From: Branchiostoma lanceolatum
Lineage: Eukaryota; Chordata; Leptocardii; Amphioxiformes; Branchiostomatidae
Direction of reading: 5' to 3'
Assembly (NCBI RefSeq): GCF_035083965.1
Contig: NC_089723.1
Span: 19,557,489 to 19,621,488 of the forward strand
DNA: 64,000 nucleotides
The translations under genes were made by a program, and so were the position numbers. This document shows, piece after piece, positions 1 to 64,000 of this stretch. How positions within the stretch are numbered: the stretch's first letter is position 1; every line of letters starts with the position of its first letter. Under the pieces are notes generated by a model. That model saw only the letters and a program-made list of their open reading frames with translations. It did no database searches and was not told the DNA's origin.

Positions 1-939
1 CAAAAGCAGTATCATTGGCTCGGTTGACAATTTGACTGCTTTTGCCTGTTAGCTACTGTCATTTACCACCAGTAGATCTGCTTGGAGATTATCTGTCAGA
101 ACTGAACTTTAAAGATAGCATATATTAAACTTGTCAAAGTTGCCATGTTATATATTACTCAAACTTTGTATTTTTGAGCAGAAAAATGCAGAATATTTCA
201 TGGGTAACACTTTATCAATGCAAAGTGTTTGTACCGAGTGTCAGCACCAACGCTATGCTGCGTTGACATCATTGGCCGGTTACAAGGTGAACAAAACTTT
301 AAAAAAAAGTAACAAAATGCTAATTAATGTTGAAAAATAATCTGCATTTCACGTTAGCAAAAAAAAAAAAGATTACAAGAAAGAGGTAGAAGAAGTTGGA
401 AGATTCAACTACAGCTTTTTATTTTACGTTTAACACTGCCATCACTCTGAGGCAGAATCAATAACTGCCCCCCACAGAAGTCAGAAGATTTAGTGCAGTG
501 TTTCCCTGAAATGTCTCTCTTGTTGTTGTTATTTGATTCTTAGAATATGGTCCTGTGGGAAAAGCTCTCGCGGATGTGCCAGTAGAACTCCGCGGATCAC
601 ACACCTGGCTGCCCACAAAGGTGATCTCTACGGAGCTGATGTAAGGTAGACCCTATTGCCCCAAAATTAGACCTCCCACAATCCTCCTGACTTCCGTTTA
701 CGTCACTTTGGCTTCCGACAGTGCTTAGCAACAGGGAAACACCGAGAAAGAACATCAACATCTTGGGAGATCGGGCGCGAAGGCGTGAAACTTTGCACGA
801 GCTTTTCTACCATACCATCTGCAAGAAGCAGCAATATGTTTTGCATTCAATGTGCAACAGCCTTGTGACATACATCTCGTGTTGTGAAGGATCTTGGAGA
901 CACAGCGGAAGGCAAGTGGTAGAGTAAACAGAAGAAAAC
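1..939 (+). promoter_or_regulatory. 5' flank and probable promoter/5'UTR of CFAP69
   Basis: No coding exon is seen here. The proximal part (about 660-760) holds an ETS-like ACTTCCG, a CRE-like TTACGTCAC near 697-704 and an X-box half-site AGCAAC near 727. The 5'UTR probably runs into the ATG at 940, but no transcription start can be fixed from sequence alone. Small open frames at 131-340 and 721-927 look like chance ORFs. Confidence 0.4.
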
Positions 940-3900
940 ATGGCGGCGGCGACTGCTACTCAAGGTCTGAACAGGACGACTGTAAGGATGCCGAAAACGC
1001 CCATCCCTATCGTCAGCCACATCATCCCAGACGAGGCAGTGGGGATACAGAAGGCAGTGCCCCGATCTTCAGACCTGGCAAGGGTTGTCAAACTCCTGAC
1101 AGACCCCTACTCCGAGAACTTGATCGAGAGGCACCTACATGCCCTTACCAAGTTGGCCGCCAAGTACCATAGGGGGTTTCTCATGCGCGACCTTGTTCTA
1201 GTGTTTAAAGTTCTGAATGTGTGTGCAGACAGGATTCCCATTGATCCGAGCTATGTGGAGCCAATGTGCCAGCTCCTAAAGATCTGTAGTTATCCCTTTC
1301 TGAAGGAGAAGACCTCAGACGAGACGGCATACGCACAGATTGTGGTGGAGTCCATCTCTCAGATGGGTTACCTCATGAGGGTCCCCAACAATCAAATCAG
1401 AGTCCAGCTCTGTCAGTCTCTTGTCAGCTTCTACTGTGATGCAGATAAGTACGCCAAGTCACCTCTAGAAGGCCTGAAACCGAGCACGAAAGAGTACAAT
1501 ATCAAAGTCGTGGAGAAAAGCGACGTGGCAGAAACACTAGTCAAGTCTCTTGCTCTGCTGGAGAGTGATCTTGAGGTCAAGTTGAACGTGCTGAAGGTCC
1601 TGCAGTGCTTCTCGGTCAACTCGGACTCCAACTGTGACCAGATGCTGAGCGCAGAGGCTGCTTTCAGGATCTGTTCTCGACTGAACGACCCTGACCCATC
1701 CGGACAGCTTATGTTCAGGTAAGGGATTTTCAAGGATGATTTATATCTGAAATGTCAACATATTTATATGTATGTTCAACTACCCAAGTGTAAAGATTAA
1801 TCAGGTCATGATTTTCTGAAACTATAAACAATCACTCACTCTGGGTACAATACTTCTCAATGTTATCCTTTACAAGTGGCTCAGTCTTTAATAAATATAT
1901 GGCTATATATGATATAGACATGTACATGTATGATATACTAACTGTTGCGTATGTGTTTTTCCAGGTGTACAGAGTGCCTGTGGAACCTCGTAGAGAGAGG
2001 AGACAACCAGGCCGTGAAACGTCAGCTCAACAACCTGACCTGTACCTCCTGTCTGAGGGACGCCTTCTGTCAGCAGCTCACCAAGGGGCACAGCCACTAC
2101 GATCGCCAGCTCAGAAACGACCTACTCGTCCTGGCCACGCTCGTGGCTCAGAGCAAAGACACGCACTTCATCGAGACGGGGTATGGCAAGGAGCTCGTCT
2201 TGTTCACCACCTTCTCTGAAGTGAAGAGTCACAACCCTCTGGTGAGGAACCTGAAGCTGGAAACTAACCACGAGGACTTTGAGCTGAAGAAACTGCTGAT
2301 GAACATCATGGTTCTCCTCAGTCGAGACTCCGCCTTCATCCCCATCATGTCGGAGGGAAGACTCCTCCTGGCTCTCTTCCATTACATCAAGGGGAACGAG
2401 AGCCAGCTGGGCCCACGGGACTGGAGCCCCGCACAGTTTGAGGAGCTGCAGCTACAGGCCATGGCCACCTTGTGTACCGTCGGGCCGCTGATGATCGAAG
2501 ACTACATGACGTGCCAGGGGAACACCAGACTCCTCCTCCTCCTGGAGTGGTGCGTGGGGACGGAGGACTTTGGTGGCCATGGCAACAGTTTCCATGGCAC
2601 GGGTGGGCGTGGCAACAAACGTGCTCAGATGCGGCACTGCTTGCGGCTGCTGCGGAGCATGGTGTCCGTCGGGGACGAGACGATCCACCAAGACCTCTGC
2701 GACCAAGGAGCGATGAGCCTCCTGCTGAACATCCTGTCCACTGCGTGCCACCACATGGATGAAGATGACAGCATTGATGTGGAGATGCAGTGTGACATGC
2801 TGTTCATCGTGTCTGCTCTCTGTGAAGGAGACATGCACAGGAAGGAACTGTTTGGGTCCCAGGGGGTCAACATCGTGGTGCAGTACCTCAAGACTGATCC
2901 AGAGAAACTCAACAGTGGCCTGGGCCATAACAGACTGCTGCTAGCTACGGTGGACTGTGCTTGGTGTGCCATCATCGGGTCTTTCCAGACAGAGGATCTG
3001 TTCCTTGAGAAAGAGGGAGTTTTCCTACTGTATGACTTGTTAGAAGTGTGCCCAAAGAACATGCAGAATGTGGTCCTCGGTTGTATATTGGATCTGTGTG
3101 AGAACCCCAAGACCATGGTGCACATCAACACGTGGAGGGGAAAGAACGACCGCTCTGCTCCAAACCTGCTCATAGAGATCTGGAGGACCGAGGAGTCAGA
3201 GATGGGTGTGAGAAGAGGACCAGATGGAATCATAGTGGACATTTCACAGCCTCTAGCAGGGACCTTACAGGTCAGTGTGGACTGTATGGAAGCAAAGTAG
3301 TCATTCTTGCCAACTTAATTCTTTTTCTTTAATGATATCACTTTTTAAAAAGTTTTGCAGCTATACAGCAATGTAAAATAAAGTGAAACAATAGCTTTCA
3401 AGGCCAAACAAATATTTGAGACCTTTGTTTGTGTTGGATTTTTTCATTCCTATTGACACAGTATCATCACAAGTTTAAGTCTATTGAAATAGGAGTTCCT
3501 AACTTTTCTGTTTATAATTGGTTCATCCAGGAACAACAAGGCGTGATCCCTCTGCCAGCTAACTGTCCCAGTCAGGCCATAGTGGATGTGTCCGAGAACA
3601 TGCGGGCCAAGCTGTACTCTCTCTTTTGCAAGATTGGGTTCAACGACCTGCCAGGCATGTCCACGGAGGACTACGTGACGCTGGCGGTGATCGAGAGGTA
3701 CCTGGACTTCAAGGTGGGCGAGGTGTGGAAGGAGATCCGGAGTGAGCTGGACCAGGAAGGGATCCAGGCCACCACGGCTGACCACAACGCCATTGAGACC
3801 ATCACACGTGCCGCTGACGAGAGAGCCAAGGCCGTGGCACAGACACAGATGGACCTGTTAGACAACCAGCAGCAGCAGGTCTGTACTCATGCCCCTGTAC

Positions 3901-4918
3901 CTATTCACTTTTAAAGTACAGTACCACTGGCAGAGGCTTCAGTGCTAAAGAATTAAAATAGATTTTAGTACCCCAAAAAGATTTTTGTGTGTATACTGTC
4001 AAAAATTGATTTCTGCATCAATAACAGTGATGAATAAGTAATCAAAAAATTTATCTTTGAATTATGAGTCCACTGTGCCTGCCACATATTTATTGCGGTC
4101 GTAAAGTGAACAGGGTTCAGAGCAAATTTGTAAATCAGTTGTACTTGGTGTGCACGTATAGGACCTAATGGATGAACAAGAGATGTACGCCAAGGTACGA
4201 GACAACCACAGACAGAGGGAGAAGGCCATCGCCAGCTGGGAACACTTTGTAGCCAGGACCTCAAATTACCATGTCCTGAAGGATGCCAAGATGAAGCAAG
4301 AGATGTCCATAGAGGCTTCTCGCATCCAGACTAGACACCAGGTACTTTCAGTATTTAATCTTGATATAACCCTGATCTACTTGTTACTTGAAGTAAACAC
4401 CCTAAACATAAATCTCCATTTTTAAGAAAGAATTTGTCATTTTCAATGATTCGTCAATGAAGGTTAGACATCCAGGTAATAAGTTACAGTTACACTAGCA
4501 ACTGGATAGTTTTTGGAAATGGTCAGATGTTTCAGGAAGCATCCACTACCTTTCATCAGTGACTGGATACCCTTTCCAAAATCTATCCAAAAAGACCTAC
4601 ACGTGCAAGATCACTACATGTAACTTACTTTTCCGTTGCCATCTTTGGATGTCTAGGCAATGAAATTCACTGTTTTGTGTATTCGTGATGATAGATATCA
4701 ACTTGTTAAAATCTTGTGTGATTTTTCCCATCTAGACGGAGGAAAAGTTCCACCACACAGAAGTGCAGAACCTGAACACCACCACCTTCTGTGGCCGCAG
4801 CATCAAGGTGAACAGCACACCTGTGGAACTAACAGGTGCACGTCTCAAACCCTACAACATCCAGAGGGACATGCAGAAGGCCGTCACCCTCAGTGACAGC
4901 ACCACCATCATTTCATAA
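940..4918 (+). CDS. CFAP69: Cilia- and flagella-associated protein 69 (complete, 5 exons, ~931 aa)
   Basis: Exons, all with GT-AG borders and matching phases: 940-1718, 1965-3270, 3531-3878, 4162-4341, 4736-4918 (TAA 4916-4918). The spliced protein is about 931 aa, close to the roughly 940 aa of vertebrate CFAP69. The start is the ATG in AAAACATGG, followed by an Ala-rich MAAATATQ. The body is helical armadillo-like sequence (for example VKLLTDPYSENLIERHLHAL near residue 50 and a DGIIVDISQPLAG block near residue 685). A charged helical C-terminus rich in Gln, Glu and Lys follows. From family knowledge, CFAP69 is a central-apparatus protein of motile cilia and is needed for sperm flagella and olfactory cilia. 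The second exon is unusually long (1,306 bp). No frameshift or in-frame stop was seen. Identification is by remembered similarity. Confidence 0.9.
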
Positions 4919-6421
4919 AATGTATAATCCCATCAAACTTGGCCATATTGCAATGTTCATAAGATAATGTACAATACTGTGTTTCAGTCAGATTAGTTTT
5001 AGGCTAGATATTTCTCCCTTTTGGATGAATTGTTGTTTTTTTGCACAGTGATTTGATTATCTGTGTCTGATTTGATTAATTGTTGAATGCTTGCTCTGCA
5101 TTTGAGCGTGCTAACTTGATTTTGCTATTAGGCAATGAAATCTTGGAACAATATGAAAAAATAATTGAAACTACTGACTAGATGTATCAAATAGATCAAA
5201 ATATACTGCACATTCATAAAATTTGAAAATGTATATATTTCATTTGTTGGACTTTGTACAGGTATGTTGGGAGACTGTTTACTCAAGTCAAAGTTTATCT
5301 CTAAAAGTTTCAACTTCTACAGAATGTATTGCCGAATGTACATTTTTTCTACTTGCTGTAAAGTGTTTTCCACTACATTTAATAGCTTAGAGGGGATACC
5401 TATAGCTAAGAAAGTGTCATATCAACCATTTTCAGATGCACTGTCATTGGTGAAAAAGAAATTATCCTTTATGTGTACATTTATTAAAATTTGCAGTGCT
5501 TTGATCAGATGGTATTTTTGTATTTTCTATCATGTGTTCCCTGCAGTGAATACTAATTGATCTAAAGATACCATAATCTGGTGATGCTGTGTTGGTCTGA
5601 CAGTTAAGGTGTTTGGTTATGGGGTTTGAACCCCCTGACATGCCACCAACGCTGTGCTCTTGGGAAGGGCACTTTACATGACTTTCCTCACTTCGCCCAT
5701 GTGGAAATGAGCTTTGGTTAGGGATGTTGAATAGGACTTTAGTTGGAGGTAATTTAGGTAAACAAAACCTTAGTAGAAGTCTTTTGTTTGTACTGGCATG
5801 GCCAGAAGTTAAATGACACCACCATAAACACAGGAGTAAAAACAATCATGACTTTGATATGAAGTTTGAAGCAGGTATATTTACCAACTTTGCTCTACAT
5901 TCAAGAAAAAACATCTTGCACATCAGGAATTCCAAGGAGAACCAGATTTGGAGTTGGCCTTTCTTACAATATTAGTAGTCCCATAAGTTCTGCCTGTTCT
6001 TTACAAGCTTGCCCATAACCTGGGTTTGCAAAAGTAACATAAAATATTTGATAATCTCTCAAAACAATGATTACACCAGTAGGTATAGATGTATGCTTGA
6101 ACATGTACAATGACGCCAACAAATTTCCATAAAATTGCATATCTGCATACATATGCATGTATATCTACACACTTCTGATTCTCAAGCAAAAACAACATTT
6201 ACATTGTAGATAGTCATTATGCTAAAAGCTTCTAAGCAAGTAATATCAGTCCTTATTATGTTTTCCTTTGCAACACATTTAGAAGAATATGTAAATCCTT
6301 TTCATTTCCCTCATTGGAACCATTACTGCATCATATACAACATAACCATTAATAATGTTTCACTTAGATTTCATACATAATCTCGTATTTACACAGTACT
6401 GTTATCACTACGGGAACATAA
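4919..6421. other. Intergenic region between convergent CFAP69 and FAM219-like genes
   Basis: This 1.5-kb AT-rich stretch holds both 3' ends. It carries one tRNA-derived SINE (listed separately) and no supported exon. No canonical AATAAA is obvious close to the CFAP69 stop. Confidence 0.6.
5575..5765 (+). mobile_element. tRNA-derived SINE
   Basis: A box A-like stretch near 5590-5612 is followed by a box B GGTTTGAACCC at 5623-5633. Next comes a GC-richer body with GCTCTTGGGAAGGGCACTTT near 5658. That body resembles the conserved central domain of several marine-animal SINE families. It lies in intergenic DNA 0.65 kb past the CFAP69 stop. The exact 3' end is uncertain, and similarity to amphioxus SINEs is from memory. 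Confidence 0.6.
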
Positions 6422-9400
6422 TCATTGTATAGAGCATCCCACTTGGGTGTGACAGCACACACATCTCTCGTTCATCGGACGCGGGGGGATCAGGTCCAGG
6501 TCTTCATCATCAGGGATCTCATCCAGCCTGAAACCATCCTTCAGAAGCTGCTTCTTCAGGTCTCCATTGATCTGTAGAATGTGAAAACAAAAGGGACATT
6601 GAGAATCTAAACATCTAAAGAAAACTAAACATTTGAAACAATATGTAAATATCACGATACATGTATGTAGTCAACCCTCTCCCTGTTGGCTTATGTTGCA
6701 ATCAAAATTTAGTCTTGATTTCAAGACTCAGCAGACTACAGGGATAAGGCAAAGCAAAGGTAAGCAAAGGACATTTTCATGTATATGTGGTTATGGTTTA
6801 TGCAAAGTAGCAGTTAATTTGAATAAATAAAGGTGACATACAATCCTATCCTTTTTTCAGGTTATCTAAATATAAAGCAAAGGGTTTATATAACAGCTGA
6901 AAGCAACATTTGAAAATAAAATCTGAAATAAACAATGTGTAGCTGTGTAGAAACCAATCATACCTTTGATGCAGTACTTGGCACTTCAAATTCATCTTCA
7001 CTGTGTAAGAGAAAGGAAAACGTGATGAAGAAACTAAGAAAACGTGTTGAAGACTGCAATCCACATGCAGTAATCACATATAATGCTACAACATGTCCAT
7101 GCAGGCTGTCGGAATCATGTTTTGAGTCTCTTTGAAGAGTCACACTAGTAAATCACCTGTCTCTCTTCAAAAGTACCCATTAGAAGGACAGGTAAACAGA
7201 TTGCTCCTTACTTTATAAAAGTTACACTTTATGTAGCTAACAAAACTTGTCCCTCCCCACCAGTTTATGTAGCTAAGAAACTGTGTTCCTTTAGTCCTAA
7301 CCTGTCTGTATCAATCTCCACCAGTGGTCTCTGCTCAGCTGTCCTGTGGTCCATCTCACTAGATAAAGATGATCTCTCATGAGGGACTGCTAATCTGTAG
7401 GGACATTAAGGGCCAAGATCCAATTTCAATGTGTTGCTTGAAACAGGCAGATCAAAGTCTTTAATTATAAAATTCTTGTCAATGCAGAGAGAATCTCAAA
7501 TCCAGGAAGGAACTATATACTATCTACATGCACAATGTAACAGAAATGTCACAAAATTACCCTATACTGGTGACCACAAAGAGCAAATTCATTTAGACTG
7601 TATGAAAGAGCCTCTCTTTTATTCTTATTTACAAATCTTAAGGGTAGTCCCTTTAGTTAACTGAGTAACTGATTAAGTAACCCACTCACACACTTAATGC
7701 TTCATTGTGCTGTCTTTTTTTAGCCACCTCAATCTCAATCCTCTGGGTACTTGCTTTATAATATCAAGTTTGTAATTACATATAACAGTGAATAATAACA
7801 CTATATACATAGTATATTGTAAAACCTTACCATCATTTTCTTATGCAATGTAACCTTAATATTTTGAGGTTGTGAAATAAATCATTATCAATATACCAAC
7901 TCTACATCATTTCCAAATAAAGATCAAAGGATGACCTACATGTACCTGGTTATTGGAAGAATCAAAGACTTCTTGGGTTGTTCATGGATTGGAGAGACTG
8001 GGACTGGTAGGACATGACTCGACTGTTGTACTCTCCTGCTGATTTCTCTTTGTTTCTCTGCACAAGACAAAGAAATGAGCGTAGAGAACAAGATTTTGAT
8101 TTGGAATGTGCTTGACTAACCATTACATGCAAATATCTTCATCTATATCAATAAGTGCATGTCATCATCATCATCATTGGTCGGCTGCAACGACTGTAAG
8201 TTGCTTCCAGCATTTCAGCACTTGCTATCAAGTTTATAATGAAGACCAGCATGATAAATAAAATAAATAAATGAATTCAAGTTCGTGGTGTTTAATTTCG
8301 CGGTAGGAAGAAAATGGAATTTTTGCAGTGGATTTTAGTTTGCAGTTGAACAAGATGGTATGCGGGCAGAAGACAGAACAGGCATTTTTGTGGTGGTTGC
8401 AGTAAAGAGATTACCGTAAAAAAAACGCAATCATTGAACCACAGTGAACTTAAATGCATTTACAGTATTCATTACATTTTAGTGAACTGCAACTGACAGA
8501 AACATCAAAAATGCTCTTTTGAATAATCTTGTTGACAAGTTTTATTTTTTTGTTCTAAAAGCATGGTTACTAGTGCTGACATTGGCAACCCATACAGTGT
8601 AGATTCAATATCATATTATTCATTAAGAATCAAAACTAGGTTCGTAAACCAGTGTGACATTAATATTTGCAAGTGAATATGCATTAGACTGCACTCTATC
8701 TCCAACAGTATCTGATTACCTATTTTCTTCTGTAACTGGGATGGTCTGATGTTGACCTTGATAGGAGGAAGACCCTTGTGACCCATGCCATTTGATACCT
8801 GCAAATAAGAACAGAAATATTTGCAACTACATGTGGATGAAGATGTGATAATGAAAGATATGTCATTTCATAGTCATACTGAAATAAGATAAAAATTCAA
8901 ACAATTGTGAAGATGACTACCCGACCAACTGGATAATAAAATATTGTGTAAAACTATATGTAACGTTATGTCATGTAAAACATGACAACATGTTTTTTTG
9001 GACTAATTCTACCATGGCCTCCAATTGCAAGTCTAACCCCAAATTGGTGCCTTCGCCATATGTTGGCTGCAAAATCTTGATACACTCCAACTGGTCCTTT
9101 GGGCATAGGGACTTGATGGTACAGAAAATTCTCTTATTTTGCGGCGACTTAATATCGTAGCAGGGTGGGAAAGTAGGTTTCCGTGGTTGAAACAAGTCTG
9201 TAGTACAATATATATGTAGAAATACAAAACACATATTCACAGTGTCATGATTTTGCGGTACTAGTAAGAGGTCACCGTAAAAACCATGTTAATAAACCCA
9301 CAGGGAACATTTAACCTTCTCCCTGCTGCCCAACTCTGTAACCAATAGAGAATGTGGTCCCAAATGACTACTACAGTGTGCTAAAGCTTAAAGATCTACA

Positions 9401-10155
9401 GTAACATTTGATCTTGATCTACAGCTCTTTAAAATTTAAAATACAACTCCAGATGTCACTTCCAATAATGAACTACACACGTTTAGCTTACATGTAGAGA
9501 TGGAGCTTTTAGGTTTGATAGGTTGATGAATGTGTTTCGGATTGATTGTCTTATCTGGATTTACCACAGAGTGGCGGGGAAGGTAATTGCTTTCAAGTCA
9601 AAGCATGCAGGCAAGGTATTATAGACGTGGGCGTTAACGTTCATTGCCAGATGCTAGCTTGTTTGTCAAAGATGCGACATAGAAATGCTTCCAAGGAAGC
9701 AAAGCTAACCATGGAAAGTTACAACACAAAAATAAACATACAAATTATGTGACATCATTTCGAAACGGCATGATCATACATGTATTTACATTCATCCACT
9801 ATCGACGCCATCAAGCTATTACAATTCAGAAATCTAATTTAGAATTTGCCTTTGGGCAGGGGCATATTAGGTATGGAAATTGTGGTGGAATGTGTGGAGG
9901 GTAAAAGTCAGTAATATCAACATTAAAACGTCCAAGAACTACCGATAAATATTGGAGAAATACTCTCTGCTAAATATAAAACATTACTGGACTTGCATAG
10001 TATGTAAAACGTCAGGTGGTTCAACCGGAAGAAGGCTTAGTCACTCGTCCACTTTATCTCATAAAAATGTATTACGTTCTACTTACAGCATGTTTTGAAG
10101 GACTGGAATTGATAGAAGAGCTACCACTTGATGACTCCGGAGTCTCACTTGACAT
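6422..10155 (-). CDS. FAM219 family protein (complete, 6 exons, ~179 aa)
   Basis: On the minus strand the exons are 10155-10087, 8798-8720, 8057-7946, 7394-7302, 7000-6964 and 6571-6422 (stop 6424-6422). All have GT-AG borders and continuous phase, giving 179 aa. The protein starts MSSETPESSSGSSS. Family landmarks follow in order: EKQRE, a Pro-rich stretch, RPLVEIDTDSEDEF, then QLLKDGFRLDEIPDDEDLDL and a Cys-containing tail (RCVCC). This order matches vertebrate FAM219A/B, small proteins of unknown function. Several ORFs overlapping these exons in other frames are shadows. It is divergent from DNAI1, with only 246 bp between the two start codons, so a shared promoter is likely. Paralogue assignment (A or B) is not possible, so no symbol is given. 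Confidence 0.88.
8265..8467. mobile_element. MITE-like element, TACTGTAAAT family (left end damaged)
   Basis: It lies in intron 2 of the FAM219-like gene. The right end reads AACTTAAATGCATTTACAGTA and the left end AAATGAATTCAAGTTCG, forming an imperfect inverted repeat around an AT-rich core with 'TTTCGCGGT'. Related pieces sit near 9240-9300, 12570-12760, 27350-27555, 27922-28131, 30020-30230 and 51180-51345. No coding capacity. Confidence 0.45.
9311..9391. mobile_element. Short ~80-bp inverted-repeat element, copy 1
   Basis: The core CTTCTCCCTGCTGCC is shared with 60991-61069 in an ADGRV1 intron. The ends TTAACCTT and (A)AAGCTTAA are near-inverse. It lies in FAM219-like intron 1. Probably a very small non-autonomous DNA element. 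Confidence 0.45.
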
Positions 10156-10401
10156 CTTCTCTCTAAATCAAGAACAAATCGCTACAAATGCCATATTTTC
10201 GGACCAAACCTAGGAAATGTGAACTTCCGTCGCCATCTTTTCTCCAGGGGTCAGCGCATTGCTCCCTGGGAAGGTTTGTACTGCGCATGTGCAGTAATCT
10301 CCATGACGACTCCAAAGCTGAAGAGCCGCCATTTTATCAACCTAGGAAGTCCTGATTCTTTTTGCAAGTAAAAGGCGTTTTGACGTCTTAAGAGAGGCAC
10401 C
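10156..10401. promoter_or_regulatory. Divergent promoter shared by FAM219-like and DNAI1 genes
   Basis: Only 246 bp separate the two ATGs. The interval is GC-richer than its flanks and lacks a TATA box. Visible sites are a YY1-like CGCCATCTTTT near 10230, an NRF1-like TGCGCATGTGCA at 10282-10293, an RFX X-box at 10297-10310 and a YY1-like GCCGCCATTTTA at 10325-10336. These are consistent with a TATA-less bidirectional promoter. Function is inferred from layout and motifs. Confidence 0.7.
10297..10310 (+). promoter_or_regulatory. RFX X-box motif
   Basis: ATCTCCATGACGAC matches the ciliary X-box consensus RYYNYYATRRNRAC at all positions and lies 92 bp upstream of the DNAI1 ATG. X-boxes bound by RFX factors drive many ciliary genes, which fits an outer-arm dynein subunit. 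Position and product support the call; binding is not shown. Confidence 0.6.
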
Positions 10402-13400
10402 ATGCCGGTTGCAGCGAAACCGGCACTTAAGAAGGTATGGGTGTGCTTATTGTGCTTGTAGTTTCTTTGTTCAAGAGATCTTAGAGACGCCCTGTTGCAT
10501 GTTGTGTTTAGACTTAAGTCCCTAAGTTTGTTGTGTTCCTCCCTCGAGCTCTCGACTCTGGAGTATGCACAAACTTCACAGATATAACTTGATATTTATG
10601 TAGCACTGCCATGCCCCTCTTAGAGCTGGCTGCAAAAATGAAACCACATCATACATGATATTACAGAAGTCACTGTCAAGGGTGTCAATAAGAATATTAC
10701 TGACTTACTAGTATTACAGCCCTTAACAACGCGTTGCAACGGTGCAAATCAATTAAGTACCATCTTCATCATAGATTGAGACACTCTCCTGATTTTAGAA
10801 ATAACTTTTGTTTTTCTTTGTAATATAAATCGTTCTTTCACTGTTCTTCCAGCCGGTAGACACCATGTCTAGCCAGGGCCTTGCCAGCAAGAAGGCAAGC
10901 AAGGGAGGAAAAGGAAAGACTCCCAGGGGAAAGGTAAGGAATATTTGATTGAATGATGACAAGAGAGCTACTAATGTTAGAAAGAACAAAAATTAAACAG
11001 TTAATGTAAAATATTTTCAAAATAATTTTTCAAAATAATATTTTCATTACCTGTACTATCTGGCCGGCGTTTTGTCAAATTTCTACCTGACTGTCCCACC
11101 TACATGGCCGCTTGCCTCAACCGATTTCAACATGTAACTTAACACATTATAAAGTGAACTTGTATTGACATTGTGTCTGTTCAGCAGTGTAGTTTCTGAA
11201 ATTCCTTTTAAAGGCTGCAATACCGATGCATAAATATGTATCATTGTCGGACAATGATACTGTATCCGACAATGATACTGTACATCATGGATTGGTACGG
11301 CAGCCTTGAAAAGGTGACCTTTATTTGCCAAGAAACACCTGTTCCACCAAAACTTCCACATTGTTGGAGAAACATAATGAAGAATAATTAGATAGATAGA
11401 TATGATTTTGACGAATAGGCTTATGCATTTTTGTAACTTCCTATATGTTCAACTGTCTCCTGAGACGAAAAGAGCCGAAGATATATTCAGCAAATTATGA
11501 TGAAATTGTTATCCTTGTATTCACATGTGTTTGACTCCCCTTGTTTTTTTTGTTGACAGGACATGGACGACATGTCAGAGATGGGGGAGGTGGGGGATGA
11601 ATGGATGCAGGTAAGTTAGAGATTACTGAATAAATGATTACGACTAAATTCTATTCTCCTGATTCCTAAAAAGCTCTAATATTTGGTATGGTTACATAGT
11701 ATTCATATATTCTCCAAATTCATTGCTATGGAGAGGAAAACATGTTTTTTCCACATTGTACAGTATAAGGTACTTTTTGAAACTTTTAGAAGTGATGATT
11801 AAATGTCTTTCCTCATTTACAGCAAAAAACAATGGTGAAGCCAGATGACCAGTTAGAACTGACAGAACAGGTAAGTGTTTCAATTTGACTTGTCATCATA
11901 TATCAAGTTCCATCTCATAGCCCCAAACAGTATTCATATGGATATCTAAAATATGTATTCTTTTACTAGAAACAAATTGGTATGAATACTATACACAAGC
12001 TTCCTCTATGTCATAATGGTATAAAACTGACAAGCCATTGATGCCAAAATGTCATAGCATGCAATGTTCCACAATGAGAAGTTTCTTCTGAAATGATTTT
12101 GAGAACAGATGCCGCACTACATGTACATTGAAGCAGTTTATAGACACTGTGACCAAGCACACCTTTATGCCGTGGTAAAAACTGATTAGCAGCCAATATT
12201 TCAGTACCACGGAGAATAAGTGATACCTCTGTATCTATTCTGGTACACAATTGAATTGCATTAATAAATGGAATGGCATGTTGTTTACAGGAAATGAAGG
12301 AAGAATTCACCCGTATCCTGACAGCCAACAATCCACATGCGCCTCAGAACATTGTCAGGTTTAGTTTCAAGGTAAGAACAGTTGTGTGATTGTGACATGA
12401 GTCATTTCTAGATAATGAACAGATTATGATTAAAGTTAAACTTTATATACTACATGTATATGAGTTATTTGTGAATCAAGTAATACTTGCAACTAGGTAT
12501 AAGTTTCTCTGATGATGCTTCACTGGGATGAAACATTACTGGTTACTTTGTCACTTTTAGAAGTGGGAATACTGTAATTCTTGTTTCTTTCACTGTAACT
12601 CTATGTTCCCTGTTTTCACGTCGCCTCTACCGTGAACTTATCGTCCCTTGAAAAAAAACATGTTGTCATTATTCATAATTCCTTAACACATCCGTTCTGT
12701 AAATCACTTGCCGCCACCGTGAAATGTTGCTACCGTGAAGATAAAGTGAATTACAGTAGATCAACCACTTTACCATTTCTAATCAAAGTTGAACTGTGAA
12801 TTGCCAATACAAAAACTTTACCATTTAGCTGTTTTGAGTAGTATACATATATGTAGTTTACCTGTGGCTGTGTATTCTTCCATATTCACCACTTGTTTCA
12901 TTTCCCCCAGGAAAAGGTGTTTAAGCAGGTAGCCAGTGTTGACCAGCTGGCCATTCATTTCACCCTGGATGGGAACATGCTGCACAAGGACTCTGATGAG
13001 GCCAGGAGGCAGATGGCTCGAGGTGGTCTGGCTGAAGGTAAATACAAAAAAGAAACCATTTGATTGTGACAGTTCCAAGAATATTCTTCAAGCAGTGACT
13101 TAAAAGAAAGGTAGCGACATACGTACCTCCAAATTTTTGACGTCTTCTGTATGTCTTGTTCACGGAGTGACCTAGTCTCGCGAGAACACGAGACTAGGCC
13201 GAGACTTGTGAAGATCATCCTGCCTCCCCGGCCTCCTTGCGGAGTAGGGGTAAGTTTGGACTTGGGCAGCTCCCAACCTCCGGTACGGTTCATCCCAGCA
13301 CGTTCCAACTGGATGTGGACTGTAGATTGTGACATTTGCATTTTGGCCGGATCATTTTGTCACATTTTACATGGGACTGAAAAATGTGCTAAGACAGAGC

Positions 13401-16400
13401 AAATAGTTTTTAAACTGTTGACATCTCAATTGGATTTAAAAGTGAAATCTCATCCATATCTGTTGTTTCTTTTACAGCAGCTCCCAGTGAGCCAGCTGTG
13501 GCGGAGGGGGAGGAGAAGGCAGAGCCAGCAGCTGAAGGCGGTGAGGGGGAGGCAAAACCCGAGGTCAGATACTCTTCTACCTAACTTTTATATGGTGTAA
13601 TTGAGTTAAATTTGCCTGAGGGCTAATTACAACATGAAACAATGTATAGAAAAAGTATACCGACAGTGCAAGTTAACAATGTTGACATGTGGAACAAGTG
13701 AAATTTCTAAGAACTGCTGTGGAGTACAACCTAAGCTTTTTGGGCTTGGCTTGTAATATACATGCAAGTTGCATAGACTACCTAATCTTAACCAATGTTA
13801 ATGTCCTCTGTAATATCATATTTCATATTAAGGGGAAAGTGACGGTGCCACTGCAAATACTTAGCCTAGAATTTTATATCAGTTGGTTGAATTGAAATAA
13901 GGCATAAGAGCTTTTTAAAAAAACACACGGAATACATGTAAAATGGAGCAATCTAAGTTACTGTTGGTTAAATATCTGTTTCTTTATTCTGCAGGGAGAG
14001 GGTGGAGAGGCAGAGAAGGAGGAAGGTGCGACTCAGACGGCACCAGCAGCAAAGGATGGGTCCAAGAAACTCACTAACCAGTTCAACTTCAGCGAGAGAG
14101 CATCTCAGACCTTCAACAATCCTTACAGGGTAAGATTTCATCCAAGCAATTGTGTTTTCTATTATCTTATGTGTCATTGACAAGTTCTTCCTGTAGTACA
14201 TTTGTTTGAACCTTTGTTTATTCATGAGAAGCTCAAACAGCCTGCAGGCCGTTTATCATTGAGGTCATGAGAGAAAAGGGTCAGGCAACATATGTAACAA
14301 AGATACAGTTTAAATGATCCAGAAAAAGTCCTAATAAATCTAGTTACGTTGGCCTCCGTCGGTCAGTATTGACCATGGTAAAATCCTAATTCAGGACAGC
14401 CCTACAGCATCGACTATGGCTAAACAGCCCTATACGAGAATGGCAGTCTCTGCCACAAAAATCACATCTGTAAGCTGACTCAGTTCTGTTGCAAAGCTCT
14501 TTTCTGCGGTTCCGCCTTTCTTCTGCGTTGCGCATCAGTCTGGCTTCTCCTGATTTGAGCTGTCTGGACAGTGTGCATCTCCACTTGGAACGGTCACTTG
14601 CAAGGTCCTCCCAGTGCTCCGTATCAATATCTAAAGCCTTCAAGTCCCTCTTGCAGACATGCATATAAATAATAAATCTATACACATATTATTACACATA
14701 TGTGATACAAAATACATAAGAGGGAGAGCTGGCATATGGTTTGTGTCCGTTTGTTTGGGTCATTTCTGAAATTTTACGTGGTATTAGTAGTACGAAAAAA
14801 TGTAGTCTGCTTTGACAGCTTCAATATTGGGCTTAATCTTTTACTAACAAGGCTTTGATTATCTATTCTACAGGAGAGAGGCACGCAGACTGAGCCCCCG
14901 CCTCGAGTGAACTTCTCCTCCACAGCCAACCAGTGGGAGATCTACGATGCGTACGCGGAGGACATCCAACGTCAGGAGAAGTCCAAAGAGAAGAAGGGCT
15001 TCCGCGGACAGCAAGAGAGCACCAGCAGGAAGAAGATATCAGCTATTGAGAGCCAGGTAAGGTGTTCCTACTGGTGTGTGTGGTGGATCATAAAATCATG
15101 TAACACTTCTCCTGAACTTGAACATTTTTTTGTCTGCTATGTTTGCTCTGTATGCCCAATACTGGCAGAGCCTTTTAGCTGCTTGACTATAATAATTACA
15201 CGGGAATCACCAAACTCTTATGCATCCTTTGTGTACTTTGGCAGCTCGTCTGTAGAAGTTGTGGACTGAGTAATGTTTCGTGTGTTAAAGACATAATAAG
15301 ATTGTGATACATTACTTTTGCATGTTTGTGACTGTCTCTACATGTGTGTCCTTCTCCAGGGAGATGACATATCAAGAATCGAGAAACCTGCCAAGATTCT
15401 GGAAAGGATGGTGAACCAGAACACCTACGATGACATTGCACAAGGTACCAGTTTGTGTTAGAATATTTGATCTATATATGATGTTGTTGTATATCTACAG
15501 GGACTTAGAGAACAATGTTTTGAATAGCTGAGTCCATTGGGGACAGATATCATGTTGGTTTGAATTGGATGAATCTCTATTTCCTGTCTCTTTACCTGTT
15601 GTCAGTGATTGCAAAAAAAAAACATGGTAGGTATGTGTGTATGTGTGACTGATTGATAAAAGTTGATTTCCGCCACCATTGTTACATGAAATCTTATTCT
15701 TTTCATATCTACTTGTTTTCTCGCAGACTTTAAGTACTGGGAGGATGTGTCAGATGAGTACAGGGAACAGGAGGGAACCTTGCTGCCTCTGTGGAAGTTC
15801 AGCTACGAGAAGTCGAAGAGACTTGCAGTCACATCCATCTGCTGGTCAGTCAACAGATATTGTTAATCACTATAATGATTGTCTCATGCAGCTATAAGAT
15901 GCTGGCATGAATTAATGATGCAAGTGGTCATGGCTATAAAATATACATGTATATGTTACGTGTAACATAGCCCAGCCAAACCTCTTTGATGTAAGCAAAG
16001 TGATGTAATACAGTCTGGGTGCTGTCCTTAGTGCTGAAAGTGTCCTTTCACAACGTGATATTCCAAGTTATCCAAGTGTTACTTGTAACTACCTCCTTAA
16101 CAAATGTTTATTCTTTTTACTTATCATATACAAGACTTCCATGACCAATAATCAATGAGTGGTGGAAACATAAAGAAAGACTGTAGGCCTCCTAGCTAGT
16201 GGGAATTATACAAGATTTTTTTTGCAAATTGAATTCAATTTCTCTTTTAATTTTTGCTTGCAGGGACCCCAAGTACAGAGACCTGTTGGCTGTAGGCCAT
16301 GGCTCATGTAAGTCCAGTATTCTACTGTTTTTGTCCAAAGAACTATGTGATAAGTTGATGTTATTGCTAAGTATCAAATGATGTTTAGAAAAGTATTTCA

Positions 16401-19400
16401 GCTGAAGGATGGTAGTATTGTAAAACCTTAATGTCTCTGTAAGACAGCCACAAAGATGATCCAATGACTCTTTTTAGGTCGGAAAGAGGATAAATTCAAT
16501 CAACCGTTTCAAGTTGTAGAAGAATTCCCTAAAAAATCTGCTTCTCTACCATTCAACAATTATAAACTTTCCCCAGTCTGTAATACCATTGCAAGAGTAT
16601 GTCATCAACTCTATTTGTATGTTGATGGCTGATCGATTTTGACATCTCCTCCATCAGATGACTTCTTGAAGCAGACGCGCGGTCTGATCTGCCTGTACTC
16701 TCTGAAGAACCCGTCCTTCCCGGAGTTCATCTACAACACGGAGACCGGCGTGATGTGTCTGGACATCCACCCGGCCTACCCCCACCTGGTGGCTGTGGGG
16801 TTCTACGACGGCAGTGTGGGGGTGTTCAGCCTGACTGAGAAGTTACAGGAGCCCATGTACAAGTGCACGGCTAAGGGAGGGAAACACACCGACCCTGTTT
16901 GGGAGGTAGGATGGTAGATCCATCAAAGCTGCTTTAAATGTCGAAGTCTAACCATCAAAAAGAGGACTGAACAATGTAGAATCTTGAAAATATAAGTTGA
17001 ACATTATTGATACAAGCACACTGCAATACTTGTTCCTTAAGCGTTTGTCCCAAGTTGCATGACAATGGTCATCATATACCCCCAAATGTTGTCCAAAGTC
17101 TCAACAGGTGCTTTTCCATCTCCTTTACAGGTGAAGTGGCAGAAGGATGACCTGGACAACAACATGAACTTTTTCTCCATTGGAGGAGATGGCAGGGTTG
17201 TCTCCTGGACTCTGGTCAAGGTATGGTGTTTATAATTATGTCATTAGGCTTCATATAAAGGAATTAGAGAACCTTTTAGCTTACTTTGTTTTTGACACAG
17301 TGAGAAATATCTTTTGTATGTGTATTTGAGTACTGAATGTGTTTATTTTGTCCAGAAATATATTGTGCAATATATTAAAGACATGCAGTGAACAAGGACT
17401 TATGTTTTCCTCCTTGTTTAGAATGAGCTGCTGTGCACAGATGTCATCCTGCTGAAACTGGACGAGTCCCCAGCCGATGGAGCTGACGGTACCCAGCTCT
17501 TCACTCTGGGTAAGACAATGAGTCTCACTTGTCTCAACTCCTCAACTTTTTGCGATGTGAAGAAAGGTTGGGAGGTTTTTTGAAGAAAAAATTCCATATT
17601 TGCTTGCTCGCAGATGATTGATTTTTTGATTGATAGTTTGTTTTCAAATATTTTCAAAAAGCATGTCACCTTCCTCCCTCCAAACCTTCTGCTCTCTCCA
17701 CAGGTTGTGGCACAGCCTTTGACTTCCACAAGCAGACGGATTACCTCTTCCTGGTGGGGACAGAGGAAGGTAAGATCCACAAGTGCTCCAAGGCTTACTC
17801 CAGCCAGTTCCTGGACACATTTGATGCCCACCACATGGCCGTACACTCTGTCCGCTGGAACACCTTCCATCCCAAGATCTTCCTCTCCTGCAGTGCTGAC
17901 TGGACGGTCAAGATCTGGGAGCACACTTCCAACATGTAGGTTTGATTATAGGAATTTAGACATTATTGATACTATAGGAACTTAAACTATACGACATGCT
18001 GATTTGCTGTTCTGGGCTACGTCACATGTGCATGGATGTTAGTTAGTTGATTCAGCATCATATTTCTAATATATGTCTACTAGAATAAAATGTGTGAAAG
18101 TCTCCTCATAACGATCTATTGAACTGTTGATGTAACCTCATCTTCAATTAAATGTTTTGACTAACATTTATGAAACTTTGTTTTTTTTGCCATAGGCCAC
18201 TGTTCACCTTTGACCTGGGCAGTTCTGTGGGTGATGTGGCCTGGGCTCCATACTCCTCCACAGTGTTTGCTGCAGTCACCTCTGATGGCAAGGTAACAGC
18301 TTTTTCTTAAATTCCATTAAAAAAAGTTTAGCCTTATACTTCTAGTAAACCTTTAGCACGTTCAGGTAACCATGGTTTCAAGTGAAACTTTGACACTTTG
18401 CTTACTAGTCACTCCTTGATTTGTGGCAGTCTTGTATTCAACTTTTTTTGTAGTGGAAGAATGGCTTCATCTTGAATCTTGCATGTCGACAATGCTGACT
18501 TACATGTGTGTGTGCATGTGTGCAGCTGAAAGAAAAAGGTTTTCAGGATGCAGAGTTTAAGAACATTTGTCAGTTCATGGAAACTATTATAGTTAACTTC
18601 AGCCAGGGGGAATAAACAACTGATTATTTTACCTGACATGTTGCAGGTTCACGTCTTTGACCTGAACGTGAACAAGTATGAGGCCCTGTGTGAGCAGGTC
18701 GTTGTGACCAAGAAGAAGACCAAGCTGACTCACATCGAGTTCAACCCCAACTACCCAATGATCATTGTTGGAGACGACAGGTCAGTAGAGATCTCACTTA
18801 GTTTTATTGACATGACATTTGAATTTTGATACTTTTCTTGACACACTCTGAGATTGGAGTAACTGGTTGGTTTTCTATAAGCTGTCTGTTGACTTTGGTC
18901 AGAATCTAATTTTCCTTTCTTTGTTCTTTACAGGGGGTATGTTACCAGCTTGAAGCTTTCACCCAACCTGAGGAAGATACCAAAGGTAATTAGAGAACCT
19001 GGTGTTATGCCATATTTGTCTTTAAGTTATCTGAATACTAGTTTATCAGATGTTGATCAAAGGGCTAGAAAAAAAAGCAACAACATGGCTCATTACATCC
19101 AGTACAATCCCTTCAGATTTCAAACTTCATGTTGTTCCTTGACATTGTCAATTGTAGATTTTCAAAGTTGTTAAATAGTCAGTCTGTTGAGTGAAAATAA
19201 GAGGATGGTTACTGCAATTACATGTACTGTGTAGTGCTAGCCACCATCACTAAAGATATGTTGTGATATTACTGCAGTTGATATTGGATGAGTTAATGTG
19301 TCATGTATTTTGTTGACTGAAATCACTTACTGCCTTCTGCTGAAAAGGTGGATATAATTGGTATGCGCAGAGGACGTAAGGTGGGTCAGAAAACAGTGGG

Positions 19401-20241
19401 CAGGTGATAGAACTAGAGTTTGCCCAGGATCAGGATGATAAACATCACTGGCTTTTGGCACGCAGATGTAGCATAGCTTGACACAAATTTATCAATAACA
19501 TTTTCACCACCATGAATTATGTCACAATGGTGGTTTCTACAAAATAGTGCCACTGTGGGATAGAAAATGTAACATTGACAAGTGCACTAGATATTAATGG
19601 CACCAAACTTGGCTTACAACTTAAAACCACTTATGTAACAATCACCTAGAGAAATTTGATTCTTTTAAGGTCTTTCAGCTGACTTCAGTCTAAGAGCAAC
19701 ATGACTGTGAACTTTTACCAAAGGTTTGACTTTAAAGAAAGCACTTGCTTTCTGACAGACGACAAAACCAAAAGATTTCAGGCTCCTCTCGCCTGTCATC
19801 CAGGCAGTAAACGTGTTAAAACTTTTCGACAAATTGTATCATTCATTTGATCTCTGTGAAACAAAATTGATTTCCATTTTCATTAATTTTGCAGTAAATT
19901 GGAAAGAATACTATTTAATTTTATTCGGTTTTGGAAAAAGTCCAAAATGGACAACATATGTGTAAACCACCCACAAATAAATGAATCAGCGTGGCTTCAA
20001 AACTAAGTCTAGTCTGCTAAAACACAGGGCCAAATTAATTCAGAGGCATGGACAGTCTGCAGGGTTCTCTGAAAGAGTATTGGCTATTGAAGATTCTGAA
20101 GATAGCTTTAGTTGATTTTGCTTTTTTTTCTGTTTTCAGGAGAAGAAGGGTGTGGAAGCAGCGAAGGGACCTGAAGTTGAGATTGCGAAGATGGACAAGC
20201 TGCTGTCACTGGTGCGTGAGCCTCCGCCTGAGAAGAAGTAA
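10402..20241 (+). CDS. DNAI1: Axonemal dynein intermediate chain 1 (complete, 20 exons, ~704 aa)
   Basis: Exons: 10402-10434, 10853-10933, 11560-11610, 11823-11870, 12291-12371, 12911-13037, 13478-13563, 13995-14129, 14874-15056, 15360-15444, 15727-15844, 16264-16307, 16658-16905, 17131-17220, 17422-17509, 17704-17935, 18196-18292, 18647-18780, 18934-18985, 20140-20241. All have GT-AG borders and consistent phase, giving about 704 aa against about 699 in human. The N-terminal half is charged, with an Ala/Glu-rich insert in exons 7-8 (about residues 142-185) and two TQT-type motifs as in IC1/IC78 chains. [14 protein letters not shown] near residue 290 is a family hallmark. The WD40 propeller follows (for example [22 protein letters not shown]), and the protein ends [16 protein letters not shown]. 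Known role: cargo/docking subunit of the outer dynein arm in motile cilia. Intron 8 holds a LINE fragment and intron 19 is 1.15 kb. Confidence 0.95.
14386..14655 (-). mobile_element. LINE 3'-end fragment in DNAI1 intron 8
   Basis: An antisense open frame encodes the C-terminal tail of a non-LTR retrotransposon. It has a [12 protein letters not shown] block and then a CCHH-like finger C-x2-C...[14 protein letters not shown]. The same tail architecture (CPAC...CRSRIGLHSH) ends the LINE at 45.5 kb, but the sequences are clearly diverged. No reverse-transcriptase part is present. It is removed with the intron. Confidence 0.7.
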
Positions 20242-20365
20242 TATATGTCGGAGGGACTTCAGAAACAAGCTGTAACATTCTCTTCCAAGATTTGATTTCT
20301 TTCCTGTACAGCCTACAGTTGTTACAAATTCGTCTCCATGGGATGTACTTTAAAGTAGATTTTGT

Positions 20366-20371
20366 AATAAA
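20366..20371 (+). terminator. Polyadenylation signal of DNAI1
   Basis: Canonical AATAAA, 125 bp past the DNAI1 stop, giving a short 3'UTR. Cleavage is expected 10-30 bp downstream. Confidence 0.7.
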
Positions 20372-22068
20372 GCCTAGCAACTTGTGGAAGGCAGTATGTT
20401 TGTCTCATATGTGTAAGGACTATATTAAATTGCCTTTTGTCCTGGGTGGTGGTTGATTAACAAATTCTACTTTAATATGGATCTGTTTGGTTAGAATGAA
20501 TTGGTATAGCAAATTGTGATTTTGACTCCAAGAGGTATGTGTATACATACAAATATACAATGTATATGTACCTGGTCTTTCTAGACTAACAGAGCTGTTA
20601 CTATGAAAAATGTTGAGTTGCTACTGTGAACAACCTCAACAAATTGTTGAAAAAACATTCTGCCAAATTTATGACCAGCATTTTGGACATGAATCTTCTA
20701 AAGGACTCGTATTTTCCTTTTTCTTCTAGTGTAAAAAGTGTCACATATTGCACATGGTTTTTGGGACATATATCTTGGGTTTCCAAAAAGTATCAAAGCA
20801 CAAATATCACTAAGTAATGCTTTGCAGCTTGCTGTGAATAGTGTATACCGGCTCTCAGGTCCATGCTTAGTTTTCTTGAGGGTAAATTGTAAGATATTAC
20901 ACATGGAAACTATGACAAAATCTAATCTTAAGATGTTTTACAACTTTGTGACTTCTTGTACATACTGGTATACTGTATAGCCAACTTCTATGGACTTCTT
21001 AGAGCCACATTATTCAGATGATATTTGGATAAAATTGTGAGTCTGATATTCCAGTTTCATTAAATCAGAAGAGCACTTCAGCAAAAACAGAATTCAGTTT
21101 TGTCATTACAAAGCACAAAATTTTAATGCAAATTCATCGACTTGTAATACTTTATGGAAGTATATTAAGCTTTCTGCAGTCTTAAACTTTGATTAAGTTT
21201 TCTCTCAGTAGAATAGATTTATGCAAATAAACATGTATTAATATACAGACTGCCTGTTCACACAACTGTTTTGTTGGTTGACTTTAAATAAAAAAAAGAT
21301 ATGGTGGATTACATTATGACTGAGTATTGTGATTTCTATACCCACAGAGACCAGAGATAATAATTAAATGAACTGCGGACTTAACTGAATTTTCTACAGC
21401 TCCGACCTGACCAAATATCATCTACTTTGCTCTGACTACTCTTTAATATAATGTTGCTGACAGTGTATGGAAACGCTGTCATATTAGTTCTTTATCTGAC
21501 TTGAATAGTTTAGTATTATGCCATGTTGATTTGATTGTATGGATGACATCCACTGTGAACCCCTAAACTGATGCGAGCGTGAAAATAAAAGAAAGTTTGA
21601 CAAAAAAAGATGCCTTCATTATGAAATCTACATGTTCTGGAAGGATTAACAAAACTTATCCCCCTCTCATCCCGGTTCATAGTGTTGATTTTTTTTAAAA
21701 TCCATACAGACGTCTTAATCATGAAACAAATTCAAGTGTATATATGCCAACAATGATTTGTGGGAGGTGCCATATGCCAGTCCATGACATCAATCGTCAG
21801 TATGGCGGTGCCCATACAATACAGTGTGCCGCCTGGTGCATTGGTAGCATTCAAGTAGCATACCTCGCAATTAGAGAAGTCCTGATATCAGCCGCCTGAT
21901 GTGGTATGCTGAAAAAAATGGCACTAATTCCTTTGCGCTGCATGGCAAAAATGCTATACTTGTGATGGAAACTCATAAGGTATGAATCTCATGCAGGTAT
22001 GAAGTCTACGAACAGCTGTTAATTTGTCTTTCGGTACATTTTCATGCTGCCCCTCCCTCCGTCTACAG
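20372..22068. other. Intergenic AT-rich stretch
   Basis: No supported gene. Several 60-94-aa open frames on both strands lack splice context or recognisable protein features. Confidence 0.5.
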
Positions 22069-22136
22069 GTACCAAGCACAGTCTGATTGAGAAACTTCGG
22101 GAAGCCTTGAAGGAAGGACACATGATGGAGGAATAG
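22069..22136 (+). pseudogene. Orphan terminal-exon-like sequence
   Basis: A good acceptor (pyrimidine run, then GTCTACAG) ends at 22068. It is followed by an open frame reading TKHSLIEKLREALKEGHMM, then EE and a TAG at 22134-22136. The peptide is a plausible amphipathic helix. No upstream exon in matching phase is found; splicing from the last DNAI1 introns would give an early stop. It may be an alternative or decayed last exon, or chance. Confidence 0.25.
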
Positions 22137-22859
22137 TCACCAAAAAAGGCTTCTGACAACTAGAAAGGCAACATTTGCGGGAGCAAATGCAACATGTTTC
22201 GCCCATTTCCCTCCCCATGCAAAAAGCGACTGTGGCATAGAGGCTAACGTTTGTTGTATGTCTGCAATGTTGGTATTTGAAATCGTTTATGTCATTTTTA
22301 GCCAAAAACTTTAAACTATTACTCAAAGCAAGGGCCTCCTTGCTCAAGGTAAATTTTAACGCATTTCACAACTCTCTATTGTTATTGTTAATGTTATTGT
22401 CAACGTCCCGACACGGGATGTTTCATAGGTGGGAAACTTTGGACACTTTGTGTTCACTATTGTGTGCACTGGTGTCCAATCTTGGTGACACAGCGGTAGA
22501 AAAATTGTGTACATAGCGAGGAAATGTCAGGTTTCACCATAGTATACAAGCTTGCAAACCTGTGGAAATCTTTGTTTCCATGCAGTGTTAAAATAAGAAA
22601 AACACCGTGTGTGTCGAAAAATACCACCAGAAAAGTCTTGAACCTTCTCAATTGCACTTAACTTCAGTAGGACACAACAATAACAGCGCAAGGATGGGGG
22701 CCAGGGAGTAGTGAAGTTGTGTCTGTACCTGTCAGAGTATGCCCCTAATTGAATTGACTATTTTAACCAATCAGGTTGAGCTTGATAAATCCGTGTTACA
22801 ACGCGCTCTGTCATTGGCTGACCGAATTAGTCCACCTGGCCAGATGAATAAAGATGTGA

Positions 22860-23265
22860 CCTAAAGGTCAGTGACCCCATATGAGGAAAAAAGCCGATGT
22901 TCTCCCCAAAATACCCTCTAAAATCGTATTTTGAAGTGTTGTATGCCAAAAGTGCGAATGGGATTCTTTGAATATTTGTTCAATGTACCCCCATAGTAAA
23001 TTTCAGGTCATTTGGATGTATTTCCAGAGCACAGGAGGCCAAAATGTATGTTTTTGGTCAGAAAAACCTCAATAAAATCACTTTCAAGGTCAATATCGAA
23101 AAAATTAAAAAAGGTTCCCAGGGTATTTACCCACTCTACCTGTATACCAAATTTCAGCTCAGTTGGTACAGGGACGACCGAGCTACGTCGATTACAAGAT
23201 CTGAGGAGAAAGAAACCTTACGAACACAATATGTTGCGCCCAACAGTATGTTGGGCTCAACATAA
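22860..23265. repeat. Dispersed-repeat-like block ending in a perfect-looking hairpin
   Basis: This non-coding block has wording typical of a high-copy repeat (ACCAAATTTCAGCTCAGTTG near 23147) and no reading frame of substance. It ends in a 15-bp stem with one mismatch: ATGTTGCGCCCAACA at 23231-23245 and TGTTGGGCTCAACAT at 23249-23263, with a 3-bp loop. Its class is unknown. Confidence 0.4.
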
Positions 23266-23640
23266 CAAGATTTGCCACCACGACATTATGTCTTTACCGC
23301 CAATGACCATTTGTACACAAATGAAAACATACCAGACAGGGTTAATCATAACTCAGTCCACAAAACGCCGACATACTTTCATACCCATAATTATAATACA
23401 GGAAAAGCTCTGTAACAAATGAAAGGCTCACCATTACGACAAAAAACCTCATATGAGGATCAAATGTACAATTCTAGTTGTAAGAACGAAGACTAAGATT
23501 TGGTTTGTCTTCACCTGAACCCTTCCATCTTTTCAAATTTAGTTGTTTATGCGTTACGAATGAAAAGCCCACGATACGACCACCATAATCTAATGATGGT
23601 TTTATTTTGTATCTGTTAAGTGTATCTTTACTAGCAGAGT

Positions 23641-23650
23641 ATGGTATACC
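23641..23650. repeat. Left target-site duplication of the LINE
   Basis: ATGGTATACC abuts the inverted 5' end of the LINE. The identical 10-mer follows the LINE tail at 45651-45660. The core is palindromic, so chance identity is slightly less surprising, but both copies sit exactly where a TSD is expected. Confidence 0.7.
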
Positions 23651-23898
23651 AGTCCAGTGAGTCTCTCAAGAAGTGTATCCCCACCGAGTTTGTAGACCTC
23701 TGCTGGAATTCCGTCCACCCCTGGAGCCTTGTGGCACTTCAGTTTTGAGATGGCTGTCTTCACCTCCTCCTGCGTTGGTGTGTTGTCCAGTTCCACCCTA
23801 ACTTCATGCTGGGGGATTCTCATGATGGACTCTTCCTGTACTTGGCGTCTGTCTCCAAAAAGGTTGCCGTAGTGTTCGGACCACCGATGGAGAATGGC
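23651..23898 (-). mobile_element. LINE, inverted 5' segment (pre-RT domain)
   Basis: Read on the minus strand this encodes ILHRWSEHYGNLF, then VKTAISKLKCHKAPGVDGIP and AEVYKLGG..LLERLTGL, the domain just before the reverse-transcriptase core of non-LTR elements. It is head-to-head with the sense part that begins at about 23899. The two halves would be adjacent in an intact element and share TGGACTG at the join. This is the signature of twin-primed LINE insertion. Confidence 0.8.
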
Positions 23899-24329
23899 TG
23901 GACTGTTTGCCACCTGCTGGGAAAAAAGAGTTGTGCCACAAGATCTGCGTGATGCCGTTATTGTCTCACTGTATGAAAACAAAGGGGAGAAATCGGACTG
24001 CTCCAACTACAGGGGAGTTACCCTGCTGTCCCGTAGCAGGTTCAAGATACTGGCAAGGGTTGTACTGGACAGACTCATCCCTACCATTGCTGAAGAGAAC
24101 TTACCAGAGAGCCAGTGCGGCTTTAGAGCCAAGCGTGGAACGACAGATATGATATTTGTACTGCGCCAGATACAGGAGAAATGCAGGGAGCAGAACACGG
24201 GGCTGTATGCGGCTTTTATAGATCTGACAAAAGCCTTTGACACGGTAAGCCGAGATGGGCTCTGGAAGATCTTATCAAGGCTCGGATGTCCGCCAAAGCT
24301 CCTTGCGATCCTACAACAGCTGCATGAAG
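23899..24329 (+). mobile_element. LINE, N-terminal half of reverse transcriptase (disrupted)
   Basis: The open frame reads CWEKRVVPQDLRDAVIVSLY, then ENKGEKSDCSNYRGVTLL, ESQCGFRAKRGTTDMIF and FIDLTKAFDTVSRDGLW (RT motif A with the FxDLTKAFD core). It runs through LLAILQQLHE, where it is cut at 24330 by the 19-kb inverted-repeat element. The frame resumes at 43579 with the next expected residue, so no LINE sequence was lost. Confidence 0.85.
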
Positions 24330-24377
24330 CTTAAAGGAGTCCTAAACTCCAGAAGGCGGTGTTATTTTCCACTAGAT
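24330..24377 (+). repeat. Left terminal inverted repeat of the 19-kb insertion
   Basis: 48 bp starting CTTAAAGGAGTCCTAAAC. Six mismatches to the inverted right end. It starts directly after the LINE codon GAA plus one G. Confidence 0.8.
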
Positions 24378-24386
24378 TATGTATCA

Positions 24387-24785
24387 ATAATATTTACATG
24401 CTTTGATATCACCCCCTGCAAATTGGATCATACACCATGCCGTTTGGAAGTCATGAAGGGGGGACAGCCTAGATAGGGTTAAAAATCATTTGGTGGTACA
24501 GGACTAGTAGATGTGTCTAGTGTGCTGATATATGAGTCTGTATGTTGATATCATATGGGCCACAAAGGTTTGATATTGCAGTGTCGTATTTGAAAGTGAT
24601 GATGAAATAGTACAGTAAATATATATCAATAGAATAAATCTTTATCTATATCATACACATTTTGGAAGACGTCGACATAGTAAATGTGACTTTTCCGTAC
24701 CTAGCAGTGGTGCAGTTTTGGAGCAGTGTACTCTCCAAGCAGAGGAGTGGGTCCGGCTGGTTTTTGACGTGTTTGTAGGTTGTGG
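24387..24785. repeat. Subterminal repeat, copy 1
   Basis: This roughly 400-bp stretch is repeated in the same orientation at 41678-42090 at clearly recognisable identity (shared runs include TTTACATGCTTTGATATCAC and CTAGCAGTGGTGCAGTTTTG). A short piece is also present inverted near 42165-42230. It is non-coding on the plus strand; the minus strand has a 94-codon open frame (see 24700-24930). Confidence 0.75.
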
Positions 24786-24930
24786 ATAGCTTAAGTGATG
24801 CATTTTTCCCCATATGAAGTAACGTTACGTCGCCTTTATCCATAGTGCATTCTTTGTCAGCGGTTTTTGAAAATGGGGTCAGTAACACCGCCAGAATTAC
24901 AAACTTAAGAGACTTAAGTATTTGCAGCAC
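24700..24930 (-). other. Possible minus-strand exon with a hydrophobic leader
   Basis: The open frame has a hydrophobic run FVILAVLLTPF, then TYKHVKNQPDPLLCLESTLL and QNCTTAR. It ends at a good donor (CTAG|GTACGG) near 24700. It has no ATG before the hydrophobic run; a TTTTTAGACAG acceptor precedes it. The downstream half recurs in the repeat copy at 42002-42059 (LESTLLQNCTTA) and inverted at about 42165-42230 (KKQPDPHLCLES). It may be an exon of a secreted protein captured in the repeat, or chance. Confidence 0.25.
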
Positions 24931-26007
24931 TGTCTAAAAAGCTTTGATAACCATGCATTCGAAGACGACGCAGTCAAAAACATAACCATAATGCCCATAT
25001 TGGAACGTTTTGTCTACATCATAGTATAGTTACATGTTGACGTCTGCCCTGGCCTGACTGCGAGATTGGCCCCTTTACTATGATGCATTTGCTACATTCA
25101 TCCGCGATTAAAAAAAGTACAAAGCTGTTGATATTATTAGGGGAAAATTGTAGCGTTTGTTGTGATTTAGTAAATCAATATGAACTAGGTATCAAAACAT
25201 TATAGCACAGACCGTGTATTGAGCACGTCTAAGGGCGAAGAAACTTCACATGATGCGCTACACAAGAGTTAGTCCCGAGAGCAACCTGGTTGCCAGAACT
25301 GTGCTTATCCGCTGGAAATCATACAGGAATGACCAGAAGATAAAAAGTAGATCAATACCATTTCATGTTATCCCAACGATCAACTAGATGACGGAATTTT
25401 TGTCAAAAGATATAATTATAAGCCAGAGGATGGCTTGGATATTCAAAGTAGCTTGAGATGATGTATTCAAAACACGATTTACCATGTTCAACGCACGATT
25501 TTAAAGTTCATTCCTCCCAGGCGTTCGATCCGCCATGTTTGCTCCGGTTGCCATGGACACGGTGTTCTATTTACACAGATGACAACTAGCCAGCTCTAGA
25601 AGCAAGGTGGGGATTTTTCTCTCTCCGTTTTTAGACTTTAAAAAATCAGCAAAATGATAATGAAAATCACAAATCAAAGTCAAAAGTTACTCGTATGTTT
25701 TCTTTACACAAAGAGGAGACAGCAGGGTGACATAAAGTGGAAGTTTTGGGTCTGAAACGCACCAAACAATCTGAAATCATTTTTGCCGCTGAATGAATAG
25801 AACAAGGTCAAAGTCACCAAGGTTATTACTACTTATATAAGGACAACAACAGGATATTTTACGACAAAGACAGCCTGAAATGTAACCCAGTATTTTGTTT
25901 CGCAATATTTTAAGATTTATTAATGTATTGTTTGTGCTTGAGATAGATTTACATTTGTTTTTGATGACATTTGTAGGCATTTTACTCATCTACATTTGAG
26001 AAGTTGA
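24931..26007 (+). promoter_or_regulatory. 5' flank of the unknown repeat-protein gene
   Basis: No exon was found. Around 25530-25565 there is CCGCCATGTTTG (YY1-like) and GTTGCCATGGACAC at 25547-25560, a near-match to the RFX X-box. This is the likely promoter region, about 450 bp upstream of the first ATG. The rest is AT-rich. Confidence 0.4.
25547..25560 (+). promoter_or_regulatory. Near-consensus X-box
   Basis: GTTGCCATGGACAC fits RYYNYYATRRNRAC except at position 12 (C where R is expected). It lies 448 bp upstream of the unknown gene's ATG. Weak on its own; noted because neighbouring ciliary genes have full matches. Confidence 0.3.
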
Positions 26008-29000
26008 ATGATGGCGACTGCAAAGCCAGATCAACAGTCCAAGGACAACGCTAGCGTCGAGAAGACATCGATGTTTCGAAGAATGGTCCAGAAATTGAAG
26101 AAAGGATCAACAGAAGACGACTTGGAGGTTAAGGTTGAGACTAAGATCAATGTAAGTTTTTAAACGCCGCTGTACTGCATTGTTGTTTATGCCATTTGAA
26201 GTGATGCTATCTTTAGTTCAATTTTTTTTGTCACAAGGCGGCCTTATGTAGATTCTGCGGATGCTTCGCTAAACGTAGGTTACTATTTCTATGCCCCAAA
26301 GTGTGTATCAAGGACATATTAACGTTTGATAAGAGTATTTCTATTACGAAAATGCAAAATGGATACAAAATCATGACAAACTATAGACCCTTCAATCTAC
26401 ACTTGATATTTGCAGTCCACGTAAAGAAGTTATTTATTGAACGATTTAAATGCAACTTGTATCATTTTGCCATTGGACAAAAAAGTGCAACAGTCAAAAT
26501 TATCATTTTCAGAAAACATCATTTGCAGAAGTTACATAAGGTGGCCAAATTAGACTTTCTTATGTTTCATCATGATTATGGTTTATTACACCAATATGTA
26601 GTTTGTTGGTTCTTTAATTTCAGAAAATAATGCTGAAGTGAAATATCAACATAAAATCTGTCTGAGGGATTTCAGAAGGACTATAGTATTTTTAATGAGA
26701 TTTTCCTCCAAGCACTGTTTACTCCAAAATGTCTTAGAATTAATTGGTGTGATGTTTTTTTTCATTTGTTTTGCTTTGTTTTGTTTATTTGTTGTGTTGT
26801 TCTTATGGTAGCAATTGTTTCCTTTTCCTATTCAGCCAACCGAGAGAGTCAGCACAGAGCCCTCGTTAAGAGAGTAAGAACTGTTTTAGTCAGCTTTAGC
26901 TTAGTTAGCACTGCAGTCAGAAGTAGTCAGAGTTTACAACTATGAAAAAAAACTAGGAAAGAAGGAATCCAGTCTTCATTGTTGTATGTTTTTCTATGTC
27001 ACATACTATTACTAGTACACATTAACTTTGGGTGGGGGGGTTTCAAAATGGAGGGGTGCTCATAGCTGTTATTGTTGCTAGAAAATCTAGTGCCTCAGTA
27101 CAACATCATCGTGACAATTCACCAACTTGAAGGATTTAGTATTTCAAATAGACATAGACATTTGGAAATTGAAAAACAAAGTCAAGTGCAAAAGTCCTTT
27201 TTTTATGATGCCATAAAAGATGTGTCAGGTTTTTTTACTATTCAATTATGATACGATTTCCTAATTGTTATCATCAACTTTCTTTACAGGACAAAAGAGT
27301 GCACTGGGGCTCTCCCAGAAGACCTGCAAAACCTCCAGAAGTAAGTACTGTAAATACATTTATTTTCACAGATATCTTGTTAAATGGTAGGAGTGACAAA
27401 TAGGTTTAGTTGGTGGCCGAATTTGTGGTCAAAACAATAACGTAGCATATATAAAGACAGTTTTGCAGTGTCATGATTTTACTGTAGAGGGGCAGTGCAA
27501 AAACTGCAAAAATGAAATCAAGGTGATAATTTCAAGATGGACTGTAACTGTGTGGTAGCGCTATTTCATTTTTCAATTTCATTTTAATGTTATTAGTTTA
27601 AACAATAAATGAAGAATGATGGAAAATTGACTCCACAGGTCCAACTTCAGAATTAACTGATGCAACTGCTGCCACAATACTGTCAGTCAGTGTATATAAT
27701 CTCTTTATTTGTAATCTTTGCTGGAAACGACATCAATAATTGTTTATCATGATTATGGCATATCACTGTTAGTAATACTTACATCCCAACATTAGAGCAG
27801 GGAAGACTTCTATGTTCAGAAGAATGGTCATCAAACTGAAAAAAGAGTCAGCAGAAGATGACTTGGATGATGCGTCCAAGGTAAGTTCTAATGTTACTTG
27901 GGGAGTTTATTTATGTGTCAATACTGTAAATTTATTACTTTTGCAGTGGTTTTATTTCAACGAAAGATGAGGAGGGAGGTTATGGCAGTGTTTTAATCTA
28001 GTAATTTACTATTAGTATTACAATAATTACTATAGGGAGACATATTCACTGTGTCATGAATAATTGTGAAAAGTCACTGTAAAAAACATAGATTTAATAA
28101 AACCACCGGAAAGGTTTTAAGATTTACAGTAAAAATGGCAAGTACTTACTCCCCTGTGCCAAGTTCTTGTTATAGCATTTGAAGTGAAGAACATCATTTT
28201 AACAGAGTTCTTTGTTATATTTAAGGCCACTTTATGTAAGTTCTGTGGATGCTTCATGGGGTGGTTTGATATTGTACAAAATGTGTATGAAATATCTAAT
28301 GTAAGGAAGAAGTATGAAATTCTTAGGATAAAACTGTACACTGTGAATCCATACACAAAAAACTATTTTGAATTTGATTTGTAGGTAGGTAGGTAGATTT
28401 GAATTGCTTTCAGAAGTTCCTTTTGTTTTGCTTTATTCTGTTTGTGTTTTTTTTGTGTTAATTGTAGCATGTTTCTTACTTTCTTACTCAGCCAAGTCAG
28501 AGAGGCAGCAGTGAGCCCTCGTTGAAAGAGTAAGAACTCAGAAGTTTCAGTCAGCTTTAGCTATAGCCACTGTAGTCAGAAGTAGTCAGAGTTTAGAGCT
28601 ATGAAAATGTGTGTGTGGGGGGGGGGGGGTAGTATTCATTGTTACATGTTTAAAACGTATACTTGTATGCATACCCTGTCTTTTAGGGGGGGCAGAAAAA
28701 TCACAAGGGTTCTTTGAGTTGTTACTATTGCTACATGAAAGACTGTACTTAGACAGTTTCACTCAGCAGTATTTGAAATCATTTCTTCATCATTGCAGAA
28801 ATATATCAAAAAGATTTGACATTGAAGTACAATAACTATTATTGTAAACTATGTTGTTTACCATGGCAGAGATATCCTGCTTTTTTTATATAATATAACA
28901 GTACCAATTTATTCATCTTTTTTATTTCCTCTTCCTTTCAGGGTGATAGAGTACAGTGATGCTCTTTTGGACGAACTACAAGACCTACAGAGGTGAGAAT

Positions 29001-32000
29001 TAAAGTACACACACGTAGACAAAAAAATACTGGAAAAATATGACATAGATTCACTAGTTGATTCAGCTGATATATATGTAGAAACACTTGATAAAAGACA
29101 GTGAAACAACTGTCACAAATTTTGTTGGCCATTTTCTTTATCATTTGTCATTGAGACGTATGGCTAAAATGTTTCTACTTTGTCATTTCAGCTTGTTTCG
29201 GACGAAACAACACTACACCTCCATTTTTGTCAGGTAACATTAGACGTTGTGCTTGGAATTCTCTTTTTTTTAATACGTTAATTTTATAGGTTAAACGTAA
29301 AGGAAGGTTGGGTTTGATGACTACATGAAAGGTGGAAAGAAAGTACATGAAAGGTGGAAAGAAAGTCTAGAGCAGAATTCAATGTAGTCAAATCTATGAA
29401 ACTCTATAATGTTACAGATATGCACTTTTCTTTCTTGATGCAAGTTCAACAAGTTAGCTATGTAATCCACAGCAAGCAATTTATACAGATTAAGGATATT
29501 TTCTGGCAAATGTAAAACACCATTTCTATAGGACCTGGTGTTGTTATATCAATCAACATTACAACATTTAAGAATATTTTTCAGCTTAAAGCTGTAACAT
29601 CAGAACAATAAAAACAATCAAGATAATGAAACAAAATTTAATGTGTTGACACGTGGTATTAGATGTCAATTACATCAAGATCCTTTGCATCAAGAATACG
29701 AATGCAAATTTAGAGAGCACAATTCTGCAATTAAAGGAAATTCATGTGATGAAGAGAAAATACTACAGTTCTTTACTCTGTTTTTACTTTTAACAGGAGG
29801 CTACAAGAACAAACGGAAGACAACCACAAACAAGAGAACGAGATTCTGAGGTAAGAACAGTCATTTTTTACTAACGTCCTGTCCTTGGTGCTGAAAAGAT
29901 ATCTACTTGAATTGAATATTCATTTCTAAAGAATAAACTTGTATTTCATACAGTAGATCCTAGATAAACCTTTAGTTAAGCATTTTATATCACTTTCACC
30001 ATGTAATCTAAGAAATTGATGCATGATATTTACTCTAGATTTTGAAATATTCATTGTGTTTTAGTTTTGCTGCAAAACCATTACACCAGCAAACGTTCAT
30101 TTGTATTTGGAATCCATAATTTCTACTAATTGTTTAGACAACAAACTCAAAGATACCACAAACTCTTGATTTTCATTGTTCCATGAAATTTATTAGTGCC
30201 ATGAACTTAAATGAATTTATAGTATGACATAAAATACCACTTTTTGAAAAGTTTTAATTTGCTTCCTATCTTTGAATGGGGAGCCACATTGCTACTGTAA
30301 TTGTTGATCTTTTTTACGGTAATGAGACTTTTGCCACTAGTTAATGGCTAGAATTTCAACAAAGCAAATGTTTGATAACTAACATTTGAGACAATAATTT
30401 TCTTCCCACCATTAAAACTAAATGCTGTGAACTACTCCCTTTCCTCCCAAACACTAAAATACCAACTGCAATATTGAATGGGTTTACAGTATCTCTTTTC
30501 ACAGTTGTAGACATGCTTGTTGTCATTATATTCCTTAATATCGTTTTATGGATTCTTTCTAGTGACTTCGCCAGACGGCTAGAAGTCACCAATACGTAAG
30601 TTACAAATTATCATTTTGAGATCATATCAGCTGATCATGAACTAGAGCTATCACCATTGCGAAACATATACAGTCAAACCTGGCTGGCCACCTAGCAAAG
30701 ACAACCACCTCCATTCATAAGTCACATTGAAACAGTCCCATAAGATTTTGCATTGGTAAGACCCTCTTGTCTGGAGCAACCACCTCCAGTCACCAACCAT
30801 TTTCCTCTGTCCCTTGTTGAGACCATGTTTGACTGTATTTGTTTTTAGTAAATCTAGAATTACAAGCATGTAAGGTTGTTAAAGGCTTGTTAAAAATTTG
30901 AATGGCTTCTTTATACAATCTGAGTAAGCTCTTAAACCTCACAAATTTTGGAACTGAAATGAAAAATTGGCAATAGCAGAGAAATTCTTAAGAAACATTG
31001 AAACTTGATAGAAAGTGTTTCATTAATCAGTTGCTTGAAGATGCTTAACGATTCTTTGATGTCTTTCCTTAGAATGATCCGGAAGCTGGAAGAAAACACA
31101 CAACACAGGTGAGTTTGGTTCAAGGAATCACTCACTCACACACATGCTGATACTCACACTCACCCACATACTTGCTCCCTCCCTCCCTCCCTCCCTCCCT
31201 CACTCACTCACTCACTCACTCACTCACATTCACTCACACACATACATACTCACATACTGACATACACACACTCACCCACCCACTCTCCACTGACAATACA
31301 CAGTTTATTATCTCCATGAAAAAAGGCTTTTTCATGGAGTACTGTTTTGCTTGCGTTTGGTGTTTGTGTGTATGTTTGTGTCACCGGTCGCTTAAAGTCA
31401 CCATAACTGTAGAACCTGTACATGGATTGAAATGATTTTTGGTATGTGGGTGGGTGTTAGGTGGAGGAAGGTCAAGGTCGATTTTGGGCCTCCTAGCATG
31501 TGTGACTGGAACTGCAATGGCGTATTTGATAAAATCTTAAATGTAGAAGAACTGAAGAGTGGATGGACAGATCGTCATGTTCTTTGGTACACAGGTAGGT
31601 TAGACCAAGTTGTACACACTTAAGTGCAAACTATGCAGATGAGACCGAATTTGCATAAGTAAGGAGGTAAATCGTTTGCATGGGTGTCGTCGTATGCTTA
31701 AAGTCAGCATAACTGTAGAACGTGTAGATGGATTGTAGTGATATTTGGTATGTGGGTATGCGCTGGGAGGAGAATGGTCAAGGTCGATTTTGGGCCCCCT
31801 GGTTTGTGTCCCTGGAACTGCAATGGCCTATTTGTAAAAATGTTCTAAAGGGGTTTAACTGAAGAGAGGAACAACAGATTTTCATGTTATTTGGTACGTT
31901 GGTAGGTTGGATGGAGATGTACACACTGAAGTTCAAATCATGCGAAGTTATTGTGTTTGTGTGTGTGTGCGCGTGTGTGTATGTTTGTGTCACCGTGTTT

Positions 32001-35000
32001 GTATGTATGTGTCACCGGAAGCTTAAAATCAGCATAACTGAAGAACGTGTGGATGGATTGAAATGATATTTGGTATGTGGGTAGGTGCTGGGAGGAGAAA
32101 GGTCAAGGTCGATTTTGGGCTCCCTGGTATGTGTCACTGGAACTGCAATGGCGTGTTTGTAAATATTTTCAAAGGAGAATAACTGAAGAAAGGAGCGACA
32201 GATTTTCATGTTATTTACTTGGCAGGTAGCTTAGAGAGGGTTGAATACAATGAAGTGCAAATTATGCAAATTGGACTTAATTTGCCTAAGTAATGGGGAA
32301 ATCTATATTTGCTGTGTTGGCCTATCCTATATCGGGTATCCTATATCCGCGTAAGTGGGTCAATGGTCAACAGCTGTTGGCTTTAGCTTGCCAAGCCCAT
32401 CAATCAATTTAGCAACTGTTGGTTGTTAACAGCTGTTGGCGCTTAACAGTCTGTAGGGACTGATTTGACCAGACTAGAAGCTTGACAGCAGGTAGTGAAA
32501 GGAACAGTTTTACATGGTTTTAATGTAAGGCAACTCATTCCAGTCTGTCTGTATGTTTGAGGACCCCAGTTGAATAATATGGGAAAATAGCAAAGAAGAG
32601 GTCAAGATCAGTTTCTGTGGATCAAAGGATATATGATGGGGATCCAAAGCATAAGGTATGTGAACAAACCAGGACACATCACACATTTGATTATGTGTAA
32701 ATTCACTTTGACCTGTTAACAGGCTGTTTCTTGCTCATACCATGTACCAGTTGTGGTCTGGCTTTATTTTCTCAATGGTTTGGCAATGGTACTGTGGACC
32801 ACAATATATTTAACGTACAATGCTACCAGTTTATAGGTAACTACGTAGCACTTTGACATGATCTGGTCACTAAACCTTTCCTGCTTATCTATTGTACCCG
32901 TCTTTTATTCACCTGTAAAGTTGTGTTCTATCAACCGCTGTCCCTGTCCCTGTTTATAATTTACACAACTTCGTAGGCAAGGTCGGGATGTCTCCAGGTG
33001 TCAGAGATACACATGAGAGCCAAAAGAGAAGGAGAAACCAATGCACTGAGGCGTAACAGACAACATAAAACAAATATAAACACAACCACCCTGAAGCAGA
33101 TAAAACATAACATAACAACCCAACAACAAATAACATACACAAACCTAACACAACATAAATAAAATAAAAAACAAATTTCATGGAGATTTTGGGTCCTCAG
33201 ACTCTTGTTGTGTCTGGTTCCCTAACTAATGGGAATGTTTAATAAGACCAGTTGTATTTAAATCATCCCTTTGACAAGCACAGAGATAGCATATTATGAT
33301 ATTTTGATATCAGAATAACATAACTACTAGCTGAAGGGAGAGCGCACTGTTGCAAACCAAAAGAGAGACTCTCTAATACATTTGTACTATAACATATTTG
33401 ATATTTCTGTCCATTCTGTGTAACACAACAGGATCTCCCAGAAAGATGAGTTCATTCAGGAGCTTCAGGCTCATGTGGTTGTCCTGGAGTCAGAAAAGGA
33501 AGGGTGAGTTATCTTTGTTTCAAAACTTATCATGATTTATAGCATATGGTCAGAACCTGATCTTTATCAACTTAAAGGTTCAGGTCTTCTAGTAAGAATA
33601 TCAGTGTCACAGTAAAAAAAGCATCACATGAAACTCTCTCTATTTTTACCCAGGGAGAGAACAGAAGCAGCCACAAAGATTAGAGAACTGGAGAAGCGAC
33701 TCGTGGATCAAGCCGCAAACACACGGCAGCGGTGAGTTGGGTTAAGAAATTAGACTCGCTCACTCTCGCTCGTCCACTCTCACTCACTCACACACACACA
33801 CACACTCACACAATCACTCACACAATCACTCTCATTCATTCATCATTCACAATTACTCACTCGCTCATTCACTCACTCACTCACTCATGCACTCACAAAC
33901 TCTCATTCATCCATTCACACAATTACTCGCTCATTCACTCACTCACACGCTCACTCACACAATCACTCACACACTCACACACTCACACTCACTCACATAA
34001 TTACTCATTCATTCACTCACACACTCACTCACAATCACTCACTCAATCACTCACACAAACTCTCATTCATTCATTTCATCCATTCACACAATTACTCACA
34101 TGCTCACTCACTCACTTAGACACTCACACCTACCTTATTGTACCTAATGTTCTCATCAGACTTGGGAGTGTCAGATAAGTTATTAGTAATTAAACCCTCC
34201 TTTAACAAGGTTAGGGATAAGATACTGATATCTAATGATAATAGAATATCATTTTTCCCAATGCTGTATTAGAATAAGTATTTAGCTATAAGGAGGACCC
34301 ACTGTTGAAATCGACACAAAAGAGAGACTTCCTGAATTTTGTATTTTTATGATTGATCTCATTTTGTCTATTCTGTTCACCACAACAGAGTTTCCCTAAA
34401 AGATGAGGAGATCGAGCAGCTGAAGGATCGTGTGGAGCTTCTTGAATCAGAAAAAAAAGGGTGAGTTATCTGCATTCCAAACCTAGCTGTAATAAAACTC
34501 TCATTTTGGTATGAAAAGGAATAGCTAAAATTTGGAATCTGTGCCCCTCCCCCTTTGATTCTACCCAATGGTATGTAATTGATAGGTGTCTTAAAATATG
34601 TGCCAAATTGAAACAATGGCTATTGAAACAGCATTTAAACTGCTTGAATAACAACTTTGTAGTCAATTTTCTCCATCTAAACGGTGGTCTATATGATTAC
34701 TATGTGCTATTTTCATCGTTTACAGATTTGGTGAGGCCAGACTGCATGTAGGCACTCAAACCCTGGAGCAAGGGAATGATGTCCTGATTGACCCACGGCC
34801 CATACTACAGGACATACAGAAGGTATGTGTAATGTGGCATCTACAAATTTTGATTTCGGCATTGTTATGTAAAAGTCGTAAGAACCGAGCATGCTGTTAC
34901 GCAGTGAATCAAATGAATGTAATGTCATATACCATTTTTTCTATCTGCCATTTGAGACAAGGTACATTTGCAGTCATTATGACATCATATTGTTGGATTT

Positions 35001-38000
35001 TGGCCAGTATTTAAGGTTTATACTATTGTGTTTAATGATACCAATCACTATAAATGGGAAAGCTAGAGAATTTGCTTACTAAAAGGTCTTCCCTAAGTTT
35101 CATTTTAACGCTATTTTTACCTTCATACTTAGAATTGTCTCAATCAGTTTACCAATGCTTTGCATCAGTACCATGTGCTGTCTGTTGTTTCCAATAAAAT
35201 GTTTAATATTCCATGATGCATCAAGGAATACTCAAATATTATACATCCTTTTTTTTAGATGAGAAAAGAGAATGAGCAGAAAGCTGCACGTCAGCAGGAA
35301 CTGGTCAGAAAGATGCGAGAACAGGTAAGGATCGGAAACTGATTTTGTTTGGCCCAATCATTCCGTTTCGTCCATTTGTAACCTTGTCCTGCTGGCGTTG
35401 TTTCATTATCGGGTAGTTTTGCCTTGACTTTTTTTGCACTGCTGTGGCATAGTTACTTCTGCATTTGGTGCGTTTCACTGCGGTGTGATGCGTTCAGCTA
35501 AAAAATACCCCCAAAAACCCGTGCATATATGGGGCCGACATACAGGCTCTGTAATGTGCAACCCATATATATATATACATGGATAAGGATAAGGGTTAAT
35601 GATCATGATACTACATACATGTTATTGTTAGATTATATCCTGGTTAGTGAAGTATCCTCTATATGTATCATTATCAAGTGAACATTGTCAGATACTCCTT
35701 AAATGTGTATCAATGGATCAATTAAATCATTTATTCCGTTGGTAGATGGAGGCTAGTAAGGGGTTGATCAAGACGCTCAAACAGGTGAGTTTTGCAGATT
35801 CTGAAATGTTTTGATGAATACAAATATTGTGGTTGCCATTTTGATTTTGCAAATATGATATAACAAGATATCATATTGATCTGTGCTATTGAAAAACAAA
35901 AGAATAAAAAAGGCAGTCTTGCGTTTTGATATAATACTTAATATACTATATCTATTTTAGGTTCTGCACTGAAATAAATTCACATTAGATACAAATACTA
36001 TGCTTGCCAAGATGCACTGTTCTATTCAATTAATATCCCTTTTACCCTGGCATCATTACAGGATCTTACTGGGCAGACTGGGGCACATGAACATGTAAGT
36101 CACAAGTTTATGCGCCCTACAGTACAAACTACAGGTTTTGCTTTCATGCTACTGCAATTTTAAGTGTACTTTTGAAAACAATCGACGCTAGTATTTTGAA
36201 GCAGTTCTTCTAATTCAGTCTTCATTAAGCAATTACAATAACAAAACAGTCAATAACAACAAATAAATGTTTATAGAGAACTCAAGTATGTTGTCGCTAT
36301 GTTCCGTAAGTGTTAGGTAAACATTATTTCCATCGCTGATGAAAAGAGTCAGGTGGACACTTGAAAAGTCTGATAATTTCATACTGTAATCCGGGGGTAT
36401 GGATTAAATTACAATTCTATTATTAATCAATAATAGATTATTCACTGACATTCACATTCACATTTGCATGTTACTATATTCCTGTCTATGGTGCTGATTT
36501 TTATGCTGTAATCACTTTTTTAGGGTAAAGTGAAGAAAGACATGGCAGGGACGTCAGCTAAGAAGGAACATGCGGCGTTTGAGATGCCCACGCTGCTTCT
36601 CAACGGCCTACCCCTGGCTCTGCCAGATGACGAGCAGCACAAGCCAACAGATAAGAAGGAAGCCGTGGCGTTTGAGGTGCCCACGCTGCTTCTCAACGGC
36701 CTACCCCTGGCTCTGCCAGATGACGAGCAGCACAAGCCAACAGATAAGAAGGAAGCCGTGGCGTTTGAGATGCCCACGCTGCTTCTCAACGGCCTACCCC
36801 TAGCTCTGCCCGATGACGAGCAGCACAAGCCAACAGATAAGAAGGAATCCGTGGCGTTTGAGATGCCCACGCTGCTTCTCAACGGCCTACCCCTGGCTCT
36901 GCCAGATGACGAGCAGCACAAGCCAACAGATAAGAAGGAAGCCGTGGCGTTTGAGGTGCCCACGCTGCTTCTCAACGGCCTACCCCTGGCTCTGCCAGAT
37001 GACGAGCAGCACAAGCCAACAGATAAGAAGGAAGCCGTGGCGTTTGAGGTGCCCACGCTGCTTCTCAACGGCCTACCCCTGGCTCTGCCCGATGACGAGC
37101 AGCACAAGCCAACAGATAAGGAGGAATCCGTGGCGTTTGAGATGCCCACGCTGCTTCTCAACGGCCTACCCCTGGCTCTGCCAGATGACGAGCAGCACAA
37201 GCCAACAGATAAGAAGGAAGCCGTGGCGTTTGAGATGCCCACGCTGCTTCTCAACGGCCTACCCCTGGCTCTGCCAGATGACGAGCAGCACAAGCCAACA
37301 GATAAGAAGGAAGCCGTGGCGTTTGAGATGCCCACGCTGCTTCTCAACGGCCTACCCCTGGCTCTGCCCGATGACGAGCAGCACAAGCCAACAGATAAGA
37401 AGGAAGCCGTGGCGTTTGAGGTGCCCACGCTGCTTCTCAACGGCCTACCCCTGGCTCTGCCAGATGACGAGCAGCACAAGCCGGCAGATAAGAAGGAACA
37501 TGCGGCGTTTGAGGTGCCGATGCTGCTTCTCAACGGCCTACCCCTGGCTCTGCCCGATGACGAGCAGCCCAAGCCGGCAGATAAGAAGGAACATGCGGCG
37601 TTTGAGGTGCCGACGCTGCTTCTCAACGGCCTACCCCTGGCTCTGCCCGATGACGAGCAGCACAAGCCAACAGATAAGAAGGAAGCCGTGGCGTTGAAGA
37701 TGCCCACGCTGCTTCTCAACGGCCTACCCCTGGCTCTGCCAGATGACGAGCAGCACAAGCCGGCAGATAAGAAGGAACATGCGGCGTTTGAGGTGCCGAC
37801 GCTGCTTCTCAACGGCCTACCTCTGCCCGATGACGAGCAGCACAAGCCAACAGATAAGAAGGAAGCTGTGGTGTTTGAGGTGCCGACGCTGCTTCTCAAC
37901 GGCCTACCTCTGCCAGATGACGAGCAGCAGATGCTGGCAGATAAGAAGGAACATGCGGCGTTTGAGGTGCCGACGCTGCTTCTCAACGGCGTACCTCTGC

Positions 38001-39001
38001 CAGATGACATACAGCATGTACAGACAGAGAAGGAACCTGCGACTGCTGCAATGCCAGAGACTGAAAAGCCCGATGGATACCCTCCAACAAATGGTGCAAA
38101 TGAGGGTGAAACGTTCGGGAAGGAACCTGCCACCCCACAGGGCTTCTTGAATCGCAGCTTGCCGTCAGGTGATGCAAACATAACAGAGCCATCGGTAAAT
38201 CCTGAACTAGAGCTGCCGTGCCCTCCAGAGTCCATTGCTGTGCAGAGCGTCACCCGGAGTCTTGAAGAGCACAGAGTCCATCCGCAGTCTTCTATGGTCC
38301 ACGTCTGTCCGATTGGTGCGCTGTACGAGGCTATACCTGACTCGCTCGTGCAACAGTACCTCCTCTCTCGACGTCTAGCAGCCTATGCTCACCAGGCACG
38401 TTTAATGGTGTTACCTGACTCCGTCATGAAACAGTACCTTCTCTCTCAGCGCATAGCAGCCTATGCTCAACAGGTACGCTTAATGCATGCAATGGATCGT
38501 GGACAAACAAATGACAATCCACCCGACAATCCTGACTCTGCTCGAAAGTCAGCGTCGTCCCCAGCACAGGCTTGTTCGGGAGATTACAAGCTGAACCACA
38601 GTGAATTGTCGCAGAGGCCCTCCTTTAGGTTAAGGGCGTCTTCGGACTCGCTGCCAACTCCTGAAGTCGGTGGTGGAGACATAAAACCACAGGTCTGGTC
38701 TGCACCAGGGGTTGTAAGAAATGATGAACCCCAAGGACTGGAAATTGTACCTGAGAATTCCTCCACACCAGAGCATGCCCACGCCGCGCAGCAGAAGGTA
38801 TTGCAGAGATGTCAGCCCACTGACTCGTTTGGCACGTCGTCAACCAACAACACGGCCACCGCGTCCTGCCAAGGAAAGAGCCCCAAGCTTCCTGGCACTG
38901 AGGGAGAGGACACTGTTCGAAACGACCCCGCGTCTTTCCCACTGGCAATGCTGAAGTCCAGAATTAAGAGGGGCCACAGACTGACCACTACGTTATTCTG
39001 A
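26008..39001 (+). CDS. Unrecognised coiled-coil protein with 16 tandem 31-aa repeats (complete, 18 exons, ~1,168 aa)
   Basis: Exons: 26008-26151, 26836-26873, 27290-27340, 27796-27880, 28492-28529, 28942-28992, 29192-29233, 29797-29850, 30563-30595, 31073-31108, 33432-33503, 33654-33731, 34389-34460, 34726-34822, 35259-35324, 35746-35784, 36062-36094, 36524-39001. All splice sites are GT-AG and the frame stays open throughout. Residues 1-136 contain a duplicated block (KTSMFRRMVQKLKK and KTSMFRRMVIKLKK). Residues 150-345 look like coiled coil rich in E, K, Q and R. Residues about 363-854 are 16 copies of a PTLLLNGLPLALPDDEQHKP-type unit. A doubled segment with PDSLVQQYLLSRRLAAYAHQ follows near residue 950, then a Ser/Pro-rich tail. 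No signal peptide or membrane segment is visible. I do not recognise the family and assign no function. It lies wholly inside the inverted-repeat-bounded insertion. A first ATG at 26008 or 26011 is equally possible. Confidence 0.8.
27922..28131. mobile_element. MITE-like element, TACTGTAAAT family (intact)
   Basis: 210 bp starting TACTGTAAATTTATT and ending AAGATTTACAGTA, a short terminal inverted repeat around an AT-rich core. It lies in intron 4 of the unknown gene, in the second copy of the duplicated three-exon block. It is absent from the equivalent intron of the first copy, so it inserted after the duplication. Confidence 0.55.
31122..31290 (+). repeat. (CCCT)n/(CACT)n simple repeat in intron 10
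   Basis: Runs of CCCT and then CACT begin about 14 bp after the exon-10 donor. The donor-proximal sequence is similar to that of intron 12, whose array is at 33756-34128. Apparent open frames here are low-complexity artefacts. Confidence 0.85.
31370..32310. repeat. Three tandem ~310-bp repeat units in intron 10
   Basis: The GCTTAAAGTCA...GGTCAAGGTCGATTTTGGGC block recurs with starts near 31391, 31697 and 32022 (306 and 325 bp apart), in the same orientation. Related sequence occurs on the opposite strand at 42470-43040. Non-coding. Confidence 0.75.
33756..34128 (+). repeat. (CACT)n/(CA)n low-complexity array in intron 12
   Basis: About 370 bp of CACTCA/CACACA sequence starts shortly after the exon-12 donor. 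It is the counterpart of the shorter array in intron 10 and supports tandem duplication of the exon 10-11 block to exon 12-13. Confidence 0.9.
36581..38030 (+). repeat. 93-bp coding minisatellite, 16 units
   Basis: Thirteen 31-codon units are followed by two of 29 codons (missing an Ala-Leu pair) and one degenerate unit. Each encodes a variant of PTLLLNGLPLALPDDEQHKP followed by TDKKEAVAFE. The first nine units are almost identical in DNA; the last units are more diverged. Length is always a multiple of three, and nearly all forward and reverse frames are open, which creates large false ORFs. Confidence 0.95.
38335..38486 (+). repeat. Two-copy coding duplication after the minisatellite
   Basis: It encodes PDSLVQQYLLSRRLAAYAHQ followed by ARLM, and then PDSVMKQYLLSQRIAAYAQQ followed by VRLM. 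These are two 24-aa predicted helices separated by two or three residues, inside exon 18 of the unknown gene. Confidence 0.85.
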
Positions 39002-41677
39002 TAGCTAGGAGCTGTATCAGAAAATATTTGCTGAAGACTTGACGAGATTCTATGCCACAATGCGTGTTCAACAAGGTGATCATTAGACATTACATGTGAC
39101 TACTGTGTCAACAATGGCGCGTCCACTCAGTATAAGTCATACTATTCTACCATTTGTCTACATTTAATTTCCATGTGTACATGAATATCAGGATACTGTG
39201 CATGAGTGAACACCATTTTGGTCATCACCTATCGTCAGCATGTGTGATTTTATTATGCCAGTGTAATATATGGGTCATCGTATGTAAGCGAAGACACAAA
39301 ACATCACTTCAGAGACGACCTGTTTATGTGTGAAATTGTACATACTTTTGAAATTGTACATGTATAAATCAAAGTGACACGACAAAAATTTATTTATAAA
39401 ACACAGATTTTAACCAAAGTATTTTATGATGCTTTACATCCATGTATATGTGAGTGTAAAAACAGACATTTTAACCCGAGATGTATCTTGTGATGCAATT
39501 CAGAACTATATTTATTTAAGACACTGACTGTTATTGTGGCTTTGTACACAAGTGAAATGTAATATATGTGTCTTTTGAAGCGCCAAGAGGACTGTGCTGT
39601 ATTTCTTGGACTGTGGTGTGGCTTGTGGTATATGGAATAGATCAAATATTAAACCAAGATGCCGCAGCCATATAATCCAACCACATTCAGTACCTTGCAT
39701 ACTTAGTGCGTCTACAAAGTGAAAACTTTGTACCTGAAAATTGTATCGTTCTGTAGCGGTGCTATTTCAGTACTTTTGCAACCATTTTTGTAGGTTCTAG
39801 TTGCTTACATAACCTAGGTAGTGCCTACGTTAGAAAATACTAACGCGCAGAATAAGTCAGATTTCTCCCTGGTACGGAATGGTATGGCGTTTGTCCGCTA
39901 AACCAACAGACCCGACTATTGCGGCATATTTTTTTTTCGGATTGGAATTTTCAAAGGCACTTTTTCAACGTTAAATATGGAGCTCATTACTACCAATAGA
40001 GTCGAACAAAGTCAATAGCCAAACAACAAAACATGTGTAAAGGAAATTTTTCATCCCAACATCTGCTTGGAGATGATATTCTTTTTTTCTAGGACAACTG
40101 TTCATCCGCTATTTATATGTACCTTAATACCTTAATATATAAACACTAGACCCTAAAATGATATGAGAAGGACATACTGTACCTGTAAACTATAGATTAT
40201 TAGGTTCTATCCTACTGAAAAATGCATATGGTTCTTGTCCTATGTTGCCTGAAATTACCTGTTTATATAAAAAAATACGTCAAACACGATTTGATAAAAA
40301 ACGTCAAAACATGTTTGGTCTACCATTTTAGACTGCTGCAAACATGTGCAGCCTTTTGAGCAAGCCTGTCTGTACAACTAACGTATAGTTTGAAGGCTAC
40401 TGTCTGTGATATCATTCTGTGGTCTAATGTCAAGTTCTCTGTCATTTTAATCATAACAGCGGGTGAATTTGAGTTTAAGTTAAAAAGGCCGAGTTAATTT
40501 AGGGAAAGTGGATGCAGTTTACATACTCCCTTAACCCACTGATTATGGACTAAACTTGAAATATGTATGAATATAGGAGGCGCTTCGATAGGCGTGATAT
40601 GAGCTCCAGCCCCCGTATCTAAAAATTGGTCCTGTATGGAGACGCGTGATTTCAAAAGTCTTACATGTCACCCTACATGTATTTGAAGATTTTCATACCT
40701 TTTTGGTCGAGTTTTTAAATAGTCTAGGCGTAATGCCTTAGATATTTTCGTATCTTATAAGACGGGAGTATATACCCTATTGGAGCATTATCTGCAGTAC
40801 CGCTCCCGGCCGTATACAGAAAAGTGACAAAGGAGACCGTCAAATTGCCAAATTTCAACCTTTTCGGGAATGGGGAAATCACAAAAGACTCGCAAAGGGG
40901 TTTTGCAAAAAACAACATTGGATGTTGGGTTATGGATGATATGCTTTCTTTGTATCTTACCAATGGTAATTTCCTGTAAGTTACCACTTTCTGAAGGACT
41001 ATTCATCATAATTTCAATCGTAATTAATGTAACAATAGCACGTTGAACAAATGGAACAGTTTTTGTCTGATTGTCAAGAAATCTACCAACTTTTTCACCG
41101 TATGGTGTGAATGCACTAGTGAATCGTCTAGATATGGCAGTTAGTTAATGTATGTTGTTGTTTGATGAGGAAAGTGTATTTTGTATGTTATGCGTTGGTG
41201 CTTTAGTGCCATAGCAATAGTTTATGATAATAGTTTGGCCGACTTATGCCGCTAAAATGCTGATGTTGCACACTAGTATTAATTTCAATAGTGGACACAT
41301 GTTAACGTTCATATACATATAAGCCCACTTTCAAACTCCTCATCTAGCCTGTTAGGGTGCTTAATTACCGTTTACAAAGCTAATTAGCGAAAGATTCAAG
41401 CCATTTCGATTAAGCAACTCGCTGCGGTTCAAGGACGCCACTGTTACATAGCGGCATGAAGTAGAACTGCAAGTAGACCTGCCAAGGCAGCAGAACACGG
41501 TTTTTCGCCAATGGCGATTTCTATAGTGAAAGACCACAAAGTGACGGAAACAGACGGGAATAAAACTATAGTAGGGTACCCTAGAGAAACACGACAAATC
41601 AATATGCTGAATTTGAGGTTACAATCGGAACAATGATAGTAAACAAAACAAACAAGGCTTATTATGAATAGCAATTC
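39002..41677. other. AT-rich DNA downstream of the unknown gene
   Basis: 3'UTR and intergenic DNA inside the 19-kb insertion. No canonical AATAAA was seen close to the stop; ATTAAA-like sequence occurs near 39648. No transposase, RNA gene or exon could be supported on either strand. Confidence 0.5.
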
Positions 41678-42090
41678 ATATTTACATGCTTTGATATCAC
41701 CCCCTGAAAATTTGATCATACACCATGTGCTGTTTGTAAGTTTTGAGGGGGGGGGGGAGATAGGGTTAGGAATCATTTGCTGGTACAGGACTAGTGTAGA
41801 ATGTAAGTGTCTTGTATGCTGATATATGTTAAAACTGGTCATGAAAAAAAAATGAGTACAGTATGTTGAAATTATGGGCCCTCAAAGGTTTGAAATTGCA
41901 GTGGCGTAAGTTGAATGTGATGATGAAATGTCGCGTCAATACATATGAATAAGAATAGAATAAATCTTTATTCCATGTCATACACATTTTGAAAGACATA
42001 GTAAATGTGACTTTACCGTACCTAGCAGTGGTGCAGTTTTGGAGCAATGTACTTTCCAAGCAGAGCCGTGTTTTTGACGTGTTTTTAGGT
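41678..42090. repeat. Subterminal repeat, copy 2
   Basis: Direct-orientation copy of 24387-24785 with small indels. The minus-strand frame LESTLLQNCTTARYGKVTFT is kept here, but the upstream leader is lost. A 65-bp part of the sequence then reappears inverted at about 42165-42230. Confidence 0.75.
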
Positions 42091-42469
42091 GTTTTGTCGG
42101 GCTTTCTATTTCGTCCCCTTTTCGTTATGTCGCCAACGTGCTTTGGACAAACATGCCTAAACTAAACATGTGAAAAAACAGCCGGACCCACACCTCTGCT
42201 TGGAGAGCAGTGCTGTGCTCTATTTGTTTATTTGACCTTTTTTTCCCAGGCTATCTGTTTGTAAGACCTGTTTTCTGGGAAACCGTCACATGTTTAAGAG
42301 TCCCAATATGAAATGCATCAAACTTTCCTTACTAATTATGCCAATTATATCCTGATTCGCATAATTAGTCGTTTATTATGTAAAGCACCATCTGAGCTAT
42401 CTGAATGACAAACGTCACGACGATCTGTCGACCCCTTCTCAAGTTATTCCTGTCCGAAGGTCAAAACAA

Positions 42470-43040
42470 AAACACCCACTGCAGTTCCAAACAAGACGCT
42501 AGGGGGCCCAAACTTTTACAACTTACTTCCTATAACATGAACTATCTACCACACAAAAATCATGACCATAGCACTTGTAGAAAACATGCCCTCAAATTTT
42601 GAAGCTCGGCTGCAGTACCTTAGGTACCCGCTAGAATGCCCATTATCGAACTTGACCTTCCTTTTTGTAAACCCTACCCATCCACTAAATATCATGCAGA
42701 ACCATCGACAGCTTTTCGAGTTATCTTGTCCACAAGAAATACACATCGAAACAAAGCCCGCTGCAGTACCGACGGAAAATGCCAGGAGAACCATTTTTGA
42801 ACTTGACCTCCGTTTTTACAACATCTACACACCTGCAAAAAATCTTGAAGATCCATCAACGTTTCCGTCACTTTTTTTTTGCCTACATACAAACACAGTC
42901 CGCTGCAGTACTGTTGAAAAACGCAAGGTAAACCATTTTCGAACTTGACCTTCCTTTGCACAACCACTACACACCTACCAAAAATCATAAAGATTCATCG
43001 AAGCTTTCTTGAGTTATGCGCCTGACATACATACAGACCC
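42470..43040 (-). repeat. Tandem ~140-150-bp repeat, about four units
   Basis: Units begin around CTGCAGT at 42479, 42614, 42763 and 42903 and share GAACTTGACCTTCC and ATCATnnAGAnCCATCnA-type blocks. The reverse complement resembles the intron-10 units at 31370-32310, so this is one dispersed tandem family. Confidence 0.65.
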
Positions 43041-43530
43041 ACCTAACAGATTTTTCAACCGAAAACATAATCTTCCCGAGTACAAGTACTCGGCGAAGAT
43101 AATCAATACATAATCAGCCGACTTTGTACAAAATTCCGCTTGTGGTGAATTACACAAGGTGTTTTTTTTTTAACAATATGATACTCACTAAACCCCTGCA
43201 GACCCTACCAGTGCATTCCCTATGCGTAAACATACATTTTTAAATGCGGATATTTTCGGCGTAAATGAGGGTGGTTAAGCACAATAAGAAGGCCAATTGT
43301 TAATAAGATATAAAAGAACACATAGCAAGACGGGTTTTTCTTAACCACCCTGACATTCTTTCTGTAATCTGAATTTTGTCAGGCATTGTCAGGCACATTG
43401 TAAAAAACACATAGGCTGAGGGTCACCTGGGGAATTTGGTAGAATACTGAATGCTTTTGGATGCACACGGGACTAGTGAGTACTTTATCGTATACTGCAA
43501 AAATATTCATTTCTACTTCCTAAAAATACC

Positions 43531-43578
43531 ATCCATTGGAAAATAACTCCCCCTTCTGGGCTTTAGGACTCCTTTAAG
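43531..43578 (-). repeat. Right terminal inverted repeat of the 19-kb insertion
   Basis: It ends GGACTCCTTTAAG, the inverted counterpart of 24330-24377. The LINE frame resumes at the next base. Confidence 0.8.
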
Positions 43579-44480
43579 GTCAGAAGGGTCAAGTGAAACA
43601 CAGCGGAGGCCTGTCAGAGCCGTTCCCGATCGACAACGGAGTCAAGCAAGGATGCGTTCTTGCCCCTACTCTCTTCGCCATCTTCTTCAGTATGATGCTG
43701 AGAGAGGCCAAGGAGGATCTCACTGAGGGGATCTACATCAGGTTCAGAACGGACGGTAGCATCTTCAACCTCAGGAGACTCCTAGCCCGCACAAAGACAC
43801 TGGAAGAGCTGATCCTCGATTTGCTGTTCGCAGATGACTGTGCACTCCTGGCTCACACAGAGGAAGCCCTACAGACAGTTGTCAACCACTTTGCAGAAGC
43901 ATGTAAGGCCTTCGGGCTCACCATTAGCCTCAAGAAAACGGAGGTGATGTACCAGAAGCCACCACGTGGAACCTACACCCCTCCACAGATCAGCATTGAC
44001 GGGCAGTCTCTGAACGCAGTCGAGCACTTCACTTACCTGGGGAGTGTCATCTCCAACGATGCTACAGTGACCAAAGATGTGGACAGCCGACTTGGCAAAG
44101 CCTGCAGCTCGTTCGGGCGGCTACAGAAGCGTGTCTGGAAGAACCACTCACTGCGTCTCTCAACAAAGATCCAGGTGTATAGAGCAGTAGTCATCACCAC
44201 TCTTCTGTGCTGAGACTTGGGTCCTGTACCGGAAGCAGGTGCGACTCCTGGAGCGCTTTCACCAGCGATGCCTGCGGTGCATCATGGGCATCAAGTGGCA
44301 GGACTGTGACAAAGTCTTAGAGAGAGCGAACCTCCCCAGCATGGAGGCACTGCTGCTGTCAAAGCAGCTCCGATGGGCTGGTCACTTATCACGGATGGAG
44401 GACTCCAGAATGCCCAAAGCTGTCTTCTACAGTGAGCTGTGCCAGGGCAAGCGGGACAGGGGAGCCCCCAGCTCAGCCGG
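43579..44480 (+). mobile_element. LINE, C-terminal half of reverse transcriptase (disrupted)
   Basis: It continues the frame broken at 24329: GQKGQVKHSGGLSEPFPIDN, then GVKQGCVLAPTLFAIFF and the catalytic LLFADDCALLAH (motif C, the F/YADD box with FADD here). FTYLGSVISNDATV and, after a small frameshift near 44213, CAETWVLYRKQVRLLERFHQ and LRWAGHLSRMEDSRMPKAV follow. These are thumb and C-terminal landmarks of APE-type non-LTR elements. It is cut at 44480 by a 0.94-kb element. The frameshift and the insertions make it dead. Confidence 0.85.
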
Positions 44481-45418
44481 TGTCACAGGGATCTCGCACC
44501 CCCCGTGAATTTGAACCCCCCGGTTCGAAATCACTAGTGAATTTGCACCCCCCGGTGCGAAATCCCTAGCGATTTCGCACCCCTCTAGTGATCTCGCACC
44601 CCCAGGGTGTAGTATGTGTTCTGTTACGGCATTCATAATTCCCAGTGGCTATCTTTTTAACAAATTGATTGGTAACTATAACTGACATTTCAAATGCTCT
44701 GTTGACTGAAGTGGTAACGAAGTGGGTTGTGCAATGACTATCTGGGAGTCATGGTTCTTGTGTTCAAATCCTGGTGGCGACATTTTTATCCCATAGTTTT
44801 TAACATTAAATAACTAATAATTCTTACTCAGAAATGTCATAAGATTTCGATTAAGGCTTCGATAATTTTTTTCTAACCCTATTTAAACCCGTCATCCATT
44901 CAATATGTGATATAATTTTGTATGATAAAATGTTATTCAAGTCTCTAAAATAATCTAAAAAATCAATTATGAACATTGAAGTAAAACTATGAACTAATCG
45001 TACATTCCTCATGGCACAAAGGAAGAATATTACAACGAATCATCGTGCACAGAGAGTCACCATCATCGCGCTGTGCTGAAATACTAGTAGCGTTACATTA
45101 GTCCAGGGCATGGGTTCCCGGCCGGAGTCTTAGATGTTTGTTCTGTCAGACACAGCAACTTGTAATACTCTCGATTACCACGTTAAACTATGGCTTTATT
45201 ATATCAAAATGCAGTTTTGAATATAATTGCTGCACAGACAGAGCACCTTTCGAAATATTTGGGGGGTTCAAAATCCCTAGGGGGGTTCGAGGAGGGGGTG
45301 CGAGATCCCTAGCTGGGGGGTGCAAGATCGCTAGGGATTTCGCACCGGGGGGTGCGAGATCCCTAGTGATTTCGCACCGGGGGGTTCAAAATTAGGGGGG
45401 TGCGAAATCCCTGTGACA
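44481..45418. mobile_element. 0.94-kb inverted-repeat DNA element inserted in the LINE
   Basis: Ends TGTCACAGGGAT and ATCCCTGTGACA-like are perfect at the first 11 bp and flanked by CCGG on both sides (44477-44480, 45419-45422), a possible 4-bp TSD or an extension of the TIR. Both arms are built of iterated GGGGTGCGAAATCCCTAG-type units in opposite orientation. The core is AT-rich and non-coding, so it is non-autonomous. Confidence 0.8.
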
Positions 45419-45650
45419 CCGGCATTCCAGTAAAAGAATGGGAGAACAGCTCGAAGAGAGTCTGCTGCTGAGAAGAGAAGCCACAGGAAAGCTGCTGCTG
45501 CCCAGTCTCCACCTACACAGGTCTTTACCTGCCCGGCCTGCAGCAGAGTGTGCAGATCCAGGATTGGGCTACACAGCCACAGAAGAGCCTGCAGAGGAGG
45601 ACTACCTTCCCAATGATCTTCGGAACGAAGAAGCAGCCATCATCATCATC
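45419..45650 (+). mobile_element. LINE 3' end with zinc-finger tail and (ATC)n
   Basis: After the 0.94-kb element the LINE resumes, encoding VFTCPACSRVCRSRIGLHSH followed by RRACRG, a C-terminal finger, and ends in an (ATC)n tail at 45639-45650. The tail directly precedes the right TSD. Confidence 0.8.
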
Positions 45651-45660
45651 ATGGTATACC
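45651..45660. repeat. Right target-site duplication of the LINE
   Basis: ATGGTATACC, identical to 23641-23650. Confidence 0.7.
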
Positions 45661-45859
45661 GAAATATAGATTTTTCATTTTTGTTCTTTCAAATCGTCTT
45701 CTTTGACTTCTGTGTCAGCATTAGCCTTTTCCTACTGAGCCTTTTGATCATTAAAGCAGCAAAATGAAGTTACATGGAACTCCTGTCCAGAGGACTTTAA
45801 AGCTATCTCAGTCTACACCCTGTCAATATCAACATTCATATCAAAGATACCATTGGCCA

Positions 45860-46356
45860 CTGCGGCCTACGGCAAGTTTATCATTGATCCTGAATCACAG
45901 AACTACCAACTGAGTATCGGGACCTACAGCGGAACTGCAGATAAGGATGTCTGCGGTGTCTTCTCGTCACAGAAGGGCGTTTTTTGCTCTCGCTCGACAG
46001 TAAACCTATTTCGTGATGGTACAATATTTTAGGATCGCACTTCCAAATCCACCGTTTTGTTGTTGGCATGCAAATAAATATCTGTTTCTGGCACAGGGGA
46101 TGCCTTGACTATCAAACATGGTGTCCAGCAATTCAGCACTAAGGACAGGGACAATGATGAGTACAACAGAAGCTGTGCAGAGCAGCACAGAAGAGGCTGG
46201 TGGTACGGATTTTGCCACGAGGCAAACTTAAACGGACAATACCTGTCGGGTAGATACAGTGATGGGAGAATGGGAAGGGGCGTTGTCTGGTCCACATGGA
46301 AGGGTCTCGACTACTCCCTGAAGAGTATGGAAATGAAAATCCGACCAGCCCCCTAG
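45860..46356 (+). pseudogene. Fibrinogen-related domain (FReD) fragment
   Basis: The two last exons of a FReD protein are visible: about 45860-45940 (YGKFIIDPESQNYQLSIGTY, then SGTA) and 46097-46356 (GDALTIKHGVQQFSTKDRDN, CAEQHRRGWWYGFCHEANLN, GVVWSTWKGLDYSLKSMEMK, then IRPAP and a stop). These match the C-terminal half of ficolin/tenascin-type domains. The calcium-site DRDND and the WWY-CH motif are kept. The donor of the first exon reads CAG|ATAAG instead of CAG|GTAAG, and no 5' half of the domain is found; the LINE lies directly upstream. Most likely a decayed fragment, though the last exon has no lesion. Confidence 0.65.
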
Positions 46357-46664
46357 CGCAACACAGTGTGTGGATGTTGTGTGGACTATGATGCTGACAT
46401 GCATACTTGGTTGAGGTGTGATCGTGTGGTTTCAGTTGATGTTGTGTGACTTTTGTTCATTTGTATTGTTGATGGGTATGAAACGGACACAATAATTGAA
46501 TAGAAATAGCTGTTTTGCTTTCTGGGTGATCTCCCAGTGTTCAATCAAGATTAAGGCCGAGATACAAATTATCAAATACTGGCATCGTTTATTAAATTTA
46601 CCCCAAGATACCCTGTAGCGTGAATCATACGACGTTCTACATTCTGGTTATCATGACTAGGTGA

Positions 46665-47130
46665 ACCATGTTAATGATATTCTTAACTATTAACGGTTTT
46701 GGGCATGTATGGACAACCCCTACATTATATCAGACTGATATGTTAACCAACCAGTTACGACAACGTCTGCAGGATATATATATACAAGAATGGCATAGTT
46801 CTATTCAAAACAATTCTAAACTGTCTATTTATTCCGCCTTAAAGAAGAGATATATACGGACAAGAAAAGTGTCTCGCAAGCATACATAATTTTGAAATTC
46901 GTAGATCAATTACAAAGATAAGAATATGTAGCCATAAATTGAACATTGAAGCTGGAAGGTATCGTAAAATTCCCCGTGATCAAAGGTTTTGTCCATTCTG
47001 CCCAAATGAGATTGAAGATGAAAGTCACTTTATCATGAATTGTTCAAGATATGAGGATAAATGCTCAAAGCTATTCACCTTTATTTCCGCTTGTTCAAAT
47101 GAATTCAATGCGCTCCGTTCTGTCGGATAG
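46665..47130 (+). mobile_element. Second LINE fragment (C-terminal region, different family)
   Basis: Two frames with a break near 46889 read TNQLRQRLQDIYIQEWHSSI then KLSIYSALKKRY, and LNIEAGRYRKIPRDQRFCPF then CPNEIEDESHFIMNCSRY. The IExGRY..IPR..R.C..C..EIEDE.HF..C pattern is typical of the region after the RT of CR1/L2-like LINEs. It is truncated and frameshifted. Confidence 0.7.
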
Positions 47131-47306
47131 ATTCAATTACATACTAGGAGGTGATAATTCCTACTGTGTACAGATAGGTTTATACATCAAAGAATGTTTA
47201 GACATTAGAACAAGCAATGTATAAGTATATGACGTGATATTTCGACATGTTGCTCTATCCCATATGATTGTGTGTAATCAGACTCATTTGTATGCACCTA
47301 TTCGTC

Positions 47307-47366
47307 TGTATGTATGTATGTATGTATGTATGTATGTATGTATGTATGTATGTATGTATGTATGTA
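47307..47366 (+). repeat. (TATG)n microsatellite
   Basis: About 15 uninterrupted TATG units, just downstream of the second LINE fragment. Confidence 0.95.
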
Positions 47367-48000
47367 GTAGACCTTACGAAAGTCGCTGTGCTTTTGCTGT
47401 GTCAATAAACATCGTCTGTATATGTAACGTTAGCTTTAAGTCTGTGTGTTGAGATGCCTGCAGTCTTCCAAAGGAACTACGAAGTCCAGTCTTCCTCACA
47501 CTTACCAGTATCCATGGTGACTGTGTTGTGTGAGTCAACCCATCAATCTTTCATTGAGATCACACGAAACACTCACTGATGCTTGAATTATGTTTATTTT
47601 ACGGATGAGCAACATTCAATAAAGATTAGCACTGATTATGCTGGAATAGAGAGCACTATGCTAAGACAAAGCAAAGCACTACAAACTTCGACACAAACCT
47701 GGCCAAGCCACCACACGCATTCTCAAAGTTGGCCTTTTAAAACATCATACAGAGCAATGTTACATGTAACACAACTTGCAGCTCAGTCAGGAACAATGTT
47801 GTGTTTCAACTAGAAGGGAACCGTGGTGAAGTAAGTATGTAAGATCCTAAATTCATTTTCCAGCGGCAAAGAAGACTAGTCCAAGAATGACGCAACTAGC
47901 ACTTCTCTTGCATGTCCACAGGATGTTAATATGCCGCCCCGCTAGGTGTCTGATGGAGACATTAACGGGTCCAGTAACGGGACGTCGAGCAAGGTACCGC
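47367..48000. other. Non-coding stretch upstream of ADGRV1
   Basis: No exon, RNA gene or clear repeat was recognised. Confidence 0.5.
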
Positions 48001-48012
48001 TAGCCATGCAGT

Positions 48013-48341
48013 GGGCGGAGCCACGGCTGTCCCATACAAAAGTAGCTGTCAATCACCCGTGAACAAAAGCGTGTTGACACATGAGCGTGACGTGACCCAG
48101 GGCGGGCGTACCGCTATAAACTCTCCAGGTGACGAATGGCGCTGGGGTAGGCACGGCCACGTATTGTCCGACTTAGACCTTTTATTTTTGTTCCAGTTCT
48201 GGGGGGAATGCTTTTGTAAGACTGTTGGAGGAACGTGCAAATGATTCGGAACAAGGTGGTTGTGTTTTGATCTATTCCGAGCGTGTCCCGGGACCCCATA
48301 CGACCAGCTGAAGACGGGACCGTTAGTGTTTACAGTGTACG
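48013..48341 (+). promoter_or_regulatory. Probable promoter and 5'UTR exon of ADGRV1
   Basis: GC boxes lie at 48013-48018 (GGGCGG) and 48099-48108 (AGGGCGGGCG), a CRE-like TGACGTGACC near 48088, and a TATA-like CTATAAA at 48114-48120. The likely start is near 48145, with a GC-richer 5'UTR exon ending at a good donor ACG|GTAGGT (48341/48342). The matching acceptor would be AACAG at 51910-51914, nine bases before the ADGRV1 ATG. Inferred from motif order; no transcript evidence. Confidence 0.45.
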
Positions 48342-48725
48342 GTAGGTACAAAAATATACCCTTCACTTCATCATGTCTAAACATTCCTTGTTCACAATGA
48401 AGATAGATCACAATAGCATAACGTTGGCGTGACCTTTGACGTTTCAACAGTCTCCCGGTTTGCGAAAGGATTCCTAGTTGCCACATTATCGTGGATTTAA
48501 ACATGCCAAACATAATAGCGTTGCTACCGTTTCGTAAAAAGACCTCAAATAATTTACTAACCACGCCTTAAATGCTTAGGTTACAATAGCTGATAGACTG
48601 TATTTGTGTCTCGCATACAATTGTGTAGTAGCTGGTACGTTTAAAACCGAGAACGTGGAGTATGTTACGTTACGGTTCTTAACTGTGCCAGGTGCTGCGC
48701 ATTTTATGGTCATTCTGGCGGACAT

Positions 48726-48739
48726 GCTACCATGGCAAC
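48726..48739 (+). promoter_or_regulatory. RFX X-box motif near the ADGRV1 5' end
   Basis: GCTACCATGGCAAC matches RYYNYYATRRNRAC at all positions and is close to the symmetric vertebrate form GTTGCCATGGNAAC. It lies about 0.4 kb after the proposed 5'UTR exon. It may act as an intronic or alternative-promoter site. Confidence 0.5.
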
Positions 48740-49036
48740 GCGGCACGCCTGATTTAAGGTAATAGTAACAGTTTCAGGTGTCAGCCAGCGCCCCCCCATC
48801 GTTCCTCTGAAAATCAGTACTTCTTTTGAAACCAGGGTATTGACGCTTAATGTCATATTTTTTTTAATGTATCAGTCTAGTTAACGTAGATATCAACCAT
48901 CCATAAAGTACTAGTACTCATAAGTTGATAAGTTCAATTAAAAACTGTAAATCATATTTTGGATACTTAAAACAGGTACCGGTAATATGATTCTTGGACC
49001 AAAAAATTCCAATCCTGGACCAAAGGTATGCTTGTT

Positions 49037-49054
49037 CCCCCCCCCCCCCCCCCC
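49037..49054 (+). repeat. Poly-C tract
   Basis: An uninterrupted run of 18 C residues in the putative first intron of ADGRV1. Confidence 0.95.
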
Positions 49055-51407
49055 ACTCTACTGATAATGTTACAGTTGTAGCACTGACAGGTGAGTCATC
49101 ACAGGTGTGGTCCCAGTGCACTTGTCCAAACACAATTGTTCTACAATAAAACGACTCGACAGGAAGGTTTTCACTTTCCCATGGGAGGATTTTTGTGAAT
49201 AATGGCAGGTTTTGAAAGGTAGCCTACATGTGGGTGCCAATCCCAGGGGACATATTCTGCATTAAACACCTGTTTTCTTGGTTTCCTGTACCATTCCATA
49301 ACCTGTCACAGTTACAATTTAAACCTAGAACTACTTGCGTAAACCTCTGTTAATATTTAAACCTTGATAACATAGATATCAGCAATAACATTACCAAGTT
49401 TTAAGCAGTTGTGCCTCAACAATGCTCCATTGGACATTTTTTGTTTAGGCTGTGCACAAAGACAACAGAATCCACTGCATTTTGTTGTAAAAAAAATGTG
49501 CCATTAAAACACTATATCTCAAAAACTGTTCCCTCATTTAGTTAGATATTACCCAAGAAAGCAAACAGTGGGAAGAACTGCATGTTTGCAGACTACTGAC
49601 GTATACAGTATATAAATATCATGATGTGGAAGCAGCCATGAGTCTGACTAACCATCCAAGCCTACACCAACTGTTACGTCAAATTAGTTAATAGTAAAAT
49701 TTGTCGCCTTGCAAGCCAAAAACATCCATACACCACTTTTGCTGATACATGGTAGAATACCAAGTTTGTGCCTCATGTCTGGCATATAGTGGCAGCATTT
49801 GGGATGCCATATTAGCTGTTCATCAGCATCAAAAGGTTCCAGCAAATACAGAAGTATAATGGGAGAGAAATATTCTGAGGTCTTCAAGTATTTCACCTCA
49901 TTTGACGAAATAAGATGTTTGCACAAATGCCCTTAGTCATGTTTAAAGCTCTTAAGAAGTGTTTACCAGGGTTAATCTCTAACTTATTGACTAGTTGCTG
50001 TCGCTCACAAGTTCTGTGCTAGGGATACTTGGCTATAGGTTTTCATGGCCAACTTGACATTATAATGTTTGTCACTTTGTTTACCTCTCCAAAATTTGGC
50101 CCCACAAAATGTTTGATAAAAATTGCAAGCAATTTCAGCAAATAAGCAGGGAAAATTTCTGCCAATGCATATTTTGAGGGTAAGGGAGAAAGTATATTTT
50201 ATAAACAGGTGCTCTACCAGGTGTTTCATGGCATATGCAGTGCTTTAAAACTGGAAATATCAATGTATTTGATTTATTGCTAGCACCCATTGACAACTGC
50301 TTTGTAGAATTACATGTATGTGAAGCAAAACTCTGTACTTTGTGCTGTATCACACACCCTACACAAGGAAGTTGAAAGATCAATGAATATGTAATTGATT
50401 AAATCCAACAGGTGGCAAGAATTAAGGTCACCAGGACTTGTTTCTTTTTTTTAACCAAAAGTCAATCTCTCTCAGGACTTAATGTGGCTTGCAGTCACAT
50501 TTTCATTTGTTGTGTGAAAACTTGAATATATATGAAACATATTGAACATTCAGTGTAACATTATATCTATGATTGAGTGAACTTTGTATTTAAGTTCTGT
50601 GAAGCGAAATTCTTGTCAATCAATAGCTCGTTCAGTGGGTGGGAAAAGAAAACAAACAGTTTTATTTTTGGCAGGTCATTTCACGCTGTGCTAGACTGAA
50701 CATGGAAGGTAGCTTGCTTGATCCTTTGTTAAAGCACACAGCTTGGTCCATTGTTTAGTTGCTTGGTGAAGGTTTCACCTTTCCCATTACAATGTGTTGG
50801 ATCTGGGAAAGTATGCACTGAACGTATTGATTTCAACAGTCATAGCGTTGGTATGTGAGCAAATGAATAATGATCATTATAACTTATGGTTTCATAATCT
50901 GCCTCTGAGCACAGACTGTCAAACATGCATGAATTTACAACTACAGATATTGGCCATACCTGAAGCACCCAGACAAACTTCAATCAATCATCAAAAGATG
51001 GACATATAGACAATAGAACATACTCAGTTGTCAACTGAGGTTGGTCCCAGCTGAGGTCTGTCACAGCTGAAGTGTTTCACATGGATCCAGAGCATGTGTT
51101 TGAAAACCTGTCATTTACAGAATACTGTATTGTAATTCTAGATTTGTTAATGATAGCTTAATTTAGCTACTTTAATGGTAACAAGTCAACCGCTAAAATT
51201 TCATCATTGCAAACGCTTAACTTACATTTGAGATAGTGATGTTTGTTCCCACAGTTAAAACCAAATGCCATGAAGTACCCCCAACCGCTAATATTACTGA
51301 CCGCAATATTGAATGGTCAGTAATACAACACTAAAACCCAAAAGCAATGAGAATGGTGTTTTCCTCTCTGCTATTAGTGACAATTTGTAAGTGTTACAGC
51401 ACTTACA

Positions 51408-51895
51408 CAGCAGTTGATTGAATTTTCAGGATGGTCAAATGGAGGAATAATTTGAAGTATAGATGAAGCCAATAAAGTTTCTTGTATGTTGCATATTTCC
51501 GCTCATTTGACAACAACAAAAGACACATTAATTTTTAAAAGCTAAACATTGAATAAATGTGAATCAGTAACTTTAGATATTTTATCAGACATCAGAGTAA
51601 AATCTTATTTTTTTTGCAATTAAAATTAATGCAATTTTACAAATTTGTCAGTGATACAGTTAAATACACAACAGTTGATTGAATCTTCAGGACGGTCAAA
51701 TGGGAGAATAATGAAGCCAATATAGTTAAGCGTCTTGTATGTTGCATATTTCCGCTCATTTGACACCAACAAAAGATACATTATTCTTAAAAGATAAACA
51801 TTGAATGAATGTGAATCAGTAACTTGAGATATTTTATCAGAGATCAGAGTAAAATCTTTTTTTTTTTGCAATTAGAATTAATGTAATTTTACTAA
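51408..51895 (+). repeat. Tandem duplication (~259-bp unit, 2 copies) abutting ADGRV1 exon 1
   Basis: Copy A (51408-51640) and copy B (51667-51895) share long runs such as TTGTATGTTGCATATTTCCG and TGAATCAGTAACTT. Copy B ends 19 bp before the acceptor of the first coding exon, so it probably supplies the branch-point region. Confidence 0.8.
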
Positions 51896-51923
51896 TTGTT
51901 TCATTCTTGAACAGGTGTCAGCC

Positions 51924-54900
51924 ATGCAGCCGTCTGTCTGGATACTGTGTGTTCTCTCTTGCCTGTGGTCCTGTGGAGTCCAGGGCCAATCCATTATCAG
52001 CCTCCCAGTCACAGAAATCACAACACCTGAGGAACCTGGAGCATTTGTACAGGTGCAGGTGGAGAAAGCTGGAACTACAACGCAAGAGGTCAGCGTATCA
52101 ATAGAGGTCAGTATAATTGTCAACTTGGTACATGATGTAGGTACACTTCTTTTTCTGCACAATGTTTTTTTTTTAATATTCATTTGTTCATTGAGATTTA
52201 CCACATTTGTGGAAGGATTGACATAACAGGTGCATGACTATCACCTTTTCAAGATGTCATCCCGGACCAGACTGTAAGTGTGGTGGGCTCTTTTATGTAC
52301 TCAATTGCAAGGTGTGAGAGCTCTACTCAAACATGGGGCATCCATTTAAGGTCCTGTACAAGGGATGTCCCTAACTGAAACTAGGTACTCATTCTTACCC
52401 GAGTGAAGTGTAGTATCTTGCTGTACATAATTGCAGTCAAACATGTACTTAGTGATCACCTCTACATACATGCCACCTGGATGTTGTGGCCCCTTTTCAG
52501 CCACAAATGGGAAGTAGGCAAGTTTTCTCTTTCTGTTGCATTATGCACTAATGGCCTCTAGTCAAAGTCTCAAACAATTCTTTTCCTCCATTTGACAGAT
52601 TGTTGGAGGGTCACAAGACTTTGTAGGTTCATCACAAATCCTACAATTCCCCGCTGGGATTCCAGAAACTCTGACTGTAACCTTCGCGGTTAATGACGAT
52701 GACATACCAGAAGCAGAAGAGGTGTTCACCTTTACCCTGTCGCTGCTCGGTTCTTCAAGCCAGGTAACCATTGGCAACCCAAACAGTGGAACGATCACCA
52801 TCTTGGCTAATGACGATGCTTTTGGCATTGTTGGATTCAGTATGGTAAGTTCTGTTACAGTATCATCAAAGACAAATATTTCTCTAAGGGATAATAATGA
52901 TTATTATACAAGTTGTTAGATGCTTAAAAGAATTCTGTTTTCTGGGGATGCAATCAAGTGCATCTTAGTCCAATGTCTTTTAGTTTGTAAGGAGGGTAGA
53001 GAAGTGAACAACTTATTAAATCAGGAACCTTAAGATATGTCACTTGCAAATGCTGTAGTAAGCTGTTACTCAATGTGGGTCTTAATGGTATCTGTTCTTC
53101 CTATGACAGGCTGAGAGTCTCACTGTCCCAGAACTGAGTGATGGGGACAACCCAGTGGTGTTCACACTAATGAGAGCCAGAGGAACTGCTGATACTGTGT
53201 ATGCAGGATTTCAGGTGAGTTGTTTATAATCTAAGATCTTGATTATTATTATCTTTTAACTTGACCAAGTGAATGCATTGATTTCATTGGAGATGCTGTC
53301 ATCTGTACGGTGGGTAGGATAGCTTTTAAGATACTGTTGGCATATCAAATTGTAAGTTAGACAAATGCTGAAGAGATCAACAGGTCAGCATGTACTTGAC
53401 ATGTATATTTCCTGTTATACATAGTGCATACAATGTACATGTACAGACTATATGACATTGTGTGTTTCTCCTAGATAACTGGTCCCAGCCCACTGACAGA
53501 CTGGAGCCAGTACAGCGGGAATGTTTCCCTGCCTCCCGGTCAGGAGCTGGTTAACTTTACTGTCCGACTTCTGGCAGACAATGTAAGTCGATTCTTGGAA
53601 GCATCTACATGTAACGTACTGCAGTTTACATGGCAATTAAGTTATTCACTTTTAAACTATCCTTTTTTTTTCATGAAAAGAATAATGAAAAATTCCTCTC
53701 TGTATTTTGGAGGAGAATACAAAGTTGCACAAAATGGTGAAAAATGTGCATAAAGTGTTGAAACTTGCATCAACTGTTTATACGTAGCCCCTGATTCTTC
53801 CCGTTTTATTTGTCCAAAACAATTAAAGGTTTAAAATGTTAACATAATTTTGTTGTCCTGTTTCCCATCAAAGCTGCCAGAAGAGGAGGAAGTCTTTCAA
53901 GTGGAGCTGACGGCAGTCACAGGTGGAGCGAACATAAACCAGTCCGCCTCCATGGTACGAGTCACAATCCCAGCCAATGACAGCCCAGTCCGATTCAGAC
54001 ACTCTACATATTACGTGAACGAGACAGCTGGAAGTGTGACACTATCCGTGACACGTGGACTAGACGAGAATGACATTCGTGCAGGTCCAGATAGTGACAC
54101 CGTTGTGGTGAGATACAATGCTGTGTCTGGTTCTGCGCGGCTTGGAGAGGACTTCAACACTAGTGATACGCCTACGATAAGTTTTGGTGCCGGTGTTTAC
54201 GAAGATGAGTTCAGCATTCCCATCATAGACGATGGCATTCCTGAAATAGATGAGAACTTTACCATCAGTCTTGCCATTGCTTCTGGGGATGCCGTCCTTG
54301 CCATGCCACATGTTGCCACTGTCGTGATCGTTGCCAATGACGACCACAATGGCAGGCTGAGCCTGGATAGGACAAACAGGGCGGTAGATGAGGATGGAAC
54401 TGGAGAGTTTGTTGCGTTTACCGTGATGAGAGAAGCAGGAACGTACGGAGCAGTGTCCGTCATGTGGGAGTTGAGGAGAGATGATGCAAACACAGATCCT
54501 ATTGCCAATGATATAGGACCCACAAATGGAACAGTTAACTTACAGGTAAGGTCAAGATCTGAATAGAATTATTGGATATTCTACCTGATATTTTGAAACG
54601 CCGGCCCTCAAAAAAGACAGCTCCATTTGTACCATACCTGTACTGAATGGTTGTGCAAATATGAAATTGAATGTAAACTTAACATGTGTTAAGTGGTGCT
54701 AGTAGTCTTGAAAGTAAGTTTAATGTGTAAACGCAGGCTAGAAATGGTGCTACAAAGAGAATAGCACCTGCAAAGTAATGTAATTGATGATCTTATTTCT
54801 TTCTTTACCATACAGGATGGAGAGAGGTCTCAGGATATTCTCCTGACTGTGGTAGATGACAACATCCCAGAGGAGGCTGAGACCTACACCTTGACATTGC

Positions 54901-57900
54901 TGCCATCTAGTGTGACTGGAGGAGCCACAGTGGAGGGGCCGAGAGAGGGACAGCTGGTCCTCAGGGACAGCGATGACGTGTACGGCAGGATGAACTTTGC
55001 ACCGGCTGGTCAGCAGGACATTGTCACTGTAAGTCATACTGTTGTAAGTTTTGATGTTCGGTATCTCAAAAGGAAAGTTTTGAAATAAACATGTCTTAGG
55101 TTATACAGAACTTACTTCAACAGATGATGATTGTGTTTTGGAATGCCTCTCAATATTTGTTGATATGTGAGTGTAAAAGTGTGGTATGGTCATGTTTCAC
55201 AATTATATGATATGCACACAACTGGAAACGTCACATATTACATACTGCTTTGTGAAGCACTATAAACTTACTTCAAGATTGTACTTTTTGGTTGCCTTAT
55301 TTGAAATTATCATTATATTATTATATGATAATGTTGTATGTTGATACTGCAGAATGGGGATGTGCGCAGTCTACAGCTGGTAGTTTTGAGAGAGGGAGGC
55401 ACGGTGGGGACTGTGACAGTGTCCTATGTGGCTCAATACTACTCTCCTGCAGGACAAGTTCAGACAGGTAATTATACATGTGCAGCATTGATCTTATTGA
55501 TGATAAACAATACATTAGGTGTTTACCTACACAAACCTTACTTTAGACCTCTGATCCCCTCACAATTAAGTTAAATGTTGTGTCAGTTAGCAAATAAGTC
55601 AGTAAAAATGCACAACCCACCTCTTTATTATATCTCTAATGAGATATAGTAGGCACAAATGTCTATCTTTCTTAAATTCAGTTGTTTAATCTAAATTGTT
55701 TGTAATTCATGCCCTTAGGTATCCTTAACAGCACCTCTGGAAGTTTGACGTATCGTCCTGGTGAATCTCAACAACAGTTGGAACTTCAAGTGAACAGGGA
55801 CGCCTTCTTGCAAGTGGGAGGAAGCTTTCAAGTTTTCCTTCAAGATCCTAATGTTGACAGTGAGTTTTTATATCTTGTCACAAGATAGGCTTTTTGATTG
55901 GAAGTTAAAGCATTACTTGTGTCAAGTTTGTATGCAAGCACAAATAGAACACTGAATGTCACCTCCTTTTGCTTGAATGTCTTTTATGAAATAATGTAAC
56001 TGTTATAGCTTGTCTTCATGACTTAAGTTTGTGGTACATCACTTGCTCAATTTGTTTTTGCTTTAAGGCAGAAAGTAGTGCTTTGTTCTCAATACATTAT
56101 GAATTAATCTCACTCAAAGTTTGTCATGTTCGGTGATAGTAACGCCAGCAGTACCAGCCAGCAGCCCACGACTTGGAGACCAGGCCAACCTGACCTTGGC
56201 TGTGACAGATGACATCGCAAATGGGGAGGTGGGCTTCACTGATGTAACAGAGAGGAGGGTACAGGAGCCTGATGGTCCTGGGAGTCAGACAGTAAGTTTA
56301 ACACTATTATTGCTGTCAAGGTTAAAATGGTGTATGCAGGATTTTTCTGGCTTCCAGTTCAGTCTACCAAAGTTGGATTTCAGATGGCTCAGAGGGAGTT
56401 TAATCCTCAAAGATTAATTCTGTATATGTGAAATCTTTGTGTCAATCCTTTTTGTGCTTTCAAAGAATCACTTTCTTGAAGTTGCAATCAAGTTGATGAT
56501 TATGAGGTGATTGAATGTAGAAAGTGGTTGTACTGTAGTACAGATTCACAGTTGTGACAAAAATTATGGTTTTTCAGATTGTTCTGACAGTTGAGAGAGA
56601 GGGCACTCTTGGTTCTGCCACTGTGTACTGGATCATGGAATCTGCCACTGACATGACTTCTGATGCCAGGCCACAGTCAGGCACTCTCCTCTTTCTTGAA
56701 GGTGAGAGTTATTGACAACACACATCTACCTTGACAGCCATCCAAGCTTTAAGACCATAGTATAATGATCTAAAGCTTTGTTCTATCGCAAAGTAGAGCA
56801 GAATTGTCAAATTTTTGGCCTATCTTATGCTTTTTTTGTTTTAGGATGGCTCACCACTCCAGACATTTCACCTTGTGGATATGTGACTATAGAAGTGGGT
56901 CTTAAGTGCTTGGAGGTTCACACATCTATGTCCACTACATTACCACTATTCTATAAAATCCTGCAGTGTTACTAAGGTAGCTATGCAGTAGATCATGCAA
57001 TCCAGATATTTTCTTGTTTCATAATGTAAAACTTTTTTTCTGTGTTTCAGGAGAGAGCTTGAAAAACATCAGCATCGATATTCTCCCTGATGACATCGCA
57101 GAGACAGACGAAACCTTCACAGCCAGACTCCAGAGGGTGGAGCCGTCGTCAACACAGAAGCTCAAACCTGGGTTTGACACTGTGAATGTGGTTATAGAGG
57201 AGAACGATGATGCAGGGGGGATATTCTCCTTCTCTGATGACACTGCTGGGTCTTTTGTGGTACAGGTACGTGTCCTTGAAAAATTTCAACATTTTTCAAA
57301 AAAGAGCTCAATATTTGTAAATTCTATGACATCTGAGCATATGTCCTTGACTTCCTACACACCATATGTCTTTTGATGCTTTATAAAAACCATTGACTCC
57401 ACCTGCATCATTTTGCAAAAGAGTTAACTTGTTTCTTATTCCTCTCACTTAACTGCCTTTTTTGAATTTGTCAATAAAGAAAATGAGGTATCAATACATA
57501 ATGTAGAAAATTTCCATTACAACACATTACTTAGAAACATAGGTGTCTTATAGTATTGGCTGGCTTCATAAAATTTTGATAATTGTTGCAGGAAGGTGAC
57601 TTGATTGTCGTCACCATCACCCGGGATGGAGGTACATTGGTACCTCGCACGGTTCAGTACACCATAGAGCCTGGTGGAGAAGACAACTTCCTGGGCGGTG
57701 TGGGAGTGGTTCTGTTTGCGGTTGGAGAGACCAGTCATATTGTAACCATTCAAGCAAAACAGGATGATGTCCCTGAGGTAATGTATTCATTCAAGTGTTT
57801 ACAAACAAATAAGTGACTATACAGTGGTTCTACCCATGTACATTGTACATACAACAGATGATCTTCCGCTCAAGGTAAGGGTTTTGTTGAGATAAAAGAT

Positions 57901-60900
57901 ATGGGTGGCACTGTCCTTGGTGCTAGTATGCCATTCGCACTGTTGCATCTGTCCTTGGTGCTAGTATGCCATCAGCACTGTTGCATCTGTTCTTGGTGCT
58001 AGTATGCCATCAGCACTGTTGCATCTGTCATTGATACTAGTATGCCATCAGCACTGTGGTGCCTGTCCTTGGTGCTGATATACTATCAGCACGGTGGTTA
58101 TCTATCATCGGCGCTAGTATACCATCAGCAAATAGTCTATTGGACCCTTGCCATGTAAATGTCATATAGACCAGAGTGAACTTTGCTGGTTTTCTAGTAT
58201 TTGCATTCTATTTACATAGGAAGGGAATTCTCATGTACCAAAGGATAGTTCTGTTCTGCAATTTGGCTGAAGACTAGTGCTGCATTCCTTCTAGTTGGCC
58301 TAGCTGATGAGGCCATTGTAGAAGTTGGCATGTTGGAAAAGTTGATATATTAAGAACAAATTTAGATAGTTCAGGCGGTGTTTAGGGGTTATACAAAAAT
58401 GAGTCTTTCCCATAATTCTCTTCTTGATTTTGATAAGACCTGTACCAACCCACCTAATGTAAGCAATCATTTCCTATCCAGTTGAATGAGACCTACACCC
58501 TGGGACTGAGAAGCTTCAGCGGCCAGGACCAGGCTGCCAGCGTGATCGGCAGCCCCAATATCATCTCCATCTCTGTGCTGGAGAACGATGACCCTTATGG
58601 AGTCTTCTCTTTTGCTGATACAGACGTCACAATCAGTAAGCCAAGATTATTACACTTTTCCTTTACAGATACAGACGTCATACTTAGGAAGCCAAGATTT
58701 TGAAACAGTAGGACAAGGCATAGAACACATGGTTGATCAAATCATAATCACAGGGATGTATACAATGGAAAATAAAGATTACATGTTGACGTAGAGACAT
58801 TGGGGATCTTCTGTGTAATTTTCATTTGTCTTATAAGTTTTAGAAGAATGAGAAGCAATATTTCTACGAGTTGAATTTATAATTCATTGTTTCCCTAAGA
58901 AAGGTTCTCGAAATGTATCATCCAAATGAATGCTTGGTGGGATTTCCAAAGATATAGTAAAAATTAGTCACTGTGATAAACATGTTTTCTTTGTTTGCAG
59001 GTGAGAGTACAAACAGTGATCTGTACACTGCCTCTCTTCGAGTTGACCGGAACAGGGGTGTATTCGGCCCAGCGAGTGTGGCCTGGTATGTCTCACCAAA
59101 CAACACAGCAGATCTGGCACCAGTGGCTGGAGTACTGCAGTTTGCTGATGGGGAGAGAATGAAAATGTTGGAACTACAGTCTCGTCCTGATATGGTATGC
59201 ACAAATGTTCTTGAGCAAGTGTCTGTCTGTAATAAACAGGATCCACTTATTTTAGAACTTCACTTTTGATATTTCTGTTGCCTAGGACTTCAATCATGTT
59301 TTTTTCAAGAAAAAAATTGCATACATGTGGTTCTGCAAAGTAATGTAGCGATGGAGTGGTGGGATGGTGTAGATTTCCCCCCTCCACAGTGTTGAGTATC
59401 AGAGTTGTTTAGGTTAAAATGCAGATTTCTAAGGCTTCTTGAGGGGAAAATTACCGTAAGACAGGTCACAGTTGAAGACTGTAGAAACATGCGACCTAGT
59501 AGCATCCCTAGTCAAAGTGAATTTTATGTTTGCCAGAGAATCTGCTCCCCAGGGTAAGGGGGCACATTGTTAGAGTATGGGGGCACAGTGCCCCTTTTGT
59601 CCTCTGTGAAAAAAACATGTCAACACAGTACAAAAAATCTCCTTGCAATTTTCGCAGATTCCAGAAGATGATGAGTCCTTCACTATCATACTGACTGAAC
59701 CAACCAATGGTGCCTCCTTGGGTGCACCTTCCACAAGTACTGTCACAGTTACACACAATGATGATGCAGTGTATTTTTCAGGTCAGTAGGTAGATCTGTG
59801 TTTTGTTGTATAGTAAAAGACTTGTTACTTACATGTAATATTTTTATTTAATACTCATGGACATGATATTAGTAGATGATGCAGTGTTCAGTAATTGGAC
59901 AAATAGCGTGAATGGAAAAATCCCATTAGATGTTCCTTTGGTAGACTTCCAAAGTATGGAAAATTATTTTGGACATTTCATACAATAAAGCTGTATGTAT
60001 GGTGTAGCTTAGAATTTATATGTTGCTGAATGCATTATCATATCATATCTTTCAGACCCAGAGGTATACATTGATGAACCAGGAACAGCCACTCTAACCG
60101 TCCGTAGAAACGGATCAGCCAACTACGTGTCCAGCGTACAGTATCGTACTGCAGAGGACACCGCAAACGAGTTTGATTTCCAGTTCACCAATGGGACCAT
60201 CACGTTTGGAGTCGGGGAGAGGGAGAAACAACTGGTGGTTACTGCCCTGGATGATGACAGACCTGAGACCAACGAAATGTTCCTGGTGGAGCTTTTTGCA
60301 GCCACAGGTACTTAAAGGCTTCTTACCCTTTTATGATCAGGTACACAACAGACTGCCTTTATTATGATTTTATGCATAAATGTGAATATAGAAAACTAAT
60401 CAGTATTTACGATTGGTAGATTTAATTCTATCAGAAAAATTGGAAAAGTTTAATTGAATTGACTGTTACAGTCTTAATGGAAGATGTTCCAGTCATCATG
60501 TTGTTGTTGTTTTTTTCTCAGGAGACACTGTTGTGTATGGGAATACGGCAGCTAGAGTGTACATCAGAGCGAGTGATGATCCCAACGGCGTCTTCAGCTT
60601 TGCACCCGCTGAGTTGGAACAGGTGGCACCTGGGGAAGGGGTCACAGTCAACTTTACGTAAGTCCTGATGATACCAATTGTGTATTACTCTGTTTCATTA
60701 TTTGACAACAGTCCATGTATACACAATGTACACATGGAATGAAAGCTTAAAAAAGTGATGATGGTAACCTTGCTTGTGAAAGGTGTTGGGACTTTCGACT
60801 GAACCAGCAACACTCCAGCTTAGAAAGAGAAACAGTCTAGTTAGGGCTGCATATGGGCAGCAATTATATGCCTCCCAATGTGTTTTTTTGCATGGATATG

Positions 60901-63900
60901 TATCATATACACGCCAAAGTATCTGTCAGTAGAGGTTAAGCATGTAATGATTGACACAAACTCATAGTTAATGTGTAGAAACCTTCAATATCAACCTTCT
61001 CCCTGCTGCCTAACCCTGTAACCAACAGGGAATTGGGTGCCAAACGGCTACTTGTGTGCTAAAGGTTAAGTTCTAAACTCTTCAATTGTATGTTTCCATG
61101 CAGGGTTGTAAGAGACAGAGGCTTCTGGGGAGAAGTGCAGGTCTGGTACCAGTTCTACGACATGTCAGGTTCCCCGGTCCCCGTCGGAGAGGAGTTTAAC
61201 AACACCTCAGGCTACATCACATTCGCAGAAGGAGAGATTGAGCTGCCCATCTCTGCTCTCGTCCTGGCTGACAATATCCCAGAGTTCCCCAAGAACTACA
61301 CACTCAGGCTGGTCAATGCAACTGGTAGGTTTTTTTGAGTGACTGTACTCTATGCACTAATGGCATATTTTTTTTATAATGCCCTTTTTGTCATTAGGGT
61401 GTCTCTCCCTTTTATTAAGTATGAATCTTTTTTTAAGCTCAAAAGCTTTAATTTATGCATTCATTCATTCATTCATTCATTCATCATGCATTCAATCACT
61501 TGTTTATGTCTGATGTCTTAAACTATTAAAAATCAGCTTTTTGGTGTCACTACAGCTGTGAATGACTGTGGAATATCTAACACAAATCATACATTTTGCA
61601 TAAGGTGGCAGCCCTGGTCCTGGTGGTGAACTGGCTGCTGAGAACCTGGAGGCTGTTTTGACTATTCCAACCAACGATGACCCATATGGTAGGTTCATGT
61701 TCCCCGATGACTCCAGCATGGTTGACATCGCTGAAGACTTTCTTCCTGGGGACGAGGGCAGCACAGGGGCAAACTTCACCATCGAGAGAGCACAAGGAGA
61801 TGTAGGAGATGTAGAGGTAATCACACATTTTATAAAAAGACTTAGAAAAGTCAAAACAAATTAAATGTAGTTTTACTATGTCAATGGATTGTTTCCACAT
61901 AAGATAGATATGGATGGGTGGGAGGAAGTTTGAATTGAAATTGACAATGATGCCCTATTGAAAAGCAAAAAGTCTTCTTAGCTTAATGATGTAAGATTCA
62001 CGAGTAAAATTGAAAAGCTTTTTTTAACTCAATGTATCAAGCTTCTTCTTCTTCTTTTCATCCTGTCGGACAATCTGTTCAATGTCGGTGGACTCGACCG
62101 TGCATTGGAAAAACATTTTTGATGATTTTCAATGCAGTGTACCCTGTCCTTGGTACTGAAAGACGGCTGTTATATTTCAAATACTTTCATTCGTTTTGTC
62201 ATAATGCAGCTGAGTGTGAACATTTTCCTAGCCTCAAGTAACTCTGTTGTCCATTTTTTGTGCATCCATTCCAGCTTGTGTGGGAAATCCTGCCTCCGTC
62301 CCTGGCTGCAGCCCTGCCTAAGGTGTATGACCTGTTCATGTTGGGAACCTACACATCAGCCGTACAACAGAGGCCTGGTCGGGACAAAACAGGAACACTG
62401 GCTCTGTACTTCACAGGCTCTGATGGTCAGTAGTAACTGCACAATCAGTTAAATTGTCACAAAGTTAAATGTGGAATATGTAAATTATTTTTAAGATTGC
62501 ATACCGTAATGTTAATGAATGCTGAAAAAGACTAAAGGTCCCGATCTTGTCACATGGGGTTTTAGCAAAAGCCCTGTAAATTTAGTTGATAACTGTATTA
62601 ATAACATCTGTCCATACAATGTATTGACTATGGTATTCATACAGTGCGGAGAACTGTGATTTTTCTCTTCCTCTGTTATGTTGGATTTGTGACATGCCCG
62701 TTAGAAATTTTAAAAAATGGCAAATCAGCAAATGCAGCAGTATTGTCTCCTGCCTGATATATTAAAGCATTAAATTGAACATTTTTGTCCTTCAAACAGG
62801 ATCCTACCTGCAGGTTTCTGAGGAGTACCACCCCACAGAGGCTGAGATCAGGTCTGGCTTCACCATGTCAACCTGGGTACGGCCAGACTCTGACACCGAC
62901 GGGATGGTCATCTCCAAAACCAGCCCGGATGGAGAGAAACACTACTACTCCCTCAAACTCAGAACCACCGTGAATGACACAGCCCTGTGGTTCAGATACT
63001 CTGTTCCTGGGAATCCTGTGAGTGTACTTCTCCATTTTCAGAAAGGTCACCTTTTCACTAGACCATGATTGCTGATGAGCGACTGTAAATTGGATCTGTG
63101 AAACCCTTGATTTCATAATTAGAATATGATGCTAGATGTAAAGTATGATTTAAAAGACAACAAAACACAATATGTGTAAACTAAATCTGTTCTTTATCTA
63201 TGAAATTTGTGGAGTGATCTGCCAAATCTGTGGTCTCTAAGCGGTTGTTCAGCAGTTGTGGCCTCTAGTGAAAATTGGGTGATAAGCTACTCTTGTTGAC
63301 CCTTCAAATGAATGGTGAACAGGTCCAACGCAAGCATAAATCTTATCTTTTATTCTGTGTATTTCACCATTTTTGCCATGGAAGATGTCTTTGCTGAGTG
63401 TAGCTGTGTTTCATTGGTACAGGAAAATCAGGTGCTGTCCTACTCCACCAATCAAGTCACCCAGGACGGCAGGTGGCACCACATGGCAGTGACAGTGGGG
63501 AACGGCATGGTGGACTTCTACATAGATGGGTTACAAACTGGGGGAACTGCAAGGTATGGAGTTTTTTTTAAATAGAATTCTGATGGAATGAGCATGAAGT
63601 TGAACCATGGAAGCATTGACTACTTCTATTACACTGGTCATCTGTCCCAAGTCATCAATAAATCCATTCCTTAATAGATAGGTTTATTGTCCAATCAATC
63701 AATACAAGACAAGAAAACAAAGTGATCTTAGAAACGATTTAAAGAATCCAACCAACCAACCAACCAATCAACCAACTAACTAACCAACTAACAAACCATC
63801 AAATCAAATCAATCAATCAATCAATCAATCAACCAACTAATTGACCAATAAATCAATCAGTTAAGCAATAAATCAAATGTTTAGAATCAGATGATACTTT

Positions 63901-64000
63901 GAGTTATTCAGATGAAAAGTCAATGCATGTATTTTCCATATTCCAGTGTCCATCTGAACAGTTCATCTCCTTCCATAGGGTTGGACAGTACCACATCACC
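51924..64000 (+). CDS. ADGRV1: Adhesion G protein-coupled receptor V1 (VLGR1), N-terminal part, runs off the window
   Basis: Exons: 51924-52106, 52599-52844, 53110-53214, 53475-53582, 53874-54545, 54816-55028, 55353-55467, 55719-55859, 56140-56291, 56578-56701, 57051-57265, 57592-57777, 58482-58635, 59001-59194, 59658-59781, 60056-60307, 60522-60657, 61104-61324, 61605-61816, 62275-62425, 62800-63017, 63423-63553, 63979-64000 (partial). Phases agree throughout, giving about 1,425 aa so far. A signal peptide (MQPSVWILCVLSCLWSCGVQ then GQS) is followed by about ten Calx-beta repeats with DDDIPEAEE-type acidic loops and linkers ANDDAFGIVGF, DSDDVYGRMNF, ENDDAGGIFSF, ENDDPYGVFSF, SDDPNGVFSF and TNDDPYGRFMF. 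From about residue 1300 a LamG/pentraxin-like domain starts (FTMSTWVRPDSDTDGMVISK, RWHHMAVTVGNGMVDFYIDG). This order matches vertebrate ADGRV1. Known role: very large calcium-binding receptor of ankle links and periciliary membrane. The GPS, the seven-helix part and most Calx-beta repeats lie beyond the edge. Confidence 0.93.
57911..58130 (+). repeat. 38-bp minisatellite in ADGRV1 intron 12
   Basis: About six copies of a TCCTTGGTGCTAGTATGCCA-type unit (38 bp) with increasing divergence to the right. The unit start resembles a motif (CTGTCCTTGGTGCTGAAA) seen singly at about 16024, 29880 and 62143. Confidence 0.85.
60991..61069. mobile_element. Short ~80-bp inverted-repeat element, copy 2
   Basis: Near-copy of 9311-9391, with ends TCAACCTT and AAAGGTTAA. 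It lies in ADGRV1 intron 17. Confidence 0.5.
61457..61485 (+). repeat. (ATTC)n microsatellite
   Basis: About seven ATTC units in ADGRV1 intron 18. Confidence 0.9.
63748..63870 (+). repeat. (CCAA)n/(TCAA)n low-complexity repeat
   Basis: CCAAC/CAATC units with interruptions in ADGRV1 intron 22. Confidence 0.85.

Follow-up and report, generated by a model that had tools for sequence, protein, structure and literature searches.

An apparently complete 18-exon gene between transposon-like ends within a LINE of Branchiostoma lanceolatum suggests movement of a whole gene as DNA transposon cargo

How did an 18-exon gene come to lie inside a retrotransposon? The question is raised by a window of 64,000 nucleotides of Branchiostoma lanceolatum (assembly GCF_035083965.1, contig NC_089723.1, positions 19,557,489 to 19,621,488 of the forward strand; coordinates below count from the first base of this window), in which a 19.25-kb segment with inverted ends interrupts a LINE. 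DNA transposons that carry pieces of genes are best known from plants. To the left, the window contains a CFAP69 gene, recognised by the Pfam family CFA69_ARM_rpt in three ORFs. Pfam also placed a WD40 ORF at 17.6 kb, which we take to be dynein-intermediate-chain-like, and Calx-beta ORFs at 52.6 and 53.8-54.6 kb, presumably ADGRV1-like.

The interrupted LINE consists of the following parts, together with a second, smaller insertion:

23641-23650, unstranded: left copy of the LINE target duplication, ATGGTATACC, in perfect 10-bp identity with 45651-45660
23651 to ~23900, inverted: inverted stretch of the LINE 5′ part, read from translations
~23900-24329, + strand: forward stretch of the LINE 5′ part, with an open reverse transcriptase (RT) frame up to ...LLAILQQLHE and the first base of the following codon
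43579-44480, + strand: LINE continuation, QKGQVKHSGG...FADD..., with one frameshift near 44205; broken after 44480 by the second element
44481-45418, unstranded: second nested inverted-repeat element, TGTCACAGGG...CCCTGTGACA, 938 bp, in the same LINE
45419-45650, + strand: LINE 3′ part, with the Cys/His motif TCPACSRVCRSRIGLHSHRRAC (from translation) and a short CAT-repeat tail
45651-45660, unstranded: right copy of the target duplication, ATGGTATACC, adjoining the LINE end after the CAT-repeat tail

Both copies of ATGGTATACC sit at the ends of the LINE, outside the 19.25-kb segment; between 23480-23720 and 45560-45900, three exact matches of at least 8 nt were listed, and this one is the longest. 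The inversion in the 5′ part of the LINE is the pattern of twin priming. When the flanks of the segment were joined, they read LLAILQQLHE-GQKGQVKHSGG in a single frame, and the joined fragment from 24002 matched the Pfam family RVT_1 with an E value of 2.5e-34; a DUF2703 row on the RT was weak, below its cut-off and no transposase. Both PDB alignments among the matches listed, one to a protein named R2 retrotransposon protein and the other to a reverse transcriptase-like protein, crossed the joint without a gap. The segment 24330-43578 thus splits one LINE copy without loss, as the first-pass annotation had stated. Its further statement that the break falls between adjacent codons holds if the border is moved by a single base, an option left by the AAG ambiguity at the joint; a border at 24329/24330 itself cuts through a glycine codon (G|GT).

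Because the shared 10-bp duplication lies outside both halves, we infer that they stem from one retroposition event and that the 19.25-kb segment came later. An origin of the halves from different LINE copies is ruled out by this common duplication and the ungapped RT joint. Together with the inverted ends at the joint, these observations make an insertion into a pre-existing LINE well supported. The "one transposition-like event" that had been proposed from the same borders is the most economical reading of them and has the standing of a reading rather than of an observation.

The segment is bounded by two inverted ends:

24330-24377, + strand: left terminal inverted repeat (TIR), 48 bp, tip C-TTAA-AGGAGTCC
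43531-43578, − strand: right TIR, 48 bp, tip GGACTCCT-TTAA-G

The two ends match at 42 of 48 positions, as first reported, whereas 200,000 random pairs of 48-mers from the window yielded no more than 28/48, which rules out a chance pairing. A search of the window with the 17-bp tip, allowing up to three mismatches, found no copy beyond the two ends; at least two matches were obtained in 1 of 100 shuffles.

The tips can be read as TTAA-AGGAG...CTCCT-TTAA. TTAA occupies 24331-24334 on the left and 43574-43577 on the right, so that the element proper starts at 24335 and ends at 43573 if TTAA is the target; since TTAA is a palindrome within an inverted repeat, its two occurrences are not independent. 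T2-MITEs are described with a TTAA target and an AGGRR tip (PMC6004289), and Kolobok transposons with RR/YY termini and TTAA (PMC9587614). Kolobok has been reported from many animals, with reports of the KolobokP lineage from three species of Branchiostoma (PMC9587614). The segment resembles Kolobok and T2-MITEs (PMC6004289, PMC9587614) in having TTAA by both tips, RR...YY termini and the AGGRR tip, present as AGGAG / CTCCT, a motif that was picked after looking and among many superfamilies. TTAA-AGGRR or its mirror occurred four times in the window, twice at the borders and twice elsewhere, with 3.2 expected in shuffles. As the motif itself is this common, it gains weight only from its position at the tips of the inverted repeat. 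Given this likeness of the tips, the segment may represent a non-autonomous element of Kolobok type that carries a whole gene as cargo. Two PHIS elements were rejected: Spy inserts within AAATTT without a target duplication, compared with GAAG^GTCAG here, and NuwaII is described with the target C|TNA|G and TIR tips that are mostly GG, while the segment has C-TTA-AA / TT-TAA-G, with differing triplets and tips other than GG (PMC4482050).

The joint sets limits on the target duplication. A LINE of normal length allows a duplication of 0-3 bp, at most AAG, with GAAG^GTCAG as the landing target; one of TTAA would be too long for such a LINE. Had TTAA been duplicated when the segment landed, the LINE would previously have read GAAG-CTTAAG-GTCAG, with the six bases CTTAAG, including a stop, beyond an RT of normal length. 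It is a speculation that the excision footprint of an earlier element, AAG-CTT-AAG, could have created such a TTAA. An ordinary duplication is readable in this LINE, given the clean 4-bp CCGG (44477-44480 / 45419-45422) around the small 938-bp element.

Between the ends lies a gene on the + strand, for which a model was made by hand after an automatic scan:

26008-39001, + strand: gene model with 18 exons, encoding a coiled-coil-like protein of 1,168 aa
26008-26151, 26836-26873, 27290-27340, 27796-27880, 28492-28529, 28942-28992, + strand: exons 1-6
29192-29233, 29797-29850, 30563-30595, 31073-31108, 33432-33503, 33654-33731, + strand: exons 7-12
34389-34460, 34726-34822, 35259-35324, 35746-35784, 36062-36094, 36524-39001, + strand: exons 13-18
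36555-37999, + strand: tandem array in exon 18, ~15.7 copies of a 93-bp (31-codon) unit

The gene had been annotated as complete, and in the hand-made model it appears so: 1,168 open codons are followed by a stop, with no internal stops and matching phases. All 17 introns are GT-AG, partly by construction, as borders were picked by hand to fit phases and GT-AG. Of the 31 exons proposed by the scan, 14 were kept, 3 re-bordered, 3 fused into exon 18 and 11 dropped. A gene on the − strand was rejected, with a scan score of 140.3 for its best chain vs 403.5 on the + strand. The coiled coil of the predicted protein was judged by eye. Exons 1-17 gave no Pfam family above its cut-off and no relative in the PDB up to E=1; the Pfam rows for PKcGMP_CC, DUF6243 and PRD on these exons were weak and below their cut-offs. 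On exon 18, PAAR_motif reached an E value of 1.4e-14 and 54.5 bits against a cut-off of 27, with no single passing stretch; the tandem repeat was taken to have produced this row as an artefact.

Exons 1-3 and 4-6 look like duplicates, as do exons 11 and 13. For the paralogous pairs, dN and dS were 0.13 and 1.32 (E1/E4), 0.38 and 1.01 (E3/E6), 0.23 and 0.39 (E2/E5), 0.29 and 1.26 (E11/E13) and 0.15 and 0.36 (the 78-bp pair), where the pairs are short and values of dS near 1 are unreliable; the 93-bp repeats of exon 18 gave a pN/pS of 0.61. At most, the values of the exon pairs would indicate old constraint, not present function. The gene is putatively a host gene, judged from its 17 introns and coiled-coil-like content only, and it is presumably expressed.

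Alternatively, the gene may be a long-term resident of a giant Kolobok-type family, with the 19-kb unit forming a separate family mobilised by a transposase in trans, instead of chance host cargo. The frame is open without decay, exons 1-17 have neither a Pfam family above cut-off nor a PDB relative, and Kolobok elements of up to 13.9 kb are known from Xenopus (PMC6004289, Table 5), all of which speak for such a resident. However, 17 introns would be unusual for a transposon gene, as would the lack of a recognised transposition protein in the 51 of 99 ORFs scanned, and we consider this alternative rather improbable.

This ORF scan agrees with the first-pass annotation, which had noted no visible transposase: none was recognised by Pfam in 51 of the 99 ORFs of at least 55 aa in the insert, the other 48 (13 starting within exon 18, 35 elsewhere) lying outside the scan, which could miss a transposase that is split by introns or absent from Pfam. 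Weak rows on these ORFs for Spt46, PH_FT_N, ComK, p12I, ODV-E18, PSD13_N and NinF were below cut-off, and none is a transposase. The TIR pattern had no match in viral contigs, the core of A, the left subterminal sequence, had none in genome contigs, and the LINE RT pattern had six pattern matches in viral contigs, none confirmed; as these collections are viral and prokaryotic, the results say little. Rfam gave no matches at gathering thresholds.

The published descriptions of Kolobok and T2-MITEs differ from the segment: here the interior is an intron-rich gene, no transposase was recognised, and a TTAA duplication misfits the normal-length LINE joint. At 19 kb, the segment exceeds the maximum of 13.9 kb given for Xenopus (PMC6004289). 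The DDD/E transposase of Kolobok, a feature of autonomous members only, did not appear in the 51 of 99 ORFs.

Further evidence on how the gene came to lie between these ends is given by repeated sequence in the arms:

24378-24774, + strand: left subterminal sequence A, with a direct copy at 41661-42094
41661-42094, + strand: diverged direct copy A′, 339/374 aligned bases identical, K2P 0.10, 20 gap blocks
42164-42207, − strand: inverted 44-bp repeat of 24731-24774, at the inner end of A, 91%

By BLAST (24376-24774 / 41661-42094), 337 of 387 aligned bases were identical, with 50 mismatches and 59 gap columns in 446. A and A′ lie on opposite sides of the gene, with 1.5 kb between A′ and the right end. 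Repeated units occupy ~42.3-43.0 kb, and intron 10 contains them in inverted orientation. An inner TIR was sought on both sides of the gene and none was found; since A′ has no TIR either, neither flanking copy is complete. The arrangement hints at a composite, in which two copies of one element, both half decayed, would enclose the gene; A may also be an unrelated, independent interspersed repeat.

The repeated sequence in both arms also bears on the assembly, as a LINE holding only a short element could have had the gene contig joined into it falsely via these repeats. Such an artefact would require two false joins, whereas the window contains no N, both LINE halves belong to one insertion and the TIR/LINE borders are themselves consistent; we regard it as very improbable.

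Our preferred explanation, for which we see about an even chance, is that a non-autonomous element of Kolobok type, perhaps a composite, was inserted once by cut-and-paste and brought the whole gene as cargo. A 19.24-kb non-autonomous transposon with Kolobok-type ends would have jumped as a single unit into a fairly young LINE, with the complete spliced 18-exon gene travelling as its cargo and a transposase from elsewhere (in trans) pairing both outer ends. A single family of short elements would probably have supplied both ends, from two separate and diverged copies that flanked the gene by chance in the same orientation, forming a macrotransposon or composite in which the inner ends of both flanking copies have since decayed.

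A second possibility, which we consider unlikely, involves two steps: a short element of the family entered the LINE first, and ~17 kb including the gene were later copied between its arms by break repair or recombination with an ectopic copy of the element beside the gene. P elements are known to undergo ectopic gap repair at sites from which they have excised. These two steps would yield the identical anatomy, TIR-A-gene-A′-TIR, and an already diverged A′ is expected if it was brought by the incoming DNA. They require, however, an extra event and recombination between arms differing by ~10% plus many indels, and no junction or conversion tract was seen in the segment.

The age of the LINE helps to order these events. 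No stops were found in 1,590 counted nt of the LINE, which bounds its age at ~4.8% substitutions (95%), with one frameshift there; the 3′ part past 44470, with a further shift of the frame, is not included in this count, in which ~26 nt are shared by two overlapping pieces. Applied to the counted LINE, the indel rate between A and A′ predicts ~42 indels vs the one frameshift seen, although part of the A/A′ gap blocks may be alignment noise. From substitutions alone the contrast is marginal, with ~5% to 6.5% per lineage for A/A′ vs the upper bound of 4.8% for the LINE. Given the ~42 expected indels, the arms probably diverged before landing in the LINE. This counts against a duplication of A/A′ on site when the gene arrived after landing, which is unlikely from the indels and marginally so from the substitutions; it does not count against an incoming, already diverged copy.

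A cut-and-paste movement of the whole block can be compared with known systems. In maize, two Ac macrotransposons, one of 10.3 kb and one of 28 kb, each move as one block between the outer ends of two element copies (PMC9910405). The segment has outer TIRs matching at 42/48 and the direct copies A/A′, but inner ends of both copies were not found. For the maize case the excision of 28 kb was observed and the ends are known elements, whereas here the movement would be deduced and the inner ends are gone (PMC9910405). The Ising TE of Drosophila is an animal composite with chromosomal DNA between DNA transposons (foldback elements), but it spans hundreds of kb and involves different elements (PMC6431247). 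KolobokP shares direct repeats that flank an internal region, but it holds a transposase inside, where none was recognised here (PMC9587614). Assignment to KolobokP itself was rejected: its terminal direct repeats of ~450 or 660 bp, with their own TIRs of at most 18 bp, are unmatched, as A′ has no TIR and lies 1.5 kb inside the right end (PMC9587614).

Pack-TYPE elements, Pack-MULEs and Tgm-Express also contain host sequence between TIRs; as described, they hold gene fragments, in contrast to the whole open 18-exon gene here (PMC8903248, PMC6431247, PMC1947982). Those Pack-MULEs that Jiang et al. 2004 described do not exceed 7 kb (per PMC6431247). Set against the Pack-TYPE, the segment has a gene between TIRs, of putative host origin, and no transposase recognised in 51 of 99 ORFs. 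Host genes inside TIR elements are also described from fungi. A hAT element with a captured histone H3 differs in that its gene is small and was amplified to hundreds of copies, then inactivated (PMC6710886). ToxhAT is a transposon of ~14 kb with a complete gene, but it is fungal, hAT-named and reported to be horizontally transferred (PMC11857905). Among the literature matches listed (titles and starts of abstracts, with few subscription papers covered), none described a whole spliced gene between the TIRs of a cut-and-paste element in an animal.

Taken as a 19-kb block with one apparently complete gene between transposon-like ends within a LINE, the locus suggests that a whole gene moved as the cargo of a DNA transposon. 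This reading predicts an empty LINE allele (GAAGGTCAG or GAAGCTTAAGGTCAG), a parent locus and further copies of the ends. The broader idea that a family of giant Kolobok-type transposons moves a multi-exon gene, intact and together with its regulatory flanks, by cut-and-paste in an animal genome is one that we hold with considerable doubt; if true, such a family would be an animal counterpart of bacterial composite transposons. With its precise borders, its position between transposon ends and the limited age of the surrounding LINE, this seemingly intact 18-exon gene would provide a clean animal test case for the relocation of genes by DNA transposition.

The host LINE, the copy that flanks the 19.25-kb insert on both sides, is inverted in its 5′ part and bounded by a target duplication of 10 bp, a pattern typical of twin priming. 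Close to its 3′ end lies a Cys/His motif, and its tail is a CAT-repeat. The following features were found in this copy and in the insert:

23641-45660, host LINE including target duplications
44481-45418, 938-bp inverted-repeat element in the same LINE
31365-32301 (intron 10) and 42313-43019 (right arm), related repeat units, mutually inverted
33328-33503 and 34283-34460, duplicated exon 11/13 with 5′ intron flanks
36555-37999, in-frame tandem array of a 93-bp unit within exon 18

The 938-bp element contains ~32-bp units, such as GATTTCGCACCCC, has arms that are ~88% alike and is flanked by a 4-bp duplication, CCGG. Further right, the stretch with the Calx-beta ORFs also holds a 38-bp tandem repeat (5.8 copies, 57911-58130).

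Within the insert, the right-arm repeat units are followed by the palindrome CCGAGTACAAGTACTCGG; these units and those of intron 10 appear to resemble Helentron-associated (HINE) elements. In the gene itself, the exon 11/13 copies are identical at 80/98 positions in the 5′ intron flank versus 49/72 in the exon, which is, in this small sample, the reverse of the usual constraint. The 93-bp units of exon 18 are almost uniform (pN/pS 0.61, n=13 units), and their copy number is possibly variable.
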